Source of the DNA: a virus
Reading direction: 5' to 3' (one strand)
Virus record (IMG/VR): IMGVR_UViG_3300033996_001256
Span: 1-64,000 of that record
Length of the DNA stretch: 64,000 bases
The notes under the pieces are model-generated. The model saw nothing but the letters and a program-made list of their open reading frames with translations. It was not told the DNA's origin and made no database searches. Below, one piece after another: positions 1 to 64,000 of this stretch (within the stretch, counting starts at the first letter, position 1; each line of letters opens with the position of its first letter). Position numbers and translations under genes: made by a program.

Positions 1-2
1 TA

Positions 3-701
3 CCTTCAGGTGGTTTATTCTACAAATCTAAAAAGAAAAGTGTTAAGGTTGGTTACTTAACTGCGAGTGATGAAAATATTTTAGTGAATATTGATTCAAG
101 AAGATCAATTAATGAAAGTGTTGTATTACCTTTATTACGAAATAAACTTTATGAAAGGGATATTAGACCTGAAGAATTATTAGAAAGCGATATTGAAGCG
201 ATTCTTTTATTTTTACGTAATACATCCTTTGGTCCTGAATATAAAATAACAACTATTGACCCAAGTAACGGTCAATCTTTTGAGGCTTCTGTTATGTTGG
301 ATGAATTAAATCTTACGAAACCAAAAGTACAACCTGATGAAGATGGTACATTTACTGTTAAATTACCACAATCAAAAGTAGATGTTAAACTTAAAATGTT
401 AAGTTTATATGACACAATTGAAATTGCTAAAATAATTGATTCATATCCCGCTGGATATACTGCACCTACAATAACAACAAGACTAAATAAGACCATTTTA
501 GAATTAAATGGTAGTCCTGATAAAAATGAAATAAGCGTATTTTGTCAAAATATGCCAATTGGTGATTCTAAGTTCATAAGAAATTTCCTTAAAGAAAACG
601 AACCGAGATTGGATTTAAGGAAAACAGTTTACGCCCCATCAGGAGAAAAAGTCGATGTTGTCATCAACTTTGGGGTGGAGTTTTTTCGGCCTTTCTTCTA
701 A
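3..701 (+). CDS. 26: T4 gp26-like baseplate hub assembly protein (5' end cut by window)
   Basis: The reading frame is open from the first bases of the window, so the gene starts upstream and the internal GTG at 84 is not the real start. The visible 232 residues begin PSGGLFYKSKKKSVKVGYLT, which is how members of the T4 gp26 / T4_baseplate family read a few residues after their start, followed by the typical ...IEAILLFLRNTSFGPEYK... core. In T4, gp26 acts in building the baseplate hub and is near 208 residues, so little is missing here. It ends GVEFFRPFF-stop, while the overlapping +1 frame carries on with a family-like C-terminal part (see the 655-843 entry). It lies two genes upstream of a tape-measure-like gene, as expected from T4 order (26-51-27-28-29). 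Family assignment is from recognition of motifs, not from a search. Confidence 0.65.
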   Translation, partial: PSGGLFYKSKKKSVKVGYLTASDENILVNIDSRRSINESVVLPLLRNKLYERDIRPEELLESDIEAILLFLRNTSFGPEYKITTIDPSNGQSFEASVMLDELNLTKPKVQPDEDGTFTVKLPQSKVDVKLKMLSLYDTIEIAKIIDSYPAGYTAPTITTRLNKTILELNGSPDKNEISVFCQNMPIGDSKFIRNFLKENEPRLDLRKTVYAPSGEKVDVVINFGVEFFRPFF

Positions 702-843
702 TCATTCAAAATTTTTATTAGACGAATTTTATTACTTGGCTAAATTTTTAAGGACATCATATAATGAGTTCTTAAAACTCCCAACTTATATAAGGAAATA
801 TCTTTTAGATAAGATAATAGAGGAAAATACGCCCAAAACTTAA
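655..843 (+). CDS. gp51-like small hub protein, or frameshifted C-terminus of gp26
   Basis: A 62-residue frame overlaps the end of the gp26-like gene in the +1 frame. Its second half (FYYLAKF...YNEFLKLPTYIRKYLLDKI) resembles the C-terminal piece of gp26-like proteins or T4 gp51, with the usual 'P.Y.R.Y...K' pattern. An ATG at 655 with AGGAG nine bases upstream could start it independently. Alternatively ribosomes could shift +1 at T6-C (681-687), where codon TTT is followed by CGG, joining ...VEFF to GLSSNHSK.... Both frames encode FF at that point, so the join would be smooth. A one-base sequencing error in the T run would look the same. Confidence 0.5.
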   Translation: MLSSTLGWSFFGLSSNHSKFLLDEFYYLAKFLRTSYNEFLKLPTYIRKYLLDKIIEENTPKT

Positions 844-850
844 TACTTAA

Positions 851-858
851 TATTTATA
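851..858 (+). promoter_or_regulatory. TATTTATA motif, candidate late promoter element
   Basis: TATTTATA lies 14 bases before the ATG at 872 in a 28-base spacer. The same heptamer TATTTAT recurs on the coding strand in the spacers before many structural genes in this window. Its role is inferred. Confidence 0.4.
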
Positions 859-871
859 TTAAAAACTATTA

Positions 872-2824
872 ATGGCAAAAATTGATTTTAAAACCGCATC
901 TAATGAAGAGATAGAAAAGTATATAACTGAACAATCTCAAAATGCTTTTGATAAAGGTAAATCTGAAGGAAGTAAATCAAGTAAGTCTGATTATAAATCT
1001 TCTCTTTCGGAGGGAAGTTTAAGTACTAATAAAGAATATATAAGTAATTTTAATGCCGATTTAAGTGAAACGGGAATCGCATTAACGGGAATACTAACGG
1101 ATTTTAAAGATGCTGCCGACCCGACTAATTTTTCTGGAGCTGATTTTTTAAGAGAGTCAGCACAAAAAATGGCTAATGAATTTGGACTTGGTCAAGCAAG
1201 AATGTCCGAATTAAAAACTACCATTGCGGATACTTTACCTGAAATGTTAAAATTGGGTATAAGTGAAAGTGAATCATTAAACTTAATGACAAATATACCT
1301 AAAGAATTAGGTGTTAATACAACTTTAGGGAAAGAGGCTCTTGTTGAAATGGCGGCTGCGGCTAAAGTGGCTGGTGTTGAAGGTGGTAAATTAGCAAATG
1401 ACTTTAAAAATGTTGGTGTATCATTATATGATGTTGGAAATAGAATGGCAGAAGTTGCAAATTACGCAAAAAGTGTTGGTGTCAATGTTCAGGCGGTATC
1501 AGGGTTAGTTGTTGGTAATTTAAAACAATTAAATTTATTCAATTTTGATAGTGGAGTTAAAGGTTTAGCTAAGATGGCATCACAGGCATCTATGTTAGGT
1601 TTTGACATGAGAAATACATTTAGAATAGCTGAAGATTTATTGTCACCTGAAAAGGCAATTGATTTAGCGGCATCACTACAACGTTTAGGTGTTTCAAGTA
1701 GTGCATTATTAGATCCATTGAAAGCGATGGATTTAGCTCAAAATGATCCTGAGGCATTACAAAAAGAAATGATTAATGTTTCTAAAGAATTCACTAAGTT
1801 AAAGGCAGATGGTTCAGGTTTTGAAATTTTACCAGGAGCTAAACGTAGATTAAGAGAAGTTGCCCAAGCTTTAGGTATGGATGCTGATGAATTAGCAAAT
1901 TTGTCTATTAAAACCGCTGATTTGGATATGAAAATGTCTAAAATTAAATTCCCAAGTTTGGCAGCATCTGAGGAAGATAAGATGTTAATTGCCAATATGT
2001 CACAAATGAAAGGTGGTGAAGCCGTTGTTCAAATTAAAAACGAGTTGACGGGTAAAATGGATGAGGTTAACGTTAAAGATTTAAGTGCGGAACAAATTGA
2101 AAAATTAAAAGAACAACAGGCAAATCAAGATAAAAAGATTGAAGATATCGCTTTAGATCAATTAGATGTGTTAGAAAGAATTAATACATCTTTAAATGCG
2201 GGTAAAACGGCAGTAAGTCTTGGTAAAGCGACAACACCTACTATGGATAGGTTTTATAATGTGATAAGTAAAACTGCAGCAATAACTACAACAAATTTAA
2301 CAAAGGATATTACAACCGAAAATGTAAGAGGTGCAGCAACAGGAGTTGTTGGTCCATTAGAACAAGAAATGGTTAGGTTCCTTCAAGGTAAGAGTACTTG
2401 GGAAACAGTTGAATCATCGTTAACTTCGGTTAAAGATAGTCTTGTAATACTTGCTGGTGATTTTGTTAAAGGTGCCGGAAACGCAGGATTAAAAATAGGA
2501 GCAGATGTAACAAATATGTTCACTAATGAATATAAGGCTCTTGGTGTGCAACCAACTCAAATAGTATTGGATCCAAATTCACCATTGATAAAACAGTTAG
2601 AATCGTTTTTAACACAAGCAAAAACAGGTAGTCCTACCGAAACAAAAACACAAGTTAGTGGTGAGGTTAACCATACTCTTACTATTAAGGGAGACGGGGG
2701 AGCATTACTTAGTAATAGTGAATTTGGTAAACAAATGGTAGAATCAATGGCAGACCCAAATATTAAATCACAATTTACTAAAACATTTATGACTCCAAAC
2801 GTAGGGCTTGGAGGAAAACAATAG
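872..2824 (+). CDS. Probable tail tape measure protein (T4 gp29 position)
   Basis: A 650-residue protein, mostly predicted helical, rich in Ala/Leu/Lys/Glu and without cysteines in the parts I read. It has a low-complexity Ser/Lys/Gly stretch at about residues 28-50 (SEGSKSSKSDYKSSLSEGS), long amphipathic helices from about 60 to 470, and a Gly/Thr-rich tail. Tape measures set tail length and occupy the tail lumen; T4 gp29 is 590 residues. The call rests on length, composition and position directly after the gp26/gp51-like pair and before baseplate genes. No specific domain was recognised, so another internal tail protein is possible. It starts at ATG 872 behind a TATTTATA element and ends TAG at 2822-2824. 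Confidence 0.5.
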   Translation: MAKIDFKTASNEEIEKYITEQSQNAFDKGKSEGSKSSKSDYKSSLSEGSLSTNKEYISNFNADLSETGIALTGILTDFKDAADPTNFSGADFLRESAQKMANEFGLGQARMSELKTTIADTLPEMLKLGISESESLNLMTNIPKELGVNTTLGKEALVEMAAAAKVAGVEGGKLANDFKNVGVSLYDVGNRMAEVANYAKSVGVNVQAVSGLVVGNLKQLNLFNFDSGVKGLAKMASQASMLGFDMRNTFRIAEDLLSPEKAIDLAASLQRLGVSSSALLDPLKAMDLAQNDPEALQKEMINVSKEFTKLKADGSGFEILPGAKRRLREVAQALGMDADELANLSIKTADLDMKMSKIKFPSLAASEEDKMLIANMSQMKGGEAVVQIKNELTGKMDEVNVKDLSAEQIEKLKEQQANQDKKIEDIALDQLDVLERINTSLNAGKTAVSLGKATTPTMDRFYNVISKTAAITTTNLTKDITTENVRGAATGVVGPLEQEMVRFLQGKSTWETVESSLTSVKDSLVILAGDFVKGAGNAGLKIGADVTNMFTNEYKALGVQPTQIVLDPNSPLIKQLESFLTQAKTGSPTETKTQVSGEVNHTLTIKGDGGALLSNSEFGKQMVESMADPNIKSQFTKTFMTPNVGLGGKQ

Positions 2825-2866
2825 AAAATTCTTAAAATTATGTTTTCTATAAAAAAATTCTCAAGG

Positions 2867-2874
2867 TATTTATT
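2867..2874 (+). promoter_or_regulatory. TATTTATT motif, candidate late promoter element
   Basis: TATTTATT sits 11 bases before the ATG at 2886, in the 61-base spacer after the tape-measure-like gene. The spacer also holds an imperfect AT-only inverted repeat (2821-2850) that is too weak to call a terminator. Confidence 0.4.
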
Positions 2875-2885
2875 AATAAAAAAGT

Positions 2886-5800
2886 ATGTCGGATAGTACA
2901 TTATCATTTGCATCTTCTTCTAATTTTAGGGATATATTATTAGCCCGTAATTTACAACCATATTCGGTACCAGGATCTTATTCACCTAGTAGTAATAGTG
3001 TTAATTACGAAACTAATTTATCTGTGAATAGTGTAATTGACTCTCCTGACTCTTTAATTTCAACAAACCAACTTGCAAATAGTTTATATTCTCTCAATGA
3101 ATATGGACCTGAAGGTGGTTATGATGGAAAATACTCAGTACCTGGAGCACCATTACCTGTGGACTCAAACTCAGGACCATACGCACCTACCGACACAGTA
3201 TTAGATTTAGTTAATGAATTTTATATTGATGCAGCATATGTTCAAAACATATATGGACCTGAGGGTGGTTATAAGGATTTAGTTATTATAACTGACGTTG
3301 TTGGTAATGCAAAATTTTATTCACCATATTGGGATCCTTCAACATTTGTAACCTCATCGTATACTCCATATGAAATAATATTTGCGGACAATCCAAATGG
3401 AACAAATGGTCCATTATCTCAAGATACTTATTTAGCAAGAATTGGAGCTGCTCAACTTAAAGGTTTATTTGAGGAAAGAATTGCGGCTGAATTATTACAA
3501 TCAACTCTTGGTCGTGTTAATTTAGATTCATTGCAAGATCCGTTTAGTGCAAGTATGATTGCGACGGGTCAACAACCCTTTTTTACAAAAAATTGGAAAA
3601 TTACCGTACCTGAGAATCCTATCAGTGCGTCTGTAAGTTTAGCTAATAGATTAACGGGAACTTACTTCCCTGTATCTTTTATTCCTGGTGATTATTTTGA
3701 TGAATCGTTTATTGATAACCCACAAACTGAAGCGGCATTAAATGTTGCAAATACCCTAACGGGTGGATTCTTAGGTCCAATATTAAATAAGTTTAAAAAT
3801 CCTTCAGAGATATTTGTTGCAAATACAGGGTTTGGTCAAAGATCGGTATTGTTCTCAAGTTTAGATTATAACAAATATAGACCTGCTTACAATAGAGGTA
3901 TTATACAAGGAGCCACAAGTGCAATTGACAGATTGTTTGATAAAGATAAGTCACAAACGGGTGGTTATTATGTTGGTAGTTCTAATTCGGAACCTTCGCA
4001 AATTGACTCTCCTGCAAATCAAGTTCCTATTGGAAAAAATGGTAGACAAGTACAAACCATTGTATATGGTCCGCAAGAACTTGGTATTTTATATGAAGGT
4101 AATGACGCTCAATTACAGTTTGGTTTAAAAGGTAAATCATATAGTGATGGTGGTGGTATTAGTGGCCAATTTGTTTGGACATCACCAAAATATAAAGATA
4201 ATGCAGGATTTAAAGTCGGACCTGGTGGGGTACCAACAAGGTTGGACAACGAGTTTGAAGCAATTAAAAGTGATTATGGTAGATACCAATCTACTGATAT
4301 TGATTTCAAAGGAGACTCAATATTAGATAAGACACAAAGACTTATTGAATCTGCCGATCAAGTACAAGGTCAAGCAAGGTTAAAACACGTAGGTAATGCA
4401 ATTAACCAAGTATCTAAGGTATTCAATGATGGATACAAAGAGATGACAAAGGGTTCTATGGTATTATCATATACGGATCAGACCGATGGGTCTCAAGCGG
4501 GTATTGAGTATTGTAGAGTGTTCCAAAAGGATACTCCTTACTTTACGTATGCTGACTTACAAAAGAGTGATGGTATTACAACTGAAGGTAGGAAATTCTC
4601 GTATTCAGTTTTGGATAAGACATATAATCTTAACATTGCTCCACTTAAGAATCCGGGATCAACAAACATTGTAGACAACAAAGTTAAAAAATATATGTTC
4701 TCTATTGAGAATTTAGCGTGGAGAACTTCAGACAGACCTGGGTTTACTTACGATGATTTACCTGTTTGTGAAAAAGGACCAAACGGTGGTAGAGTCATGT
4801 GGTTTCCGCCTTATGACATTTCATTTAGTGATGATAGCACACCTGATTTTTCGTCTACCAATTTCTTGGGTAGACCTGAACCAATTTACACATATAAAAA
4901 TACTTCAAGAAAAGGTAGTATAAGTTGGAAGATTGTTGTTGACCACCCTGCAATTATGAATACGATTATTCAGAAACAATTAGCGGGGGTTGCAAAACAA
5001 AGAGTTGATTCAATTGTTGATTCATTCTTTGCGGGATGTACAAAATATGATATGTATGAATTGGGTATTAAATTTAATACGATACCAACAAGAGACTTAT
5101 TCACATACCAACAGATTTTAAATAATCCAAGGTTAACCAACGAAGAATTGGGGCAAGTGGCGTTTGAGATACCTGCAGACGCTGGCGTAGTTACCAAAGG
5201 TAATACTGAGGGCGCTGATGGATCAAAAGATAGTGTGGGAGCAACTAGTACTACAAAAGATGGAACAACAACATTAGAAGATTCTGATATTTTAAAAGAA
5301 TTTTTAAATTATGGATTTTATTTTGAAAATGATTGTCCTGAATGTTATGGTACATATGCAACAACTTCATCAAAACCATTTGATAGTTGGTATGATTCAT
5401 ATATCCCTAAACAAAGTACAACATATGTAACAAAAGCACCTGCAAAAGTATATGTTGGGGATAAAGAATTTACAAAAGAAGGTGTACAAACATTTTTTAA
5501 TAATGTTATTAAGGATAATTTTAATAAATTAAAAACTGATTTTTTAGCAAAGTTAAAAGAAGTGATAATAGATAAAGGTGGTACTGTTGAATTAACATTA
5601 AGAGGTTCCGCATCGGCACCTGCAACAGTAGGATATAACTTGAATTTATCTAAAAGAAGAGTTGACACTGTACAAAAATGGTTTAAAAATCAAAAACTTG
5701 GGGATAAACTTATAAGTGAATTACCTTCAGACAAATTTAAAATTACAGTTCAAACACAAGGAGAAACTGAAGTTGTAACTGTTGGTACCGCTAATGGTGG

Positions 5801-7889
5801 TAATGGAGAACCAATTAATTGTACTACAAATATAACTTTAACATCGGGATCCCCAATTACAAGTGGTAGTACTGCCGGAACATCAGCTAATAGTGCGGCA
5901 CAATGGTGGTCAGTTCCTGCCATGGCTTGTAGAAGAGTTGCGTTATCAGAAATTAAAGTTAAAGTTCCACCTGAACCAAAACCTGTGGATACACCACCTA
6001 CTGAAATAGTAACACCACCAAATGAGAATCCTACTAACACATATATACCTGGAAATCCATCTAGTACAATCAAACCTACGCCTAATTTAAGAATTGAACA
6101 AAAAATTAAAGAAGGTATATCTAAAAAAATATTAAGATTCTTATTCTCAGAATGTGATTACTTTGAGGTTATTAAGGAAACTGATCCTATGGTATATGAT
6201 AGCATCAAACAAAAGATTAAGTACTTCAACCCTGCGTTCCACTCAACAACACCTGAGGGATTAAATGCGAGATTAACATTCTTAAATCAATGTATGAGAC
6301 CGGGACAAACAATTCCTGTGATTGGACCTGATGGTAGACCAAAATATAATGATGCGTTAAACACATCATTTGGGGCACCACCAATCTTAATTTTAAGAAT
6401 GGGTGACTTTTATAATAGTAAGATTGTACCAACGTCATTAAGTATCACATATGATCCTATTACATTTGACTTAAATCCTGAAGGTATTGGTGTACAACCA
6501 ATGATTGCTAAAGTAACAATGGCATTTAACTTTATTGGTGGTCATGGACTTAAAGAACCTGTTGAAGAATTACAAAACGCATTATCGTTTAACTATTATG
6601 CGAATACTGAGATTTACGACGAAAGAGCAACGGCAACAGAAAGTACTGAGGCAAGAGACAAATACATGGTTGAGAAGATATTATCTAACCAACCAAAGGT
6701 AACGACTGCTGATGTTGTTAATCAACAACCAAAAAGAGGTGGAGAAGCAATTGGAACAATATCAGGAGAATCGGATATAGATTATACTAAATTTGTTAAT
6801 GATTATTGGAATAGTACTAAAGAATATTTTGACGCTTATATCAATACAAATGCGGCAATTGGTAAAAATTATAACATAGGTATTCTTGATTTATTATATA
6901 CTGATAGAGATTATTCTAAAGGTACTGCCGAATTTACTCCTGAAATAGAAGTGCCAATTTATGGTAAACCAAGTAATGTTGAAGACAAGTTAGAAAAATT
7001 ATTTGATAAAGTTAATGGGGATATTTCAGGTAGAAACGATCCATTTATGCAAATAGTAGTATCTAATGATCAGTCTATAAACAATAGTGACAAAAGAGAA
7101 ATTGAAAATAAATTAAAGGAATATGTAACAGGACTTAAACCCGACTTTATTACTAACGTGAGTAATAGTGTTAAGGATTTAGTTTTATTACAACAGGACT
7201 ATATTCAATATATACGAAAGGCTAATTTGGTATTATCAAAAACGGATGGTATAATGAATTCAAATAATGAACCTCAGGTATATGATATTTCGGGGGATAC
7301 TTTTACTCAATTAGAAGATTATTTGAAAAAAATAACAGACAAACATATTGAATTTAACGACGCTAAGGGTGTTGTAAAGTTTGATGAATGTTTATATTTA
7401 AACGAAGATAATTATAAAAAGTCATCTTCTACGTTTATAGATGGTAATACGTCTACCGCCGATTTGATAACGTCAAGAAATCAGAGTGGTTTAATGGCTA
7501 ATGAACCGGCTAATAGATTTTATCAAGTTATGGCAAATGTATTAAATGATGAAAATAGTAAAAATGAGTTAAAAACTTTTATTCTTAATAGTCAAAATTA
7601 TAGTAATATACAATTTGTGACTGAAGTAGTTGATAAAGCCACTACTGGTTGTTCGGATAGATTTAAATCTTATACTGAAATAAATAAAAAGAGATATGAT
7701 GGTATTAAAACTAACGAAAGATATTTAACATTAATAAAAAGTCCGATTGAGGATAATGTTAAATTTGGGTTAAAGTACGCAAAAGTTAGTGGGACATCAC
7801 AACAAAAAAAGGAAATAAAAGATTTATATTCAAATGTGAATGTGAATAATAAAGAAAAAACCTTTGATGGTAAAATTAAATTTAATTAA
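2886..7889 (+). CDS. Large baseplate/tail protein with embedded OmpA-like domain
   Basis: A 1667-residue structural protein. Around residues 610-690 it has a block typical of tail-tube/baseplate junction proteins (VMWFPPYDISFSDD..., LGRPEPIYTYKNTSRKGSIS), and around 1180-1230 a second structural block (PILILRMGDFYNSKIVPTSL). Between them, at about residues 855-990, is an OmpA-C-like module with VELTLRGSASA (901-911), YNLNLSKRRVDTV (917-929) and flanking helices. OmpA-C domains bind peptidoglycan. Here the usual Asp of the 'GHTD' motif is replaced (RGSA), while the Asn and Arg of 'yN..LS..Ra' are kept, so binding is uncertain. A Pro-rich linker (PPEPKPVDTPPTEIVTPP) follows it. The gp53-like gene starts three bases after the stop. 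By position it could cover gp48/gp54-type roles; that is inference. Confidence 0.55.
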   Translation: MSDSTLSFASSSNFRDILLARNLQPYSVPGSYSPSSNSVNYETNLSVNSVIDSPDSLISTNQLANSLYSLNEYGPEGGYDGKYSVPGAPLPVDSNSGPYAPTDTVLDLVNEFYIDAAYVQNIYGPEGGYKDLVIITDVVGNAKFYSPYWDPSTFVTSSYTPYEIIFADNPNGTNGPLSQDTYLARIGAAQLKGLFEERIAAELLQSTLGRVNLDSLQDPFSASMIATGQQPFFTKNWKITVPENPISASVSLANRLTGTYFPVSFIPGDYFDESFIDNPQTEAALNVANTLTGGFLGPILNKFKNPSEIFVANTGFGQRSVLFSSLDYNKYRPAYNRGIIQGATSAIDRLFDKDKSQTGGYYVGSSNSEPSQIDSPANQVPIGKNGRQVQTIVYGPQELGILYEGNDAQLQFGLKGKSYSDGGGISGQFVWTSPKYKDNAGFKVGPGGVPTRLDNEFEAIKSDYGRYQSTDIDFKGDSILDKTQRLIESADQVQGQARLKHVGNAINQVSKVFNDGYKEMTKGSMVLSYTDQTDGSQAGIEYCRVFQKDTPYFTYADLQKSDGITTEGRKFSYSVLDKTYNLNIAPLKNPGSTNIVDNKVKKYMFSIENLAWRTSDRPGFTYDDLPVCEKGPNGGRVMWFPPYDISFSDDSTPDFSSTNFLGRPEPIYTYKNTSRKGSISWKIVVDHPAIMNTIIQKQLAGVAKQRVDSIVDSFFAGCTKYDMYELGIKFNTIPTRDLFTYQQILNNPRLTNEELGQVAFEIPADAGVVTKGNTEGADGSKDSVGATSTTKDGTTTLEDSDILKEFLNYGFYFENDCPECYGTYATTSSKPFDSWYDSYIPKQSTTYVTKAPAKVYVGDKEFTKEGVQTFFNNVIKDNFNKLKTDFLAKLKEVIIDKGGTVELTLRGSASAPATVGYNLNLSKRRVDTVQKWFKNQKLGDKLISELPSDKFKITVQTQGETEVVTVGTANGGNGEPINCTTNITLTSGSPITSGSTAGTSANSAAQWWSVPAMACRRVALSEIKVKVPPEPKPVDTPPTEIVTPPNENPTNTYIPGNPSSTIKPTPNLRIEQKIKEGISKKILRFLFSECDYFEVIKETDPMVYDSIKQKIKYFNPAFHSTTPEGLNARLTFLNQCMRPGQTIPVIGPDGRPKYNDALNTSFGAPPILILRMGDFYNSKIVPTSLSITYDPITFDLNPEGIGVQPMIAKVTMAFNFIGGHGLKEPVEELQNALSFNYYANTEIYDERATATESTEARDKYMVEKILSNQPKVTTADVVNQQPKRGGEAIGTISGESDIDYTKFVNDYWNSTKEYFDAYINTNAAIGKNYNIGILDLLYTDRDYSKGTAEFTPEIEVPIYGKPSNVEDKLEKLFDKVNGDISGRNDPFMQIVVSNDQSINNSDKREIENKLKEYVTGLKPDFITNVSNSVKDLVLLQQDYIQYIRKANLVLSKTDGIMNSNNEPQVYDISGDTFTQLEDYLKKITDKHIEFNDAKGVVKFDECLYLNEDNYKKSSSTFIDGNTSTADLITSRNQSGLMANEPANRFYQVMANVLNDENSKNELKTFILNSQNYSNIQFVTEVVDKATTGCSDRFKSYTEINKKRYDGIKTNERYLTLIKSPIEDNVKFGLKYAKVSGTSQQKKEIKDLYSNVNVNNKEKTFDGKIKFN

Positions 7890-7891
7890 AA

Positions 7892-8215
7892 ATGAATTTA
7901 CAATATTATAACAGATATAATGAGTTTTTAATAAATGGACAACAAACCGTTACTCCATATATAAATTTACCTGCAAAAACAACTGATAAGAATTTTATTT
8001 ATAAAGTTGGACAATCAAGGTTGGATAAGATATCATTTCAATTCTATAACACACCTTATTTTGGGTGGTTAGTACAAATGGCAAACCCACAGTATAGTGG
8101 ATTGGAATCAAACATACCCGATGGGGCAATTTTAACAATACCATTCCCCCTTGTTAAATCATTACAGGATTATAAAAACGAATTAGATAATTATTTCTTC
8201 TATTATGGTAGATAA
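7892..8215 (+). CDS. 53: gp53-like baseplate wedge protein (LysM-like fold)
   Basis: A 107-residue protein with the pattern of T4 gp53-type wedge proteins: an N-terminal segment YYNRYNEFLINGQQTV, then a LysM-like core with FIYKVGQSRLDKISFQFYN, FGWLVQMANPQ and a terminal DGAILTIPFP. T4 gp53 (about 196 residues) joins neighbouring baseplate wedges; this one is shorter and close to the minimal core. It starts three bases after the preceding stop and its last 11 bases overlap the next gene, so the three genes are probably translated together. Confidence 0.65.
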   Translation: MNLQYYNRYNEFLINGQQTVTPYINLPAKTTDKNFIYKVGQSRLDKISFQFYNTPYFGWLVQMANPQYSGLESNIPDGAILTIPFPLVKSLQDYKNELDNYFFYYGR

Positions 8216-11200
8216 AGGTGAAAACATATTAGTGGAATTTGATTATGACAACATTACCTTAATAGATCCAAACAAAATTGTAGACAATGAAGGTAAAGTT
8301 AGTGATAGATTAGTTAAACATGAGAACCTTGTGTTCTATGCAAATCTTGAGTGTAACGTATTACCAAGAACTAAATTGGCGTTAGGGTCGGCATTAAACG
8401 ATTCTATTAGAACAGTTTCCGTTGGTAAGATCAATTTCTTAAATCCGGGTAATAAAACCTTTTTAGATAATAGATATACCGATGAGATTACGGGTAAAGG
8501 ATCCGTACAGGGTAAAGGTGTAAACCAACCTAAATTAAATGCGGTTCAAAACCCAAACAAATCTGATGATTTTTATCTTACACAGAGTACATATTCAAAC
8601 GGAACTCCTGGTGCGGTTGATAATGGTTTATTAGGTATAACCGATATACAGGTTGCAATTGACACAAGTTTCTTACCTACGGTGACAGTTAACTTAACCG
8701 ATGTTAAGGGTAGAGCGTTGTTTGAAGGTGGTAATAATTCACCATATTCTGCGTTTTTCCAATTACCATACCCAATGTTTTATTTAACATTAAAGGGGTA
8801 TTATGGTAAGGCGGTTAGATTGCCATTAATGTTACAATCGTTTACATCAAACTTTGACAATACGACTGGTAACTTTAAGATTGTATTGAAATTTTTTGGA
8901 TACAAATATACGGTAATGTCATATGTTAATTGGGGGGCAATGATGGCGGTCCCACATATGTACAATAATTTTGTGTCAACCGTACAATCAATTACAAATA
9001 CTCCGGCAGCAACAAACCTTGAGGTAGTAACTGCAAAACCTGTGAGTAGAGGATTTCAAAAAATGAAAGAATTATATTCTGAATATAAAGCCAAAGGTTT
9101 GGTTGATGATGATTTCCCTGAGATTACAATCACACAATTAAAGGCTCGTTTAGATAGATTTATAAAAAACATATTAGAAAAATTCACTAAAGAAAATTTG
9201 GGAGTTTTAACTGAGTTGGATAATTTCCAAACACAATTAACCGAGTTTCAAAAAAAGGTATTCTTTTATGGAGATTCATGGTTTGAAACATATATGGATA
9301 AAACCAATTCATATAGTTTAAAGGATACTAAGGAGGTTGTTTACACTTTCAAAAAAGAATATTCTGATCCTAATAAACAAGCTGAGGCTCAAACCAAATT
9401 AAGTGGGATATTCACTGAATATCAAAAACTTTTTGAAAGTAATAGTGTTGCGGGTAAAAATGGTAGTTATACCGTTGGTGGTAAAACAACAAAAAGTGAG
9501 GTACCTGTAAATGCAACCGTGGAAAAATGTGAAGCAAAAATTAATCCACTTACGGATATTGATTACGCAAAAACATATGAAGAAAGAAATGGTAAACCCG
9601 CAAAAACACAAATAGAATTAGATACATTCATTGCATCTAATGGGGTTCCACCTAATACTAAATTTTTTGTATTTGAGGGTGTGGATCACTTTATTGACAT
9701 TACTGAAAAATCTGCAAAAGACTCATCAACTCTTAGAAGACAAATTGAAGAAAAAATATCTGAAAATCTTAACGAACAATTAAGTAATAAAGAAACGGGT
9801 GTTGGATTTAAACCTTCAATTAGAAATATATTGGCAGTTTTCTTTGCTCAAGGAGAGGCGTTCATCCGATTAATGGATGATGTACACTCAAAGGCTTGGG
9901 ATATAAGGGAAAATAAATATAGACAACAAGCAATATTTGGAAGTAACAGTAGTGCTCAAAGTGTTGATGTTAAATCTTCCACTCAAAATAATGAACCAAT
10001 ATATCCATGGCCTCAAGTCATAAGAGAAACATTAGGTGATGACAAACAAGAAAAGTTTGAAATTGTTTACCCTGGTGATAAATCAATTGCTACTATGACA
10101 AAGGCTTATATACCTGAGATATGGCCTGAGGTTGAATTTGTGGAAGAGTTTATTAAAGGTTATGTGGATAGAGAGCCTAAAAATCCTGACTACGGTGATG
10201 AATCAAATGTATTAACAAAACCTAGTAGGTTAAGTTTAAATGCTCTTGATTTTCCTGTAACAAACGAAATATTCCAAAACAAAGAAGAGATTAAATTCTT
10301 TTATGAAATATATGAAAGAGTTATGGTTAATACCTATTACTCTAAATTAAATAGACAATCAGGGTATGATGCTAGTATATTCATGGTTGAGGCTGAGGAC
10401 GAAAAAATCAATATATTAAAAAGTTTGGGTAATGATAATCCATTTTTAACTCAAAAATTAAAACAATATTTAATTGATCAAAATAATTTCTTAACATTCT
10501 TAAGACATATTTCAAATCAAGGTGAGGGTGAAAGTTGGCAAAAATTCATAAGAGGTGAGTTTACAATTAATTATATTAAGAACAAAACCAATACACCATT
10601 TGAGTTATTTAATCAGGAAATTCTAACAAATGAAAGATCACAACCTGATGTTTCATTAACCGATGAATCTAAAATAATTGATTATATTGGGAACCAAACA
10701 TCAAGTAATGAATTTGATTTTTCCGATATGTACCCGATTACTAATTTTGATTGGTGTAAAAATTATCTTGCGGATGGAAAAGCATTACAAAATGTAAATT
10801 TGGCTTACAACACTAAAGATGTATTATCTTACAATACGACTCATAAGACTATATGTAATTTTAAAAACGACGACACTAACGATAAGAAAAGACCTATAAC
10901 TAATTTTAATTATAAAGCGGATGTGTTTAGTCAAAATATTGATACATCTAATTTCAAAACATTCTATAATAATAGAAAAATTGAAGAACAATTTACAACT
11001 GAAGGTAATTTAAATTACTCTAACTATGATGGTTTTGTAACGGATACTCAAACGACCTCAATATTGAATACTCCTTATTTTATAAACGCAATACAAAGTG
11101 GTGTATATAATTTTAGATATAAATCTGATGATTTAGCATCGTATAAACAGGCGGCATATCTATTCTTGAATAGTTTACCATTAGCGAGTCTTAGAGAAAA

Positions 11201-14200
11201 ATATAGGTCATACAATGAACCTAATGATTTAAGTTATATACTATCAACAATTAAGAAATTCGGGGCGGTACATAAATTACCATACGCTTGGATTGTTAAA
11301 TACGGATCAATTTGGCATAGATACAAAACTTGGAATGAAAAAGGTATTGATATGTTGGATGAGGTTTGGACTGATTTTAATTATTTAGGTAATTATGATC
11401 CTGTTACTTCAGCGTCTACAAAGGTATATAGTTTAAACATTGAAGGATTCCAAAATAATATTGTCTTGGAAGACACGGTAACTGCAACACCAAATTTGGT
11501 CACATATAATTCAACAACAATGAACACAGGGTTCTACCCTAAGTTGTATGATGATATGAATGTATTTCTACAAGGATTACAACTATTTTCAGGTGTCACA
11601 CAATTAAATGGTACTTGTACTATTACAGGTACAACAATGGATGTTTTAACTATTAACGATAATAATTTGGCACCTGGTTTAGTATTAGCGGGACCAAACA
11701 TTGAAGTTGGAACAACAATAGTGTCACAAGTTACCGGTAATACAGGAGGTATTGGACAATATATTGTTGATATATCACAAGATTCCCTAAGTAATGTGTT
11801 TTATGTTACCAACTCGGCAACAGGTGGGTATTCACAAACTGAAATACAAGGGTTAATTAATGATGGTAAGTTAGTGATGACCACAAATTCATTGGGTAAG
11901 ATTATTGAAATAAGTGGTTTTGATCCTAACGATAATGATAGGTCGTTAAAAATAACCCCTTGGTCAACAATTGTTAAAACAACTGAAGGTGATAAATATT
12001 TTGTAATGCCGTCTTTTGGTTATACAAAAAATCAAACAAGAGATGAGTGTTTTAAGAATAACAAATTAAAAGTTGAGGTTTCAAGTAACCCTGCGGTGTT
12101 TAACGGATCGGTTAGATTATTTTGGGGAGCACCTAATTACGGGTATTTTGATAATACAAAAATTTCAAAACCAAATCCTGATTCATACTTAAAAGAAATA
12201 TTGTCAGATAAGAAAATACAACAGAACTTTTCATTAAATGGGGATAACACAAAATACAATAAGATATCTGAAATGTTCACAACATTTGATACGGAAGTAT
12301 TAGATTACTTTGAACAAGAGTTCTTGAATTTTAGTAGATCAATTTACGATTATAATACATTAGTTCCAAGTGATAAAGATGTTGAAACAGAATCTGAAAG
12401 ATCATATAAGAACTTCCAATTGTTAATGAGAGAATTATTGGTTGTTGAAAAACCGTCAACTCTTAATTCTGAGGGGATGATTAATTCGGTAATTGAAAAA
12501 CAAAAATCAACTTTCCAAGGAATATTAACTAATTTCTTAGAGTATAATGTTGTATTAAAGATGGGTAATCCTTCTATGTTTGATAGAAGAACATTCTTAA
12601 CCTTCTCAACTAAATTCTTAATTGATCCTGTATCATACCAAGGATATAATCAAGGGACAACAGGTGGTTTACCGTCAAATGGTGGGACAATTACATTGGC
12701 CCAATCAAAAAGTGAAAACCCTGAAACATGGAAAGCGTTAGAGAAATATGTAGGGTTTTCTGAAATACCAGAATTAGTGTATTCAGACAATGGATCATAT
12801 ATTACTGACTTCTTTATTGATTTGAATGTTCAGTTTACTGAGAAAAATGTTAAAGATTTTGCTCCGTTGATTATGTTATATGCAACACAAAAACTTAATA
12901 ATTTTGAAATCCCAACAAATAATGTTGTTATTCCAAACCCTGTTCCGACACCTGCACCAAGTCCTCAAACACCTGGTGATTTATTAACGGTTGTAACACT
13001 TAAAGATACTAAAACAATTTCGGTATATAAATTTGGGACACAAAAATATGGTGTTTATAAAGACGCAACAGGAACAATTATTTATACTGGGCCGACACAA
13101 AATGCGTTTCAATATCCTTTAAATAGTACAATAGTTGATCAAATTATTATAATTCAATATGATGCTTTAGCAACAACTCCTAATGATAATCAATTTATTA
13201 TTAGTACTGTTAATATAACACCTTCACAAGTTACAACAACCACAACTACCCTTCCTATTGTTCAAAATTTAGGTAATAGTGTTGATGGTGTTAAGTTTTA
13301 TGGTCTTATGGATCAATACCTTGATAAATCTGAAACTTATCTTAAAAATGTTATTTCTAATTTAATGACAGGTGTGAGAGCCGGATTACCAAGTATTACA
13401 ATTGAAGGAGATAAAGGTAATAGAGCTCAACTTGAGGGAGAACAAACACGAGTTGAAATATGGGAAACATTTAAAGCATTCAATGACACATGGGTTGCAG
13501 GCGGAGACTTTAAATCAAAAACATTATTTGAAGATGTTCTATTATTTGATAGAGCAAGTAGAGATGTTGGTCAAAAAGTATATGTAGATATCTTTAAGGT
13601 TAAGGATTTAATTGAGGGATCTCTAACAAAGAATAATATGTTAGACATTATCTCAACAATACTTACGGAAAATAATTTTACTTACTTCCCATTACCCGCT
13701 TACGCTAATTTTTATAACGCACAAGATGCCGAAAAGAATCCTGTACCAAGAAGTGAAGGGTCAACTGAGTTCGCAAATTCATTTTGGGGAACGTTCTTAA
13801 ATGTGGATTACAGAAACACATCACCTAAGTTCTTATGTTACTACGCAAACAAACCTAGTCAGTATGTGGACATGAAAGATAATGTTGATTATAGATTTAG
13901 AGATGACGCTTTTGATCTTAGGAGAGCAAGTGACAATCCATTAGTTGAAAACCAATCAAATAAAAAGAATTGGGATAAATCAAATAAAGTGGTTGGTTTT
14001 AATATTGATATTAGTAATCAAAATCAGCAAATATTTAAAAACTTTAGTGTTGGTCAAGATGTTGGTAAACCTACTGCGGAATCTTTGGAAATGTTAAATC
14101 AAATGGCTAACCAAAGTAGAAATAGAAGTACAGGTTCTCAAAACGTATCGTTATATAACCTTTATAGAAATAGAAGTTACGAATGTTCTGTTGATATGTT

Positions 14201-15113
14201 AGGTAATGCTTTAATACAACCAATGATGTATTTTAATGTGAGAAACATACCTATGTTCTCAGGACCATATATGATTACATCTGTAACACATCAAATTAGT
14301 GACGGAGATTTCAGTACAACATTTAAAGGTACAAGACAACCTTTTTATAGTTTACCTAAAATTGATAATTTTATTCAATCATTAAGTTTAAATATTATTT
14401 CTAAATTACAAGAACAAATTAAATCAAATGAAGAAAAGACAAAATTATCAAGTGATAATGTGATATTCCAAAAAAACAATGTAATTTCAAATGTAACTGG
14501 TACTGATACAATAACTAAGAATCAAGATTGTTCAGATAAAATTAATAGTGGTTATGTTGGATATACACCTTTAGATAATCCGGCAATAACACAACTTTCA
14601 TATAAAGATTTTAAAAAATTACTTGAGGATAGGATTGTTGCTAGTGGTATACCAAAAGAAACTACAAGTAATGGCGTAACAACCATAAGTGATACTTTCT
14701 TAAAATTATCGGGATTTTTATTCTCGTTTATATATTTAGATTCGGCATCATCAAGTGGTTTAAAAGCGTATGAGAATAATTATAGTACAATAAATTTAAC
14801 TGAAACTTATGGGGCAATACTATCAACTACTGCTAATAAAAAATTCTATTGTGTATCAAGAGGTACTAATTTGAATATACCTGTGGTGTCATTTATATCT
14901 GCAGAAAAATTTGTGGATTTTGCTATTGCTAAATTTAAAGATAAACTATCTTTAATAAAAACGGCTAGCGATGAAGAGATTGTCCAATTATATGTTACTA
15001 AGTATCCTAACACCCAACCTGATAATGTTTATACTGAAATGACAGAACAAGATAAAAATACATTAAAAAATAAAGTAAAACAGTCGGTAGATATATATAA
15101 CTCATTAAATTAA
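8205..15113 (+). CDS. Giant baseplate hub-like protein (gp27-type ends, large insertions)
   Basis: At 2302 residues this is the largest product in the window. The N-terminal 260 residues (GLLGITDIQVAIDT, FFQLPYPMFYLTLKGYYGKA, FDNTTGNFKIVLKFFGYKY) and a region near residues 1985-2060 (GNALIQPMMYFNVRNIPMF, then SGPYMITSVTHQIS and FSTTFKGTRQPF) look like the two halves of a phage baseplate hub of the gp27 / gpD type. Between them lie more than 1500 residues of inserted sequence, including a Pro-rich linker near 1580-1600 (PNPVPTPAPSPQTPGD) and a Thr-rich stretch near 1680. T4 gp27 is only about 391 residues. The hub would centre the baseplate and carry the spike. Hub identity is by pattern recognition; the function of the insertions is unknown. 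Confidence 0.5.
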   Translation: MVDKGENILVEFDYDNITLIDPNKIVDNEGKVSDRLVKHENLVFYANLECNVLPRTKLALGSALNDSIRTVSVGKINFLNPGNKTFLDNRYTDEITGKGSVQGKGVNQPKLNAVQNPNKSDDFYLTQSTYSNGTPGAVDNGLLGITDIQVAIDTSFLPTVTVNLTDVKGRALFEGGNNSPYSAFFQLPYPMFYLTLKGYYGKAVRLPLMLQSFTSNFDNTTGNFKIVLKFFGYKYTVMSYVNWGAMMAVPHMYNNFVSTVQSITNTPAATNLEVVTAKPVSRGFQKMKELYSEYKAKGLVDDDFPEITITQLKARLDRFIKNILEKFTKENLGVLTELDNFQTQLTEFQKKVFFYGDSWFETYMDKTNSYSLKDTKEVVYTFKKEYSDPNKQAEAQTKLSGIFTEYQKLFESNSVAGKNGSYTVGGKTTKSEVPVNATVEKCEAKINPLTDIDYAKTYEERNGKPAKTQIELDTFIASNGVPPNTKFFVFEGVDHFIDITEKSAKDSSTLRRQIEEKISENLNEQLSNKETGVGFKPSIRNILAVFFAQGEAFIRLMDDVHSKAWDIRENKYRQQAIFGSNSSAQSVDVKSSTQNNEPIYPWPQVIRETLGDDKQEKFEIVYPGDKSIATMTKAYIPEIWPEVEFVEEFIKGYVDREPKNPDYGDESNVLTKPSRLSLNALDFPVTNEIFQNKEEIKFFYEIYERVMVNTYYSKLNRQSGYDASIFMVEAEDEKINILKSLGNDNPFLTQKLKQYLIDQNNFLTFLRHISNQGEGESWQKFIRGEFTINYIKNKTNTPFELFNQEILTNERSQPDVSLTDESKIIDYIGNQTSSNEFDFSDMYPITNFDWCKNYLADGKALQNVNLAYNTKDVLSYNTTHKTICNFKNDDTNDKKRPITNFNYKADVFSQNIDTSNFKTFYNNRKIEEQFTTEGNLNYSNYDGFVTDTQTTSILNTPYFINAIQSGVYNFRYKSDDLASYKQAAYLFLNSLPLASLREKYRSYNEPNDLSYILSTIKKFGAVHKLPYAWIVKYGSIWHRYKTWNEKGIDMLDEVWTDFNYLGNYDPVTSASTKVYSLNIEGFQNNIVLEDTVTATPNLVTYNSTTMNTGFYPKLYDDMNVFLQGLQLFSGVTQLNGTCTITGTTMDVLTINDNNLAPGLVLAGPNIEVGTTIVSQVTGNTGGIGQYIVDISQDSLSNVFYVTNSATGGYSQTEIQGLINDGKLVMTTNSLGKIIEISGFDPNDNDRSLKITPWSTIVKTTEGDKYFVMPSFGYTKNQTRDECFKNNKLKVEVSSNPAVFNGSVRLFWGAPNYGYFDNTKISKPNPDSYLKEILSDKKIQQNFSLNGDNTKYNKISEMFTTFDTEVLDYFEQEFLNFSRSIYDYNTLVPSDKDVETESERSYKNFQLLMRELLVVEKPSTLNSEGMINSVIEKQKSTFQGILTNFLEYNVVLKMGNPSMFDRRTFLTFSTKFLIDPVSYQGYNQGTTGGLPSNGGTITLAQSKSENPETWKALEKYVGFSEIPELVYSDNGSYITDFFIDLNVQFTEKNVKDFAPLIMLYATQKLNNFEIPTNNVVIPNPVPTPAPSPQTPGDLLTVVTLKDTKTISVYKFGTQKYGVYKDATGTIIYTGPTQNAFQYPLNSTIVDQIIIIQYDALATTPNDNQFIISTVNITPSQVTTTTTTLPIVQNLGNSVDGVKFYGLMDQYLDKSETYLKNVISNLMTGVRAGLPSITIEGDKGNRAQLEGEQTRVEIWETFKAFNDTWVAGGDFKSKTLFEDVLLFDRASRDVGQKVYVDIFKVKDLIEGSLTKNNMLDIISTILTENNFTYFPLPAYANFYNAQDAEKNPVPRSEGSTEFANSFWGTFLNVDYRNTSPKFLCYYANKPSQYVDMKDNVDYRFRDDAFDLRRASDNPLVENQSNKKNWDKSNKVVGFNIDISNQNQQIFKNFSVGQDVGKPTAESLEMLNQMANQSRNRSTGSQNVSLYNLYRNRSYECSVDMLGNALIQPMMYFNVRNIPMFSGPYMITSVTHQISDGDFSTTFKGTRQPFYSLPKIDNFIQSLSLNIISKLQEQIKSNEEKTKLSSDNVIFQKNNVISNVTGTDTITKNQDCSDKINSGYVGYTPLDNPAITQLSYKDFKKLLEDRIVASGIPKETTSNGVTTISDTFLKLSGFLFSFIYLDSASSSGLKAYENNYSTINLTETYGAILSTTANKKFYCVSRGTNLNIPVVSFISAEKFVDFAIAKFKDKLSLIKTASDEEIVQLYVTKYPNTQPDNVYTEMTEQDKNTLKNKVKQSVDIYNSLN

Positions 15114-15131
15114 TTTTATTGAATAACCAGA

Positions 15132-15139
15132 TATTTATA
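15132..15139 (+). promoter_or_regulatory. TATTTATA motif, candidate late promoter element
   Basis: TATTTATA is 12 bases before the ATG at 15152. Its location favours that ATG over the in-frame TTG at 15119 as the start of the next gene. Confidence 0.4.
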
Positions 15140-15151
15140 AATAAAACTATT

Positions 15152-15376
15152 ATGAACACAAAATTAATATTAGACAACTACTTGGGTAAAAACACAAGAG
15201 TGTCAGAAAAAGATAAAGGTAATGGTTACAAAGAAGTTTGTGACTTAGATACTGGAGATTGTTATACACTAAGAATAAAAGACGGATTAATTGAAAGAGT
15301 TGATAACACTATGAACACATTCAAAAAAATCCAAGTTGAGACTAAATCAGGAATTAAACAATTATTAAACGGATAA
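15152..15376 (+). CDS. Small protein of unknown function
   Basis: A 74-residue protein starting MNTKLILDNYLG. An in-frame TTG at 15119 would add 11 residues, but the promoter-like TATTTATA lies between the two starts, so ATG 15152 is preferred. It has a short central motif with two cysteines (VCDLDTGDCYTLRIKDGLIE) and a basic C-terminal strand/helix. I do not recognise the family. It sits at the end of the first tail block and is followed two bases later by another small gene, so both may be virion or morphogenesis proteins. Confidence 0.6.
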   Translation: MNTKLILDNYLGKNTRVSEKDKGNGYKEVCDLDTGDCYTLRIKDGLIERVDNTMNTFKKIQVETKSGIKQLLNG

Positions 15377-15378
15377 CC

Positions 15379-16050
15379 ATGGCTATAGATCAAAAAATTT
15401 TAAATGAAATAAGTAGATTTAATTCTATTAACAAATACATAATGGAACAAGGTGATCCAGCTTTGGACCCTACAATTGCGCCACCTGTTGACCCCGCTGC
15501 GGCACCACCTGTTGACCCTGCTGCGGCACCTGTTGATCCTGCTGCGGCACCCGCAGACCCTAATGCAGTTGCACCGATTCCACCAGCAGCACCTATTGAT
15601 ATCTCAAACGATCCTGAGGTTGAAGAACTTGGTGATGAAGGTGAGGAAGAAGGAAACAAAGAGGAATTAGATGTTACTGATTTGGTTGCAAGTCAAAAAA
15701 ACATGGAACAAAAACAAGAAGAATATTTTGATAACTTGTTTAGTCAATTAAAAACTCTTGAGGAAAAATTAGGTGAGATGGATAATTTAGTTACTACTAT
15801 TAACAACTTAGAGGCTAAGTTTGATAAATTTAGACCAAAAACCCCACAAGAAAAATTAGAATTGAGAAGTTTGGACTCAGGGCCATTTAATCAAAAACTA
15901 TCTGATTTCTTTGAAGATAAAGAACCTGATATGGAAAAATCAGGTAAAAATGAATATGTTTTAACAACTGATGATGCTACTAATTACTCTACAAATGATA
16001 TTGAAACATCATTTAACAACTACGACGACGAGAACACAAATATGATGTAA
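15379..16050 (+). CDS. Acidic protein with Pro/Ala repeat; possible internal head/core protein
   Basis: A 223-residue protein in four parts: a helical N-terminus (about 1-24), a Pro/Ala/Asp-rich repeat (about 27-72, repeating PVDPAAAP), an acidic stretch (EELGDEGEEEGNKEELD), a coiled coil (about 105-155) and an acidic, Asn-rich tail. No enzyme motif is seen. The N-terminus ends in YIMEQGDP; I-M-E followed by Q fits the (L/I)-x-E cleavage pattern of T4-type prohead proteases, so this may be a core or ejected protein with a removable targeting peptide. That is inference. A strong terminator follows directly. Confidence 0.5.
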   Translation: MAIDQKILNEISRFNSINKYIMEQGDPALDPTIAPPVDPAAAPPVDPAAAPVDPAAAPADPNAVAPIPPAAPIDISNDPEVEELGDEGEEEGNKEELDVTDLVASQKNMEQKQEEYFDNLFSQLKTLEEKLGEMDNLVTTINNLEAKFDKFRPKTPQEKLELRSLDSGPFNQKLSDFFEDKEPDMEKSGKNEYVLTTDDATNYSTNDIETSFNNYDDENTNMM

Positions 16051-16056
16051 TACTAT

Positions 16057-16090
16057 GAGGGGGACATCTTTGTCCCTCTCTACTTTTTTT
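16057..16090 (+). terminator. Rho-independent terminator after first tail block
   Basis: GAGGGGGACA pairs with TGTCCCTCTC (one G-T pair) around a TCTT loop, then TACTTTTTTT. It closes the 2886-16050 gene string and isolates the SSB gene. Confidence 0.85.
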
Positions 16091-16100
16091 AAAAACCTTA

Positions 16101-16131
16101 TTGACTACACTACTTTTTATAACTATATTTT
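16101..16131 (+). promoter_or_regulatory. Bacteroidota-like promoter upstream of SSB gene
   Basis: TTG at 16101-16103 is followed after 20 bases by TATATTTT at 16124-16131, close to the Bacteroidota pattern TTTG-N19/21-TAnnTTTG. It lies right after a terminator and 30 bases before the SSB start, where an early or middle promoter would be expected. Confidence 0.45.
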
Positions 16132-16161
16132 CTACGTAAACCTTTAATAAATATATATACA

Positions 16162-17025
16162 ATGGCGACAAACAATGTTTTAGATGCGGTTTTGGCTCAG
16201 TATGAGAGTTCAAAACAAAGTGGTTCTTCTTCCACTTCAAAATTCACACAAGAAGAAAGAATGAAAAAGTATTTCGCAGCAATTCTTAAAGATAGCGAAA
16301 AACAAGGACAAAGAAAAATCCGTATTTTACCAACCACTGATGGATCATCTCCTTTTAAGGAAGTTTGGTTCCACGAAATCAATGTTGATGGTAAATGGCA
16401 GAAGTTCTATGATCCAGGAAAAAATGACAACGAACGTTCACCTTTAAATGAGGTATACGATGAGTTAATGTCAACAGGTCGTGAATCTGACAAACAATTG
16501 GCGACACAATATAAAGCTCGTAAGTTTTATATCGTAAAAGTAATTGACCGTGACCATGAAGAAGACGGAGTTAAGTTTTGGAGATTCAAACACAATTATA
16601 AACAAGAAGGAATCCTTGATAAAGTTATTCCAATTTGGAAGGCAAAAGGTGATGTGACTGACTCTGATAAAGGTCGTGACTTGATCCTTGAACTTACAAA
16701 GGCAAAGACACCAAAAGGTGCAACATATACGGTTATTCAAACTGTTATGTATGACGATCCAACACCTACACATGAAGACGCTGAACAGGCATCTACTTGG
16801 ATCAACGATGAGTTGACTTGGGAGGACGTGTATTCTAAAAAACCTGTTGAATATCTTGAAGCGATTGCAAGAGGTGAAACTCCACGTTGGGACACTGACG
16901 CAGGAAAATACATTTACTCAAATAACCAAGAAGAAGAGATTTCTATGGGTGGAAGTGTAAAGTCTGAAAGTAAAAAATCTGATCCTCAATCTAACGATGA
17001 GGTGGACGAAGATTTACCATTCTAA
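16162..17025 (+). CDS. 32: gp32-like single-stranded DNA-binding protein
   Basis: A 287-residue homologue of T4 gp32 (301 residues), which coats ssDNA during replication and recombination. It has a short basic N-terminal region (about 25-45, QEERMKKYFAA), an OB-fold core (IRILPTTDGSSPFKEVWFHEI, FYIVKVIDRDHEEDGVKFW), and a flexible acidic tail. Two features stand out. There is no cysteine anywhere, so the zinc-binding site of T4 gp32 is absent. The tail ends DEDLPF, which matches the protein-recruiting tip of bacterial SSBs (DDDIPF/DDLPF) rather than T4. It has its own promoter-like sequence and terminator, fitting high independent expression. Confidence 0.8.
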   Translation: MATNNVLDAVLAQYESSKQSGSSSTSKFTQEERMKKYFAAILKDSEKQGQRKIRILPTTDGSSPFKEVWFHEINVDGKWQKFYDPGKNDNERSPLNEVYDELMSTGRESDKQLATQYKARKFYIVKVIDRDHEEDGVKFWRFKHNYKQEGILDKVIPIWKAKGDVTDSDKGRDLILELTKAKTPKGATYTVIQTVMYDDPTPTHEDAEQASTWINDELTWEDVYSKKPVEYLEAIARGETPRWDTDAGKYIYSNNQEEEISMGGSVKSESKKSDPQSNDEVDEDLPF

Positions 17026-17035
17026 TTAAACTTTA

Positions 17036-17073
17036 ACATAGGCACTTGGTATGACTGAGTGTCTATGTTTTTT
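17036..17073 (+). terminator. Terminator after SSB gene
   Basis: ACATAGGCAC (17036-17045) pairs with GTGTCTATGT (17059-17068) with one G-T pair, 13-base loop, followed by a T run. An in-frame ATG at 17051 lies inside the loop and is therefore not a likely gene start. Confidence 0.75.
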
Positions 17074-17086
17074 AAAATCAAAACAA

Positions 17087-17317
17087 ATGAGTAAAATTGC
17101 AGAAAAAATGTATGAGGCATTGTCCTTAAAATATCGCAGTGAAATTGCGGAATCCGAAGCAACATTGTTAATTTATTTAACTACACCTGTTGGTATTGGT
17201 GAACACCCACAACATCTTGAAGAGATGGATAAATTAGTAGAAAAATTCGCAAATGCTCAAGATAAACTTGAGTCATTGGAAAAAATTCGTAAGTATAATT
17301 CAACAATAACACAATAA
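17087..17317 (+). CDS. Small helical protein between SSB and UvsX, unknown function
   Basis: A 76-residue, mostly helical protein beginning MSKIAEKMYEALSLKY. An earlier in-frame ATG at 17051 lies in the terminator hairpin, so ATG 17087 is chosen. It contains TTPVGIGEHPQHLEEMD followed by a short coiled coil. It sits one base before the UvsX gene, so it may work with the recombination machinery, but I recognise no specific function. Confidence 0.65.
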   Translation: MSKIAEKMYEALSLKYRSEIAESEATLLIYLTTPVGIGEHPQHLEEMDKLVEKFANAQDKLESLEKIRKYNSTITQ

Positions 17318-17318
17318 T

Positions 17319-18326
17319 ATGGCACTTAAAAAGAATGACTTTAGTTCAGTAAAGAAGAAATTCTCAACTTCAGCAAAGTACAAACCACAGAGATTTTTTG
17401 ATTTAGGTGAACCATTCTTAGATGCCGTTGGTCTACCTGGTCCTGCAATGGGACACATTAATATGTTCTTGGGTCACTCAGATACGGGAAAAACAACTGC
17501 ATTGGTAAAGACTGCGGTTGATGCTCAGAAAAAAGGTATTTTACCTGTGTTTATTATCACAGAACAAAAATGGTCTTTTGATCACGCAAAACTAATGGGG
17601 TTTGAATGTGATGAGGTAGTTGATACGGAAACAGGAGAATTGGAATGGGATGGTTTTTATATCTTTAACAATAACTTTGACTACATTGAACAAATAACTG
17701 ACTATATTAATAGTTTATTAGATGCACAAGAAAAAGGTGAATTAGATTATTCATTATGTATCATGTGGGATTCAGTTGGTTCTGTTCCTTGTAAGATGAC
17801 TTATGAAGGTAAAGGTGGTAAACAACACAACGCATCCGTATTGGCGGATAAAATTGGAATGGGAATAAATCAACGTATTTCAGGATCTCGTAAATCAGAT
17901 TCAAAATTTGAAAATACGTTAATCATTGTTAATCAACCTTGGGTTGAGTTACCTGACAATCCATTCGGACAACCTAAGATTAAAGCAAAAGGTGGTGAGG
18001 CAATTTGGTTAAACTCTTCATTGGTATTCTTATTTGGAAACCAAAAGGGAGCGGGAACAACTAAGATCACTGCAACCAAAGATAAGAGAACGGTTAAGTT
18101 CGCATCAAGAACAAAAGTATCCGTTATGAAAAATCACATTAATGGACTTGGGTTTGAAGATGGTAAGATTATCGTAACTCCACATGGATTTTTACCAGGT
18201 AAAGACACAACTGAAGAGAAGGCATCTATTGAACAATACAAAAAAGAATATGCTGAGTATTGGAAAGATGTGATTGGAGTTGATGGTGAGTTTGATTTAA
18301 GAGCGGAAAGAGAAGAAGCAGAGTAA
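17319..18326 (+). CDS. uvsX: UvsX-like RecA-family recombinase
   Basis: A 335-residue RecA/UvsX-type ATPase; T4 UvsX is about 390. The Walker A motif GHSDTGKT is at residues 52-59 and the Walker B-type strand LCIMWDSVGS at about 146-155. The loop region AKGGEAIWLNSSLVF fits the RecA core. The last 40 residues are highly charged and acidic. It would form filaments on ssDNA and drive strand exchange in recombination-dependent replication, with SSB, gp46/gp47 and the nucleases in this window. It follows the 76-residue gene by one base and precedes the FEN gene. Confidence 0.88.
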   Translation: MALKKNDFSSVKKKFSTSAKYKPQRFFDLGEPFLDAVGLPGPAMGHINMFLGHSDTGKTTALVKTAVDAQKKGILPVFIITEQKWSFDHAKLMGFECDEVVDTETGELEWDGFYIFNNNFDYIEQITDYINSLLDAQEKGELDYSLCIMWDSVGSVPCKMTYEGKGGKQHNASVLADKIGMGINQRISGSRKSDSKFENTLIIVNQPWVELPDNPFGQPKIKAKGGEAIWLNSSLVFLFGNQKGAGTTKITATKDKRTVKFASRTKVSVMKNHINGLGFEDGKIIVTPHGFLPGKDTTEEKASIEQYKKEYAEYWKDVIGVDGEFDLRAEREEAE

Positions 18327-18347
18327 GAACCTTTGGTAAAAAATATA

Positions 18348-19355
18348 ATGACCAAAACACTTTTAGTTGACGGTAACAACTTATTAAAAATCGGATTTCA
18401 CGGAGTTAAGGACTTCTACAATAAAGGAGAACACGTAGGTGGTATTTGGCACTTTCTAAATACCCTACGTCGTTTTTTAGAGGATTCTAACTATAATAAA
18501 GTAGTTGTATTTTGGGATAGTAAAACTAGTTCATCTGAACGAAGATTATTATACCCAAAATATAAACTAAATCGTAAACCTTCGGCAACCGAACAAAAGG
18601 AAGAATCTTTCTCAACTCAAAAACAAAGGGTTAAACAATACCTTGAGGAGATGTTTGTAAGACAATTAGAGCTAGATCAGGCGGAAGCTGATGATCTTAT
18701 TGCCTACTATTGTCAAATATCATTAGATGAAGAGAAAACGATATTTTCAGGTGACAGAGACCTTACACAATTAATATCTGATAAAGTAACAATTTATTCC
18801 CCAAACACAAAACAATACTATAAGTTAGGTGATAAGATTAAGATAGATAATATTGAAATCCCACACTATAATATTAAAACTTATAAGATATTAGCCGGTG
18901 ATGGTGGGGATAACATTGATGGTATCTATTATTTAGGGGAGAAGACATTTGTAAAATTATTTCCTGAAATACTTGATTCAGAGGTTTCTTTTACCGATAT
19001 TTTAACAAAGGGTGAGGAATTACTAAAAGAACAAAAAGAGAATGTTGTTTTAAAAAATTTACTCAGTGGAAAGACCAAAGAAGGTATTTTCGGTGATGAA
19101 TTTTTTGTGATCAATAAAAAACTCGTAGATCTATCAGAACCTTTGATTAACGAAGAAGGTAAAGAGACGGTTAGATTATACTACTCAGAGTCAATGGACC
19201 CTGATGGTAGAGGACATAGGAATCTAATTAGGATGATGATGGACGACGGGTTTTTCAAGTATCTACCAAAAGGGGACGAAGCTTGGGTCAATTTTTTAAA
19301 ACCATTCTTAAAATTATCAAGAAAAGAAAAAACAAAGTTTAGAAACAAAAAGTAA
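18348..19355 (+). CDS. rnh: FEN-type 5'-3' exonuclease (T4 RNase H counterpart)
   Basis: A 335-residue flap-endonuclease/5' nuclease family protein; T4 RNase H is 305. Metal-binding acidic residues are visible in order: D8 in LLVDGNNLL, D57 in VVVFWDSKT, E113/D115/D116 in AEADDLIAYY, D136/D138 in FSGDRDLTQL, and D185/D188 in LAGDGGDNIDGI, the last with the helix-hairpin-helix region. The R-rich arch segment (ERRLLYPKYKLNRK) also fits. It would remove RNA primers and 5' flaps. The start is ATG 18348; a TTG at 18333 upstream is less likely. Confidence 0.85.
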   Translation: MTKTLLVDGNNLLKIGFHGVKDFYNKGEHVGGIWHFLNTLRRFLEDSNYNKVVVFWDSKTSSSERRLLYPKYKLNRKPSATEQKEESFSTQKQRVKQYLEEMFVRQLELDQAEADDLIAYYCQISLDEEKTIFSGDRDLTQLISDKVTIYSPNTKQYYKLGDKIKIDNIEIPHYNIKTYKILAGDGGDNIDGIYYLGEKTFVKLFPEILDSEVSFTDILTKGEELLKEQKENVVLKNLLSGKTKEGIFGDEFFVINKKLVDLSEPLINEEGKETVRLYYSESMDPDGRGHRNLIRMMMDDGFFKYLPKGDEAWVNFLKPFLKLSRKEKTKFRNKK

Positions 19356-19368
19356 AAACAAAAACAAG

Positions 19369-19818
19369 ATGAGAGATCAAGATGTAACGAAAGTTGAATT
19401 TCTATTAATGTGTAACGATAACATTGTAGTACAACGTTTTTTTAATGTTAAGGGATTCAACAAAAACGCCCATAAATCTGAAGAGTTTTACGACCATATG
19501 AATAGTCTATGTCGTGAATTTCAATATGATTTGAAAATGCGTTCAGTAGTCTATATGTTAGACAACAAATACGAAATTTCTGAGAATCCAGAGATTTTAA
19601 ACACGTCAATTACTGACGGGGAAGAGAATTTTAACATTTTTATTAAGCTTGGGGACATGACAATTTGTCATAGAAGGTTTGATGCTAAGGTGTACCCACC
19701 AAAGGTAAGATACACCGTAGACCTACGTCCGAAGTTAAAAGGTATCTTAAACGGCCTGACTGACATTTTTTCAGGTAAAAATTTTAATTATTTCCGTCCC
19801 GAATTTATCCAAAACTAA
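19369..19818 (+). CDS. Unknown protein between FEN and helicase genes
   Basis: A 149-residue protein of mixed strands and helices beginning MRDQDVTKVEFLLMCNDNI, with a basic/aromatic C-terminus (FSGKNFNYFRPEF). I do not recognise a domain. It lies inside the replication operon between the 5' nuclease and the replicative helicase, where T4-like phages can carry helicase loaders or recombination mediators, but nothing in its sequence proves such a role. It starts 14 bases after the preceding stop. Confidence 0.6.
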   Translation: MRDQDVTKVEFLLMCNDNIVVQRFFNVKGFNKNAHKSEEFYDHMNSLCREFQYDLKMRSVVYMLDNKYEISENPEILNTSITDGEENFNIFIKLGDMTICHRRFDAKVYPPKVRYTVDLRPKLKGILNGLTDIFSGKNFNYFRPEFIQN

Positions 19819-19821
19819 TAG

Positions 19822-19828
19822 TATTTAT
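19822..19828 (+). promoter_or_regulatory. TATTTAT motif upstream of helicase
   Basis: TATTTAT occurs 22 bases before ATG 19851, with AAGGAAAATT in between, one of the few Shine-Dalgarno-like stretches here. The spacing is longer than at the structural genes, so its role is less certain. Confidence 0.25.
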
Positions 19829-19850
19829 CTTTACTAACAGAAGGAAAATT

Positions 19851-21242
19851 ATGGCGACAAACAAAAATTTTGAGTATCTAGGAAACACATTCCAATTACA
19901 ATTACTTAATCAAATTATATTAGATAAAGAATTTTCACATTCAATTATTGATGTGATTGAGAACAATTATTTTGAAAACAAATACTTCAAAATAATAATT
20001 CAAATGATAAGAGAGTATTATACAAAATACGATCACACACCATCATTTGAGACATTAGAACAGATCACTAAATCTGAACTACAACAAGAGATTGCATCCA
20101 AAATAGTGTTGGATACAATTAAGAAAATTAAAGACGCACCTGTTGATGGCGTAGGTTTCGTACAGGAAAAAGCGTTAAAGTTCTGTAAACAACAAGAACT
20201 ACAAAAGGTTATGGGTAAGGCTCAAAAAATCATTGATGGAGGTGAATTTGAGAACTATGACGCTCTTGAAGAGATGGTTAGAGGAGCATTACAAGTCGGA
20301 GCAAAAGATACAAGTGCGATGGATGTATTCTCTAACATGGATCAAGTCCTTGACGATGATTACAGACACCCTATTCCAATGGGAATACCTGGTATTGATA
20401 AACTACTAAAGGGTGGTTTGGCTAAAGGTGAAATTGGTGTTATATTAGCACCAACGGGGGTTGGTAAGTCTACAATCTTAACTAAAATTGCTAACCACGC
20501 ATTCAACTTAGGAAATAACGTACTTCAGATCTTTTTTGAGGACAATCCTAAGGTAATTCAAAGAAAACACTACACACTTTGGACTAAGATTCATCCTGAC
20601 GAATTGTCAGAAAAAAGAGAAGAAGTTATTCAAAAAGTTAGGGAAATTGAGGATTCAATGCCTAACAAGTTAATTATGAATAAATTACCGTCTGATACTG
20701 TAACCATGTCACAAATTAAGAATCAAATTAGAAAGATGGTTGCTGATGGTAATAAGATTGATATGGTATTACTTGATTACATTGACTGTGTGGTTCCTGA
20801 CAAGAATTTAGGTGATGAATGGAAGAGTGAGGGGTCTGTAATGAGAGCATTTGAGGCTATGTGTCACGAAATGGATTTAGTTGGGTGGACTGCAACACAG
20901 GGTAATAGAAACTCTATTTCTTCTGAGGTTGTAACAACTGATCAAATGGGAGGATCTATTAAAAAGGCTCAAGTTGGTCACGTTATCATTACGGTAGCGA
21001 AAACACTACAACAAAAAGAGATGAAATTGGCGACAATCGCAATCACAAAATCAAGGGTCGGTGATGACGGAGTTGTATTTGAGAATTGTAAATTTGATAA
21101 TGCAATGTTGGACATTGACACCGAGAGTTCTATGACTTTCTTAGGTATTGAAGAACAAAAAGAAGAAAGACAACGACTAAGAGTCAAAGAGTTGTTACAG
21201 AAAAGACAAGAAAGACAAAAAGAAGAAACAAACAATAATTAA
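19851..21242 (+). CDS. 41: DnaB-like replicative helicase (gp41)
   Basis: A 463-residue hexameric replicative helicase; T4 gp41 is 475. The N-terminal helical domain (about 1-150) is followed by the RecA-like motor: Walker [10 protein letters not shown] at 200-208, a Walker B-type strand [10 protein letters not shown] with D310/D313, the motif [10 protein letters not shown], and a late motif [14 protein letters not shown] that includes the arginine-finger region. It would unwind the fork 5'-3' and work with the primase at 52643. It ends in a charged helical tail and is followed 13 bases later by nrdB. Confidence 0.88.
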
Positions 21243-21255
21243 TTTAAAAAGAAAG

Positions 21256-22203
21256 ATGGAAAAGATATTAAAGGAAAACCCTAATAGGTTTGTTATCTTC
21301 CCGATAGAGCACAACGACATTTGGGAATATTATAAAATGCATCAGGCGGCGTTTTGGACGGCTGAAGAAGTAGATTTAACTAATGACATTCGTGATTGGG
21401 AAAAATTAACAGATAATGAAAAGTTCTTTGTTAAGAACGTATTATCATTTTTTGCCGCTTCTGATGGAATTGTAAATGAAAATTTAGCGGAAAACTTCTA
21501 TCGTGAAGTACAATATCCTGAGGCTAAGTTTTTCTACGGATTTCAGTTAGCAATGGAGAATATCCACTCATTGATGTATTCGTTATTGATAGATACGTAT
21601 ATCAGTAATCCTAAAGAGAAAGATGAGTGTTTTAACGCTATTGAAAACTTACCAGCCGTTAAGAAAAAGGCTACTTGGGCTCTTAATTGGATTGAGAACG
21701 CATCTTTCCAAGAAAGATTAATTGCATTCGCAGCGGTTGAAGGTATATTCTTTTCAGGGTCATTCTGTTCAATCTTTTGGATGAAATCAAGAGGTATTAT
21801 GCAAGGATTATGTAACGCAAATTCATTGATCTTTAAAGATGAAAACTTACATTGTGATTTTGCAATTCACTTATTGAATAACCATTGTCAAGAAAAACCA
21901 TCTGAAAAAAGAATTAAAGAGATTTTGTTATCAGCTTTAGAGATTGAAAAAGAATTCATTACTGAGTCATTACCGGTATCATTGATTGGAATGAACTCAA
22001 ACTTGATGAAACAATATTTGGAGTTTGTTGTTGATGGTCTTTTAGTTAAATTTGGATGTAGTAAAGAATTTAACGTTGAACAACCATTTAAATTCATGGA
22101 ACAAATAGCGGTTGAAACAAAAGGTAATTTCTTTGAGTCAAGAACAATGGAATACCAAAAAGCAAAATTGAATGAAACGATTACGTTTGAAGAAGATTTT
22201 TAA
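21256..22203 (+). CDS. nrdB: Class Ia ribonucleotide reductase, small (beta) subunit
   Basis: A 315-residue NrdB. Diiron ligands are visible as D40, E101, H104, E162, E196 and H199, and the radical tyrosine is Y108 in ENIHSLMY (the same E-x2-H-x3-Y spacing as in E. coli), so it is a tyrosyl-radical class Ia enzyme. The C-terminal peptide ITFEEDF should dock on NrdA. It makes the radical needed to reduce ribonucleotides for phage DNA synthesis. It lies immediately upstream of nrdA, the reverse of the usual T4 order. Confidence 0.93.
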
Positions 22204-22216
22204 ATATTAAAAAAAT

Positions 22217-24646
22217 ATGATGTCACTTAAAATATTAAAAAGAGATGGGGATAATGTAACGTTTAACCCACAAAAAATTTACAATCGTGTTAAACGATCG
22301 GCAAAAGGTTTGAATGTTAATTCAGACGAGATCTTTATAAAGGTTATTACTTCAGTACCAACTGAGGGTGAAATAACGACAAAAGAATTAGATAAACTTA
22401 TTTATGAAATTGCAGCATCTTATACCGGTAGTCACCACGATTACTCAAGATTAGCGTCTTCAGTAGCAATTTCTTCTTACCATAAAGAAACTAATCCAAG
22501 TTTTTCTGAGACAATGGTGGATTTACATTCATACGGAATTATAAATGACGGGTTAATGGAAACAATTCAAAAGTATGGCGAGGATTTAATTGATGAGGTA
22601 ATTAACCATGATAATGACTACAATTTTGATTACTTCGCTTGGAGATCTTTACAGGAAATGTACTTGTTAAAAAGACCTGATGGTGTTGTTGTTGAAAGAC
22701 CACAACATATGTATATGAGAGTTGCATTATGGGTTACGGATAACTTTAAAGATGCCGTTGAGTACTACAAATCACTATCAAATCAACTTATTTCTAAGGC
22801 AACACCAATTATGATTAATGCGGGTACAAAGGTACCTCAATTGGCTTCATGTGTGTTACATTATAATAATTCAGATTCAAGAAATGGTTTATTAAATACA
22901 TTAACTGATATATCAACCTATTCTTCAGACGCTGCAGGGATTGGATTATCAATGTCTAACATTAGAAGTAAGGAAAGTAGAATTTCAAGTTCAGGTGGTT
23001 ATGCAGGTGGTTTATTGAAGTATCTTAAAATCGTTAACGAATCTTTACGTTTCTTTAACCAACAAGGACGTAGACCTGGATCTGCAGCAATTTATCTTGA
23101 ACCTTGGCATAAAGATATATTTGATTTATTGGACATTAAAAAGAATACAGGAGCTGAGGAATTACGAGCACGTGATTTATTCACCGCACTTTGGATTCCT
23201 GATAATTTCATGAGAGCGGTAAAAAACAATACTGAATGGTATTTGTTCTGTCCTAATGATATTATCACTGCAGGTATTAAACCATTACAGGAATCTTTTG
23301 GTGATGAGTATGAGGAGAATTACAATAAGGCGGTTTCTTTAGGTTTGGGTAAAAAAGTTAAAGCTCAAGACATTTGGTCAAAAATTATTGAATCACAAAT
23401 TGAAACGGGGATTCCTTATTTATGTTCTAAGGATAGTGCAAACAAAAAAACAAATCACCAAAACATTGGTGTAATTAAACAATCTAACCTTTGTAATGAG
23501 ATTTATCAGTACACAGATGAAGAAACTACTGCTATATGTACGTTATCATCAATTGTTCTTAAAAACTTCATCAATGGAGGTAAGTTTGATTTTGAGTTGT
23601 TGTATAACGAAGTAAGAAAAGTTGTTAGAACTTTAAATAAAGTTGTAAACATCAATAATTACTCTACTGAAAAAGGACGTAAGGGTGGATTATATCAAAG
23701 AGCAATTGCAATTGGAACACAAGGACTAGCTGACGTATTCTATTTGATGGATTATATTTTCACGTCGGAAGAAGCTTGTAACTTAAACAAAGAAATCTTT
23801 GAAACAATTTACTTCGCGGCGATCACCGAAAGTAATAAATTGTGTGAGGGTGGTAAGTATGAACCATATGCTTACTTTAAAGGGTCACCAATGTCACAAG
23901 GAATATTCCAGTTTGATATGTGGGGATTGAAAGAAGATGATTTATCGGGAAGATGGGATTGGAGAACACTAAAAGAAAATGTTAGTAAGTATGGAGTTTG
24001 TAACTCTTTATTCACGGCTCAAATGCCTGTAGCGTCTTCTGCAAAGATTACAGGTTCATATGAAATGACTGAACCTGCTCACTCAGCAATCTTTAACAGA
24101 CGTGTTGTAGGTGGAGAAATTATGATTGTTAACAAGTATTTGATTAGTGATTTTGAAAAGATTGGAATTTGGTCTGAAGATTTAAAAAATGAAATTATTA
24201 TGAATGACGGATCAATCCAAAATATTAATTTTAATAATTACTTAGATCCTGAAGACAAACATTATAATAAGAAAGTTAAAAGAATTGAGCATTTGATTCC
24301 TAAATACAAAACAATTTGGGAGATATCACAAAAAGAACTCATCAACATGGCGGCAGACAGAGCACCGTTTATTGACCAATCACAATCAATGAACATTTAT
24401 ATGTCAAATCCATCATTATCTAAGATTACCTCGTCACACTTCCACTCTTGGGAGAAAGGATTGAAAACACTTTGTTATTATGTAAGAACTAAAGCGATTT
24501 CAACAGGGGCAAAACACTTGGCGTTGGACATGACAAAAAAAGAACCTGTTAAAAAAGTTGAAACTCCAAAAGTAGATTTTTCTAATATGAATTTACCTTC
24601 AAAACCTGATAGTTCAGAGTTTGAATGTTTCGGATGTTCATCTTAG
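22217..24646 (+). CDS. nrdA: Class Ia ribonucleotide reductase, large (alpha) subunit
   Basis: An 809-residue NrdA. It starts with an ATP-cone (about 3-92, LKILKRDGDNVTFNPQKIYN), so it probably keeps allosteric activity control. Catalytic residues are C212 (ASCVLH), N424/C426/E428 (NLCNEI) and C441 (AICTLSS), and the C-terminal redox pair is C804/C807 (ECFGCSS), re-reduced by a thioredoxin or glutaredoxin. The gene is uninterrupted, with no intron or intein although nrd genes often carry them. It ends the operon and is followed by a strong terminator. Confidence 0.93.
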   Translation: MMSLKILKRDGDNVTFNPQKIYNRVKRSAKGLNVNSDEIFIKVITSVPTEGEITTKELDKLIYEIAASYTGSHHDYSRLASSVAISSYHKETNPSFSETMVDLHSYGIINDGLMETIQKYGEDLIDEVINHDNDYNFDYFAWRSLQEMYLLKRPDGVVVERPQHMYMRVALWVTDNFKDAVEYYKSLSNQLISKATPIMINAGTKVPQLASCVLHYNNSDSRNGLLNTLTDISTYSSDAAGIGLSMSNIRSKESRISSSGGYAGGLLKYLKIVNESLRFFNQQGRRPGSAAIYLEPWHKDIFDLLDIKKNTGAEELRARDLFTALWIPDNFMRAVKNNTEWYLFCPNDIITAGIKPLQESFGDEYEENYNKAVSLGLGKKVKAQDIWSKIIESQIETGIPYLCSKDSANKKTNHQNIGVIKQSNLCNEIYQYTDEETTAICTLSSIVLKNFINGGKFDFELLYNEVRKVVRTLNKVVNINNYSTEKGRKGGLYQRAIAIGTQGLADVFYLMDYIFTSEEACNLNKEIFETIYFAAITESNKLCEGGKYEPYAYFKGSPMSQGIFQFDMWGLKEDDLSGRWDWRTLKENVSKYGVCNSLFTAQMPVASSAKITGSYEMTEPAHSAIFNRRVVGGEIMIVNKYLISDFEKIGIWSEDLKNEIIMNDGSIQNINFNNYLDPEDKHYNKKVKRIEHLIPKYKTIWEISQKELINMAADRAPFIDQSQSMNIYMSNPSLSKITSSHFHSWEKGLKTLCYYVRTKAISTGAKHLALDMTKKEPVKKVETPKVDFSNMNLPSKPDSSEFECFGCSS

Positions 24647-24669
24647 GATGAATCGTGTATCATGATGGG

Positions 24670-24699
24670 AAATCACGGCTTAGGTCGTGATTTTTTATT
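24670..24699 (+). terminator. Terminator after nrdA
   Basis: AAATCACG (24670-24677) pairs with CGTGATTT (24686-24693) around GCTTAGGT, followed by TTTTATTT. It closes the replication/nucleotide block before the second tail block. Confidence 0.85.
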
Positions 24700-24706
24700 T
24701 TATATG

Positions 24707-24740
24707 TATTTATTCAAAACACATAGATACTATATTTATT
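24707..24740 (+). promoter_or_regulatory. Two TATTTATT motifs before the gp25 gene
   Basis: TATTTATT occurs at 24707-24714 and again at 24733-24740; the ATG of gp25 is at 24745. This is the first promoter-like sequence after the nrdA terminator and would start the second tail block. Confidence 0.45.
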
Positions 24741-24744
24741 AGAT

Positions 24745-25203
24745 ATGGCAAATGGAATAACATATGGGATAAATTTTCCTTTTAGAGAATCTTACATTGG
24801 TAAATATTTAGATGTTTCTGATAGTACTGATGAAGAAGTTAGAAGTAATTTAATTCATTTATTGTTAACTAGAAAAGGGTATAGATATTATCTTCCTGAT
24901 TTTGGAACAAGATTGTATGAGTATATTTTTGAACCTCTTGATGGTCCTACATTTAGTGAAATTGAGGGTGAAATTAGAGACTCAGTTGAGAAATATATGC
25001 CGGGGGTACAAATAACTAATATATCAATTACCGACGCTTCTTTAGGTGAAGAAGATAAGGGTACTTTTATTAATCCTGATGGGGAAAGAGAATTTAAAGT
25101 ACAAGGTATAAGTGAAAAAGAACATACCGCAAAAATTAAAATAGATTATAAGGTAACAAATCAAGCCTTTGAAAGTAGTGATTTTGTAATTATCAATATT
25201 TAA
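24745..25203 (+). CDS. 25: gp25-like baseplate wedge protein
   Basis: A 152-residue protein of the GPW/gp25 family; T4 gp25 is 132. The diagnostic segment is YLPDFGTRLYEYIFEP followed by the helix FSEIEGEIRDSVEKYMPG and a terminal beta region. gp25 sits in the wedge next to the sheath and helps start sheath assembly. A slightly longer C-terminal strand region than T4 is seen. gp6 begins six bases after the stop, matching the conserved 25-6 gene pair of contractile systems. Confidence 0.88.
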   Translation: MANGITYGINFPFRESYIGKYLDVSDSTDEEVRSNLIHLLLTRKGYRYYLPDFGTRLYEYIFEPLDGPTFSEIEGEIRDSVEKYMPGVQITNISITDASLGEEDKGTFINPDGEREFKVQGISEKEHTAKIKIDYKVTNQAFESSDFVIINI

Positions 25204-25209
25204 TAGTAT

Positions 25210-27048
25210 ATGGCTGAGAAAAAAATATCCTACACAACCAGAGATTTTCAGGGAATAAGAACTGAGTTAATAAACTTTACACGAACTTATTATCCTGATT
25301 TGGTACAAAACTTTAACGACGCTGGGGTTTTCTCAGTAATGTTAGATCTAAATGCTGCCGTTACAGATAACCTACAATTCAATATTGACAGAAGTATCCA
25401 AGAAACGGTATTACAATACGCTCAACAAAAATCTTCAGTATATAATATCGCTAAGACTTACGGGTTAAAAATACCGGGTCAAAGACCTTCAGTGGCATTA
25501 GTTGATTTTTCAATAACGGTACCTGCATTTGGTGATAGAGAAGATTTAAGATATTGTGGAATCCTAAGAAGAGGATCTCAAGTAAATGGTGCAGGACAAC
25601 CATTTGAAACGGTTTACGACATTGATTTTGCATCTGCAATTAATGCGGAGGGAACTTTAAATAGATTAAAAACTCCTAACTTTGATGCTAATGGTAAATT
25701 ATTAAACTATACTATTACAAAAAGGGAAGTTGTTGTTAATGGATTTACAAAAGTATTCAAAAGAGTTATAACTCCAAATGATGTTAAACCATTCTTTGAA
25801 TTATTTTTACCTGAAAAAAATGTTTTAGGAATTACAAGTGTTATTTTAAAAGATGGTACACAATATAACACAATACCAAACCCACAAGAATTTTTAGGTT
25901 TAGAAAATAGATGGTATGAAGTTAAGGCACTTGCTGAAGACAGAGTATTCATTGAGGACCCAACTAAAGTTTCTGACCAACCTGGTACAAAGGTTGGTAA
26001 ATATATTTTAACCAATACTAAATTCACATCTGAATACACACCTGAAGGTTATTTGAAAATGACATTTGGTGGTGGTAATGTTTCTGCGGAAGAACAACTT
26101 AGAGATTTTGCAAGAACAGGAAAAGGATTTGATTTAAACAAATATTCAAATAACTTAGCATTAGGGGCGGCATTGAAATCAAACTCAACATTGTTCATTC
26201 AATATAGAGTTGGTGGTGGTCAAGCAACTAACTTAGGTATTAATGTTATCAATCAAATTGGAACGGTTTCATTCTTTGTTAATGGTCCTTCAGAAAGTAT
26301 TAACAGATCTGTAATCAATACGTTAAAATGTAATAATGTTACTGCGGCAATTGGAGGGGCAAACGCACCGACACTTGAAGAGGTTAGAAACTTAGTTTCA
26401 TATAACTTCTCGGCACAAAACAGAGCGGTAACTATAAATGACTACGAATCTATCATTAGAACAATGCCATCTCAGTTCGGGGCACCTGCAAAAGTTGCGA
26501 TTACGGAAGAGAATAATATGATTAAGATAAAAATGTTATCTTACGATACAAGTGGTAATTTAACCGACACTGTTTCTAATACATTAAAAACTAATGTCGC
26601 AAATTACCTTTCTAACTATAGAATGATTAATGATTATATTTCAATTGAAAGTGCAAACCCAATTGACTTGGCAGTTAACGTTGATGTTGTGTTGGATGCT
26701 AGTCAAAACCAAGGCGCGATTGTATCTAAAATAATTGATATTATAACGACATACTTTAGTCCTACAACAAGACAATTAGGTCAAAATGTTGTGGTATCTG
26801 AATTAAGAAGACTAATCCAAGCTGAAAATGGGGTTGTAAGTATTTCTGATATGGAATTCTTTAATAAGGTTGGAGGTCAGTATTCTTCAAATCAAACATC
26901 TCAAAAATATTCAGATCCGGCAACTAAACAAATCCAATTAATTGCCGATACAATTTTTGCTGAACCTACTCAAATTTATCAAATTAGATACCCAAACAAA
27001 GACATTAATGTAAGGGTTATCAATTTAAGTACGGTTAATTTCTCCTGA
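25210..27048 (+). CDS. 6: gp6-like baseplate wedge protein (baseplate J family)
   Basis: A 612-residue homologue of T4 gp6 (660), the protein that forms the inner baseplate ring. It begins ISYTTRDFQGIRTELINFT, typical for the family, contains the baseplate-J signature near 405-430 (QNRAVTINDYESIIRTMP), and ends in repeated strand regions. It directly follows gp25. No truncation is visible. The stop is followed by a 72-base T-rich spacer and a promoter-like motif. Confidence 0.85.
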   Translation: MAEKKISYTTRDFQGIRTELINFTRTYYPDLVQNFNDAGVFSVMLDLNAAVTDNLQFNIDRSIQETVLQYAQQKSSVYNIAKTYGLKIPGQRPSVALVDFSITVPAFGDREDLRYCGILRRGSQVNGAGQPFETVYDIDFASAINAEGTLNRLKTPNFDANGKLLNYTITKREVVVNGFTKVFKRVITPNDVKPFFELFLPEKNVLGITSVILKDGTQYNTIPNPQEFLGLENRWYEVKALAEDRVFIEDPTKVSDQPGTKVGKYILTNTKFTSEYTPEGYLKMTFGGGNVSAEEQLRDFARTGKGFDLNKYSNNLALGAALKSNSTLFIQYRVGGGQATNLGINVINQIGTVSFFVNGPSESINRSVINTLKCNNVTAAIGGANAPTLEEVRNLVSYNFSAQNRAVTINDYESIIRTMPSQFGAPAKVAITEENNMIKIKMLSYDTSGNLTDTVSNTLKTNVANYLSNYRMINDYISIESANPIDLAVNVDVVLDASQNQGAIVSKIIDIITTYFSPTTRQLGQNVVVSELRRLIQAENGVVSISDMEFFNKVGGQYSSNQTSQKYSDPATKQIQLIADTIFAEPTQIYQIRYPNKDINVRVINLSTVNFS

Positions 27049-27098
27049 TAATTTATTTTTTTTTAATTAGAACTACTTTTTGAAAATAGGAACTAAAC

Positions 27099-27105
27099 TA
27101 TTTAT
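27099..27105 (+). promoter_or_regulatory. TATTTAT motif, candidate late promoter element
   Basis: TATTTAT ends 15 bases before ATG 27121, in the 72-base spacer after gp6. Confidence 0.4.
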
Positions 27106-27120
27106 CAAAAAAAGACTTTA

Positions 27121-30100
27121 ATGCCAAAATCATATAGAATAAGGACACAAGTAGGTGTTGACAAATATATCAACGTAAAGTTAGATCAAGATTTTGATTT
27201 CTTAGAAATACTATCTTTAAAAATTAATCAATCAGACCTTTATACAAAGGTGTGTTCTGACTATGGAGTTGTGGTTGGTAGAGTTGTAGTTAATGGTGGA
27301 TTTGGTCTACCTAATGCAAAAGTTTCAATATTCATACCTCTAACACCTGAGGATGAATTAAATCCTACTATTTCTGAGTTATATCCTTATAAAACATTAT
27401 CAGATAATAATGAGGCGGGTTATAGATATAACCTTTTACCACATGACCCGTCATATAGTGTTCATTCAGCAACAGGTACTTTCCCAAATAGAGAAGAAGT
27501 TTTAATAGATCAGACATATATTGAGGTTTACGACAAGTATTATAAGTACACGGTTAAAACCAATGATAGTGGAGATTACATGATTTTTGGTGTTCCAATC
27601 GGAACTCAAAATGTTTTTATGGATGTTGATTTATCTGATATTGGATGTTTTTCTTTAACACCACAAGATTTGATTAATGCGGGACAAGCAACAGAAACTC
27701 AAGTTAATGGGTCAACATTTAAAAAATCAACAAATCTAAGTGAATTACCACAGATTAAGACATTAAATAAGAATGTTGATATTTCACCACTTTGGGGTCA
27801 AGAAGACATTTGTCAAATAGGTATAACGAGAGTTGATTTTGACTTAACTAATGAAGCGAATGTGACCATTAGACCTAACGCTATATTGATGGGGTCTATA
27901 ATATCCACAACAAATGAGGATGCACTTAAAACAAGTTGTAAACCAAAAAATAATACAGGTAATTTATGTGAGTTAATTGCGGGACCTGGCCAAATATTAT
28001 CTATTAGACAAACAATTTATCCTGATAAAAATAATTTCCCTGTTCTTGAAGAACATAAGTTTGAACAAGATGGAAAGATTATAGATGGGGATGGTTCATT
28101 TTTGGCGAATGTACCAATGAATTTGGATTACATAATTACTAATGAATTTGGTGAACAAGTTATATCAAATGACCCAACAAAAGGAATACCAACAAAAGGT
28201 AGATATCGTTTTAAATTCAAATGGAATAATGAAGGTGGGTTACAGAATGAGTTTCAAAGAGCAAATTTCTTAGTACCTAATATTAAAGAACACGGATGGG
28301 TATCAAGTTCAACGGATCCTTTTGATCCAAACTCAACTACACCGTTTTCTATTATAATGCTATCAACATTTCCCGTTAATCCACCACAATACACTGGATC
28401 AACAACGGCAGCGTCAAATGGGGGTCTTTTATTTGAGGACTCTGTTAATAGTAAAAACTTTACAATTTATATTGATGATGGTAGTGGTCCACAACCATAT
28501 TATGGTGATATAAGTGTGATACCTGTAAATGCGGGTGATATTGTTTTAGCGGTTTCAGAACCAATAGATAACACTCAACAACAAGAAGTTAATTTTACTT
28601 TTTATCCTCAGAATTATTTTGACTTATTAAGATCGTATAGTTTTAGTTTAGATTGGGATGATTATGTGGATCCTCTATCTGCAATCAATTGTGAAGATAC
28701 GTTCTATGAAATGAACTACAATAAAGTTTATACGACGGCAATGTTCCTTGATAGATACAAAAATGGTGTGTCAAGGGCAAGACATTTGGGTATTAAAGAA
28801 ATTGATAACAGAACTTGTAAGTCAACGGTAAATACGTTTCCATCTAATGATATTATTAGAAATTTTGATATCATATTTTTTATATTTAACATACTAATTA
28901 ACGTTTTAACGTTTCCTTTATTAGTATTACTATTTGTTGCTCACTTCATAGCGTGGGCATGGCCTGTTTTAAAGTACTTATTAATCGTTTTAGGGATATA
29001 TTTCGCGTATGACGCAATAAGGGATATGATCGATTGGATTAACTCCTTAATTGAGGTATTTGCATTTGCACCATTAGGTGGTCCTGTAATTAATTTTGGT
29101 TTGATTTTAAGAATAGCGGCACAAGCACTATCTTTCATATTTAGATTAGCCTTATCAATCGCGTTCATTATATTTACGGTTAAATTCTTACTTAAAATTA
29201 AGAATTTTCCAAGGATAGGATTACCAATGATATCTTATCCTGAGTGTACAAGTTGTGATTGTGATTGTGGTCCTGCAACTTTAGAGGATGATATTGATGC
29301 TAATTCAGTAAATGATCAAATAGCGGCTCAACAATCAAATGATGGTGTTAATGTTTATCTTGGACAAGCGAATGGGTTTTTGGCTCCTGTTAATGTTCCT
29401 GGTTCATATGATGTTATTCATCCTAATAATCAAAATAATCCAATTGAGGATCAAGAAGATTTAAAGAAAGGTCCATTTTGGAATGGAGCTTGTCTTGATG
29501 GAGTAACCGATTCTTGTGACGGTGATTGTAAAGTACCATCATTAATTACCGCAGCAATGAATCAAGATATAACTCCTGAAGTTGCGGCAAGAGGTATAAT
29601 AGACTATCAAAGGATGTTTTCAGGTTACGATATTATACAATCATCGGGAACGGTAGGTGATGATATTATTTATGGTGATGAATTTGCGTTGTATCACGCT
29701 CCACAACCATTCCTATTTGCCGCTTGGGATGATGGGGGAAGAGACCCAAGAGACTGGGGGTTCCCAACAAAAGAGACTTTTCCTCAAAAATTAAATGAAT
29801 TTAATGTAAGAAAAAAATATTTTGATGGAGTTAATAAAATTAAAACTTATGTTAACGAATCTTTAGGTAGTGAACCTTTTGAGGATCAAATTGTGGTTGT
29901 TTTAGCCAACCCAGGAACAAAAGATCAAATGCAAGTTGGAAAACCTATAAGTTTTAACAATCCTTTAACGTCAAATGGTTATGTTAATATCACGGGTGGA
30001 ACATTAAATGAATTTGGTAATAATGCAATTACAGGTACAACAACAACAGGAACAACATCAATAGTTGTTGAATGGGCTGACCCATCAAACATCAATAACC

Positions 30101-32595
30101 CAAATCCTAACCAATCAAATGTTATTATTACTCAACCTGTGATTTCAAATGTTCCATCATCAACCGCTGGTGATGAAGTTGGATACTTACAATACCCCAC
30201 AGATGTGGAATATTATCAAATGATAACGGGTATGACCGTAATCAATTTCTTGGCGTTATGTGGGTCTAGCTCAGGTACTTTCCCAACGAGTGCATTTTTA
30301 AGACATAGAATAGAATTTGTATATTGTTGTGACGGTAGTTATAATACTTATGATGCTGGACAAGCTTTAGGACAAATGACAAACTATGAAAATTTTGAAA
30401 TTATTATTTTAAACAGAGGGGTTGACGTTCATACTGCACCACAAAAAATAAAATACGATTTATCAAGAATATTTGGTAAATCATATGGTAATGTTATTAC
30501 TGATGAGGGTGATTTTTATTTAAATGTACCTATACAACCAACAGGATTAAAACCTGCAACTCATAACACATCTACAAACTCGGCAACTAATCTTTATTTT
30601 CCATCATATAACTTTAACATAGGACCTGCGGATGGTTCTAACCCTAATTACACTGCTTTTACTTCGGATTATCCTTATTATTATTTATCTACAGATGATC
30701 TTAGTGTAGTTGCCGATTACCAACCCTATACTTCATGGCAATTTATTGGGTCTTCTTCATTAACTAGTACTCCAAGAACAATATTATCAAATAATGATTA
30801 CACATTACCAAGACAACAAAGTGATTATATTGGTGGTGGGACATTTATAGCCTCTATAAGTAACGGTTCATATCCAAATTGTGATAATGATAGTCATAAT
30901 GGAGTTACTCCTAATGATGGAGATGCCGCTAAAGGAGAAATAGGAGTGCCTCCACCTCAATTAAATGCGTTGTATTCTCCTGCATATTATAGATATGGTT
31001 TACCTGGAGTTAATTTTAATGATAAAACTAAGATGGTTATGAGAAGTGACCGTTTACCAACATCTACAAAAACTGAAGATGGCCCTGGATCTTATAAAAC
31101 TGGTTATGCGTTACACCAAAATAATAATTTCACATTCTATACTGCTGATGGAACTGCCTCAACATCTGGAACAAATTTAGAGTCTGATTTGGCTTCAGGT
31201 AACCAACTTGATTTACCTGATAATATTGGATCAATTACATCTACGTTAACTTGTGATAATATGGTTTCGTTACAATGTTATCAAGGTTCGGGTAATGACG
31301 TGACAGTTATACCTCCTGATCAGTGTATTGTACCTGAAAATAGAGTTAAAAAAGGATGTTATTGTTTATTAAATAAAAAGTACCTTACAGAATATGATGA
31401 AGACGTAAAACTATTCTTAGAGTGGAAAACAAGGTTTACAATTACCTTTGCTGCTTGTCGTGGAGTGTTTGCTCAGGTCTTCCAAAACAATTGGATAAAC
31501 GGAGTTTTATATATGTATGCGTTCAATAAAACATCAACATATACAATACAAGATCCTAATACTCCTACTTATAATTATTGTGATGATGTAATCATTTTTA
31601 ATGAATTAAATAATGGGTTTTATTATAGATCGTCACCATGGAAAGAAAGTTCACAACAATTTATTGGTAAAAATAAACCTTTGATTAATCCAAATTGGCC
31701 ATCATCAATAGTTAATGGATATCCAGGGTTAGGTTATAATGAAAAACAAATTCAATTCCCAACAACAATTGCGGATTTAGGACCAAGAGATCAATTCATT
31801 ACTGAAATATGTAATAACTCAAATTTTAATGGTTATTTGGTTGATCAAGTCAAATCAACCTCATATCAAGATACGTCTGATTTAATACAGGTTGGATTTT
31901 TATCAAGATTACTAAATGATACGTTTAGACAGGCTATATTACCTATATCAAGTGGTGGGGGTAATACGGAAGGAAAAGGTATAATCCAATTCTTTAATAG
32001 TGGTAGAAAAGGAGATAGAATTGATGGTGATTTTGCTCAAGCTCTATCAATAAATTCTGAATGGAAAATGAATCCGTTTATATTTGAAAATTACCCTAAC
32101 CCAGATTCAATTTATTTTGGAAATGACAATCAGTCTCCTGCAAGACCTGTTTTTGGAATTTTATTTGAAACTCCAACCGAGGAGTATAAATATAGAAGAA
32201 GGTTTACTCCTGGTGTTGAAACATATAGTCAATCACCATTAATACAAGATTATTATGGGTATCCAAAAACTCAAGATGTACCACATTATCAATGGATAAT
32301 AGATTCATCACCAAATATATTTGGTTCTGAAAATAATAATTGGTATACGGGTGGTCCTCAATTTTTCCATAAGGGATATCAAAATTTGGATTTCAATGTT
32401 GATCCATATTTCCAATCTTCAACAACTAAATTGGGTATGATAACTAATTTTGATGTTAGTGGACAACCATTACCAACACCACAAGTATCGTCACAAGTTA
32501 TAGTTGGGGCACCATTCCATTTTTATTTTGGATTAAATAATGGTAAAACCGCAATTGATAAATTTGTTAAATTATATGTAAATAACGAGGGATAA
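27121..32595 (+). CDS. Very large tail/baseplate protein with internal hydrophobic segment (gp7 position)
   Basis: An 1824-residue protein in the place where T4 has gp7 (1032 residues), but I see no clear gp7 motif. The N-terminal part (about 1-210) has a carboxypeptidase-regulatory-like beta domain (GRVVVNGGFGLPNAKVSIFI, ...DSGDYMIFGVPIGTQNV). Residues about 582-692 form a long, very hydrophobic stretch with roughly four membrane-length helices (FPLLVLLFVAHFIAWAW; FRLALSIAFIIFTVKFLL). It is followed by a cysteine cluster C709-x2-C712-x-C714-x-C716. The remaining 1100 residues are beta-rich, Asn/Gly/Thr-rich and fibre-like. The hydrophobic stretch is unusual for a virion protein and may act at the host envelope; that is inference. 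Confidence 0.5.
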   Translation: MPKSYRIRTQVGVDKYINVKLDQDFDFLEILSLKINQSDLYTKVCSDYGVVVGRVVVNGGFGLPNAKVSIFIPLTPEDELNPTISELYPYKTLSDNNEAGYRYNLLPHDPSYSVHSATGTFPNREEVLIDQTYIEVYDKYYKYTVKTNDSGDYMIFGVPIGTQNVFMDVDLSDIGCFSLTPQDLINAGQATETQVNGSTFKKSTNLSELPQIKTLNKNVDISPLWGQEDICQIGITRVDFDLTNEANVTIRPNAILMGSIISTTNEDALKTSCKPKNNTGNLCELIAGPGQILSIRQTIYPDKNNFPVLEEHKFEQDGKIIDGDGSFLANVPMNLDYIITNEFGEQVISNDPTKGIPTKGRYRFKFKWNNEGGLQNEFQRANFLVPNIKEHGWVSSSTDPFDPNSTTPFSIIMLSTFPVNPPQYTGSTTAASNGGLLFEDSVNSKNFTIYIDDGSGPQPYYGDISVIPVNAGDIVLAVSEPIDNTQQQEVNFTFYPQNYFDLLRSYSFSLDWDDYVDPLSAINCEDTFYEMNYNKVYTTAMFLDRYKNGVSRARHLGIKEIDNRTCKSTVNTFPSNDIIRNFDIIFFIFNILINVLTFPLLVLLFVAHFIAWAWPVLKYLLIVLGIYFAYDAIRDMIDWINSLIEVFAFAPLGGPVINFGLILRIAAQALSFIFRLALSIAFIIFTVKFLLKIKNFPRIGLPMISYPECTSCDCDCGPATLEDDIDANSVNDQIAAQQSNDGVNVYLGQANGFLAPVNVPGSYDVIHPNNQNNPIEDQEDLKKGPFWNGACLDGVTDSCDGDCKVPSLITAAMNQDITPEVAARGIIDYQRMFSGYDIIQSSGTVGDDIIYGDEFALYHAPQPFLFAAWDDGGRDPRDWGFPTKETFPQKLNEFNVRKKYFDGVNKIKTYVNESLGSEPFEDQIVVVLANPGTKDQMQVGKPISFNNPLTSNGYVNITGGTLNEFGNNAITGTTTTGTTSIVVEWADPSNINNPNPNQSNVIITQPVISNVPSSTAGDEVGYLQYPTDVEYYQMITGMTVINFLALCGSSSGTFPTSAFLRHRIEFVYCCDGSYNTYDAGQALGQMTNYENFEIIILNRGVDVHTAPQKIKYDLSRIFGKSYGNVITDEGDFYLNVPIQPTGLKPATHNTSTNSATNLYFPSYNFNIGPADGSNPNYTAFTSDYPYYYLSTDDLSVVADYQPYTSWQFIGSSSLTSTPRTILSNNDYTLPRQQSDYIGGGTFIASISNGSYPNCDNDSHNGVTPNDGDAAKGEIGVPPPQLNALYSPAYYRYGLPGVNFNDKTKMVMRSDRLPTSTKTEDGPGSYKTGYALHQNNNFTFYTADGTASTSGTNLESDLASGNQLDLPDNIGSITSTLTCDNMVSLQCYQGSGNDVTVIPPDQCIVPENRVKKGCYCLLNKKYLTEYDEDVKLFLEWKTRFTITFAACRGVFAQVFQNNWINGVLYMYAFNKTSTYTIQDPNTPTYNYCDDVIIFNELNNGFYYRSSPWKESSQQFIGKNKPLINPNWPSSIVNGYPGLGYNEKQIQFPTTIADLGPRDQFITEICNNSNFNGYLVDQVKSTSYQDTSDLIQVGFLSRLLNDTFRQAILPISSGGGNTEGKGIIQFFNSGRKGDRIDGDFAQALSINSEWKMNPFIFENYPNPDSIYFGNDNQSPARPVFGILFETPTEEYKYRRRFTPGVETYSQSPLIQDYYGYPKTQDVPHYQWIIDSSPNIFGSENNNWYTGGPQFFHKGYQNLDFNVDPYFQSSTTKLGMITNFDVSGQPLPTPQVSSQVIVGAPFHFYFGLNNGKTAIDKFVKLYVNNEG

Positions 32596-32596
32596 G

Positions 32597-34330
32597 ATGA
32601 TAGATAACTCAACAAATATTGTATTAGGAAGTTTAAGGTATAAGGGATCAAGTGATACTAATCTTTTTATCAACGTCCCATTGGAACAAACGGAAAAAGA
32701 AATTGTTGAATTTGACAGAAATGTTGATTTAAGTTTACAAAAAGTTTTTGACGATGAAAGACAATTATCTACAATTTTCAGACCTGTCACTAAATACACA
32801 TTCATATTTAAAAATGAATATACGGGGTCAACAAACTATGTACCATATAGAAATAATTTATATTACACAAATGAGTTAAGTAATGCAATTTCTTACGCAA
32901 CAAATCCGAATACATCTTGGGATGGTTATCCTCAGTATTGTGAATTTGATTTTATTAGAGTTGATAATGATGTGGTAGGTTATACAAAACCACCAAATAA
33001 TCATATAACATTTATTAATAAAAGTGCTTCCACATATAATTGGACACATTATATGAGTTATGGTTATAGTAACGATTATACTAAACCATTATTTGCGATT
33101 GATAGTGAGACTAATGTATCTTGGTTTTGGTCGGCATCAGATGGTATACCATTTACAATAACATCAGGTAGTGATGATAATGGTAATTATATTAATTTTA
33201 AATGTCCTGTGAAACATGGGTTATTAACGGGAGAGTTTGTTGAATTTCCATTTGATTACAATGGGGAGAACATTTTCCAAGTTAATGGACTTGGCGATTC
33301 AGGGTTCGGTAGTGAGGCATATATCTTTAAAATTTATAATGTTGGATTTACAGGTACCACGTTTCAAAACGGAATCACAAGTACATTTAGAAGAATAATA
33401 AATAAAAGTAATAGTGGGGAGACCAGATCAGAATATTATGTGAGGGTACATAAAATATTAACAAATTCTGATTGTGCTATATTAATAAAGTCGGGATTTG
33501 AACAAAACATATTTGAGTCAAAATCAAAATTTGAAAAAGATGTTTTAAGTCCTAATAATGTGAATAGAACCTCAATTAAAGAAGGTAATCAATCATATAC
33601 TTTATCGTTTAATTGTGATATTGATATTAGACCGTTACGTGATAATCAAAATAGACCTATATCTGAATTATTTTTTACTACGATATGGAAAGGTTATTTT
33701 GGATGGACTAAAGGTATGAAACAAGGGTGGGGATTTAACCAACCTTTAGATAATGGGTTACCAAATTCATGGTGGGATCAAGGTAATTTCTTATCAAATA
33801 CAAGTATTACTCAAGGTCAATATAATTCCAATACTTTACCACCTGTTGGACCATTTTACTATAATAATGATTTAATAACTGGTGATACAATTGATGGTGA
33901 TTTTTGTGAATGGAATGATTTTGACCAAAATGAAAGAGTAATATCAAGATATGTTCACAAAATAGTTTATAACGATTTAAAGTTTAATATAGTAACGGAC
34001 GCTCAACCAACAAATGAGTTTGGTTACTACTATAACCCACATAACCCAATTGTAATTAGAAGATATTCCGATTATATTGAAGAGGCGGATAGTAATTTAA
34101 TTTTAGATATTCCCGATTATTCATTTTACTCTAACCTATCAAATAGTTTTAGATGGAGAGATTTATATACTTATGGTTATATAGATAATAATGGTATTGG
34201 GGTTAATTATCCATTTATGAATGGGAAACATTACCCATTTGTCAATACGATTTTTAGATTAACTCCTGAAGGTATAGGTGTACAAAACATAAACAATATT
34301 GCAGAACCTATAATAGATGAGTGTGAATAA
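32597..34330 (+). CDS. Tail/baseplate structural protein, gp8 position
   Basis: A 577-residue, Tyr/Asn/Phe-rich, beta-rich protein. It starts one base after the preceding stop and overlaps the next gene by 14 bases, so it belongs to the same translationally linked tail string. No enzymatic motif or signal peptide is seen. By order (25, 6, large protein, this) it occupies the T4 gp8 wedge position, but I cannot show sequence similarity to gp8 by eye. It could equally be a fibre attachment protein. Confidence 0.45.
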   Translation: MIDNSTNIVLGSLRYKGSSDTNLFINVPLEQTEKEIVEFDRNVDLSLQKVFDDERQLSTIFRPVTKYTFIFKNEYTGSTNYVPYRNNLYYTNELSNAISYATNPNTSWDGYPQYCEFDFIRVDNDVVGYTKPPNNHITFINKSASTYNWTHYMSYGYSNDYTKPLFAIDSETNVSWFWSASDGIPFTITSGSDDNGNYINFKCPVKHGLLTGEFVEFPFDYNGENIFQVNGLGDSGFGSEAYIFKIYNVGFTGTTFQNGITSTFRRIINKSNSGETRSEYYVRVHKILTNSDCAILIKSGFEQNIFESKSKFEKDVLSPNNVNRTSIKEGNQSYTLSFNCDIDIRPLRDNQNRPISELFFTTIWKGYFGWTKGMKQGWGFNQPLDNGLPNSWWDQGNFLSNTSITQGQYNSNTLPPVGPFYYNNDLITGDTIDGDFCEWNDFDQNERVISRYVHKIVYNDLKFNIVTDAQPTNEFGYYYNPHNPIVIRRYSDYIEEADSNLILDIPDYSFYSNLSNSFRWRDLYTYGYIDNNGIGVNYPFMNGKHYPFVNTIFRLTPEGIGVQNINNIAEPIIDECE

Positions 34331-35126
34331 AATTAAAATATTAAGACCAATTAATGATCAGTATGTAGATATTCCTATTGAAATGAAATGGGATTTTACG
34401 GGTAGAGATGATAGTATTTTGGAATATCAAGATGAGATGGTGAAAGAAATTGTGGGTTCACCAAATGATTTTGAAATAAGTCGTTTCTCAAATAATTCAG
34501 ATCAAAATGGTAATACTGACATTAATTATGAATTTTATTTTTATGATAATGTATTACCTATAACTGCAAATACTGTCACTCAGTCAAATTGGGGTATATC
34601 TTATATAAATGAAGGTTTTACTAATGAGGAGGTTTATTATTACACCAAACCTTTTACCAAATCATTCTTTAAGTTGGACTTTTATGACACGACAGATGAG
34701 AAGACTCAACAGATTTATTTTACGATAATTCTACCTGTACAACAAGGTGATTTTATGAGTGTTAGTTTAAATGCTTTATTACCAAATGTTGACATTAGAA
34801 AACCAAAATTCAAGTTGGACTATATTGGAGATAAAGAAGGGTTTTTTATCTATTGGTTAAGAGAACGAGATTTTTATGATATTAGTGAATTTTATATGTC
34901 GGGTAAATTCTTTGATGCAAAGTTAGGTGTCTACGCGATAATGACCAATACACCACAACCAATAATCACTCCCAATAAATTTAATTTTTTACCTGAAGAC
35001 TATTTTTATTACAAAGTAAACTTAGATTATAATAACAAGACATACGAGGTATCATCCACTTCAACCACATTACGTGTTGGAAATGTGTTGACACCAATAA
35101 AATGGTATGAATATGTAAACCCATAA
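34317..35126 (+). CDS. Tail-associated protein of unknown function
   Basis: A 269-residue beta-rich protein. The N-terminus (KIKILRPINDQYVDIPIEMK) and C-terminus (YEVSSTSTTLRVGNVLTPIK) look like strand-rich structural domains. Its start overlaps the preceding gene by 14 bases and its stop overlaps the next ATG (TAATG), so it is co-translated with both neighbours and is probably a virion component present in similar copy number. No family recognised. Confidence 0.5.
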   Translation: MSVNKIKILRPINDQYVDIPIEMKWDFTGRDDSILEYQDEMVKEIVGSPNDFEISRFSNNSDQNGNTDINYEFYFYDNVLPITANTVTQSNWGISYINEGFTNEEVYYYTKPFTKSFFKLDFYDTTDEKTQQIYFTIILPVQQGDFMSVSLNALLPNVDIRKPKFKLDYIGDKEGFFIYWLRERDFYDISEFYMSGKFFDAKLGVYAIMTNTPQPIITPNKFNFLPEDYFYYKVNLDYNNKTYEVSSTSTTLRVGNVLTPIKWYEYVNP

Positions 35127-36304
35127 TGGAAGAACAAAAATATTACTTTAAAATATCTCCTGAAAATGTTTTCGGGGACCTTAGATTAGTTCAATATACT
35201 GGTGGTACTGATGTGTATGATACTACCGATCCTTGTTGTCCTATATTGACAGGTGAAACAACTGTCACGGGTGTTGATTATATCGGAGTTTATACTGGTA
35301 TGTCTTATGTGTTATCAGGAGGAACAAATGGGGACTCGTTATTAACGGGATTAACAATACCTATTATGATTACTCAAACCGCAGTTGATATGGGGTATTA
35401 TTCTGTATTTGACGGTGCGGTTTTACAAAAAGATGTTATTAATAATTTCTTGTTTTCAGCAACAACAGGTAGTCCATACACTTACTATTTCTACAATACA
35501 TCGGATACTGAATTAATTAAATTTTTGTCGTTGGTAACATATGTTGTGGATTGGGGAGATGGATCACCAACTGTAACATTAACAAATACGTCACCAATAT
35601 CACATAACTACCCAACATCTAATAGTGAGTATCAAATCACTATGACCGCTACATCACCATGGGGTATATCAAAAATAACAAAAACTATTACGACACCATT
35701 TGATGATGTTATAATATCAAACCCTAATGGTATTGCTACATTTACACCTGCGGGTGGTAATTGGAGTGCAACCTCATTCAATTATGATTATATCTTTAGT
35801 GGGGATTCAAATACGGACATAAATGATTTCTTTAGTTACAATTACACTACCATACCATTCTTAATAACAGGATATACCGAATCAACAATAAATGATTTGG
35901 CTCAGTATGGTCCAAAAAGTAATCTTTATGGTGGTAAATTTAAAATAGGTGTACAGGTAACAGGTACTACAGGTAGTGTCGGTACCGTATGGGGACCTGA
36001 CCCAGATGGGTTGTATATTGCTTACACAGTAAATCAAATTGATTATTTTGATTATGAGGACTTTACTCTTTTTATGGTTTATTCATCTGGGTTAACAGAA
36101 AATGATATTATAATGACAGGTTTAACTAAAAATGAAGCCTTAATAAATGTTATTGATCAACCTGAAGTGCAGACAGATATTTTTATTGAAAGAGGTAAAA
36201 ACTCGGCGTTAGAATATATTGATAGACTTGGTGAAGTTGATAATGTTGGGGATTTGGAAAAATACGGATATGGATTTTTTAATGTCAAAAAAGATCTTAG
36301 TTAA
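35126..36304 (+). CDS. Tail protein with PKD-like domain
   Basis: A 392-residue protein with a PKD-type immunoglobulin-like domain at about residues 135-195: VDWGDGSPTVTL is the diagnostic strand, followed by ISHNYPTSNSEYQITMTA. PKD domains are common in surface adhesins and often carry or space binding modules. The rest is Thr/Gly/Tyr-rich and beta-rich. Coupled to the preceding gene by TAATG. Likely a fibre or fibre-attachment protein. Confidence 0.5.
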   Translation: MEEQKYYFKISPENVFGDLRLVQYTGGTDVYDTTDPCCPILTGETTVTGVDYIGVYTGMSYVLSGGTNGDSLLTGLTIPIMITQTAVDMGYYSVFDGAVLQKDVINNFLFSATTGSPYTYYFYNTSDTELIKFLSLVTYVVDWGDGSPTVTLTNTSPISHNYPTSNSEYQITMTATSPWGISKITKTITTPFDDVIISNPNGIATFTPAGGNWSATSFNYDYIFSGDSNTDINDFFSYNYTTIPFLITGYTESTINDLAQYGPKSNLYGGKFKIGVQVTGTTGSVGTVWGPDPDGLYIAYTVNQIDYFDYEDFTLFMVYSSGLTENDIIMTGLTKNEALINVIDQPEVQTDIFIERGKNSALEYIDRLGEVDNVGDLEKYGYGFFNVKKDLS

Positions 36305-36305
36305 G

Positions 36306-36313
36306 TATTTATT
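36306..36313 (+). promoter_or_regulatory. TATTTATT motif, candidate late promoter element
   Basis: TATTTATTAGATG has the same layout as before the genes at 24745 and 45550, but the ATG (36316) opens a nine-codon frame that stops at 36343-36345. The long gene begins at GTG 36352 in the same frame. Confidence 0.35.
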
Positions 36314-36351
36314 AGATGAGTAAAAATAAACTAAAAATAAATTAAATTCTT

Positions 36352-37257
36352 GTGGCTACAGGTAATTACGGAACAATAAGAAGTGCGGACGTTAGTCCTG
36401 ATGATGTAGAGATCATCTTGAATTATACGCCATCAAGGGATCAAACGGATAATTTTATTTTAACAAAATTAGATGCTAAATCTATTTTGCGACCATATTT
36501 TCATAATTCGGCAACAGGAGGTAATGCAAATGTTGAGATTTTAGGTGGTTTATATAACCTAAAATTACCGGCAGATCAATTTAATAAATTAGGTATATAC
36601 ACATTGTATATTAGACCTGCTGAAATTAGAACTAAAATAACAGATTGTGGTGTTTTATCTTCATTACCTAATGTAAAAGGTATTGTAATAGATTTGAATA
36701 ATGTTCCATCACAATATAGAAATAAGTTTGTTAATCAAGGTTTAATTGGTTTTAGAGTTGAATATTTAAATTCAGATGGGACTAAAATACCTAACTTTTT
36801 TAGAATTGTAACCTCATCATTTTATTGTGAACCAGTTGTTCAGAATTTAACAAATACATCACAAAAGGCGATTAGATATAGATATGTTGAAAGTTCATCA
36901 AACTTACTTTTTTGTACCCTTTCACCATCTTCTTCACCTACTAACAAGCCAAATGCAACGCCTTTTATCGGTCAACCTGATCAAAATGTTGTTATAACAA
37001 ATACATTCTTTAATCCTATAACAACTGAAGTTGAGATAGTAGAACATGACATATCAACATTGGCAATTGCTCTTTATGGTAACCAAACCAAATCTATTGA
37101 TGATGGAATTTACACAATCTATGATAGTGCTAATAACATTTACAAACAATACAATTTATTTGAAGTACGTGATCAATTTAATGAGTTATTATATGAGGTT
37201 AGACAAGATAGAAATAATAACATTGATTTTAGCAAAAGTTTTAACAATATAGTATAA
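36352..37257 (+). CDS. Tail structural protein of unknown function (GTG start)
   Basis: A 301-residue protein beginning at GTG (reads ATGNYGTIRSADVSPDD after the start). It is beta-rich with no recognised enzyme motif; residues about 195-215 are Ser/Pro/Asn-rich. It stops two bases before the next ATG, linking it to the 1005-residue gene. A short in-frame ATG frame lies just upstream behind the promoter-like motif, separated by a single TAA. Whether that is a leader peptide or a recently lost start is unclear. Confidence 0.5.
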   Translation: MATGNYGTIRSADVSPDDVEIILNYTPSRDQTDNFILTKLDAKSILRPYFHNSATGGNANVEILGGLYNLKLPADQFNKLGIYTLYIRPAEIRTKITDCGVLSSLPNVKGIVIDLNNVPSQYRNKFVNQGLIGFRVEYLNSDGTKIPNFFRIVTSSFYCEPVVQNLTNTSQKAIRYRYVESSSNLLFCTLSPSSSPTNKPNATPFIGQPDQNVVITNTFFNPITTEVEIVEHDISTLAIALYGNQTKSIDDGIYTIYDSANNIYKQYNLFEVRDQFNELLYEVRQDRNNNIDFSKSFNNIV

Positions 37258-37259
37258 CG

Positions 37260-40200
37260 ATGGCGGTAACAAAATATACGTGTCCACCCCAAACCCCAAG
37301 CGGTCAGGGAACTTTTTCGGACAACTTAGTTGGTTTACAACTTGTTGACGGGGGAGGTTTTACGCAGGCAAATTTTGAGTTTACTACATCAATAACCGAA
37401 AAACAGGATAGAAATTTTTCAATCGGAGCATTTTCTGAACCAATATCTTTAGATAGTTTAAATATCCAAAGTATTACAGAATCAAGATTAATACAGGCTA
37501 ATAATTTTAAAGTTTACCCTAATTTTGATTTATCCCAAGTAACTAATTTTACGTTATATGGGTCTTTAGTCAAAAGGATATCAACATCTATTTCACATAT
37601 AATTAATTTTTTTCCTGCGGCTTTAGAAATTACATCAACACTACCAAATTATAGTACTACTGAAACGGCATTAAACATTCAGTACGATCCTGTTGAGGAT
37701 GAAACGACATTTGATGTTTTGATTAATTCATTAAGAAACCCGTTTGATATAGATTATAGTTCAAATTCAAATAGAAATTTTGAATTACTTGAAATTGAAG
37801 TTTCATCTTTAAGGAATTTCACATTAAATTACCCAAAATATTCATTATTCATTAATGGTGGTGAATATCCTTTTATATTTTATAGTCCATCTAACAACAC
37901 ATCTACGACATTAAATTTTGTTGTTAAAGGTAACCCGTTCTCAGGTAATAGTATTTCTTATGATACGGTACTTATTAGACCTAATGATATGTATGTTAAC
38001 AAAACATTCAATGAGGCAATGGATGAGGTTGAGCAATTTTTGTTGAACAGATCCATTACCCCGATATACACATCAACGTTTACGGTACCAAGAGAGAATG
38101 AAGATGGTACGGTTTATTTAACGACTCAAGCGATCACATTCCCTAAGAATGGTCAATGGAATTTAGATATTACATCATTAGCGTTTGATAATTATCTTAC
38201 GACTTTGAATGATTTTGCAGCTAACTTAGATTTATATCGTACTAATTTAATATCACGTTTTTTAACAACAGGAGCAATCAAAGAATTTGATACTCCTGAT
38301 CAAAAAATTGAAAAAGTTTTACAAATATACGGTAGAAGTTTTGACGAAACTAAAAAGTTTATATCGGCATTATCTAACATGAATAATGTTAATTATAATG
38401 TAAAAAATGACATACCATCTCAGTTATTAAAAAATTTAGCAATGACATTAGGTTGGGATACAAACATATCTCCAATCACAAATGACCAATTATTAGATTC
38501 TGTATTTAGTACGGGCACTAATGAGTTTAGCGGATTATCGGTGGGTATGACACCTGAAGAACTTAATTATCAATACTATAGAAACTTAATTTTAAATTCT
38601 GCTTATCTTTTTAAATCTAAAGGTACCAGAAAATCTATTGAAATATTATTAAGATTGATTGGGGCTCCTGAGGCGTTAATTGAATTTAATGAATACATAT
38701 ACATTGCGGATCAGAAAATTAATATTGAGGAGTTTAATGGTCAGTACGCTAATTTATCTGGGGGTACCTATACTCAGCAATTACCAATATTAGATACTAC
38801 CGATATCTACTCAATACAAGGTCAACAATTTACAGGTTTTACCACGACAAGTATTATAAGTGATGTGAATGTTTTTCCCGAAGACTATCCAATAGATAAT
38901 TTTGGATATCCGACGATGCCGTCAGTGAGTGATTCATACTTTTTCCAAATTGGAGGAGGGTGGTTTGAATCAACACCACAACATAGAATGCCAGAGCAAG
39001 TAGATAGTACTAATAGTGTATTTATTGGATCTAATCCTAATTATCAAACTACATTATTACCATTTAATTATGGTGAACAATATTTACAAAGATACAGAAC
39101 TTTCCCTTATATGACTTTAGGGTATAAACTACGTAGAGTGGTGGATAATAAGAAAAGTTGGACCGATACTGATGATGGTTTAAGAACTAATTTTGATGGT
39201 GGGTTTAATGCGTATTATCCTGTTGGTGATGACAAATTGGTGGTTAATGTTAAGAATGTAGACATATTTATGAATCCGGCTCAAGGGTTAGTTTATGATG
39301 TATGGACAATGTCAAGACAATATAATTACCCAATTCCAAATGAAGGTTTAAATTATATTGAACCAACACGTTGTAACCCAACTCCAAACACTCCTTATCC
39401 GGAAAGAGGTGGGATTGATTGGACTGAAATAAAACCAAAACCAAAAGAAAAAACATTCTTTGAATTTGCGCAAACTTTTTGGCATAACACAATTAATGTT
39501 AGAAATAGACAATTTATTACCGATGGTAAAACAGGTGGTTACCCAACCCTTCAATCTATATATTGGAAGTATTTGGAATCAGGTCAAGCAATCAATGTAC
39601 CTAACGATAACTTTACATATCAAACAATGATTGATTATGTGAATGGTTTGGGTACTTATTGGATAAAATTAATTGAACAAATGGTACCTGCAACCACAAT
39701 ATGGAATACGGGAACCAAATTAGAAAATTCAATTTTCCACAGACAAAAGTTTGTATGGAGAAGACAAATGGGTTGTCAACTTGTTCCAGTACCTTGTGAT
39801 CCTTGTTATGCAATTGGTCAGTTAGTGCCTTTTGATTGTCCAATACAATCTGTTAATTGTCCTATTTACCCTTGGGGTTCTGACCCTCTTATTAACTCAT
39901 TTGGGTCTGTTTTAGGACAAGTTTTAACTACATATTTAGATAATAATGGTTATGATTTGAATAACGATTGTTTGGCGAATACTATAACATCTGAATGGTA
40001 TGTTGACGTGAGATTAAATGGAACTCAAATAGTGGACTACAAATTTTTTGATGGATATGGTTATTCTGTTAGTGGAACAAGTTTTCCGACTCAAGTAAAT
40101 TGGTTAAATGCACTTTATGATTCATTACCACAAATGATTAATGAAGGTTTAACATTTAATATTGATGAAACAACCAATATTGTGACTATATATAATAATA

Positions 40201-40277
40201 ATTGTGTTTCTCTTAATGATGAAAACAATTTGGAATTAAATGTGGGGATAAATTTTGACATAACTTGTAATCAATAA
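37260..40277 (+). CDS. Large baseplate/tail protein with tail-protein-I-like segment
   Basis: A 1005-residue protein. The N-terminal 300 residues are beta-rich. The middle (about 350-480) has helices that resemble baseplate wedge/tail-protein-I-type domains: SRFLTTGAIKEFDTPDQKIE, LLKNLAMTLGWDTNISPIT and FKSKGTRKSIEILLRLIGAPE. The C-terminal 130 residues are Cys-bearing (CQLVPVPCDPCYAIGQLVPF) and end in a small domain similar in layout to one in the next protein (WYVDVRLNGTQIVDYKFFDG). Its stop overlaps the next ATG. It is likely the adaptor that carries the adhesin to the baseplate; that is inference from order. Confidence 0.5.
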   Translation: MAVTKYTCPPQTPSGQGTFSDNLVGLQLVDGGGFTQANFEFTTSITEKQDRNFSIGAFSEPISLDSLNIQSITESRLIQANNFKVYPNFDLSQVTNFTLYGSLVKRISTSISHIINFFPAALEITSTLPNYSTTETALNIQYDPVEDETTFDVLINSLRNPFDIDYSSNSNRNFELLEIEVSSLRNFTLNYPKYSLFINGGEYPFIFYSPSNNTSTTLNFVVKGNPFSGNSISYDTVLIRPNDMYVNKTFNEAMDEVEQFLLNRSITPIYTSTFTVPRENEDGTVYLTTQAITFPKNGQWNLDITSLAFDNYLTTLNDFAANLDLYRTNLISRFLTTGAIKEFDTPDQKIEKVLQIYGRSFDETKKFISALSNMNNVNYNVKNDIPSQLLKNLAMTLGWDTNISPITNDQLLDSVFSTGTNEFSGLSVGMTPEELNYQYYRNLILNSAYLFKSKGTRKSIEILLRLIGAPEALIEFNEYIYIADQKINIEEFNGQYANLSGGTYTQQLPILDTTDIYSIQGQQFTGFTTTSIISDVNVFPEDYPIDNFGYPTMPSVSDSYFFQIGGGWFESTPQHRMPEQVDSTNSVFIGSNPNYQTTLLPFNYGEQYLQRYRTFPYMTLGYKLRRVVDNKKSWTDTDDGLRTNFDGGFNAYYPVGDDKLVVNVKNVDIFMNPAQGLVYDVWTMSRQYNYPIPNEGLNYIEPTRCNPTPNTPYPERGGIDWTEIKPKPKEKTFFEFAQTFWHNTINVRNRQFITDGKTGGYPTLQSIYWKYLESGQAINVPNDNFTYQTMIDYVNGLGTYWIKLIEQMVPATTIWNTGTKLENSIFHRQKFVWRRQMGCQLVPVPCDPCYAIGQLVPFDCPIQSVNCPIYPWGSDPLINSFGSVLGQVLTTYLDNNGYDLNNDCLANTITSEWYVDVRLNGTQIVDYKFFDGYGYSVSGTSFPTQVNWLNALYDSLPQMINEGLTFNIDETTNIVTIYNNNCVSLNDENNLELNVGINFDITCNQ

Positions 40278-43200
40278 TGGGGTTAATTAATATAAATGGG
40301 TTTTCCATAACTGGAGATTGTACAAACGAGGGATTAGGCGAAATTATTTTTTCGGTAACAGGAGATAGTCCTAATTGGTTAGTTACTGAAACTCCCACCG
40401 CAGATGTTAATTTACCAACATCTGCATTAACTGTATTTGATAATGTTTATTATTACTCAGGTTTAAGTGCCGGTAGTTACTTTTTAAATGTCTATGACTC
40501 AACATATACTAATTATATTGTTGTTAATTTCTATATATCTTCGGGTACCTGTGTATCAATTAATACGACAGACACTACTTGTGGATTTGATAATGGGGGT
40601 ATAACTGCGACAACACAAACGGTATATGGTAACGGTGGAACCTTTACGTTATATGATATTAATGATAATTTCATCTCAAGTGGAACTTCAGTAAGTAATG
40701 AATATGTTTTCCCACCTGTACCTTCAGGAATTTACTACGTTATTGCCAATGACGGTGGTGGATGTACAGGTTGTAGTGAATCATGTGTAGTTAGAGAGTC
40801 ATTTCCATTTGATTATGGTTATTACGTTGTTAATGACGGAAGTTGTATAGGTAGTGATGGTAGTGGTAAAATATTTTTAACGGGTTTATCAGACCCAAGT
40901 CTATATACTGTTAATTGGTTAACGAGTGTTAATGGTCAAACAGGGACTACGGTGACAGGTTTGACTGAAGGTTTATACAACGTTCAGGTAACTAATCAGG
41001 ATGGTTGTGTATCAACTAAAACAATAACAGTTACCGGGGTAGATCCGTTAGGAATTGGTGGTTTTATGACATATCCACCAACTTGTTTCACTAATGATGG
41101 GGAAATAACCATTATTATTACGGGGGGTACTGCGCCATATTATATTGGATGTTCAAACGGTGATAGCGCGATAATTTTTAATAATGAATATACATTTACT
41201 GATTTATTTTCGGGAACGTATAATTTTAATATTATAGATGCTGGTCTCTGTAAAGTGTCGGGAACAACATCTATTAATACGTCAAATAGTTTTCAAGTAT
41301 TAAGTGTTGATACGACAAATTCAATGTGTAATGACAATTCAGGATCAGTTACAATTACGTTAATTGGATCAGGATATTATACGTATAGTTTAACGGATTC
41401 ATTACATGATACAACAAGTTTTGGTCCTACAACTAATATAGTTCAAGTATTTGATACGTTGTCTTCAGGTGATTATGATTTAGTTATTACCGATGGAGTT
41501 TGTGATTATGAAACAACAATTACAATTCATAATACTGAAAAATTTACAATCTCGGCTATAACTGAAGATACTACTTGCGGGTTAAATAATGGGTCAATAC
41601 AATTATTAGCAAGTACAGGTGGAACTTTACCTTATCAATATGAAATAACAGGTTTTCCACCATCCTCAACGACTACATTTAATAATTTAGCGTCTGGTAA
41701 TTATGTTGGAACAGTTACAGATAATACGGGTTGTTCTCAAAGTTTAAATATATTTGTTAATAACTCTAATGGTGTCTTTTTTGATTTAGTTGTTGACCAA
41801 CCAACAAGTGGGGATAATGGTCAAATTGAAACTATTATATATGACGGAACACCTATATTCACCTATGATTGGAGTCCTAATGTTAATGGTCAAACAGGGA
41901 CTACGGTGACAGGTTTGACTGCGGGTACCTATAGTTTAGAGGTAACAGATTCAAGTGGATGTACATTAACAAAAACTGTGACTTTATCAGGTACTGAAAA
42001 AAAATTAAGTTATCAAACATATAATATATGTAATGATAATTTCCAAAATACTGGAATACTCGGTAAAAGAGGTATGCAACAGATGTTAACCGAAGGGTTT
42101 AAAGATTTAACATATGATGATACAGGATGTATTTTAAATACTGCAAATTTTATTGCGGATGTAACAGTTGATGGAGAAAACACACAACAATCATTTTATG
42201 TATCGTCAGGTTTAACTGATTATCCTTCAGATTATGTGTGGGGTGAAACATTAACTGAACTTTTACAAAGTTATAGCGGAATTAGTAAAGTTGAAATTAA
42301 TTACTCAACTAATGAGATTAAAATTTATAACAAATGTGTGGAAATAGACGGGTGTCAACCTGAAACAATTTATTATTTGTCTGATGCGAATATTGTAATT
42401 AATCTAAAATTAGAATACAATATTTCTTGTCAACAATGTATTACAACCCCAACTCCAACCCCAACTCAAACTTTAACTCAAACTCCAACACAAACACAAA
42501 CGCAAACTCCTACACAAACCCCAACTCAAACTTTGACTCAAACACCAACTCCTACGCAAACACAAACGCCAACACCAACTCAAACTTTAACTCAAACACC
42601 AACTCAAACACAAACACCTACGCTAACCCCAACTCAAACTTTGACTCAAACACCTACACCGACTCAAACAGAAACTCAAATACTTACACCTACACCTACG
42701 CCAACACCGACCCAAACTGAGACTCAAACGCCTACGCCAACACCAACTCAAACAGAAACTCAGACTCCTACGCCAACACCAACCCAAACAGAAACTCAGA
42801 CTCCTACGCCAACACCAACCCAAACACCAACACCAACTTATCCTGATACGGAATTTTTACAACTACAAAATATTATTGGTACAGATCCAATGATTGTGTC
42901 TTTTAAAACCGCACCAGATAGTAGTTTTAATATAAATTGGGGGGATGGGTCATCAGAATTTGTTAATATAACTGATCCACCGTACAATCCTACTTTTAGT
43001 GCGTATACCTATACTCATAATTATGTAGGTAGTTTAAACACTGCGATTTTTGAAGACTTCCGAGTGTCATCATCATTATCAACTGACAATATTCGTGAGA
43101 TTTATTTAGCAAATGTTTCAGATATTATTGAAAATGTTTATACTTTTAGTGCATTTACTGCTTCAACTAAATTAACTTTAACGGCTTGTACTTTAACTGA

Positions 43201-44518
43201 GTTCAATTCTAGCTTACCTAATACTCTTGTGAGATTTTACATATATAACAATTACGCACCATCAACTCAATACTTTAATTTTAATCCAACAACAAACTTA
43301 GCATTATTACCTAGTTTTGTAGAGTTAATTATTTCAAATACTGATATGTCAGGGTTTACATATGATTTTTCAGGAAGTAGTTCATTACAAACTCTTCAGT
43401 TAACTAGTAATAATAGTTTAACAAACTTGAATATGACAGTTCCGACAGGGTCATCGTTTTTTCAATTTTGGGTATTCGGTAATACTTCGTTATCGGCATT
43501 AACAGTTAATAATAATTTATCGGATTGTATAAATCTTAATGATATACGAGTATATGGAAATACAGCATTAACAGGTTGGACTTATATATTACCAGTGGCT
43601 GCAGATAACGTACAATTAAATTCAAATAGAATCCGTAATTTTGACATTGATTTATCGGCAAATACAAATTTAACTGATTTAAATTTAAATAGTAATCTTG
43701 TTTTAAGTTCATTCACAAATAGTATATCTGCATGTACATCATTGACAGATTTAAGATTAGATAATAACAACTTAACGACATTACCTCCGATATTCCCAAA
43801 TAGTATTCAAACATTAAGATTAGAATCAAATGATATAACGGGATACACAAGTAACTTCCCTACTAGTTGTGTTTATTTTGATATGAGTGATTCTGTAGCG
43901 AGTTTACAGACTGTTCCCCAATGGTCGGTAGATTTAACGGGAGCAACGTCATTACAAACTTTCAATTTAAATAGTGTTGGGTTATCAGGATGGACAACAC
44001 AATTCCCATCATCAATTAAAACAATAAGTTTTAGAAATAATCTTTTAACTGATTTTGATTTTAATTATACTACAGGTGCTACATCAATAGATTTATATTT
44101 CAACCAATTAACTGGAACAACAAATTTATCGGGACACACTTCTTTAACTGGTTTAACAATAGGAAGTAATAACTTTACAGATAGTTCTCCAATACTTGGA
44201 GGTGACTTCCCACCAACTTTAAGAACATTTGACATTGGGGGGTCACCATTATTAACAGGATGGACGACAACATTCTCAGCAATGACCAATATGTTGTCAT
44301 TAAATTTCCAAGGTACCAAACTTAAAACTGCGGCGGTAGATTACATTTTAGATGATGTTGCAACTATAGCGGTAGCAAATAATTTATATAATAAAACACT
44401 TAATTTATCCGGTACTCCTCCAAACCAACCAGAATCCCCAACGGGAGGTGTGACTAATGCTGATTATATATTACTTACAAGTTCACCATATAATTGGACA
44501 GTAACTATAACCCCATAA
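40277..44518 (+). CDS. Tail adhesin: SprB-like repeats, Pro/Thr linker, PKD and leucine-rich C-terminus
   Basis: A 1413-residue probable receptor-binding fibre. Residues about 90-560 hold a series of SprB-type repeats, each with a Cys, an N-G or D-G turn and a closing G.Y...V.D..GC (for example DTTCGFDNGGI, DTTCGLNNGSIQLL, TVTDNTGC). SprB is the gliding-motility adhesin of Flavobacteria. Residues about 724-854 are a Thr/Pro/Gln linker. A PKD-like strand (FNINWGDGSSEFV) follows at about 880, then leucine-rich-repeat-like units to the end (LTDLNLNSNLVLSSF, LTDLRLDNNNLTTLP, IQTLRLESNDITGY). It starts at an overlapping TAATG after the 1005-residue gene. Binding target unknown. Confidence 0.65.
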   Translation: MGLININGFSITGDCTNEGLGEIIFSVTGDSPNWLVTETPTADVNLPTSALTVFDNVYYYSGLSAGSYFLNVYDSTYTNYIVVNFYISSGTCVSINTTDTTCGFDNGGITATTQTVYGNGGTFTLYDINDNFISSGTSVSNEYVFPPVPSGIYYVIANDGGGCTGCSESCVVRESFPFDYGYYVVNDGSCIGSDGSGKIFLTGLSDPSLYTVNWLTSVNGQTGTTVTGLTEGLYNVQVTNQDGCVSTKTITVTGVDPLGIGGFMTYPPTCFTNDGEITIIITGGTAPYYIGCSNGDSAIIFNNEYTFTDLFSGTYNFNIIDAGLCKVSGTTSINTSNSFQVLSVDTTNSMCNDNSGSVTITLIGSGYYTYSLTDSLHDTTSFGPTTNIVQVFDTLSSGDYDLVITDGVCDYETTITIHNTEKFTISAITEDTTCGLNNGSIQLLASTGGTLPYQYEITGFPPSSTTTFNNLASGNYVGTVTDNTGCSQSLNIFVNNSNGVFFDLVVDQPTSGDNGQIETIIYDGTPIFTYDWSPNVNGQTGTTVTGLTAGTYSLEVTDSSGCTLTKTVTLSGTEKKLSYQTYNICNDNFQNTGILGKRGMQQMLTEGFKDLTYDDTGCILNTANFIADVTVDGENTQQSFYVSSGLTDYPSDYVWGETLTELLQSYSGISKVEINYSTNEIKIYNKCVEIDGCQPETIYYLSDANIVINLKLEYNISCQQCITTPTPTPTQTLTQTPTQTQTQTPTQTPTQTLTQTPTPTQTQTPTPTQTLTQTPTQTQTPTLTPTQTLTQTPTPTQTETQILTPTPTPTPTQTETQTPTPTPTQTETQTPTPTPTQTETQTPTPTPTQTPTPTYPDTEFLQLQNIIGTDPMIVSFKTAPDSSFNINWGDGSSEFVNITDPPYNPTFSAYTYTHNYVGSLNTAIFEDFRVSSSLSTDNIREIYLANVSDIIENVYTFSAFTASTKLTLTACTLTEFNSSLPNTLVRFYIYNNYAPSTQYFNFNPTTNLALLPSFVELIISNTDMSGFTYDFSGSSSLQTLQLTSNNSLTNLNMTVPTGSSFFQFWVFGNTSLSALTVNNNLSDCINLNDIRVYGNTALTGWTYILPVAADNVQLNSNRIRNFDIDLSANTNLTDLNLNSNLVLSSFTNSISACTSLTDLRLDNNNLTTLPPIFPNSIQTLRLESNDITGYTSNFPTSCVYFDMSDSVASLQTVPQWSVDLTGATSLQTFNLNSVGLSGWTTQFPSSIKTISFRNNLLTDFDFNYTTGATSIDLYFNQLTGTTNLSGHTSLTGLTIGSNNFTDSSPILGGDFPPTLRTFDIGGSPLLTGWTTTFSAMTNMLSLNFQGTKLKTAAVDYILDDVATIAVANNLYNKTLNLSGTPPNQPESPTGGVTNADYILLTSSPYNWTVTITP
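40927..40967 (+). repeat. 41-bp exact direct repeat, copy 1
   Basis: Begins TGTTAATGGTCAAACAGGGA and is identical to 41881-41921. The copies are 954 bases (318 codons) apart, in frame, and encode VNGQTGTTVTGLT in two SprB-like repeats. Confidence 0.85.
41881..41921 (+). repeat. 41-bp exact direct repeat, copy 2
   Basis: Second copy of the 40927-40967 repeat. Near-perfect DNA identity in otherwise diverged protein repeats suggests recent duplication or gene conversion. Confidence 0.85.
42448..42840 (+). repeat. Pro/Thr/Gln-coding tandem repeat with 36-bp units at its 3' end
   Basis: A low-complexity stretch built from ACNCCNACNCAA-type units encodes about 130 residues of Thr/Pro/Gln. The 3' part contains three consecutive 36-bp units (42719-42754, 42755-42790, 42791-42826), each coding ETQTPTPTPTQT. 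Such DNA can change length by slippage. Confidence 0.8.
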
Positions 44519-44557
44519 TAAATTCACTTTTAGTTATTATCTAATATCTTTTACTTT

Positions 44558-45532
44558 ATGGGAGATATTCTTTTTGTTACTGCACAACCTGACGTACCTT
44601 ATTTTCATTGGCAAGTAAAATTGTATACTCATAATTTTATTGAGAAGGGAATTAAACCTTGTCAGATCCATGTTATTTTTGGATTACAAAAAAAACAACA
44701 ACCATCACAAGGGGCATTAGAATTATGTGATTACGGATTTAATGTTCATTTTTATGATGATGATCGTGAGAACAAATCATACATACCAAGTATAAAACCA
44801 TATCTAATTTATCAATGGTTAAAAGAATATCCTGAAAACGGTAAATTATTTTTCTTACACGATTCTGATATCATCTTCAATAGATTACCAAATTTTGATA
44901 AATTACTTAATGATAATGTATCTTATTTATCTGACACGATAGGCTATATTGGTTACGAATACATTAAAGATTGTTGTGATAGATATGAGAAACAACATCC
45001 AACATCAAACAAAGAACAGTTACTCCAAGAGATGTCAGATACAATAGGTATTGATGTTGATCTTATAAAACAAAATCAAGAAAATTCGGGTGGAGGTCAA
45101 TACCTTATCAAAAATACGGATCCACTATTATGGGGTAAGATTTATGATGATTGTACACCATTGTATAACCAAATGTTAGATTACCAAAGAAGATTCCCCA
45201 TTAATCCTGGTCAAATACAATTTTGGACTGCCGAAATGTGGTCATTATTATGGAATATGTGGAACTCAGGGTATGAAACAAAAATCACAAATGAGTTAGA
45301 TTTTTCATGGGCAACTGATAGTATTGATATTTATAATCAAAAACCAATACTACATATGGCAGGTGTGACTGACCAATTAAGAACTACGAAATTTTATAAG
45401 GGAGATTTCATAAACAGAAATCCGATTGAGGATTTAAGGAATGACATTAATTTCTTTAATTATGTGGACAAAAATAGTTCTACGATTAAATATATTGAAG
45501 TAATGAGGTCATTTTTGGAAAAAAATAAATAA
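44558..45532 (+). CDS. Glycosyltransferase-like protein (GT-A, DxD motif) among fibre genes
   Basis: A 324-residue protein. The N-terminal half reads as a nucleotide-sugar-binding fold and contains LFFLHDSDII with D102-x-D104, the metal-binding DxD of GT-A enzymes. The second half has GGGQYLIKNTD (about 178), WTAEMWSLLW (W223 on) and PILHMAGV (H266), which resemble the acceptor-side motifs of peptidyl Ser/hydroxyproline glycosyltransferases. It has no signal peptide or membrane segment, so it would act in the cytoplasm. It lies between Pro/Thr-rich fibre genes, which suggests those as substrates. Another role, such as modifying host glycans or DNA, is possible. The start is ATG 44558 after a 39-base spacer. 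Confidence 0.5.
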   Translation: MGDILFVTAQPDVPYFHWQVKLYTHNFIEKGIKPCQIHVIFGLQKKQQPSQGALELCDYGFNVHFYDDDRENKSYIPSIKPYLIYQWLKEYPENGKLFFLHDSDIIFNRLPNFDKLLNDNVSYLSDTIGYIGYEYIKDCCDRYEKQHPTSNKEQLLQEMSDTIGIDVDLIKQNQENSGGGQYLIKNTDPLLWGKIYDDCTPLYNQMLDYQRRFPINPGQIQFWTAEMWSLLWNMWNSGYETKITNELDFSWATDSIDIYNQKPILHMAGVTDQLRTTKFYKGDFINRNPIEDLRNDINFFNYVDKNSSTIKYIEVMRSFLEKNK

Positions 45533-45537
45533 CTGAT

Positions 45538-45545
45538 TATTTATT
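45538..45545 (+). promoter_or_regulatory. TATTTATT motif, candidate late promoter element
   Basis: TATTTATT is four bases before ATG 45550, in a 17-base spacer after the glycosyltransferase-like gene. Confidence 0.35.
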
Positions 45546-45549
45546 AGTA

Positions 45550-46878
45550 ATGGGAACTCAACCGATATCAGTAAAACCAATAAATGAATGTGCGATAGTT
45601 ACGTTATTTCCAATGACGGCTATATGTGATAGTGTTAATCCAAGTACTCCACAATCCTATGATGGATCAGTAAGTGTTATGGTTAGTGGTGGTACTCCAC
45701 CATATAATATTACTTGGGAAGAAGGTGGATTAGGACCAACAAAATCTAATCTTGGTGTTGGAGATTACCGAGCAACCATTGTTGATTTTTATGGTGATTT
45801 TACGGCAAATACAATATGTAGTTTAACCGCAGAAACAAGTACAACCACAACCTCCACATCAACAACTACATTACCTGTTTACGAGGATTTATGTATGTAC
45901 TTTACGGACAACAATGGTCCAAATTCAGAAACACATCAGTTTTTATTTAATGGATATTTAAATGGAAAACCTACTTGGATATCTGATGATGACTTATATA
46001 ATATATATTGGAGTACAGGTACTACAAATCAATGGTTAGTTGACGGGTGGAGTAATGGTATCATTTACAATTCAAATACATCCGTACCACCATTAACGGG
46101 GTGGCAATTCTTAGGTGGTAGTTATTCAGGGACATTTACTATTACCGTTTCTGAGGGAACTTGTGTGGATAATCCTATGGTTAATATATTAATAAGTTAC
46201 CAATCTCCAACCTGTGGTAGTAATGGTAGTATTATTGTGACGGCAAATGGAGGAACACCATCGTACCAATACTCAATTAATGGAGGAACAACATACCAAT
46301 CAAGTCCTGTATTTAGTAATTTATCAAGTGGTATATATAGTGTTAAGGTTAAGGATACAAATGATGTAGCAACAACACAAAGTGTTACTTTATCAGGGCC
46401 ACCACCTAATCAAACTTATCAAATAGCATTACTTTTAACGGGTCCTAACTCTTTTAACATAAATGTAACTCCTACATTACCAAGTGGGGTATATATCACT
46501 TTTGATTTAAAACATAATAGTGTATTTAAATTAGCACCTTCACCAACCGTGGCGGTATATAATAATGTTGTCACGGTTAATGTTAATGGAAATCCGATTG
46601 CGACTCCATCACCTATGTTAAGTACAACCGCAACATTTAACCCTTGTGATTCGGGGTCTATATATACTAAAACAAATATCACTACATGGACTACGTTAAC
46701 GTTTAATCCAACAAGTACCATGAGCGGTACTTTTACAAATAATATAAGTCCGATAACACCTTTAGTTAATTGTTATTCGGTTAGTGGGTCAAGTGAATTA
46801 GTTATTACAAATGCAAAATTATATAACTGTGATTGTTGTAATATAACAATAAAAAACTCTAACCCTATTAGGATTTAA
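45550..46878 (+). CDS. Fibre-like protein with two SprB-like repeats
   Basis: A 442-residue protein. One SprB-like repeat is at about residues 20-95 (DGSVSVMVSGGTPPYNITWE), a Thr/Ser linker at about 96-110 (TSTTTTSTSTTT), and a second repeat at about 218-282 (TCGSNGSIIVTANGGTPSYQ, then GIYSVKVKD). The C-terminus is a separate beta domain ending with a CDCC motif. It is probably a short fibre or adhesin subunit that belongs with the 1413-residue adhesin and the glycosyltransferase-like gene. Confidence 0.55.
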   Translation: MGTQPISVKPINECAIVTLFPMTAICDSVNPSTPQSYDGSVSVMVSGGTPPYNITWEEGGLGPTKSNLGVGDYRATIVDFYGDFTANTICSLTAETSTTTTSTSTTTLPVYEDLCMYFTDNNGPNSETHQFLFNGYLNGKPTWISDDDLYNIYWSTGTTNQWLVDGWSNGIIYNSNTSVPPLTGWQFLGGSYSGTFTITVSEGTCVDNPMVNILISYQSPTCGSNGSIIVTANGGTPSYQYSINGGTTYQSSPVFSNLSSGIYSVKVKDTNDVATTQSVTLSGPPPNQTYQIALLLTGPNSFNINVTPTLPSGVYITFDLKHNSVFKLAPSPTVAVYNNVVTVNVNGNPIATPSPMLSTTATFNPCDSGSIYTKTNITTWTTLTFNPTSTMSGTFTNNISPITPLVNCYSVSGSSELVITNAKLYNCDCCNITIKNSNPIRI

Positions 46879-46916
46879 AGTATTGAAGTTAGAGGATAAA
46901 AAAATTATAAATAAAC

Positions 46917-46924
46917 TATTTATT
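46917..46924 (+). promoter_or_regulatory. TATTTATT motif, candidate late promoter element
   Basis: TATTTATT ends six bases before ATG 46931, in a 52-base AT-rich spacer. Confidence 0.4.
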
Positions 46925-46930
46925 GATTAG

Positions 46931-49444
46931 ATGAGCTATATATTAAAAAATACATCAGGGTTAGTTAACACTAGAATAACTGACACAGGAAGATTAAAGT
47001 TATCACAAGGTAATTTTAACATTTCATATTTCCAAATTGGGGATAGTGAAGTGTCGTATAATGAATTACCAAACACTTACAATCAATTTAATAGTGTAGT
47101 TTTAGAACCAAGTTTTAATAGTCAAAATAGTGCCGGATCTCCTGAATCAAACAAACAAAATATTAAATATCCATATTATGTGGATGATAATAATAGTAAT
47201 ACATATGGAATTCCATTTATGGATTCTGTTATTGAACCTGTTTATAATAGAGCTCCATTAAGAGGATTTTTCACAGGTAATACAACCGCAAGTACGGTTA
47301 ATTATAGTGCGTTTACAGGATCAAAGTATGTTGTAACGTCCAATTACATTGTTGATATGTCAACATTAAATGGATCAAATCAAATAACAATAATCCAAGA
47401 TATATGTGACCCAACAAACACTAATAAACCAAGTGTTGGAGATTTCATTACAATTTATTATGATGGTTTAGCGAAATATGATTGTTCTTGTATTAATTTA
47501 CCTACACCAACACCAACGGCAACAATAGGTACAACTCCTACATTAACTAATACTCCCACTGCGTCAAATACTAATTCTGACCCATGTGCGTCTCCAACAC
47601 CAACACCAACTCCATCGGCAACACCTTGTTTGACACCATCAAACAAACCTGTTTGTCCTATACCACCTGATCCGTCATGTGTTAAACCTGTTCATTCATG
47701 TTTTCCTATATTGACATATAGGATCGTTGATATTTGTGAGAATAATGTGACTTTGGATAGACCAACGCCTAATTATGTTGGATTAAGTTCTAATTGTTTT
47801 GGTAGAGTATTGGTATACCCACCAAATATGACTACACTATATGATAGTATCACACCTCGTCCACATTGGGCGGATGATGTTATCAATTTTGAATCTATTT
47901 GTGATATTGATCAATTTGATGTTAAAGTATGGAATATGAATATTCCTTGGACTGAGAGTCCTGCGGGATTAAGATCTACTGAGTATGAAGATTATACTTA
48001 TTTTGGTTCCATTGATTATATTGGTAGTAAAGAATACTTTGGTTATAACTCAACCTCAGGTCAGACAGATACAAGTTATACGTATTATTACAATTCATTT
48101 GATGAAATTGTTCAAGTTAAACCTGAAGAACAAAAGGCAATTGCTATAATTCATTATACAAACCAAACTATAGATTTCTTTTATGGTGAGAAATTTGCGT
48201 TAGAACCATATAACAATTCAAATCCTGATGATACGACAGGACAAGCAAGAAACTTTAAATTACATATGCCAACATTAATGTGGCATAAAAATCCTGAGTG
48301 TTGTTATGGTCAAACATTTTGGGTTGATCCTCCGGGATTTGATGGGAAAGATTTATTCCAAGTTGAATATATTAAGTCAACTAAGAATACTGATATGAAT
48401 CAACCTGGTATTCGTTATTATCACTTGTGGGACACTAATGCAAATGCAGATGGGTTACCAAGTAGAGTGGGTAAAGTATTCCCTGATAGTAAGTTAATTA
48501 TTATTGATGACGAAGAAATAATCGCAGCATTATCATATAAATCAAATAGAAACTGGACATTAACGGCACCTCAAGTATCGTTAATTACTCCTAATACTTG
48601 TGGTGTAACCACCGCAACAACTGATGGTATTTTAACAGGTAGTAATGAAACAATGTATGTAACTTATATGTTGGGTAACTCTTATAATTTTACTAATTCA
48701 TTACATTCTAATTATTATTCTAAAATTACCGGTAATAATAATGATTGTAATCCTGACACATCTAAAAATGTGGCGGTTAGATTTGGTGCTGAATTTAAAT
48801 GTTTAACACAACCTGGTTATAGTCCTTTAACGACAACAACAACTACACATCCATTATTAACAACAACAACTACTTATTTACCGTTAACAACAACAACAAC
48901 ACTTTGCCCTACATTTTGTGATACACCTAATGGTTTCTTCGCAACTAAATTCCAAGTGATTGCACAAAAAGTAGTGACAGGACAAAGACCTGATCCATCT
49001 AAATGGAGAGTTATTGATTATACTAGTTCATTAACCGCAACTACTATAAATGGGTATATTACTGAAGAAGGTTTAACAGGAACTACATTTGTTATTACCC
49101 CTGATCTTTATAATAACGCACCGTATTACAATTTAAATAATTATATTCCATTAACACCACTTGGTACCACAACACCAAATCTTAATTTTGGTGACGAGTA
49201 CTTTTTCTACGGAGCGTTTGAAAGTGATATTCAAGCGACAATATATGAGATGAGGTATAAAGTAAATTTAAGTTTTGCTGAATTCCAAACCACAACAAAT
49301 CCTACGTGGAAAAAAGGTGGTAATTCTTACATTACTGAAATTGCGTTACTTGATAGTAATAAAGATGTTATGGTAATTTCTAAGATGCAATCACCTGTAT
49401 TAAGACAAGGTATCCAACAGTTCGTTGTTAAGTTAGATCTATAA
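46931..49444 (+). CDS. Tail fibre/whisker-like structural protein with Pro/Thr and Thr linkers
   Basis: An 837-residue structural protein. The N-terminus (SGLVNTRITDTGRLKLSQGN, then FNISYFQIGDSEVSYNEL) looks like a baseplate-attachment domain. A Pro/Thr-rich, Cys-containing linker spans about 188-245 (LPTPTPTATIGTTPTLTNTP), a beta-rich body follows, then a Thr-rich linker at about 633-658 and a C-terminal domain. No enzyme motif is seen. It ends the forward-strand fibre cluster. Likely a fibre or whisker carried on the baseplate; exact role unknown. Confidence 0.5.
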   Translation: MSYILKNTSGLVNTRITDTGRLKLSQGNFNISYFQIGDSEVSYNELPNTYNQFNSVVLEPSFNSQNSAGSPESNKQNIKYPYYVDDNNSNTYGIPFMDSVIEPVYNRAPLRGFFTGNTTASTVNYSAFTGSKYVVTSNYIVDMSTLNGSNQITIIQDICDPTNTNKPSVGDFITIYYDGLAKYDCSCINLPTPTPTATIGTTPTLTNTPTASNTNSDPCASPTPTPTPSATPCLTPSNKPVCPIPPDPSCVKPVHSCFPILTYRIVDICENNVTLDRPTPNYVGLSSNCFGRVLVYPPNMTTLYDSITPRPHWADDVINFESICDIDQFDVKVWNMNIPWTESPAGLRSTEYEDYTYFGSIDYIGSKEYFGYNSTSGQTDTSYTYYYNSFDEIVQVKPEEQKAIAIIHYTNQTIDFFYGEKFALEPYNNSNPDDTTGQARNFKLHMPTLMWHKNPECCYGQTFWVDPPGFDGKDLFQVEYIKSTKNTDMNQPGIRYYHLWDTNANADGLPSRVGKVFPDSKLIIIDDEEIIAALSYKSNRNWTLTAPQVSLITPNTCGVTTATTDGILTGSNETMYVTYMLGNSYNFTNSLHSNYYSKITGNNNDCNPDTSKNVAVRFGAEFKCLTQPGYSPLTTTTTTHPLLTTTTTYLPLTTTTTLCPTFCDTPNGFFATKFQVIAQKVVTGQRPDPSKWRVIDYTSSLTATTINGYITEEGLTGTTFVITPDLYNNAPYYNLNNYIPLTPLGTTTPNLNFGDEYFFYGAFESDIQATIYEMRYKVNLSFAEFQTTTNPTWKKGGNSYITEIALLDSNKDVMVISKMQSPVLRQGIQQFVVKLDL

Positions 49445-49494
49445 AACTTTAGTTTTATCTTCTTGTCATTATATTATAATAAAACAATCTTTGT

Positions 49495-50103
49495 ATGAGA
49501 ACACCAATTAAAAATTCGCCCAAAGTTTTGGGTTTAGATATATCAACCAAGACAATAGGGTGGGCACTTTTTGACATTCAAACTCAAGAACTATTGGAAT
49601 TAACTCATGTTTCGCCAAGACCTAAAAATAAAGATACTGAGGAGAATAAAATGTTGGAATTAATCTTAAAATCTGAGGTATTCAAAACAAAATTAGAAGA
49701 TTATAAGAAATTAGGTATTGTTAGTGTTATTATTGAAGAACCATTATTAAATTCTAATAATGTTTATACAATCCAAACATTGTTAAGATTTAATACTTTA
49801 ATTTGTAAAACAATTTATGATGTTTTAGGTATTGTACCTGAATTCATATCTACTTATAACTCAAGAAAATTTGCATTTCCTGAGTTAGTTCAAGAAAACG
49901 ATAAAAAGAAATACGTTTTATTTGGAGGACTCCCTAAAGACATTGATAAGAAAATGATTATATGGGAATTGGTTGCAAAAAAAGAACCTCAGATCCAATG
50001 GCAATATACAAGAAATAATACTTTGAAGAAAGAAAACTTTGACCAAACAGATGCTTATACTTGTGTTTTAGGTTACATGAGAAGTAAGGAAATTTGGAAA
50101 TAA
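49495..50103 (+). CDS. RuvC-like Holliday-junction resolvase
   Basis: A 202-residue RNase H-fold nuclease of the RuvC type. The first strand carries D15 in VLGLDISTKTIGWALFD, the second acidic position is E81/E82 in VSVIIEEPLL, and the C-terminal pair D183/D186 is in NFDQTDAYTCVLGYM. It would cut branched DNA before packaging or during recombination, the job of endonuclease VII (gp49) in T4. It stands alone on the forward strand between the fibre cluster and two reverse-strand fibre genes. The ATG at 49495 has no clear ribosome-binding site. Confidence 0.7.
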   Translation: MRTPIKNSPKVLGLDISTKTIGWALFDIQTQELLELTHVSPRPKNKDTEENKMLELILKSEVFKTKLEDYKKLGIVSVIIEEPLLNSNNVYTIQTLLRFNTLICKTIYDVLGIVPEFISTYNSRKFAFPELVQENDKKKYVLFGGLPKDIDKKMIIWELVAKKEPQIQWQYTRNNTLKKENFDQTDAYTCVLGYMRSKEIWK

Positions 50104-50129
50104 CCTACTTAAAAATACTGTTAATATAG

Positions 50130-50158
50130 ATATCGTCTAAAAAGACGATATTTTTTTT
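50130..50158. terminator. Bidirectional terminator between convergent genes
   Basis: ATATCGTCT (50130-50138) pairs perfectly with AGACGATAT (50143-50151) around AAAA. A T run follows on the plus strand; the minus side has only AT-rich sequence. It separates the resolvase gene from the convergent fibre gene. Confidence 0.8.
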
Positions 50159-50169
50159 ACCTAATAATT

Positions 50170-52335
50170 TTAAAGACAAAGACCAATATTGGTGATCACA
50201 ACAAATTTTGATGTGGATGTTGGTAATATTGATGAACATATTTTTAATGATGAATAACCATTAATATTTACTTCCGTTAGAGTACCGGTACTACATGGAC
50301 TATATGTAAATGGTTGAGGACTAATATATGAGTTCTCAATTAAATAGGTGTAACAAGTTGGTGTGGGTTTTGTTGGGGTAGGTGTTGGAGTACTTGTCAT
50401 TGTTGGTGTGGGAGTCGGAGTATTTACAAAAACACATTGTGAACACACACCTTCTGATTCAGGTCCTAATATATCTGTTAAAATTATAGTACTAACACCG
50501 GCAACATCACTAACAAACCCATCATAGGTTATACAAGTTGAAATTCCATTAACAAATGATTGATACACATAACCTTCAGATGGAGTTTCACCAAAAGGAT
50601 CTAAAACAACGTCTGTTGTATAATAAAAGAATCCTGTATTACATTCCTTAAAACGTTTACTACCATTACATCTAATATAATCATCAAATGTGTTGAATAC
50701 CACCGATCCGTCAAAATTACAATTATATTGTGGTGATGCGGTTGGCGTTGCAATCATTTTAGCATTTGTTGCGGTAGGTGTTGGTGTTAAAACATTTGCG
50801 GTAACGGATATTCCTTTACCACCACAAATTTCGGTTGACGTTGGTGTTGGTGTGGGGGTTGGTGTTGGAGTTCCTGTAACGGTTGCCGTTGGGGTTATAG
50901 GTAACTCACAATCAAACACCACATCAAAAGATATTGGTTGACAATAATCAGTTGGTGTAGGAGTTGGTGTTGGACAAGGACCTCCATTAAAGAAATCTTC
51001 ACATAAATCAGGGCACTCAGTATAACAAGGAGATGGCCCAAATAAAAGACATTCACCATCTAATGCGTCTGACAAACACCAACGATTATCAGTTGATGAA
51101 AAATAAATAAATAATCCACTTGTTGAACCGTACCAAAATAATTGACTATTCCATGTTCCACCACTTAGATATGTATCATCATAAGTAACATCACCTGTGT
51201 TAATACAATAGTATTCAAACGGACATGGGATTGGGGGTGGAGTTGGTGTCTGTGTTAGTGTTGGTGTTGGTGTTGGTGTATTTGGTACTATTACAATATC
51301 TGCACATTCTGGAGCTTGTGACGCTCCAAATATTGTATTTGGTGCGTTTTGTGTAAATGTTAGGGTGTATGGTGATGATAATGAAAAATTATATATGGCC
51401 CCATTACTATTACAAACATATAAATCACCTGATGTCATAAACATCCCCCAAGGGTTTGCTATTGTGGGACTAACTAATACATCCACCTCAATATTTCCTG
51501 TTGTGTAGTCATGTTGGGTTATATATCTATTTGCGCCTGATCCATTATATGAACAAATTAATTTATTAGGTGGTGAATAAGTGTAAACCATATCGCCAGC
51601 AATAACTCTTCCTGATGGCATTGGAAATTTGGTGGTAAATACTGCGGTTGAAGTTGTTATATCTATTTCAATTATATTACCACCAAGACTACTACTTACT
51701 AATGTTGTATTATCAATTACGCCTAAACCATCACCAATCGGAGACGGTAGAGTTATATTTCTACTAAACGATGCGGAAAACGGACATAACGTTATGTCGT
51801 ACTCCTTAAGTATAGTTCCACTATACATCCATAATTTTGTGGTTGTATGGGCAATATCACTAGAATTTAGAGTTGGTGTAAAATAAGATGTGATATTTCT
51901 AGTTGTATTTGTTGAAAATACATATCCATATATTAAGGTACCGGCATTAAAAATAATATCACAAGTGTCCAAACAATATGGTGATGTAGGTGTTGGTGTA
52001 CTTGTTAACGTTTGTGTAGGTGTAGGTGTACTTGTTAGAGTTTGTGTAGGTGTTAAAGTTGGTGTTGGAGTTAACGTTTGTGTGAGTGTCGGTGTCGGTG
52101 TCGGTGTTGTACAAGGTGTAATAGTTAGTATTTTGTTGTTAATAAGATAAGTGTTAATACCATTAGAAAAATATAAATTACTTACCGACAGTAGAGTTGT
52201 GCAAGATGGGTCCGTAAATATTCCTTGACCAAGATTTAAACTATCACCATATACATTAATTGTGAATGGTCCCGAACATAACCCTGCCGGACTTGCATTC
52301 CCAGCTGTAAAAACTCCTAAAAAATTACACGCCAT
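50170..52335 (-). CDS. Reverse-strand fibre-like protein: propeller-like body, multiple Pro/Thr linkers
   Basis: A 721-residue protein read on the minus strand. A small N-terminal domain (MACNFLGVFTAGNASPAGLC) is followed by a Pro/Thr linker (about 74-127, TPTPTPTLTQTLTPTPTLTP), then a repeat-rich region (about 128-345) resembling beta-propeller blades (GDGLGVIDNTTLVSSSLGGN, NPWGMFMTSGDLYVCNSNGA). Short Cys-rich domains then alternate with further Pro/Thr linkers. The modular layout and linkers match the forward-strand adhesins. Its start overlaps the stop of the upstream 73-residue gene (TAATG), so both come from one reverse transcript. Confidence 0.55.
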   Translation of the reverse strand: MACNFLGVFTAGNASPAGLCSGPFTINVYGDSLNLGQGIFTDPSCTTLLSVSNLYFSNGINTYLINNKILTITPCTTPTPTPTLTQTLTPTPTLTPTQTLTSTPTPTQTLTSTPTPTSPYCLDTCDIIFNAGTLIYGYVFSTNTTRNITSYFTPTLNSSDIAHTTTKLWMYSGTILKEYDITLCPFSASFSRNITLPSPIGDGLGVIDNTTLVSSSLGGNIIEIDITTSTAVFTTKFPMPSGRVIAGDMVYTYSPPNKLICSYNGSGANRYITQHDYTTGNIEVDVLVSPTIANPWGMFMTSGDLYVCNSNGAIYNFSLSSPYTLTFTQNAPNTIFGASQAPECADIVIVPNTPTPTPTLTQTPTPPPIPCPFEYYCINTGDVTYDDTYLSGGTWNSQLFWYGSTSGLFIYFSSTDNRWCLSDALDGECLLFGPSPCYTECPDLCEDFFNGGPCPTPTPTPTDYCQPISFDVVFDCELPITPTATVTGTPTPTPTPTPTSTEICGGKGISVTANVLTPTPTATNAKMIATPTASPQYNCNFDGSVVFNTFDDYIRCNGSKRFKECNTGFFYYTTDVVLDPFGETPSEGYVYQSFVNGISTCITYDGFVSDVAGVSTIILTDILGPESEGVCSQCVFVNTPTPTPTMTSTPTPTPTKPTPTCYTYLIENSYISPQPFTYSPCSTGTLTEVNINGYSSLKICSSILPTSTSKFVVITNIGLCL

Positions 52336-52556
52336 TATATATTAATATTTTCTGTTATCACACAATCATTATCATCAATCACTTTAACCACAAAATCTGT
52401 AAATGAGGAAAAAATTGATGGAATCATAAAAGAATATGGTAAATCACCACTATTAATAGTTGACACATAAACACAAGTTGTGTATCCTGTGTCACACACG
52501 TAAACATCATAAGGTGATATTCCGGTAATAGAAGTGATTGTAATGTTTGTATCCAT
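52335..52556 (-). CDS. Small beta-domain protein upstream of reverse-strand fibre
   Basis: A 73-residue protein with a Thr/Ile-rich N-terminus (TNITITSITGISPYDVYVCD) and terminal VKVIDDNDCVITENI, which reads as a single small beta-sandwich similar in style to the SprB-like units. It is the first gene of the two-gene reverse-strand transcript. A TATTTATA element lies 17 bases upstream on its coding strand. It may be a fibre cap or chaperone; no family recognised. Confidence 0.55.
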   Translation of the reverse strand: MDTNITITSITGISPYDVYVCDTGYTTCVYVSTINSGDLPYSFMIPSIFSSFTDFVVKVIDDNDCVITENINI

Positions 52557-52573
52557 ATATTTTTATTCTATTG

Positions 52574-52581
52574 TATAAATA
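52574..52581 (-). promoter_or_regulatory. TATTTATA motif on minus strand, candidate late promoter element
   Basis: The plus strand reads TATAAATA, so the minus strand reads TATTTATA, 17 bases before the start of the 73-residue reverse gene. The motif thus follows gene orientation. Confidence 0.45.
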
Positions 52582-52606
52582 TAGTAGGAATGAAAAACTT
52601 GTGTAG

Positions 52607-52637
52607 TTGATTAAACGAAATAATTTATCTATACTTT
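52607..52637 (+). promoter_or_regulatory. Weak Bacteroidota-like promoter before primase
   Basis: TTG (52607-52609), 20 bases, then TATACTTT (52630-52637), a partial match to TAnnTTTG. It would give a very short leader before ATG 52643. Confidence 0.25.
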
Positions 52638-52642
52638 AAAGG

Positions 52643-53542
52643 ATGGAAGAAAATGACGCGATTGTAGAATTATTAGAGGATCTTTTGGGTGACCACGGAC
52701 TCCACTACCCCAATAAGGGTCAGATATCCTTCAATTGTCCCGTCTGTGATGAGGATAGAAATAAACATAATTTAGAAATAAATTACGTTAACAATGTTTA
52801 TAAATGTTGGAGTTGTGGTGATATAGATGGTACCCATGGGTCTTTGGGTAAACTTTTTGATAAGTACGGAAACAAGAAATTAAAGAAACTATATAACGTC
52901 TTAAAACCTGAGACGGTACAACCAAGACAAAAAAGAACAAAAAAATTGACACTCCCTGAGGGGTTCACTTTATTCACTGAGTCAAGTCCGGTGTATCCAG
53001 TGAGAAGACAGGCGTATAATTACTTAAAAAGTAGGGGAATAACGGATGAAATCATTAAAAAATATAATATTGGTTTTTGCGATCGTGGTAGTCATACAGG
53101 TCGCATTGTTGTACCATCATATGATGGTAAAGGAGAACTAAACTATTATGTTGCTCGTAGTTGGGACACAAAAAGTAAGTTTAAATATAAAAATCCTGAA
53201 GCCGAGAAAGACAAAATTATTTTCAATGAAAGATTGATAGATTGGGATAAAGACATCTATTTGGTTGAGGGTGTATTTGATGGATTTTTCTTAGACAACT
53301 CAATCCCAATGTTGGGTAAACATATGTCAGAAATCCTATTTGAAAAAATATATACCAAGGCAAAGGGGGATGTTATTATTGCTCTTGATGGTGATGCTTG
53401 GAGTAATGCAATTAAATTATATCGTGAACTAAATGGTGGTGAGTTATATGAACGTATTAAGATTGTTCATTTACCTATGGACCAAGATGTTTGTGATTTA
53501 AGAGGAAATATAAACGAATACTTCGTAAAATTAAAAGATTAA
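52643..53542 (+). CDS. 61: DNA primase (DnaG/gp61-like)
   Basis: A 299-residue primase; T4 gp61 is 342. The N-terminal zinc ribbon has C32-x2-C35 (FNCPVCDEDR) and C55-x2-C58 (YKCWSCGD). The catalytic TOPRIM domain has the glutamate in IYLVEGVFDGF (about 206-216) and the acidic pair in VIIALDGDAW (about 246-255). It makes RNA primers for lagging-strand synthesis with the gp41-like helicase. It opens the second replication/repair block and its stop overlaps the next ATG (TAATG). Confidence 0.85.
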   Translation: MEENDAIVELLEDLLGDHGLHYPNKGQISFNCPVCDEDRNKHNLEINYVNNVYKCWSCGDIDGTHGSLGKLFDKYGNKKLKKLYNVLKPETVQPRQKRTKKLTLPEGFTLFTESSPVYPVRRQAYNYLKSRGITDEIIKKYNIGFCDRGSHTGRIVVPSYDGKGELNYYVARSWDTKSKFKYKNPEAEKDKIIFNERLIDWDKDIYLVEGVFDGFFLDNSIPMLGKHMSEILFEKIYTKAKGDVIIALDGDAWSNAIKLYRELNGGELYERIKIVHLPMDQDVCDLRGNINEYFVKLKD

Positions 53543-54396
53543 TGGATTTAAAGAAAATATCGGAAGAGATTAGGGAAATCATCTCAGAAAAACAAAAAGA
53601 GTTCCAACTAACGTTTGAGGAAGATTCTCATAAATATACAATGTTAGATGCTAACGGTAATTTAAGAATTGACTTACCTTCAGTATCAAAAGTTATGAAA
53701 TTATTCTATGAGGAATTTGATTCTGAGGGGATATCGTATAGAAAGGCAAACGGAGATCCATATGAACAACAACGATTGTTGGAGGAGTGGGCAAATGCCG
53801 GAACTTACTCAACAAATATGGGTTCTCGTGTTCACTTCATATTGGAAAATCACACATTAGAGGAATTTGGTATTCATAAAGAAGTAAGACAACCAATTTA
53901 TGAATGTGATGCCGAACAGGTTGTTAAAGGAGATACAATGGTTATCGCAGGTAAACGATACATTGACTTACTTAAAGAACGTAATTGTTTTTTACTTGAT
54001 ACGGAGATGGTTTTAGGTCATCCTGAATTGGGTTATACTGGACAACCTGATAAAGTATGGTTAATTGTTGGTACCAATGGTGATCTTGGTATTTTGATTA
54101 CGGATTGGAAGACAAACAAACCTAAAAACTTTGAGAAGAATAAGTTTACAAAACAAATGAAAAAACCATTTGAAGATTTGCCCGATAATGCTCTTGGACA
54201 CTATAATACTCAGTTACCATTTTATGGTAAATTATTATTAAAGATGTTAGAGGGTACCAAATATGAGAACATTAAATTGATGGGTTGTATTGTTGTTTTA
54301 TTAACAGAAGAACGAGAGTTTGTTGAACATAGAGTTTCAAAGAAAACTATTAATACGGTACTTGAAATGGATATGAAAAAGTATTTGACAAAATAA
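53542..54396 (+). CDS. PD-(D/E)XK exonuclease (RecB/Cas4-like)
   Basis: A 284-residue nuclease. The family pattern is visible: LPSVSKVMKLF near residue 45, RVHFILENHTLEEFG (H98), then GYTGQPDKVWLI with D170, and LITDWKTNK with D188-W-K190, followed by the helix with YNTQLPFYGKLLLK. These are the active-site residues of the PD-(D/E)XK superfamily as in RecB and Cas4 nucleases. No iron-sulphur cysteines of Cas4 are seen. It is translationally coupled to the primase and probably processes DNA ends in replication or host-DNA degradation. Confidence 0.7.
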   Translation: MDLKKISEEIREIISEKQKEFQLTFEEDSHKYTMLDANGNLRIDLPSVSKVMKLFYEEFDSEGISYRKANGDPYEQQRLLEEWANAGTYSTNMGSRVHFILENHTLEEFGIHKEVRQPIYECDAEQVVKGDTMVIAGKRYIDLLKERNCFLLDTEMVLGHPELGYTGQPDKVWLIVGTNGDLGILITDWKTNKPKNFEKNKFTKQMKKPFEDLPDNALGHYNTQLPFYGKLLLKMLEGTKYENIKLMGCIVVLLTEEREFVEHRVSKKTINTVLEMDMKKYLTK

Positions 54397-54418
54397 ATAA
54401 AATAAACTATATTATATT

Positions 54419-54508
54419 ATGGAAATGACAATTACATCAGTTTGGTATACAAATACTAGTTGGGACACTGAAACAATAAAAATAAACGTAAATTATATTA
54501 TAAAATGA
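54419..54508 (+). CDS. 29-residue microprotein
   Basis: ATG at 54419 opens a 29-codon frame (starts MEMTITSVWYTNTSWDTE) whose TGA overlaps the ATG of the next gene (ATGA at 54505-54508), the overlap used by neighbouring genes. It fills an otherwise empty spacer. Trp/Tyr/Thr-rich, no membrane segment, function unknown. It could instead be only a translational coupler for the next gene. Confidence 0.45.
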   Translation: MEMTITSVWYTNTSWDTETIKINVNYIIK

Positions 54509-54723
54509 ATGATGATAATATCATAAGACCTAAGATTGATCTTAGGCAACAACCAACTATCGTTTGTGAGGAGTGTGGTTCAAAATTCTTCAAAGAAGTA
54601 ACTATGTTGAAGAAAGTTCCTAAATTATTAACAGGAAGTCCGGATGATACAATCGTACCATTCCCAACGTATATGTGTAATAATTGTGGGTTTGTAAATG
54701 AAGAATTTTTAATATTTGAATAA
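54505..54723 (+). CDS. Small zinc-ribbon protein
   Basis: A 72-residue protein with two CxxC pairs, CEECGSKF and YMCNNCGFV, separated by about 30 residues, which is a classic zinc ribbon. Such small proteins in phages may bind DNA, RNA polymerase or other proteins; the partner cannot be told from the sequence. It overlaps the 29-residue frame upstream by ATGA and sits just before another small gene. Confidence 0.65.
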   Translation: MNDDNIIRPKIDLRQQPTIVCEECGSKFFKEVTMLKKVPKLLTGSPDDTIVPFPTYMCNNCGFVNEEFLIFE

Positions 54724-54724
54724 C

Positions 54725-54982
54725 ATGACATATAAAGAATTTTACTTTTGGTTAGAAGGATTTATGACCAATAGAGATTGGACACTGATTAAACAAACTG
54801 ATATTGAAAGTATCCAAGACAAAATGAAAGAGGTGAAGGATGAAATTCCTTCATTAGGTGGAAAACAACGACCTGATTGGATGGTACCAATACCTGTTAA
54901 CCCATTTACACCAAATGGTACTGGAAACCCTACTCCGCCTTGGACAATAACTTGTAATACAAAAACACAATTAAATGACTAA
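54725..54982 (+). CDS. Small phage protein, MTYKEFYFWLEGF family
   Basis: An 85-residue protein. The start is ATG 54725; a TTG at 54716 would overlap the previous gene. The N-terminal helix MTYKEFYFWLEGFM is a pattern I associate with a widespread family of small phage proteins of unknown role. The second half is Pro/Gly/Asn-rich and probably disordered. Its stop overlaps the next start by eight bases. Confidence 0.6.
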   Translation: MTYKEFYFWLEGFMTNRDWTLIKQTDIESIQDKMKEVKDEIPSLGGKQRPDWMVPIPVNPFTPNGTGNPTPPWTITCNTKTQLND

Positions 54983-55220
54983 TAACAATAAAATATTAAT
55001 AATGATTGGGACATTTCTTTTAGGACTTGCCTTAGGTAGTCTAATTGAAGATTCTAGACCTACTAAAGTAATAACGGTAACTGAAACCGATACCACTTTA
55101 GTTAATAAAATTGAAGATCTTGAAGAACAAAACGAATTACTTTTAGATGAGCTACAAATGAAAGAAGGTGAAATCAGTTATTGGGGTAGAAAGTATGACG
55201 AAGAAAAAAACAAAAAGTAA
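54975..55220 (+). CDS. Small membrane-anchored coiled-coil protein
   Basis: An 81-residue protein with an N-terminal membrane segment (ILIMIGTFLLGLALGSLI, about 7-24), then about 45 residues of charged coiled coil (NKIEDLEEQNELLLDELQMK). The topology is N-in, C-out or the reverse. It resembles an inner-membrane spanin in architecture, but no partner outer spanin, holin or endolysin lies nearby, so I only call it a membrane-anchored coiled coil. It is coupled to gp47 by TAATG. Confidence 0.6.
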   Translation: MTNNNKILIMIGTFLLGLALGSLIEDSRPTKVITVTETDTTLVNKIEDLEEQNELLLDELQMKEGEISYWGRKYDEEKNKK

Positions 55221-55999
55221 TGATAAATAAATTAGTACATTTCTCCGATTTACATATCAGATTATATAAAGATCACGATTTATACCGTTCAATTTTAGAA
55301 ACTGCAATTGAACAATGGAAAGAATTGAAACCTGATCGTATTGTTTTTACTGGTGATTTAGTTCATTCTAAAAACCAAATGACACCTGAACTTATTGAGT
55401 TTGTTGCTTGGATTTTAAAGGAATGTTCTTATATAAGTAAAACAATTATTATACCGGGTAATCACGATTTCTTGGTAAACAATACCGAAAGATTGGATGC
55501 GCTTACACCTATCATTGACTCTTTGAATAATGACAATATTGTATATTACCGAGATAGAGGTGTGTATGAGGATGATAACATCAGTTGGTGTGTTTATTCG
55601 CAATACCAAGGAAATATTCCACCTGACATTATTGAAGGTAAGGGAAGAAAGATTGGGTTATTTCACGGACCTATTTCAGGTTTAAAAACAGATCTTGGAT
55701 TTGAGTTTGGTGAGGAAGCGTATGAAATTGAAAAGTTTGATGGGTTGGAAACCGTATTATGTGGTGACATTCACAAACGAGCTGAGTTCCAAATTAAAGG
55801 TGGTAAAGGTTATATGATTGGATCAACTATTCAAAACAACATTGGTGAAAGTATTGGTAAACATGGATATGGTATATATGATGTTGAAACAAAAGAATAT
55901 AACTATGTTGACTTACCAAACCCAAAACCATTTTTAAAGTTCTCCATTAAATCATTTGAAGATATTGAGAATGGAACAGAAAGACTCCAAAATATTTAA
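55220..55999 (+). CDS. 47: gp47-like Mre11/SbcD nuclease subunit
   Basis: A 259-residue calcineurin-like phosphoesterase; T4 gp47 is 339, so the C-terminal part is shorter. Metal-binding motifs are D10-x-H12 (FSDLHIR), GD46 (FTGDLVHS), GNH82D (IIPGNHDF), then GLFHGPISG and CGDIHKRAEF. With gp46 it forms the Rad50-Mre11-type complex that resects DNA ends and helps degrade host DNA. Three genes lie between it and the gp46 gene. The following coiled-coil gene overlaps its 3' end. Confidence 0.85.
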   Translation: MINKLVHFSDLHIRLYKDHDLYRSILETAIEQWKELKPDRIVFTGDLVHSKNQMTPELIEFVAWILKECSYISKTIIIPGNHDFLVNNTERLDALTPIIDSLNNDNIVYYRDRGVYEDDNISWCVYSQYQGNIPPDIIEGKGRKIGLFHGPISGLKTDLGFEFGEEAYEIEKFDGLETVLCGDIHKRAEFQIKGGKGYMIGSTIQNNIGESIGKHGYGIYDVETKEYNYVDLPNPKPFLKFSIKSFEDIENGTERLQNI

Positions 56000-56765
56000 T
56001 AAAACAACAATGCAGGCAGTGTCTGCATTTTGTGAAGCAAACAATATTGAGGATAAGGACGATTTCATATACCTTTGTTTCAAACAAGGGTTTGACATCA
56101 AGAAGTTTGGTCTTTTGGGAGAAACACTTAATGAAGGTGAAAAACACTTAAAAACGGGTGTGATTGAAGAAAAACAGGTGGAAATTGAGGTAATCAGAGA
56201 AATACGGGTGGAAGTTCCTGTTGAAAAAATAGTTGAACGAATTGTTACTGTAACTGATGACACTAAGATAAATGAACTGTTGTTAAAAATACAACAGTTG
56301 GAAAATAAACCTCCTGAAACTGTTGAAGTCGTTAAAGAAGTTGAAAAAGTTGTCACAAAAGTAGAATATATTTGTGACAAAACGGGTGAGAATGAACTGT
56401 TCGGAAAAATAGAACAGTTGGAACAAGAAATTTCCACTAAAGACAATGAATTAACTAAACAACAACAATTATTTTCCACTAAGACGACAGAAATAGAAAA
56501 TATTTTCCAAAATGAAATGTCTAAAAAAGAAGAAGAATTAGACGAACTTAGACATTCTTTAGACGAACTTTCAGTTGTTGTTAAAAATGAAACAACTGAT
56601 AAATTAAAAATGATGTCAACGACTTTACAGAATTTGAGGAATGACTTATCATTGAAAAACGATAAAATAACTGAATTAGAAAGAATAAACCAAGAACTAC
56701 AAAAAACGGCAAATTTACAAAATGCCATTTATATGAAAGGTTCCAATTTAAATAGTAGAATATGA
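55971..56765 (+). CDS. Coiled-coil protein between gp47 and gp46
   Basis: A 264-residue, highly charged protein dominated by coiled coil from about residue 55 to the end. ATG 55971 is preferred over an upstream TTG at 55956; ATG 56010 is also possible. A middle section repeats EKIV/EVPVE-type units (EIEVIREIRVEVPVEKIVER), very like the 42-bp-repeat protein at 62645. The N-terminal 50 residues look globular. Its place inside the 47-46 cluster suggests a DNA-processing or structural role, but I recognise no family. Confidence 0.55.
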   Translation: MEQKDSKIFNKTTMQAVSAFCEANNIEDKDDFIYLCFKQGFDIKKFGLLGETLNEGEKHLKTGVIEEKQVEIEVIREIRVEVPVEKIVERIVTVTDDTKINELLLKIQQLENKPPETVEVVKEVEKVVTKVEYICDKTGENELFGKIEQLEQEISTKDNELTKQQQLFSTKTTEIENIFQNEMSKKEEELDELRHSLDELSVVVKNETTDKLKMMSTTLQNLRNDLSLKNDKITELERINQELQKTANLQNAIYMKGSNLNSRI

Positions 56766-57115
56766 CACAATTAGTAATGTTTATGATTGCCGCCTATGGG
56801 ATGACGACAATCTTAGTATATGGATCTATCTTTAACGGATTAAGAGATAAAATTAGAAAAGCGGGTAGTGATAAAGGTTATTTTTTAACTAGACCAATAT
56901 TTAAGTTCATTTCTGACTTAATATCTTGTATGTTATGTACAAGTACTTGGATTGGATTTTTCTTTTCATTATTTTATTTTTCACCATCACATGAATTCAT
57001 TGGACTTAGTAAGTTTTTATCCGTATTTTTTGATGGTATGTTGTCCGCAGGGTCAGTATGGGCAATAAATGCGATAATAGAATGGTTTGAAGAAAATAGA
57101 CCATCAAAAGATTAA
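56762..57115 (+). CDS. Small multi-pass membrane protein with CxxC
   Basis: A 117-residue protein with three hydrophobic segments (about 4-22, about 58-75 and about 85-105) and a CMLCTSTWIGFFF motif. The CxxC next to a membrane helix recalls the DUF1360-type small phage/bacterial membrane proteins; function unknown. It overlaps the preceding gene by ATGA, so it is expressed with the gp47 cluster. Confidence 0.55.
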   Translation: MTQLVMFMIAAYGMTTILVYGSIFNGLRDKIRKAGSDKGYFLTRPIFKFISDLISCMLCTSTWIGFFFSLFYFSPSHEFIGLSKFLSVFFDGMLSAGSVWAINAIIEWFEENRPSKD

Positions 57116-57144
57116 AAATAAATAACAAATAAATAAAAACAAAT

Positions 57145-57444
57145 ATGCCAAAGTCAAAATTAAGAGGTGGGGCGAAAGCACACAGAACAAAAATTGCAAA
57201 AAGAAACAAACTTATTAGTCAGGAGAAATCAGGAATGCAAAAAGCGTTTGATAGATTAATGGAGGAACAAATACAAAAATTAAAAAACGGTGAAGGTTTA
57301 AGTATAGAGTCGTCGGGTAATACAATACCATTTGAAGTTTTTGATAAAGAACATTTAGATTCAATTGTTGATTTCAAAGGAAGACACCCTGAATTATTGA
57401 TGGGTAATGATGAAGTTGAAAATACTGAAGACGAACAAAAATAA
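57145..57444 (+). CDS. Small protein with basic N-terminus
   Basis: A 99-residue protein. The first 30 residues are strongly basic (PKSKLRGGAKAHRTKIAKRN), the middle is helical, and the tail is acidic (NDEVENTEDEQK). The basic end could bind nucleic acid. Small proteins with this kind of start are frequent in T4-like phages, but I know no function. The spacer upstream (57116-57144) is A-rich without a clear promoter. Its stop is three bases before the gp46 start. Confidence 0.55.
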   Translation: MPKSKLRGGAKAHRTKIAKRNKLISQEKSGMQKAFDRLMEEQIQKLKNGEGLSIESSGNTIPFEVFDKEHLDSIVDFKGRHPELLMGNDEVENTEDEQK

Positions 57445-57447
57445 TGA

Positions 57448-59820
57448 ATGGACTTGTTCAACCCACCAAAATTATTTAATTACAATATAATGATAAAAGA
57501 TTTAGATTTTTCAAAGTATGAGAATCCAACAATACAAGTTGTGTGGGAAGATCTACAAGAAAATTTCACACAAGATAAGATTAAGAGTGTTAAACATTAT
57601 TTCCAAAAGAAATATAACACTACCAATGTGAATGTATTAACTAAGGTTAAAAATGTTGACACAGATACAATGCAAAGTGTTGATGTCTCTGTTAACGTAA
57701 CTGATGTTAATTATCAACTTGATCTATTAAAGAAATTTTTAGAATCTAAAGGGTATTCTGACTATTCTGATGATATCTTAGGTATTAACAGAATGGTTGA
57801 AAACCGTATGAAAGAGGATGAGACTGAAACAACACAATTCAAAAAGTGGTACATCAGGAACATTGAGTTTTCAAACTTTTTATCGTATGGTGAGAATCAA
57901 AGAATGGATTTCGATAAATGCAACGGAGTTGTTGTTGTTGAGTCAGATCCACCTAACTTTGGTGGGAAGACCGTTCTTTCTGTGGATTTATTGTTGTTCT
58001 TATTCTTTAATGAGACAACAAAGACTACAAAGGCTGAAGAAATTTTTAATAGATTTACCGATAAAGACTCGGTAGTTGTTAAAGGTGAGGTTACAATTGA
58101 TGGTGAAGATTACATTATCCTTAGAAAGATTGAAAGAAAACTTTCTAAAAAAGGAGAATGGAATGTGAAAACAGAATTGGACTTCTTCAAAAAAATGTCT
58201 GATGGTAGTCTACAGAATTTCACGGGGGAACAAAGAAGGGAAACTGAAGCGTTCATTAAAAATTCCATTGGAACCAAAGAAGATTTCTTAATGACCATAC
58301 TTACAACTGCAACCAATCTTGAGGAGTTATTGGAGTCAAAACCAACCGCAAGAGGACAGGTGTTGTCAAGGTTTATGGGACTTGAGTTTTTAAAACGGAA
58401 AGAGGAAGTTGGTAAAGAGATTTATTCTGAATTTAATAAATCAAAGATGTCTAACATTTATAATTCGGAAGAATTAAAAAACGACAACGAATCTTTAACA
58501 ACGAAAATCGGTGAATTAAATGATCAAATTGATTCTATCAAATTGGAACTTAAAGATATTGATGAAAAAATCGTTAAGGGAAAAGAGTATCGTGATGATA
58601 TGTTAAAGAAGAAACACGGAGACATTGATAAAGAAATCAGTTTGATGAACCCGGTTAAGACTCAAGAAGAAATCGTTGGTTTTGATAGAGAAAAAACAAT
58701 GTTCCAACAAAAGTTAGACGAACTTAAAGTTGTTGAACCAAAAGAATTTTATCATGAAGATGATCACGATAAAATTAAAGAGGAATACAATGGTGTGTTC
58801 AAATCTAAAATTGAACTTGAAACACAGATCAGAGAAATTGAGAAATTGAAGAGTTCTGTGAGTGATGGTATTAAATGTGAACATTGTGGAATTGAGTTAA
58901 TGAACGCATCAATTACCCAATCTAAAATTGCTGAACTTGATGGTTATATCGTACATAAAGACCAAAAAGAGGGGTTAATGCAGGTTTTAACAGGCAAAGA
59001 ACAAGCTTTTGTACAACTTAAAAAAGACTTTGATGAGTATGAAAAAAACAAACTTATCAAAGAAAAATACGAATTGAGTATTGAAAGTTGTGATTTAAAG
59101 ATTGGTGGTTTAAAAGGTAAGTTGGATCGCTGGGGGGATGTACAGGATAAGATTAAAGAGAACGATCAGATAGATTCAATGTTGATTAAGGCGGATTTAC
59201 GTTTAGATGAACTTGACCACCTTAAAAGACAAAAAAACACAAACATTACAAACAATGAGTACCAAATAAAAACTTGTAATGAAAAGATTGATAACAATAA
59301 AAAGTTAATTGTTAAGATCAAAGAGGAGGAGGAGAAGGAAAGAATATACAAAATCTATATGGAAGCCTTCGGTAAAAATGGACTATCAAAAATCATTATG
59401 AAAACAATGATGCCATTGATTAACTCTGAATTGCAAAGATTAATGGAAGATAGTTGTTACTTCAAATTGGAAATTAGAATTAACGATAAGAACGAAGTTG
59501 AATTCCTAATGATTGATAATAGTAGTGGTATTGAAAAACTAATGGTGTCAGGGTCAGGTTATGAAAGAACAATTGCTTCACTGGCTTTAAGATCAGTATT
59601 AAGTAAGGTATGTTCATTACCAAAACCAAATGTGGTGGTATTTGATGAGGTATTTGGTAAAATCAGTAATGACAACTTAGAAATGGTATCTGAATTCTTC
59701 ATAAAGATTAAAGATTACTTTGAAAAAATATTTGTTATAACTCACAATCCTATGGTTAGTCAATGGGCTGATACGATCGTTAAAATTAAAAAAGAAAATA
59801 ATATTTCAAAAGTGTTGTAG
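57448..59820 (+). CDS. 46: gp46-like Rad50/SbcC ATPase with N-terminal extension
   Basis: A 790-residue SMC-like ATPase; T4 gp46 is 560. Residues about 1-130 form an extra N-terminal domain. The ATPase then begins at WYIRNIEFSNFLSYGENQRM, with a Walker A-like PPNFGGKT (G172-G173-K174-T175). Two long coiled coils flank a zinc hook with C477-x2-C480 (KCEHCGIEL). The C-terminal half has the ABC signature MVSGSGYERTIASLALR and Walker B VVVFDEVFG (D733-E734). It partners gp47 in DNA end processing. An internal ATG at 57487 is a possible alternative start. Confidence 0.87.
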   Translation: MDLFNPPKLFNYNIMIKDLDFSKYENPTIQVVWEDLQENFTQDKIKSVKHYFQKKYNTTNVNVLTKVKNVDTDTMQSVDVSVNVTDVNYQLDLLKKFLESKGYSDYSDDILGINRMVENRMKEDETETTQFKKWYIRNIEFSNFLSYGENQRMDFDKCNGVVVVESDPPNFGGKTVLSVDLLLFLFFNETTKTTKAEEIFNRFTDKDSVVVKGEVTIDGEDYIILRKIERKLSKKGEWNVKTELDFFKKMSDGSLQNFTGEQRRETEAFIKNSIGTKEDFLMTILTTATNLEELLESKPTARGQVLSRFMGLEFLKRKEEVGKEIYSEFNKSKMSNIYNSEELKNDNESLTTKIGELNDQIDSIKLELKDIDEKIVKGKEYRDDMLKKKHGDIDKEISLMNPVKTQEEIVGFDREKTMFQQKLDELKVVEPKEFYHEDDHDKIKEEYNGVFKSKIELETQIREIEKLKSSVSDGIKCEHCGIELMNASITQSKIAELDGYIVHKDQKEGLMQVLTGKEQAFVQLKKDFDEYEKNKLIKEKYELSIESCDLKIGGLKGKLDRWGDVQDKIKENDQIDSMLIKADLRLDELDHLKRQKNTNITNNEYQIKTCNEKIDNNKKLIVKIKEEEEKERIYKIYMEAFGKNGLSKIIMKTMMPLINSELQRLMEDSCYFKLEIRINDKNEVEFLMIDNSSGIEKLMVSGSGYERTIASLALRSVLSKVCSLPKPNVVVFDEVFGKISNDNLEMVSEFFIKIKDYFEKIFVITHNPMVSQWADTIVKIKKENNISKVL

Positions 59821-59845
59821 TAATAGAATTTTATTTGTATATTTG
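59815..59845 (+). promoter_or_regulatory. Bacteroidota-like promoter before the sigma-factor gene pair
   Basis: TTG (59815-59817), 20 bases, then TATATTTG (59838-59845), followed by TAGAACAA. The extended box is shared with the promoters at 61671-61702 and 62023-62030. Confidence 0.55.
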
Positions 59846-59866
59846 TAGAACAATTAAAACTAAGAT

Positions 59867-60391
59867 ATGAATTACTTACTTTTTGTTTATCACCATGAGG
59901 ACATGGAAACCCCTAGTGTAACGACTGAAAATATTGGGGGTGAGTTATCAAAGATCATGTCATCAAGTCAAGTTAAATATATGTTTGGCGATAGACACTC
60001 AATTTACCACTTTGCAAGTGATTTCTCAGTTGATGAACTTGATGACTTTTTATGTTTAGTATCTGCAGAGTACGATAATTTTAATTATTTGTTGACACAA
60101 AAAACTAAAAACGTTTCATCTAACTTTGATCAAGACAACTTATTACATTTACTTACGTTAAGGAATACCAATAAGAAAAAACAAACTCCACCTAAAGATT
60201 TTGAATTTAAAATGGATCTTGGTGGTGGTGAGGATTTTTCTCGTATAGCAGACACTATTATGGGTTTGATGTCTAACAAAGGGTGTGAATTGACAATGGA
60301 TGAACTTTTGGATAAAATCAGTTCCCAAGGTATAGATTCATTGAGTAAAGAAGAAAAAAGTAAATTAGACGAATATTCAAAAAACTATTAA
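59867..60391 (+). CDS. Unknown protein upstream of sigma factor
   Basis: A 174-residue protein. The N-terminal half is globular (MNYLLFVYHHEDMETPSV; YHFASDFSVDELDDFLC); a Lys-rich linker (RNTNKKKQTPPKDFEFK) leads to a helical C-terminal half (MDELLDKISSQGIDSLSKEE), whose end resembles a short DUF/PUA-less 'LDKIS..GI.SLS..E' helix pair seen at the C-termini of some small bacterial proteins. No function recognised. It has the best-placed Bacteroidota-type promoter of this block and is followed eight bases later by the sigma factor, so the two are probably co-expressed. Confidence 0.6.
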   Translation: MNYLLFVYHHEDMETPSVTTENIGGELSKIMSSSQVKYMFGDRHSIYHFASDFSVDELDDFLCLVSAEYDNFNYLLTQKTKNVSSNFDQDNLLHLLTLRNTNKKKQTPPKDFEFKMDLGGGEDFSRIADTIMGLMSNKGCELTMDELLDKISSQGIDSLSKEEKSKLDEYSKNY

Positions 60392-60399
60392 TTAAACAT

Positions 60400-61200
60400 A
60401 TGAAAGACAAAAACACGGGGATCCCAATTAACCAAGAAGAAATTCAATACTATCTAAAAGATATACGTAGAATTAAAGTAATGACACCTGACAGAGAAAA
60501 AGAACTGGCGGTGAAGATGAAGAATGAGGATACTCCTGAACACGAGAGAAAGAAAATTGAGTCTGAACTATTAGTTGGTAATTTACGTTTTGTTATCACA
60601 GTAGCAAAACAATACCAAAATCAAGGTTTAGATCTATCGGATCTAATTGCTGAAGGTAACTTAGGATTGATGAAAGCAATCAAAAACTTTGATTGGAATA
60701 AGGATCTACGTTTTATATCATATGCGGTATGGTGGGTTAAACAATCTATCATCCAATCTTTGAATGATAACTCAAGAACTATCCGTCTACCTGTTAACGT
60801 CGTACAAGACCTACACAAGGCTAAAAAAGAAATTGAGGTTACGGGTAAAGAATTAGATTTAAAGTTCACGTCATTACCATCTATGATTGATTTGGATATG
60901 ACTATCAATGAGGAAGGTGATACGTTGGTTGATATGATTGCTAACCCTGACGCACTTGCTCCTGATGCGGGATTCAACACTAAAGATATGATAAAGAACA
61001 AACTTTTATCTTTATTGAATGTCTTAGATGATAGAGAGAAAGTGATCATTGAGGATTACTATGGGTTAAGTGGAACTCCAAGAACACTTGAAGATATTGG
61101 AGGAGACTTTGGACTAACTAAAGAACGAGTTAGACAGATCAAGGAAAGAGCTCTTAGAAGATTGAGAAATGAAAGTTCGGAATTATTTGATTACTTATAA
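60400..61200 (+). CDS. Phage-encoded sigma-70 family factor, RpoD-like
   Basis: A 266-residue sigma factor. Region 1.2 is at about 10-40 (EEIQYYLKDIRRIKVMT), region 2 at 55-128 (NLRFVITVAKQYQNQGL, FISYAVWWVKQSIIQSL), and region 4 at 200-257 with the helix-turn-helix EDIGGDFGLTKERVRQIKER. Region 3 (about 130-190) is shortened and diverged. T4 gp55 is only 185 residues and lacks a proper region 4, so this is a fuller, host-like factor. Region 2 and 4 wording is close to Bacteroidota RpoD as I know it, pointing to capture from such a host. It probably redirects host RNA polymerase to phage promoters. Confidence 0.85.
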   Translation: MKDKNTGIPINQEEIQYYLKDIRRIKVMTPDREKELAVKMKNEDTPEHERKKIESELLVGNLRFVITVAKQYQNQGLDLSDLIAEGNLGLMKAIKNFDWNKDLRFISYAVWWVKQSIIQSLNDNSRTIRLPVNVVQDLHKAKKEIEVTGKELDLKFTSLPSMIDLDMTINEEGDTLVDMIANPDALAPDAGFNTKDMIKNKLLSLLNVLDDREKVIIEDYYGLSGTPRTLEDIGGDFGLTKERVRQIKERALRRLRNESSELFDYL

Positions 61201-61211
61201 AAAATAAAAAT

Positions 61212-61664
61212 ATGGGAAGTGTAATTGATTATATTGAATGTTCAAATTGTAAACAAGAAGCGTTTAGCGACTTTTATTACAAAACAGGTGAACAGTATGT
61301 GAGTTGTAGTAGTTGTGGATATTTTCATTCACAATATTGGAAAAGAAATAAGGAAGGTAAATTTGAAACATTGGATGGTACCGATAATTATAGTTTTGAT
61401 AACTTAATAATGGTTGAGGAAGAACTAAAAAATCCTTATGGATCTTACAGACTAAAAACTTACCAATCAGTGGCATCCCAAGTCGGATCATTTGAAACTG
61501 AGTTTGATTATAACGAGTTTAAGTTATATCTTATTGACGATGTTGAAATTGAGTCCTTTACGTTGTCAAGATTTGTTGATGGTGAGATCAAAGTTGAAAC
61601 GTTAATTGATAATGGTCCTAAGGTTGATTCTGCGGGTTTTACGCAAGAAGATAATTTTCTTTAA
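61212..61664 (+). CDS. Zinc-ribbon protein after sigma factor
   Basis: A 150-residue protein with an N-terminal zinc ribbon: C-x2-C in IECSNCKQEAF and C-x2-C in YVSCSSCGYFH. The rest is a beta-rich domain (SYRLKTYQSVASQVGSFETE) ending with acidic strands. It lies 11 bases after the sigma gene and could be a transcription-associated factor, but this is a guess from position; zinc ribbons have many roles. Confidence 0.6.
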   Translation: MGSVIDYIECSNCKQEAFSDFYYKTGEQYVSCSSCGYFHSQYWKRNKEGKFETLDGTDNYSFDNLIMVEEELKNPYGSYRLKTYQSVASQVGSFETEFDYNEFKLYLIDDVEIESFTLSRFVDGEIKVETLIDNGPKVDSAGFTQEDNFL

Positions 61665-61670
61665 AAAAGA

Positions 61671-61702
61671 TTTTGCAGATTGGAATAAATGTTATATATT
61701 TG
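61671..61702 (+). promoter_or_regulatory. Bacteroidota-type promoter
   Basis: TTTTG (61671-61675), 19 bases, TATATTTG (61695-61702): the best match in the window to the TTTG-N19/21-TAnnTTTG pattern. It lies 20 bases before ATG 61723 and shows that the upstream in-frame ATG at 61606 is not the start. Confidence 0.65.
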
Positions 61703-61722
61703 TGGAACAAAACGAAACAATT

Positions 61723-62010
61723 ATGACAAACACAGAAACAACCAAGAAAGTAGGATTAGTAGTTAACAAAGGTACATGGGAAGGTGCTAAATGGACATTG
61801 ACAGGATACCCAAACAAAAACACATTTCGTGATTGGGATAGTGCATATGACTTTGAGGGTTTTGTTAAAAACGTATTAAATATTAGTGGTGATTTTGATT
61901 CTGAAACTTGTCAGTTCTACGTTTACTTTGACACCAAACAAAAGGCAACTGCGGCTTTGAACAAGATTGAAAAACATTTCAAAAAAGTAGGTGAAATGTT
62001 AGGTTTGTAA
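61723..62010 (+). CDS. Small protein of unknown function with its own promoter
   Basis: A 95-residue protein beginning MTNTETTKKVGLVVNKGTWE. The start is set by the strong promoter just upstream. It has a mixed alpha/beta composition (LTGYPNKNTFRDWDSAYDFE, FYVYFDTKQKATAALNKIEK) and a basic C-terminal helix. The strand-helix layout with FYVYF recalls small RNA-binding folds, but no RNP motif is clear. No family recognised. Its own promoter suggests early, strong expression. Confidence 0.65.
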   Translation: MTNTETTKKVGLVVNKGTWEGAKWTLTGYPNKNTFRDWDSAYDFEGFVKNVLNISGDFDSETCQFYVYFDTKQKATAALNKIEKHFKKVGEMLGL

Positions 62011-62022
62011 GGAAAAAAGATA

Positions 62023-62030
62023 TATATTTG
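62023..62030 (+). promoter_or_regulatory. TATATTTG box before the small RNA
   Basis: TATATTTG followed by TAAAACAAA, the same extended box as at 59838 and 61695. The upstream element is poor here: TTTG at 62004-62007 leaves only 15 bases. Transcription would begin near 62037. Confidence 0.45.
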
Positions 62031-62036
62031 TAAAAC

Positions 62037-62177
62037 AAACGAACAGGGTTGTACCGAGATTACCCTTATAACTCGGCGGAATGAGACACGATGTTCTCAA
62101 GGTGAAAATCCTCAATCTTGTCCTGGCGATAAGATGAAATTACACTCCCCCCTTGGTACCGAGGGGGGTTTTATTTT
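62037..62177 (+). ncRNA. Putative structured small RNA
   Basis: This stretch has no reading frame of note but starts after a promoter box and ends in a strong terminator. AGGGT (62045-62049) can pair with ACCCT (62062-62066), and CCGAG (62054-62058) with CTCGG (62072-62076); the two are interleaved, giving an H-type pseudoknot. Further hairpins are TGAGA/TCTCA (62082-62099) and CTTGTC/GATAAG around CTGGC (62117-62133). I do not recognise a known RNA class, and it does not fold as a tRNA or match hammerhead core motifs. No ORF follows on the same strand, so a riboswitch is unlikely. Confidence 0.5.
62147..62177. terminator. Strong GC-rich terminator after small RNA
   Basis: CCCCCC (62147-62152) pairs with GGGGGG (62163-62168), extended by T-A and T-G pairs, then TTTTATTTT. 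It also lies at the 3' end of the convergent reverse gene and may serve both strands. Confidence 0.85.
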
Positions 62178-62595
62178 ACACCCAAATTACAATTTGATTT
62201 TTACCGGTTCTAAAAGGATTTTCACTTGATTCTCTAAATACGGTGAATACTTCTAAGACCCAATTTGTCCCTGAGATATGAACAGGATTTAAAGGGATGG
62301 CTAATTCCCATTTTTCTGACTTAACAACAAAAGCTTCACCATCTTTTATTTCACGGTTAACTATTTTTTCTGCGATCTGAGATTTAGCCATCATTACAAC
62401 CTCTCTAATCTCTCTATTTTCAATAGGCCTTTGATTGTAACCCGTACCTTCTAATTCAGGCCTTGTTGATCTGTCAAAAGCGTGTTTTTTACGATCCACT
62501 TCTAAATTAAAGGTAACTTCAATAGAAGTGACTATCTGTGCAATCGTTTTTTCTTGTATTAAAACTCTACGTATTGATTCTCTAAGTAATGACAT
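62176..62595 (-). CDS. Reverse-strand protein with capsid-targeting-like N-terminus
   Basis: A 139-residue protein. The N-terminus MSLLRESIRRVLIQEKT is a short amphipathic helix ending in I-Q-E, which fits the (L/I)-x-E cut site of T4-type prohead proteases; similar leaders target T4 internal proteins to the head. The rest is a single alpha/beta domain with HAFDRSTRPELEGTGY and REIREVVMMAKSQIAEKI. No enzyme family is certain; a small RNase/toxin-like fold is one possibility. It has its own TATTTATA element on its coding strand and converges on the small-RNA terminator. Confidence 0.55.
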   Translation of the reverse strand: MSLLRESIRRVLIQEKTIAQIVTSIEVTFNLEVDRKKHAFDRSTRPELEGTGYNQRPIENREIREVVMMAKSQIAEKIVNREIKDGEAFVVKSEKWELAIPLNPVHISGTNWVLEVFTVFRESSENPFRTGKNQIVIWV

Positions 62596-62600
62596 AATTA

Positions 62601-62608
62601 TATAAATA
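62601..62608 (-). promoter_or_regulatory. TATTTATA motif on minus strand
   Basis: The plus strand reads TATAAATA; on the minus strand TATTTATA lies five bases before the start of the reverse 139-residue gene. A divergent copy for the next gene lies 11 bases away. Confidence 0.45.
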
Positions 62609-62619
62609 CCTTATATTGA

Positions 62620-62627
62620 TATTTATA
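62620..62627 (+). promoter_or_regulatory. TATTTATA motif on plus strand
   Basis: TATTTATA ends 17 bases before ATG 62645. With 62601-62608 it forms a divergent pair in the 49-base spacer. Confidence 0.45.
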
Positions 62628-62644
62628 AATACATAACAATTATT

Positions 62645-63853
62645 ATGAAAGAAAAATTTTTACCATGGTTTTTATTATTTTGTGCTCTTGGTCTATCAGG
62701 AACCGCGGCTTATTATAGTGTTGTGGGGTTATCTGTGGTGTTTGTTGGTGTTGCGTTACCTGTAATCATTATGGGATCGTTTCTTGAGGTATCTAAGATT
62801 GCCATAGCAACATACTTACACGATAAATGGAAAGAAACATACGGAGTATTAAAAGTATACCTTACAATTGCTCTTGTGACGTTATCGTTAATTACTTCAC
62901 TTGGGATCTACGGTTTATTAAGCACTGGGTTTCAGGGGAATATTGCAAAACTTGAGATTAATCAGAAAGAGATTGCAAACGTAGAAGTAAAGAAGACAAG
63001 ATTTGTGGAGATAAAAGATGAGTTACAAAAAGAAAAAGACGTTTTAGATAAAGACATTTCAAAGTTAAGAGATGGGTTATCTACTAATACCACAACACAA
63101 ACCGTTGATAGAACTACGGGTCAATTAATTACAAGGGCAAATAATGCTAACCGTAAGTCATTTGAGGATCAATTAAAAATGACAACAGAAAATAGAGATA
63201 AAGTATCTACTCGTATTGATGCAATGAATGATAGTATCACTAGATTGGATATTGAAATACTTGATATGGAATCTGCGGAGTTGGAAGGTAGTGAATTAGG
63301 ATCCATTAAATACATCAGTGAGCTTTCGGGATGGGATGTTAAGAAGGTGGCAAACCTTTTTATATTACTTTTAATCTTTGTGTTTGATCCCTTAGCAATA
63401 ACTTTGGTTATTGCAACCAATCAAGCGTTTAAAAATAATAAGAAAAAAAATAATACCCCCCAAGTTACCCCCCAAGTTACCCCTCAAGTTGAACCGATAA
63501 TAATTGAAAAAATTGTTGAGGTTCCTGTTGAGGTAATTAAGGAAGTTGAAAAGATTGTTGAGGTACCTGTTGAGGTAATTAAGGAAGTTGAAAAGATTGT
63601 TGAGGTACCTGTTGAGGTTATTAAAGAAGTTGAAAAGATTGTTGAAGTGGAAAAAATAGTTGAGGCACCTATAGTACAAAGAGAACCTTTAATTATTAGT
63701 GTTGATAAAAGTTGGGAACATTTATCTGATGATGATTTATTTGAAGATGGTGAATATTACATGAGAAGTAATGGGACAGGTGATGAGTCAACAACTACGA
63801 CAACAACTAATGATGGTGTTAAGAGACTAGTTTATAAAAAGAATGATGAATGA
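62645..63853 (+). CDS. Multi-pass membrane/coiled-coil protein with EVPVE repeats
   Basis: A 402-residue protein. Three N-terminal membrane segments (about 5-24, 28-50 and 73-95), a long charged coiled coil (about 100-215), a fourth membrane segment (about 238-258, FILLLIFVFDPLAITLVI) and then a soluble C-terminal region. That region contains TPQV repeats and three 14-residue repeats (IVEVPVEVIKEVEK). The coiled coil would lie in one compartment and the repeats in the other or the same one, depending on topology. A Thr-rich stretch comes near the end. No function recognised; a role at the host membrane is likely. Confidence 0.6.
   Translation: MKEKFLPWFLLFCALGLSGTAAYYSVVGLSVVFVGVALPVIIMGSFLEVSKIAIATYLHDKWKETYGVLKVYLTIALVTLSLITSLGIYGLLSTGFQGNIAKLEINQKEIANVEVKKTRFVEIKDELQKEKDVLDKDISKLRDGLSTNTTTQTVDRTTGQLITRANNANRKSFEDQLKMTTENRDKVSTRIDAMNDSITRLDIEILDMESAELEGSELGSIKYISELSGWDVKKVANLFILLLIFVFDPLAITLVIATNQAFKNNKKKNNTPQVTPQVTPQVEPIIIEKIVEVPVEVIKEVEKIVEVPVEVIKEVEKIVEVPVEVIKEVEKIVEVEKIVEAPIVQREPLIISVDKSWEHLSDDDLFEDGEYYMRSNGTGDESTTTTTTNDGVKRLVYKKNDE
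63512..63637 (+). repeat. Three 42-bp tandem repeats
   Basis: Units at 63512-63553, 63554-63595 and 63596-63637, nearly identical, each coding IVEVPVEVIKEVEK. A shorter partial unit follows. They lie within the membrane/coiled-coil gene. Confidence 0.85.
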
Positions 63854-64000
63854 GGATGATATCATAAAATTTGGGGACTTCAATTACGAAGGTGAGGAAA
63901 AAGTAAAAACTCAAATAATTTTATCTCACACTTCAAGAGTTGCGGTGGACTATATTAATGGTCTAAAGTATCGTTATGGGAAAAAATATAACAAAGTACC
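63843..64000 (+). CDS. Start of an unknown gene (3' end cut by window)
   Basis: ATG 63843 (or 63846) opens a frame that runs off the window: MMNEDDIIKFGDFNYEGEEK and on, 52 codons visible. It overlaps the end of the membrane/coiled-coil gene by 11 bases, so the two are likely translated together. Too little is visible for a family call. Confidence 0.5.
   Translation, partial: MMNEDDIIKFGDFNYEGEEKVKTQIILSHTSRVAVDYINGLKYRYGKKYNKV

Follow-up and report, generated by a model that had tools for sequence, protein, structure and literature searches.

A family of phage GT-A-fold enzymes that probably glycosylates poly-threonine tracts of the phages' own virion proteins

The enzyme gene and its threonine-rich neighbours

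The window, by which we mean the whole stretch of 64,000 nucleotides analysed here, carries a predicted glycosyltransferase gene among genes for fibre-like proteins. The gene is present in one copy in the whole 64,479-base virus record. The features of the locus that are considered below are as follows.

13233..13250, plus strand: TTTTTT in the 2302-aa protein 8205-15113, a possible further substrate
40277..44518, plus strand: fibre-like protein upstream of the enzyme, with SprB repeats, a weak LRR match and a TPTPTQTQT linker at about 42443-42838
44558..45532, plus strand: predicted GT-A glycosyltransferase gene of the PHROG 4417 family (324 aa, ATG start, intact ORF)
44858..44869, plus strand: HDSD, the DxD metal/nucleotide-sugar motif (residues 101-104)
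45224..45241, plus strand: WTAEMW motif (residues 223-228)
45353..45364, plus strand: HMAG motif (residues 266-269), followed by K281-G282
45550..46878, plus strand: fibre-like protein with SprB repeats, directly downstream of the enzyme
45835..45870, plus strand: Thr/Ser tract TSTTTTSTSTTT inside the 45550-46878 protein, a candidate substrate
46931..49444, plus strand: conserved structural-region protein with a poly-Thr insert and also TPTPTP; anchor for the lineage comparison
48830..48901, plus strand: poly-Thr insert TTTTTT-HPLL-TTTTT-YLPL-TTTTT, the best candidate substrate, absent at the same site in a sister clade that lacks the enzyme gene

The first-pass annotation had described a GT-A-type protein with HDSD, WTAEMW and HMAG motifs lying between fibre genes with Thr/Ser/Pro stretches, and both parts of this description were borne out: the motifs are present, and the neighbours on both sides are rich in Thr, Ser and Pro. 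When the enzyme was aligned with 25 relatives (33-73% identity), the residues D102, D104, W223, E226, M227, H266, A268, G269, K281 and G282 were invariant. Invariance across relatives of this divergence implies that the three motifs are not a product of chance. The position of the gene among fibre genes was kept in ten relatives inspected by eye.

The enzyme matched the PHROG 4417 profile over its full length (E = 3.9e-71, residues 6-317 against positions 3-289 of 293), and the same profile also matched six phage records and five IMG/VR records. The family, which bears the alternative label 'prophage pi2 protein 34', includes Enterococcus phiFL1A gp51, Lactococcus bIL285 orf45, VPE25 and others; its function is unassigned in PHROGs, and most records name its members 'hypothetical'. 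Its relatives occur in prophages as well as in lytic phages. With tblastn, the window enzyme matched 74 annotated phage records, the identity being 31-38% among the matches listed. No Pfam or NCBIfam family was found for it (Pfam at E ≤ 0.1 gave two chance matches, in single members only), and a search of the PDB with the family profile found no sequence match.

Runs of at least five Thr were about tenfold enriched in the window: four were seen in its 22 proteins, compared with 0.37 expected from composition, and none of 1000 shuffles reached four. The poly-Thr peptide of the window is TTTTTTHPLLTTTTTYLPLTTTTT. The codons of the Thr tracts were mixed, often with three to six different codons in use, indicating that the tracts are not simple trinucleotide slippage. 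In addition, a predicted membrane/coiled-coil protein beyond the structural block (62645-63853) has STTTTTT near its C-terminus, and a fibre-like gene with many TPTPTP linkers lies on the minus strand (50170-52335) within a block that is otherwise plus-strand.

Predicted fold of the enzyme

The AlphaFold2 model of the window enzyme, built from 14 sequences, had a pLDDT of 87.9 and a pTM of 0.89, and the predicted fold was without a membrane part. Foldseek gave 373 matches in the PDB at E ≤ 1e-3, of which the best 50 were all glycosyltransferases, glycogenin or hyaluronan synthase; the matches included XXYLT1, WbbM, UGGT, glycogenin, LgtC, LARGE1, blood-group enzymes and the PBCV-1 capsid glycosyltransferase. 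Thus, the glycosyltransferase fold proposed in the annotation was recovered, and as modelled the enzyme has a GT-A fold whose nearest counterparts are GT8-, GT24- and GT6-like. However, the best TM-scores to solved glycosyltransferases were only about 0.45, with 8-15% identity to GT8-like and GT24 structures, which in terms of the model means a GT-A fold and yet a separate family.

The GT-A fold, the DxD motif and a C-terminal HxxG are common to the window enzyme, the GT8-like retaining enzymes (glycogenin, LgtC, XXYLT1) and the GT24 enzyme UGGT, whereas the low identity, the TM-scores and the lack of a Pfam match set the window enzyme apart from them. HMAG together with K281-G282 resembles in part the metal-binding motif of GT8, HxxGxxKPW: H266-x-x-G269 and K281-G282 are invariant, but the spacing differs and P-W is absent. 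No sequence match to GT8 or to any other glycosyltransferase profile was found (Pfam at E ≤ 0.1, PDB with the profile). The annotation had seen in the motifs a likeness to enzymes that glycosylate Ser or hydroxyproline in proteins. Pfam and PDB searches gave no sequence match that would support a kinship with the plant enzymes of this kind (GT95/GT96), and the nearest folds were those named above.

Orf49 of phage LP65 is a distant structural relative of the window enzyme (TM 0.72, 22% identity). In the LP65 record (NC_006565, orf49-orf51; L350:1-1107), Orf49 adjoins two T-rich proteins with TETQTQTQ tails, and for one of these, orf51, the annotation gives a role as a virion structural protein on the basis of 2-D gel/MS.

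The modest TM-scores also raise the question of whether an enzyme with this fold catalyses a different reaction, such as nucleotidylation, phosphosugar transfer or glycogenin-like self-glucosylation, and puts no sugar on Thr. GT-A-like folds do include nucleotidyltransferases and the self-modifying glycogenin. However, the DxD, HxxG and K-G residues do not vary among the relatives, the best structural matches are enzymes that transfer sugars, in several cases to proteins or glycans, and the tie to a hydroxyl-rich tract that is described below fits O-linked transfer. We therefore regard a different reaction as extremely improbable.

Co-occurrence of the enzyme with poly-Thr tracts

Since the conserved structural-region proteins of the window had no match among isolate phages, the window's own lineage was compared in IMG/VR, with the protein 46931-49444 as the anchor (n = 80 loci). 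The enzyme was found near the anchor in 67 of these loci, and in 61 of the 67 the anchor protein contained a Thr tract. Among the enzyme-less loci, nine had 9 kb of upstream sequence, and the Thr tract was present in none of them (61/67 vs 0/9, Fisher P = 3.5e-8, uncorrected for relatedness). The nine loci amount to four distinct sequences, which form one well-supported clade among enzyme-bearing ones, and the enzyme family was absent from the whole records of this clade (57-304 kb, possibly fragments). In the alignment of the anchor protein the enzyme-less sequences have no insert at this site and read QPSY-SAGTPC where the enzyme-bearing ones read QPGY-SPLTTTTTTHPLLTTTTTYLPLTTTTTLCP. With the root placed at the midpoint, loss is a likelier origin of the enzyme-less clade than original absence.

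TPTPTP linkers elsewhere in the anchor protein were kept by the enzyme-less clade, and for this reason the TPTPTP stretches were rejected as a discriminating co-evolving partner in this lineage. The difference within the window's own lineage is a single event, yet at the level of sequence it separates poly-Thr from Pro/Thr stretches. The suggestion that the phage O-glycosylates its own Thr/Ser/Pro stalks would thus be right in kind, but the target that is best supported is poly-Thr and not Pro/Thr. Three enzyme-bearing relatives (L413, L421 and L430) are without runs of at least five Thr near the anchor and carry TPTNTVTPT repeats at that site. These relatives and the TETQTQTQ tails of LP65 suggest that members of the family may differ in the Thr-rich repeats they prefer, in a range wider than poly-Thr. 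One enzyme-less relative, L437 (record G007), does contain a T7 tract, in an ORF of 188 aa well away from its fibre block.

The annotation had proposed to look for co-occurrence of the gene and Pro/Thr stalks in other phages, and the outcome for poly-Thr was strongly positive, both in annotated phages and in prophages. Tracts of at least five Thr were found within a few kb of the enzyme gene in 14/14 annotated phages, which span Enterococcus, Staphylococcus, Lactobacillus, Lactococcus, Arcanobacterium and Chryseobacterium. A systematic count gave 13 of the 14; in the fourteenth, Planchet, the tract lies in a frame overlapping the end of the capsid gene, as in VPE25, and Planchet was accordingly rejected as a tail-less exception. 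In phage neighbourhoods from many genera the enzyme gene stands close behind the gene for the major capsid, tail-tube or a small accessory protein, and the poly-Thr mostly forms C-terminal tails of capsid or tail-tube proteins. Such tails end the tail-tube proteins of phiFL1A (GTTTTTSTTTTTTSSTTTTTTTQ) and Lactococcus bIL285 (TTTTTTTTT) and the capsid protein of 4995_1 (GTTTTTTKPTTTTTTTQA); iLp84 gp8 carries repeated PTTTTTTTVK, and LpeD orf68, which its record names 'glycoprotein', has the tail TTTTTTSSTTVAP.

An alignment-based scan of bacterial genomes yielded 36 prophage loci, from Lentibacillus, Lacticaseibacillus, Clostridium, Trichococcus, Listeria and others, and poly-Thr tracts lay beside the enzyme in 36/36, all on the strand of the enzyme and none on the opposite one. 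Most of these tracts begin 30-190 bases before the enzyme gene. Second tracts were found about 2 kb upstream in proteins of capsid size or about 3 kb downstream in proteins of tail-tube size. At the 3' end of several capsid or tail-tube genes the poly-Thr tail is encoded in an overlapping frame (L005:6690-6880, L091:4757-4870, L092:4679-4942, L094:4614-4925 and L095:4714-4920). This arrangement suggests that a frameshift would tag only part of the protein copies.

For the reverse association, viral contigs were scanned for (ACN)7; 5/80 had the family, many of the contigs being short and many of the matches out of frame. Many T-tract contigs were without the enzyme family within the short stretch examined, which means that Thr tracts alone do not require this enzyme. 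A Pfam scan of other T-tract neighbourhoods gave one clear case of a different glycosyltransferase near a T-tract: in L289:826-5665, a PF11397 GlcNAc glycosyltransferase lies behind a poly-Thr/Pro protein with T14, between a radical-SAM/SPASM enzyme on one side and a 2OG-Fe(II) oxygenase and a TauD protein on the other.

Matched comparisons were made with homologues of tailed proteins. The homologues of the phiFL1A tail-tube protein were tailed in 3/3 cases with the enzyme and untailed in 11/11 cases without it (Fisher P = 0.003), and the untailed, enzyme-less ones include proteins 87% and 82% identical. For the 4995_1 capsid protein, 56 homologues were tailed and accompanied by the enzyme, whereas 13 were untailed and all without it; this contrast rests largely on near-identical prophages, the tailed ones being near-copies, and two further tailed contigs end 99 bases later and are uninformative about the enzyme. 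No tract of at least five Thr was found in 29 enzyme-less loci (354,567 bases). Judged on sequence, these controls support a functional link between the enzyme and the poly-Thr tails.

Moreover, the tail and the gene move together. Two prophages that are otherwise dissimilar at the DNA level, L107 and L118, share only a block of 897 bases (94.5% identical), which runs from the first Thr codons of the tail to near the end of the enzyme gene and stands behind the tail-tube gene in one and behind the capsid gene in the other. L107 has a second tail, on a capsid-like protein, and when it is compared with the enzyme-less L108 (79% identical backbone), homology breaks at the edges of both tails and of the enzyme gene. 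The shared block and these breakpoints indicate that tail and enzyme behave as a transferable cassette.

Cassette linkage alone could, however, carry two independent functions, so that the enzyme glycosylates virion proteins at other sites and the Thr tracts are spacers that share its cassette by chance. The glycosyltransferase-bearing relatives in which TPTNT replaces poly-Thr would also fit this explanation. On the other hand, in the window's lineage the best tract belongs to another gene, more than 3 kb from that of the enzyme, and yet tract and enzyme are absent jointly; a single enzyme is also accompanied by a tail on each of two proteins, MCP and MTP. For these reasons we consider modification at other sites unlikely.

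It could also be that the enzyme acts on the host surface (cell-wall or LPS glycan) and thereby excludes other phages or alters the receptor, in the manner of seroconversion glucosyltransferases, the poly-Thr being unrelated fibre spacers. Phage glycosyltransferases often alter host surface glycans, and the present family is shared by prophages and lytic phages. However, in most phages the enzyme gene belongs to the late structural block, no gtrA/gtrB-like partner is annotated in the regions read, and the predicted fold is without a membrane part. Moreover, a role at the host surface leaves the joint absence of enzyme and poly-Thr insert and the tail-plus-gene cassettes unexplained, and we hold it to be very unlikely.

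Proposed function and comparison with known systems

It is likely, in our view, that this phage GT-A enzyme glycosylates the poly-Thr tracts of its own virion proteins, and from the sequence associations and the modelled fold O-glycosylation of Thr clusters on virion proteins appears to be its most likely function. The phage-borne enzyme, predicted to be cytoplasmic and metal-dependent, would transfer sugar from a host nucleotide-sugar onto clustered Thr hydroxyls late in infection, before or during assembly, as the structural proteins are made. The sugar donor is proposed to come from the host; no sugar-nucleotide genes are annotated beside the enzyme in the phage regions read. The predicted acceptor is poly-Thr, for example the peptide GTTTTTTKPTTTTTTT. 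In most relatives this would be a C-terminal tail on the major capsid, tail-tube or a small accessory protein, apparently reached by frameshift in several phages, and in the window's lineage an insert within fibre and structural-region proteins. The likeness of the fold to GT8/GT24 suggests a retaining, alpha-linked reaction. The sugars could form a hydrated brush against proteases, antibodies and sticking, or could mediate adhesion to mucus or host glycans.

We also think it likely that tail and enzyme constitute a mobile 'tag plus writer' module, in which a glycosyltransferase family dedicated to poly-Thr tags is gained and lost jointly with the tail and can spread with it as a cassette. Phages of Bacillota, Actinomycetota and Bacteroidota hosts would in this way tag a virion protein of their choice, be it capsid, tail tube, accessory protein or fibre, in several phages only some copies of it owing to the frameshift, and the result would be a sugar-coated virion surface. 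For a phage family so far called 'hypothetical', this gives a predicted fold together with a probable reaction and substrate. If the proposal is true, virion glycosylation is widespread beyond mycobacteriophages and has a sequence signature by which it can be found, and a poly-Thr tail encoded in a phage genome can be taken to predict a glycosylation tag. This would bear on the interaction of virions with antibodies, proteases and mucus, and a small enzyme that comes with a short peptide tag would serve as a laboratory tool for protein glycosylation.

In the literature searched, which was mostly without subscription papers, we found no description of poly-Thr in phages in connection with glycosylation, nor of the fold, the poly-Thr tag or the cassette behaviour of this family. 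The known systems nearest to it differ in their enzymes or in their targets. Plant HPAT (GT95) and SERGT1 (GT96) O-glycosylate hydroxyproline, or Ser in Ser-Hyp repeats, of Pro/Ser-rich stalk-like proteins, whereas co-occurrence in the present family points to Thr runs. In the glycosylation of serine-rich-repeat adhesins (GtfA-GtfB, Gtf3 and GT8 extenders), dedicated cytoplasmic transferases are likewise encoded next to a long Ser/Thr-rich low-complexity substrate; this likeness is one of description, and GtfA/B belong to GT4 and act on bacterial adhesins. The PBCV-1 major-capsid-protein glycosyltransferase (2p6w), which was among the fold matches of the window enzyme, is a viral GT-A enzyme for a capsid glycoprotein, but it belongs to a eukaryotic algal virus and to a different sequence family, and it builds a multi-sugar N-glycan.

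The first-pass annotation had regarded a phage that O-glycosylates its own fibre stalks as new. Glycosylation of virions by the phage's own enzymes is already known from mycobacteriophages, and what is new here is the family of the enzyme and poly-Thr as its proposed tag. The matches of the window enzyme (tblastn, 50,697 phage records, E 0.01) included no mycobacteriophage. The enzymes of Che8 (gp110), Corndog (gp38) and Myrna are reported to glycosylate capsid and tail-tube proteins of the phages that encode them (Freeman et al. 2023, as cited in PMC12363180, PMC11256854 and PMC13313380), and this glycosylation is reported to shield the virions from antibodies (PMC12363180, PMC11256854). Mycobacteriophage virion glycosylation thus constitutes the precedent for the function proposed here, the phage-encoded glycosyltransferases there also modifying the capsid and tail-tube proteins of the phage itself.
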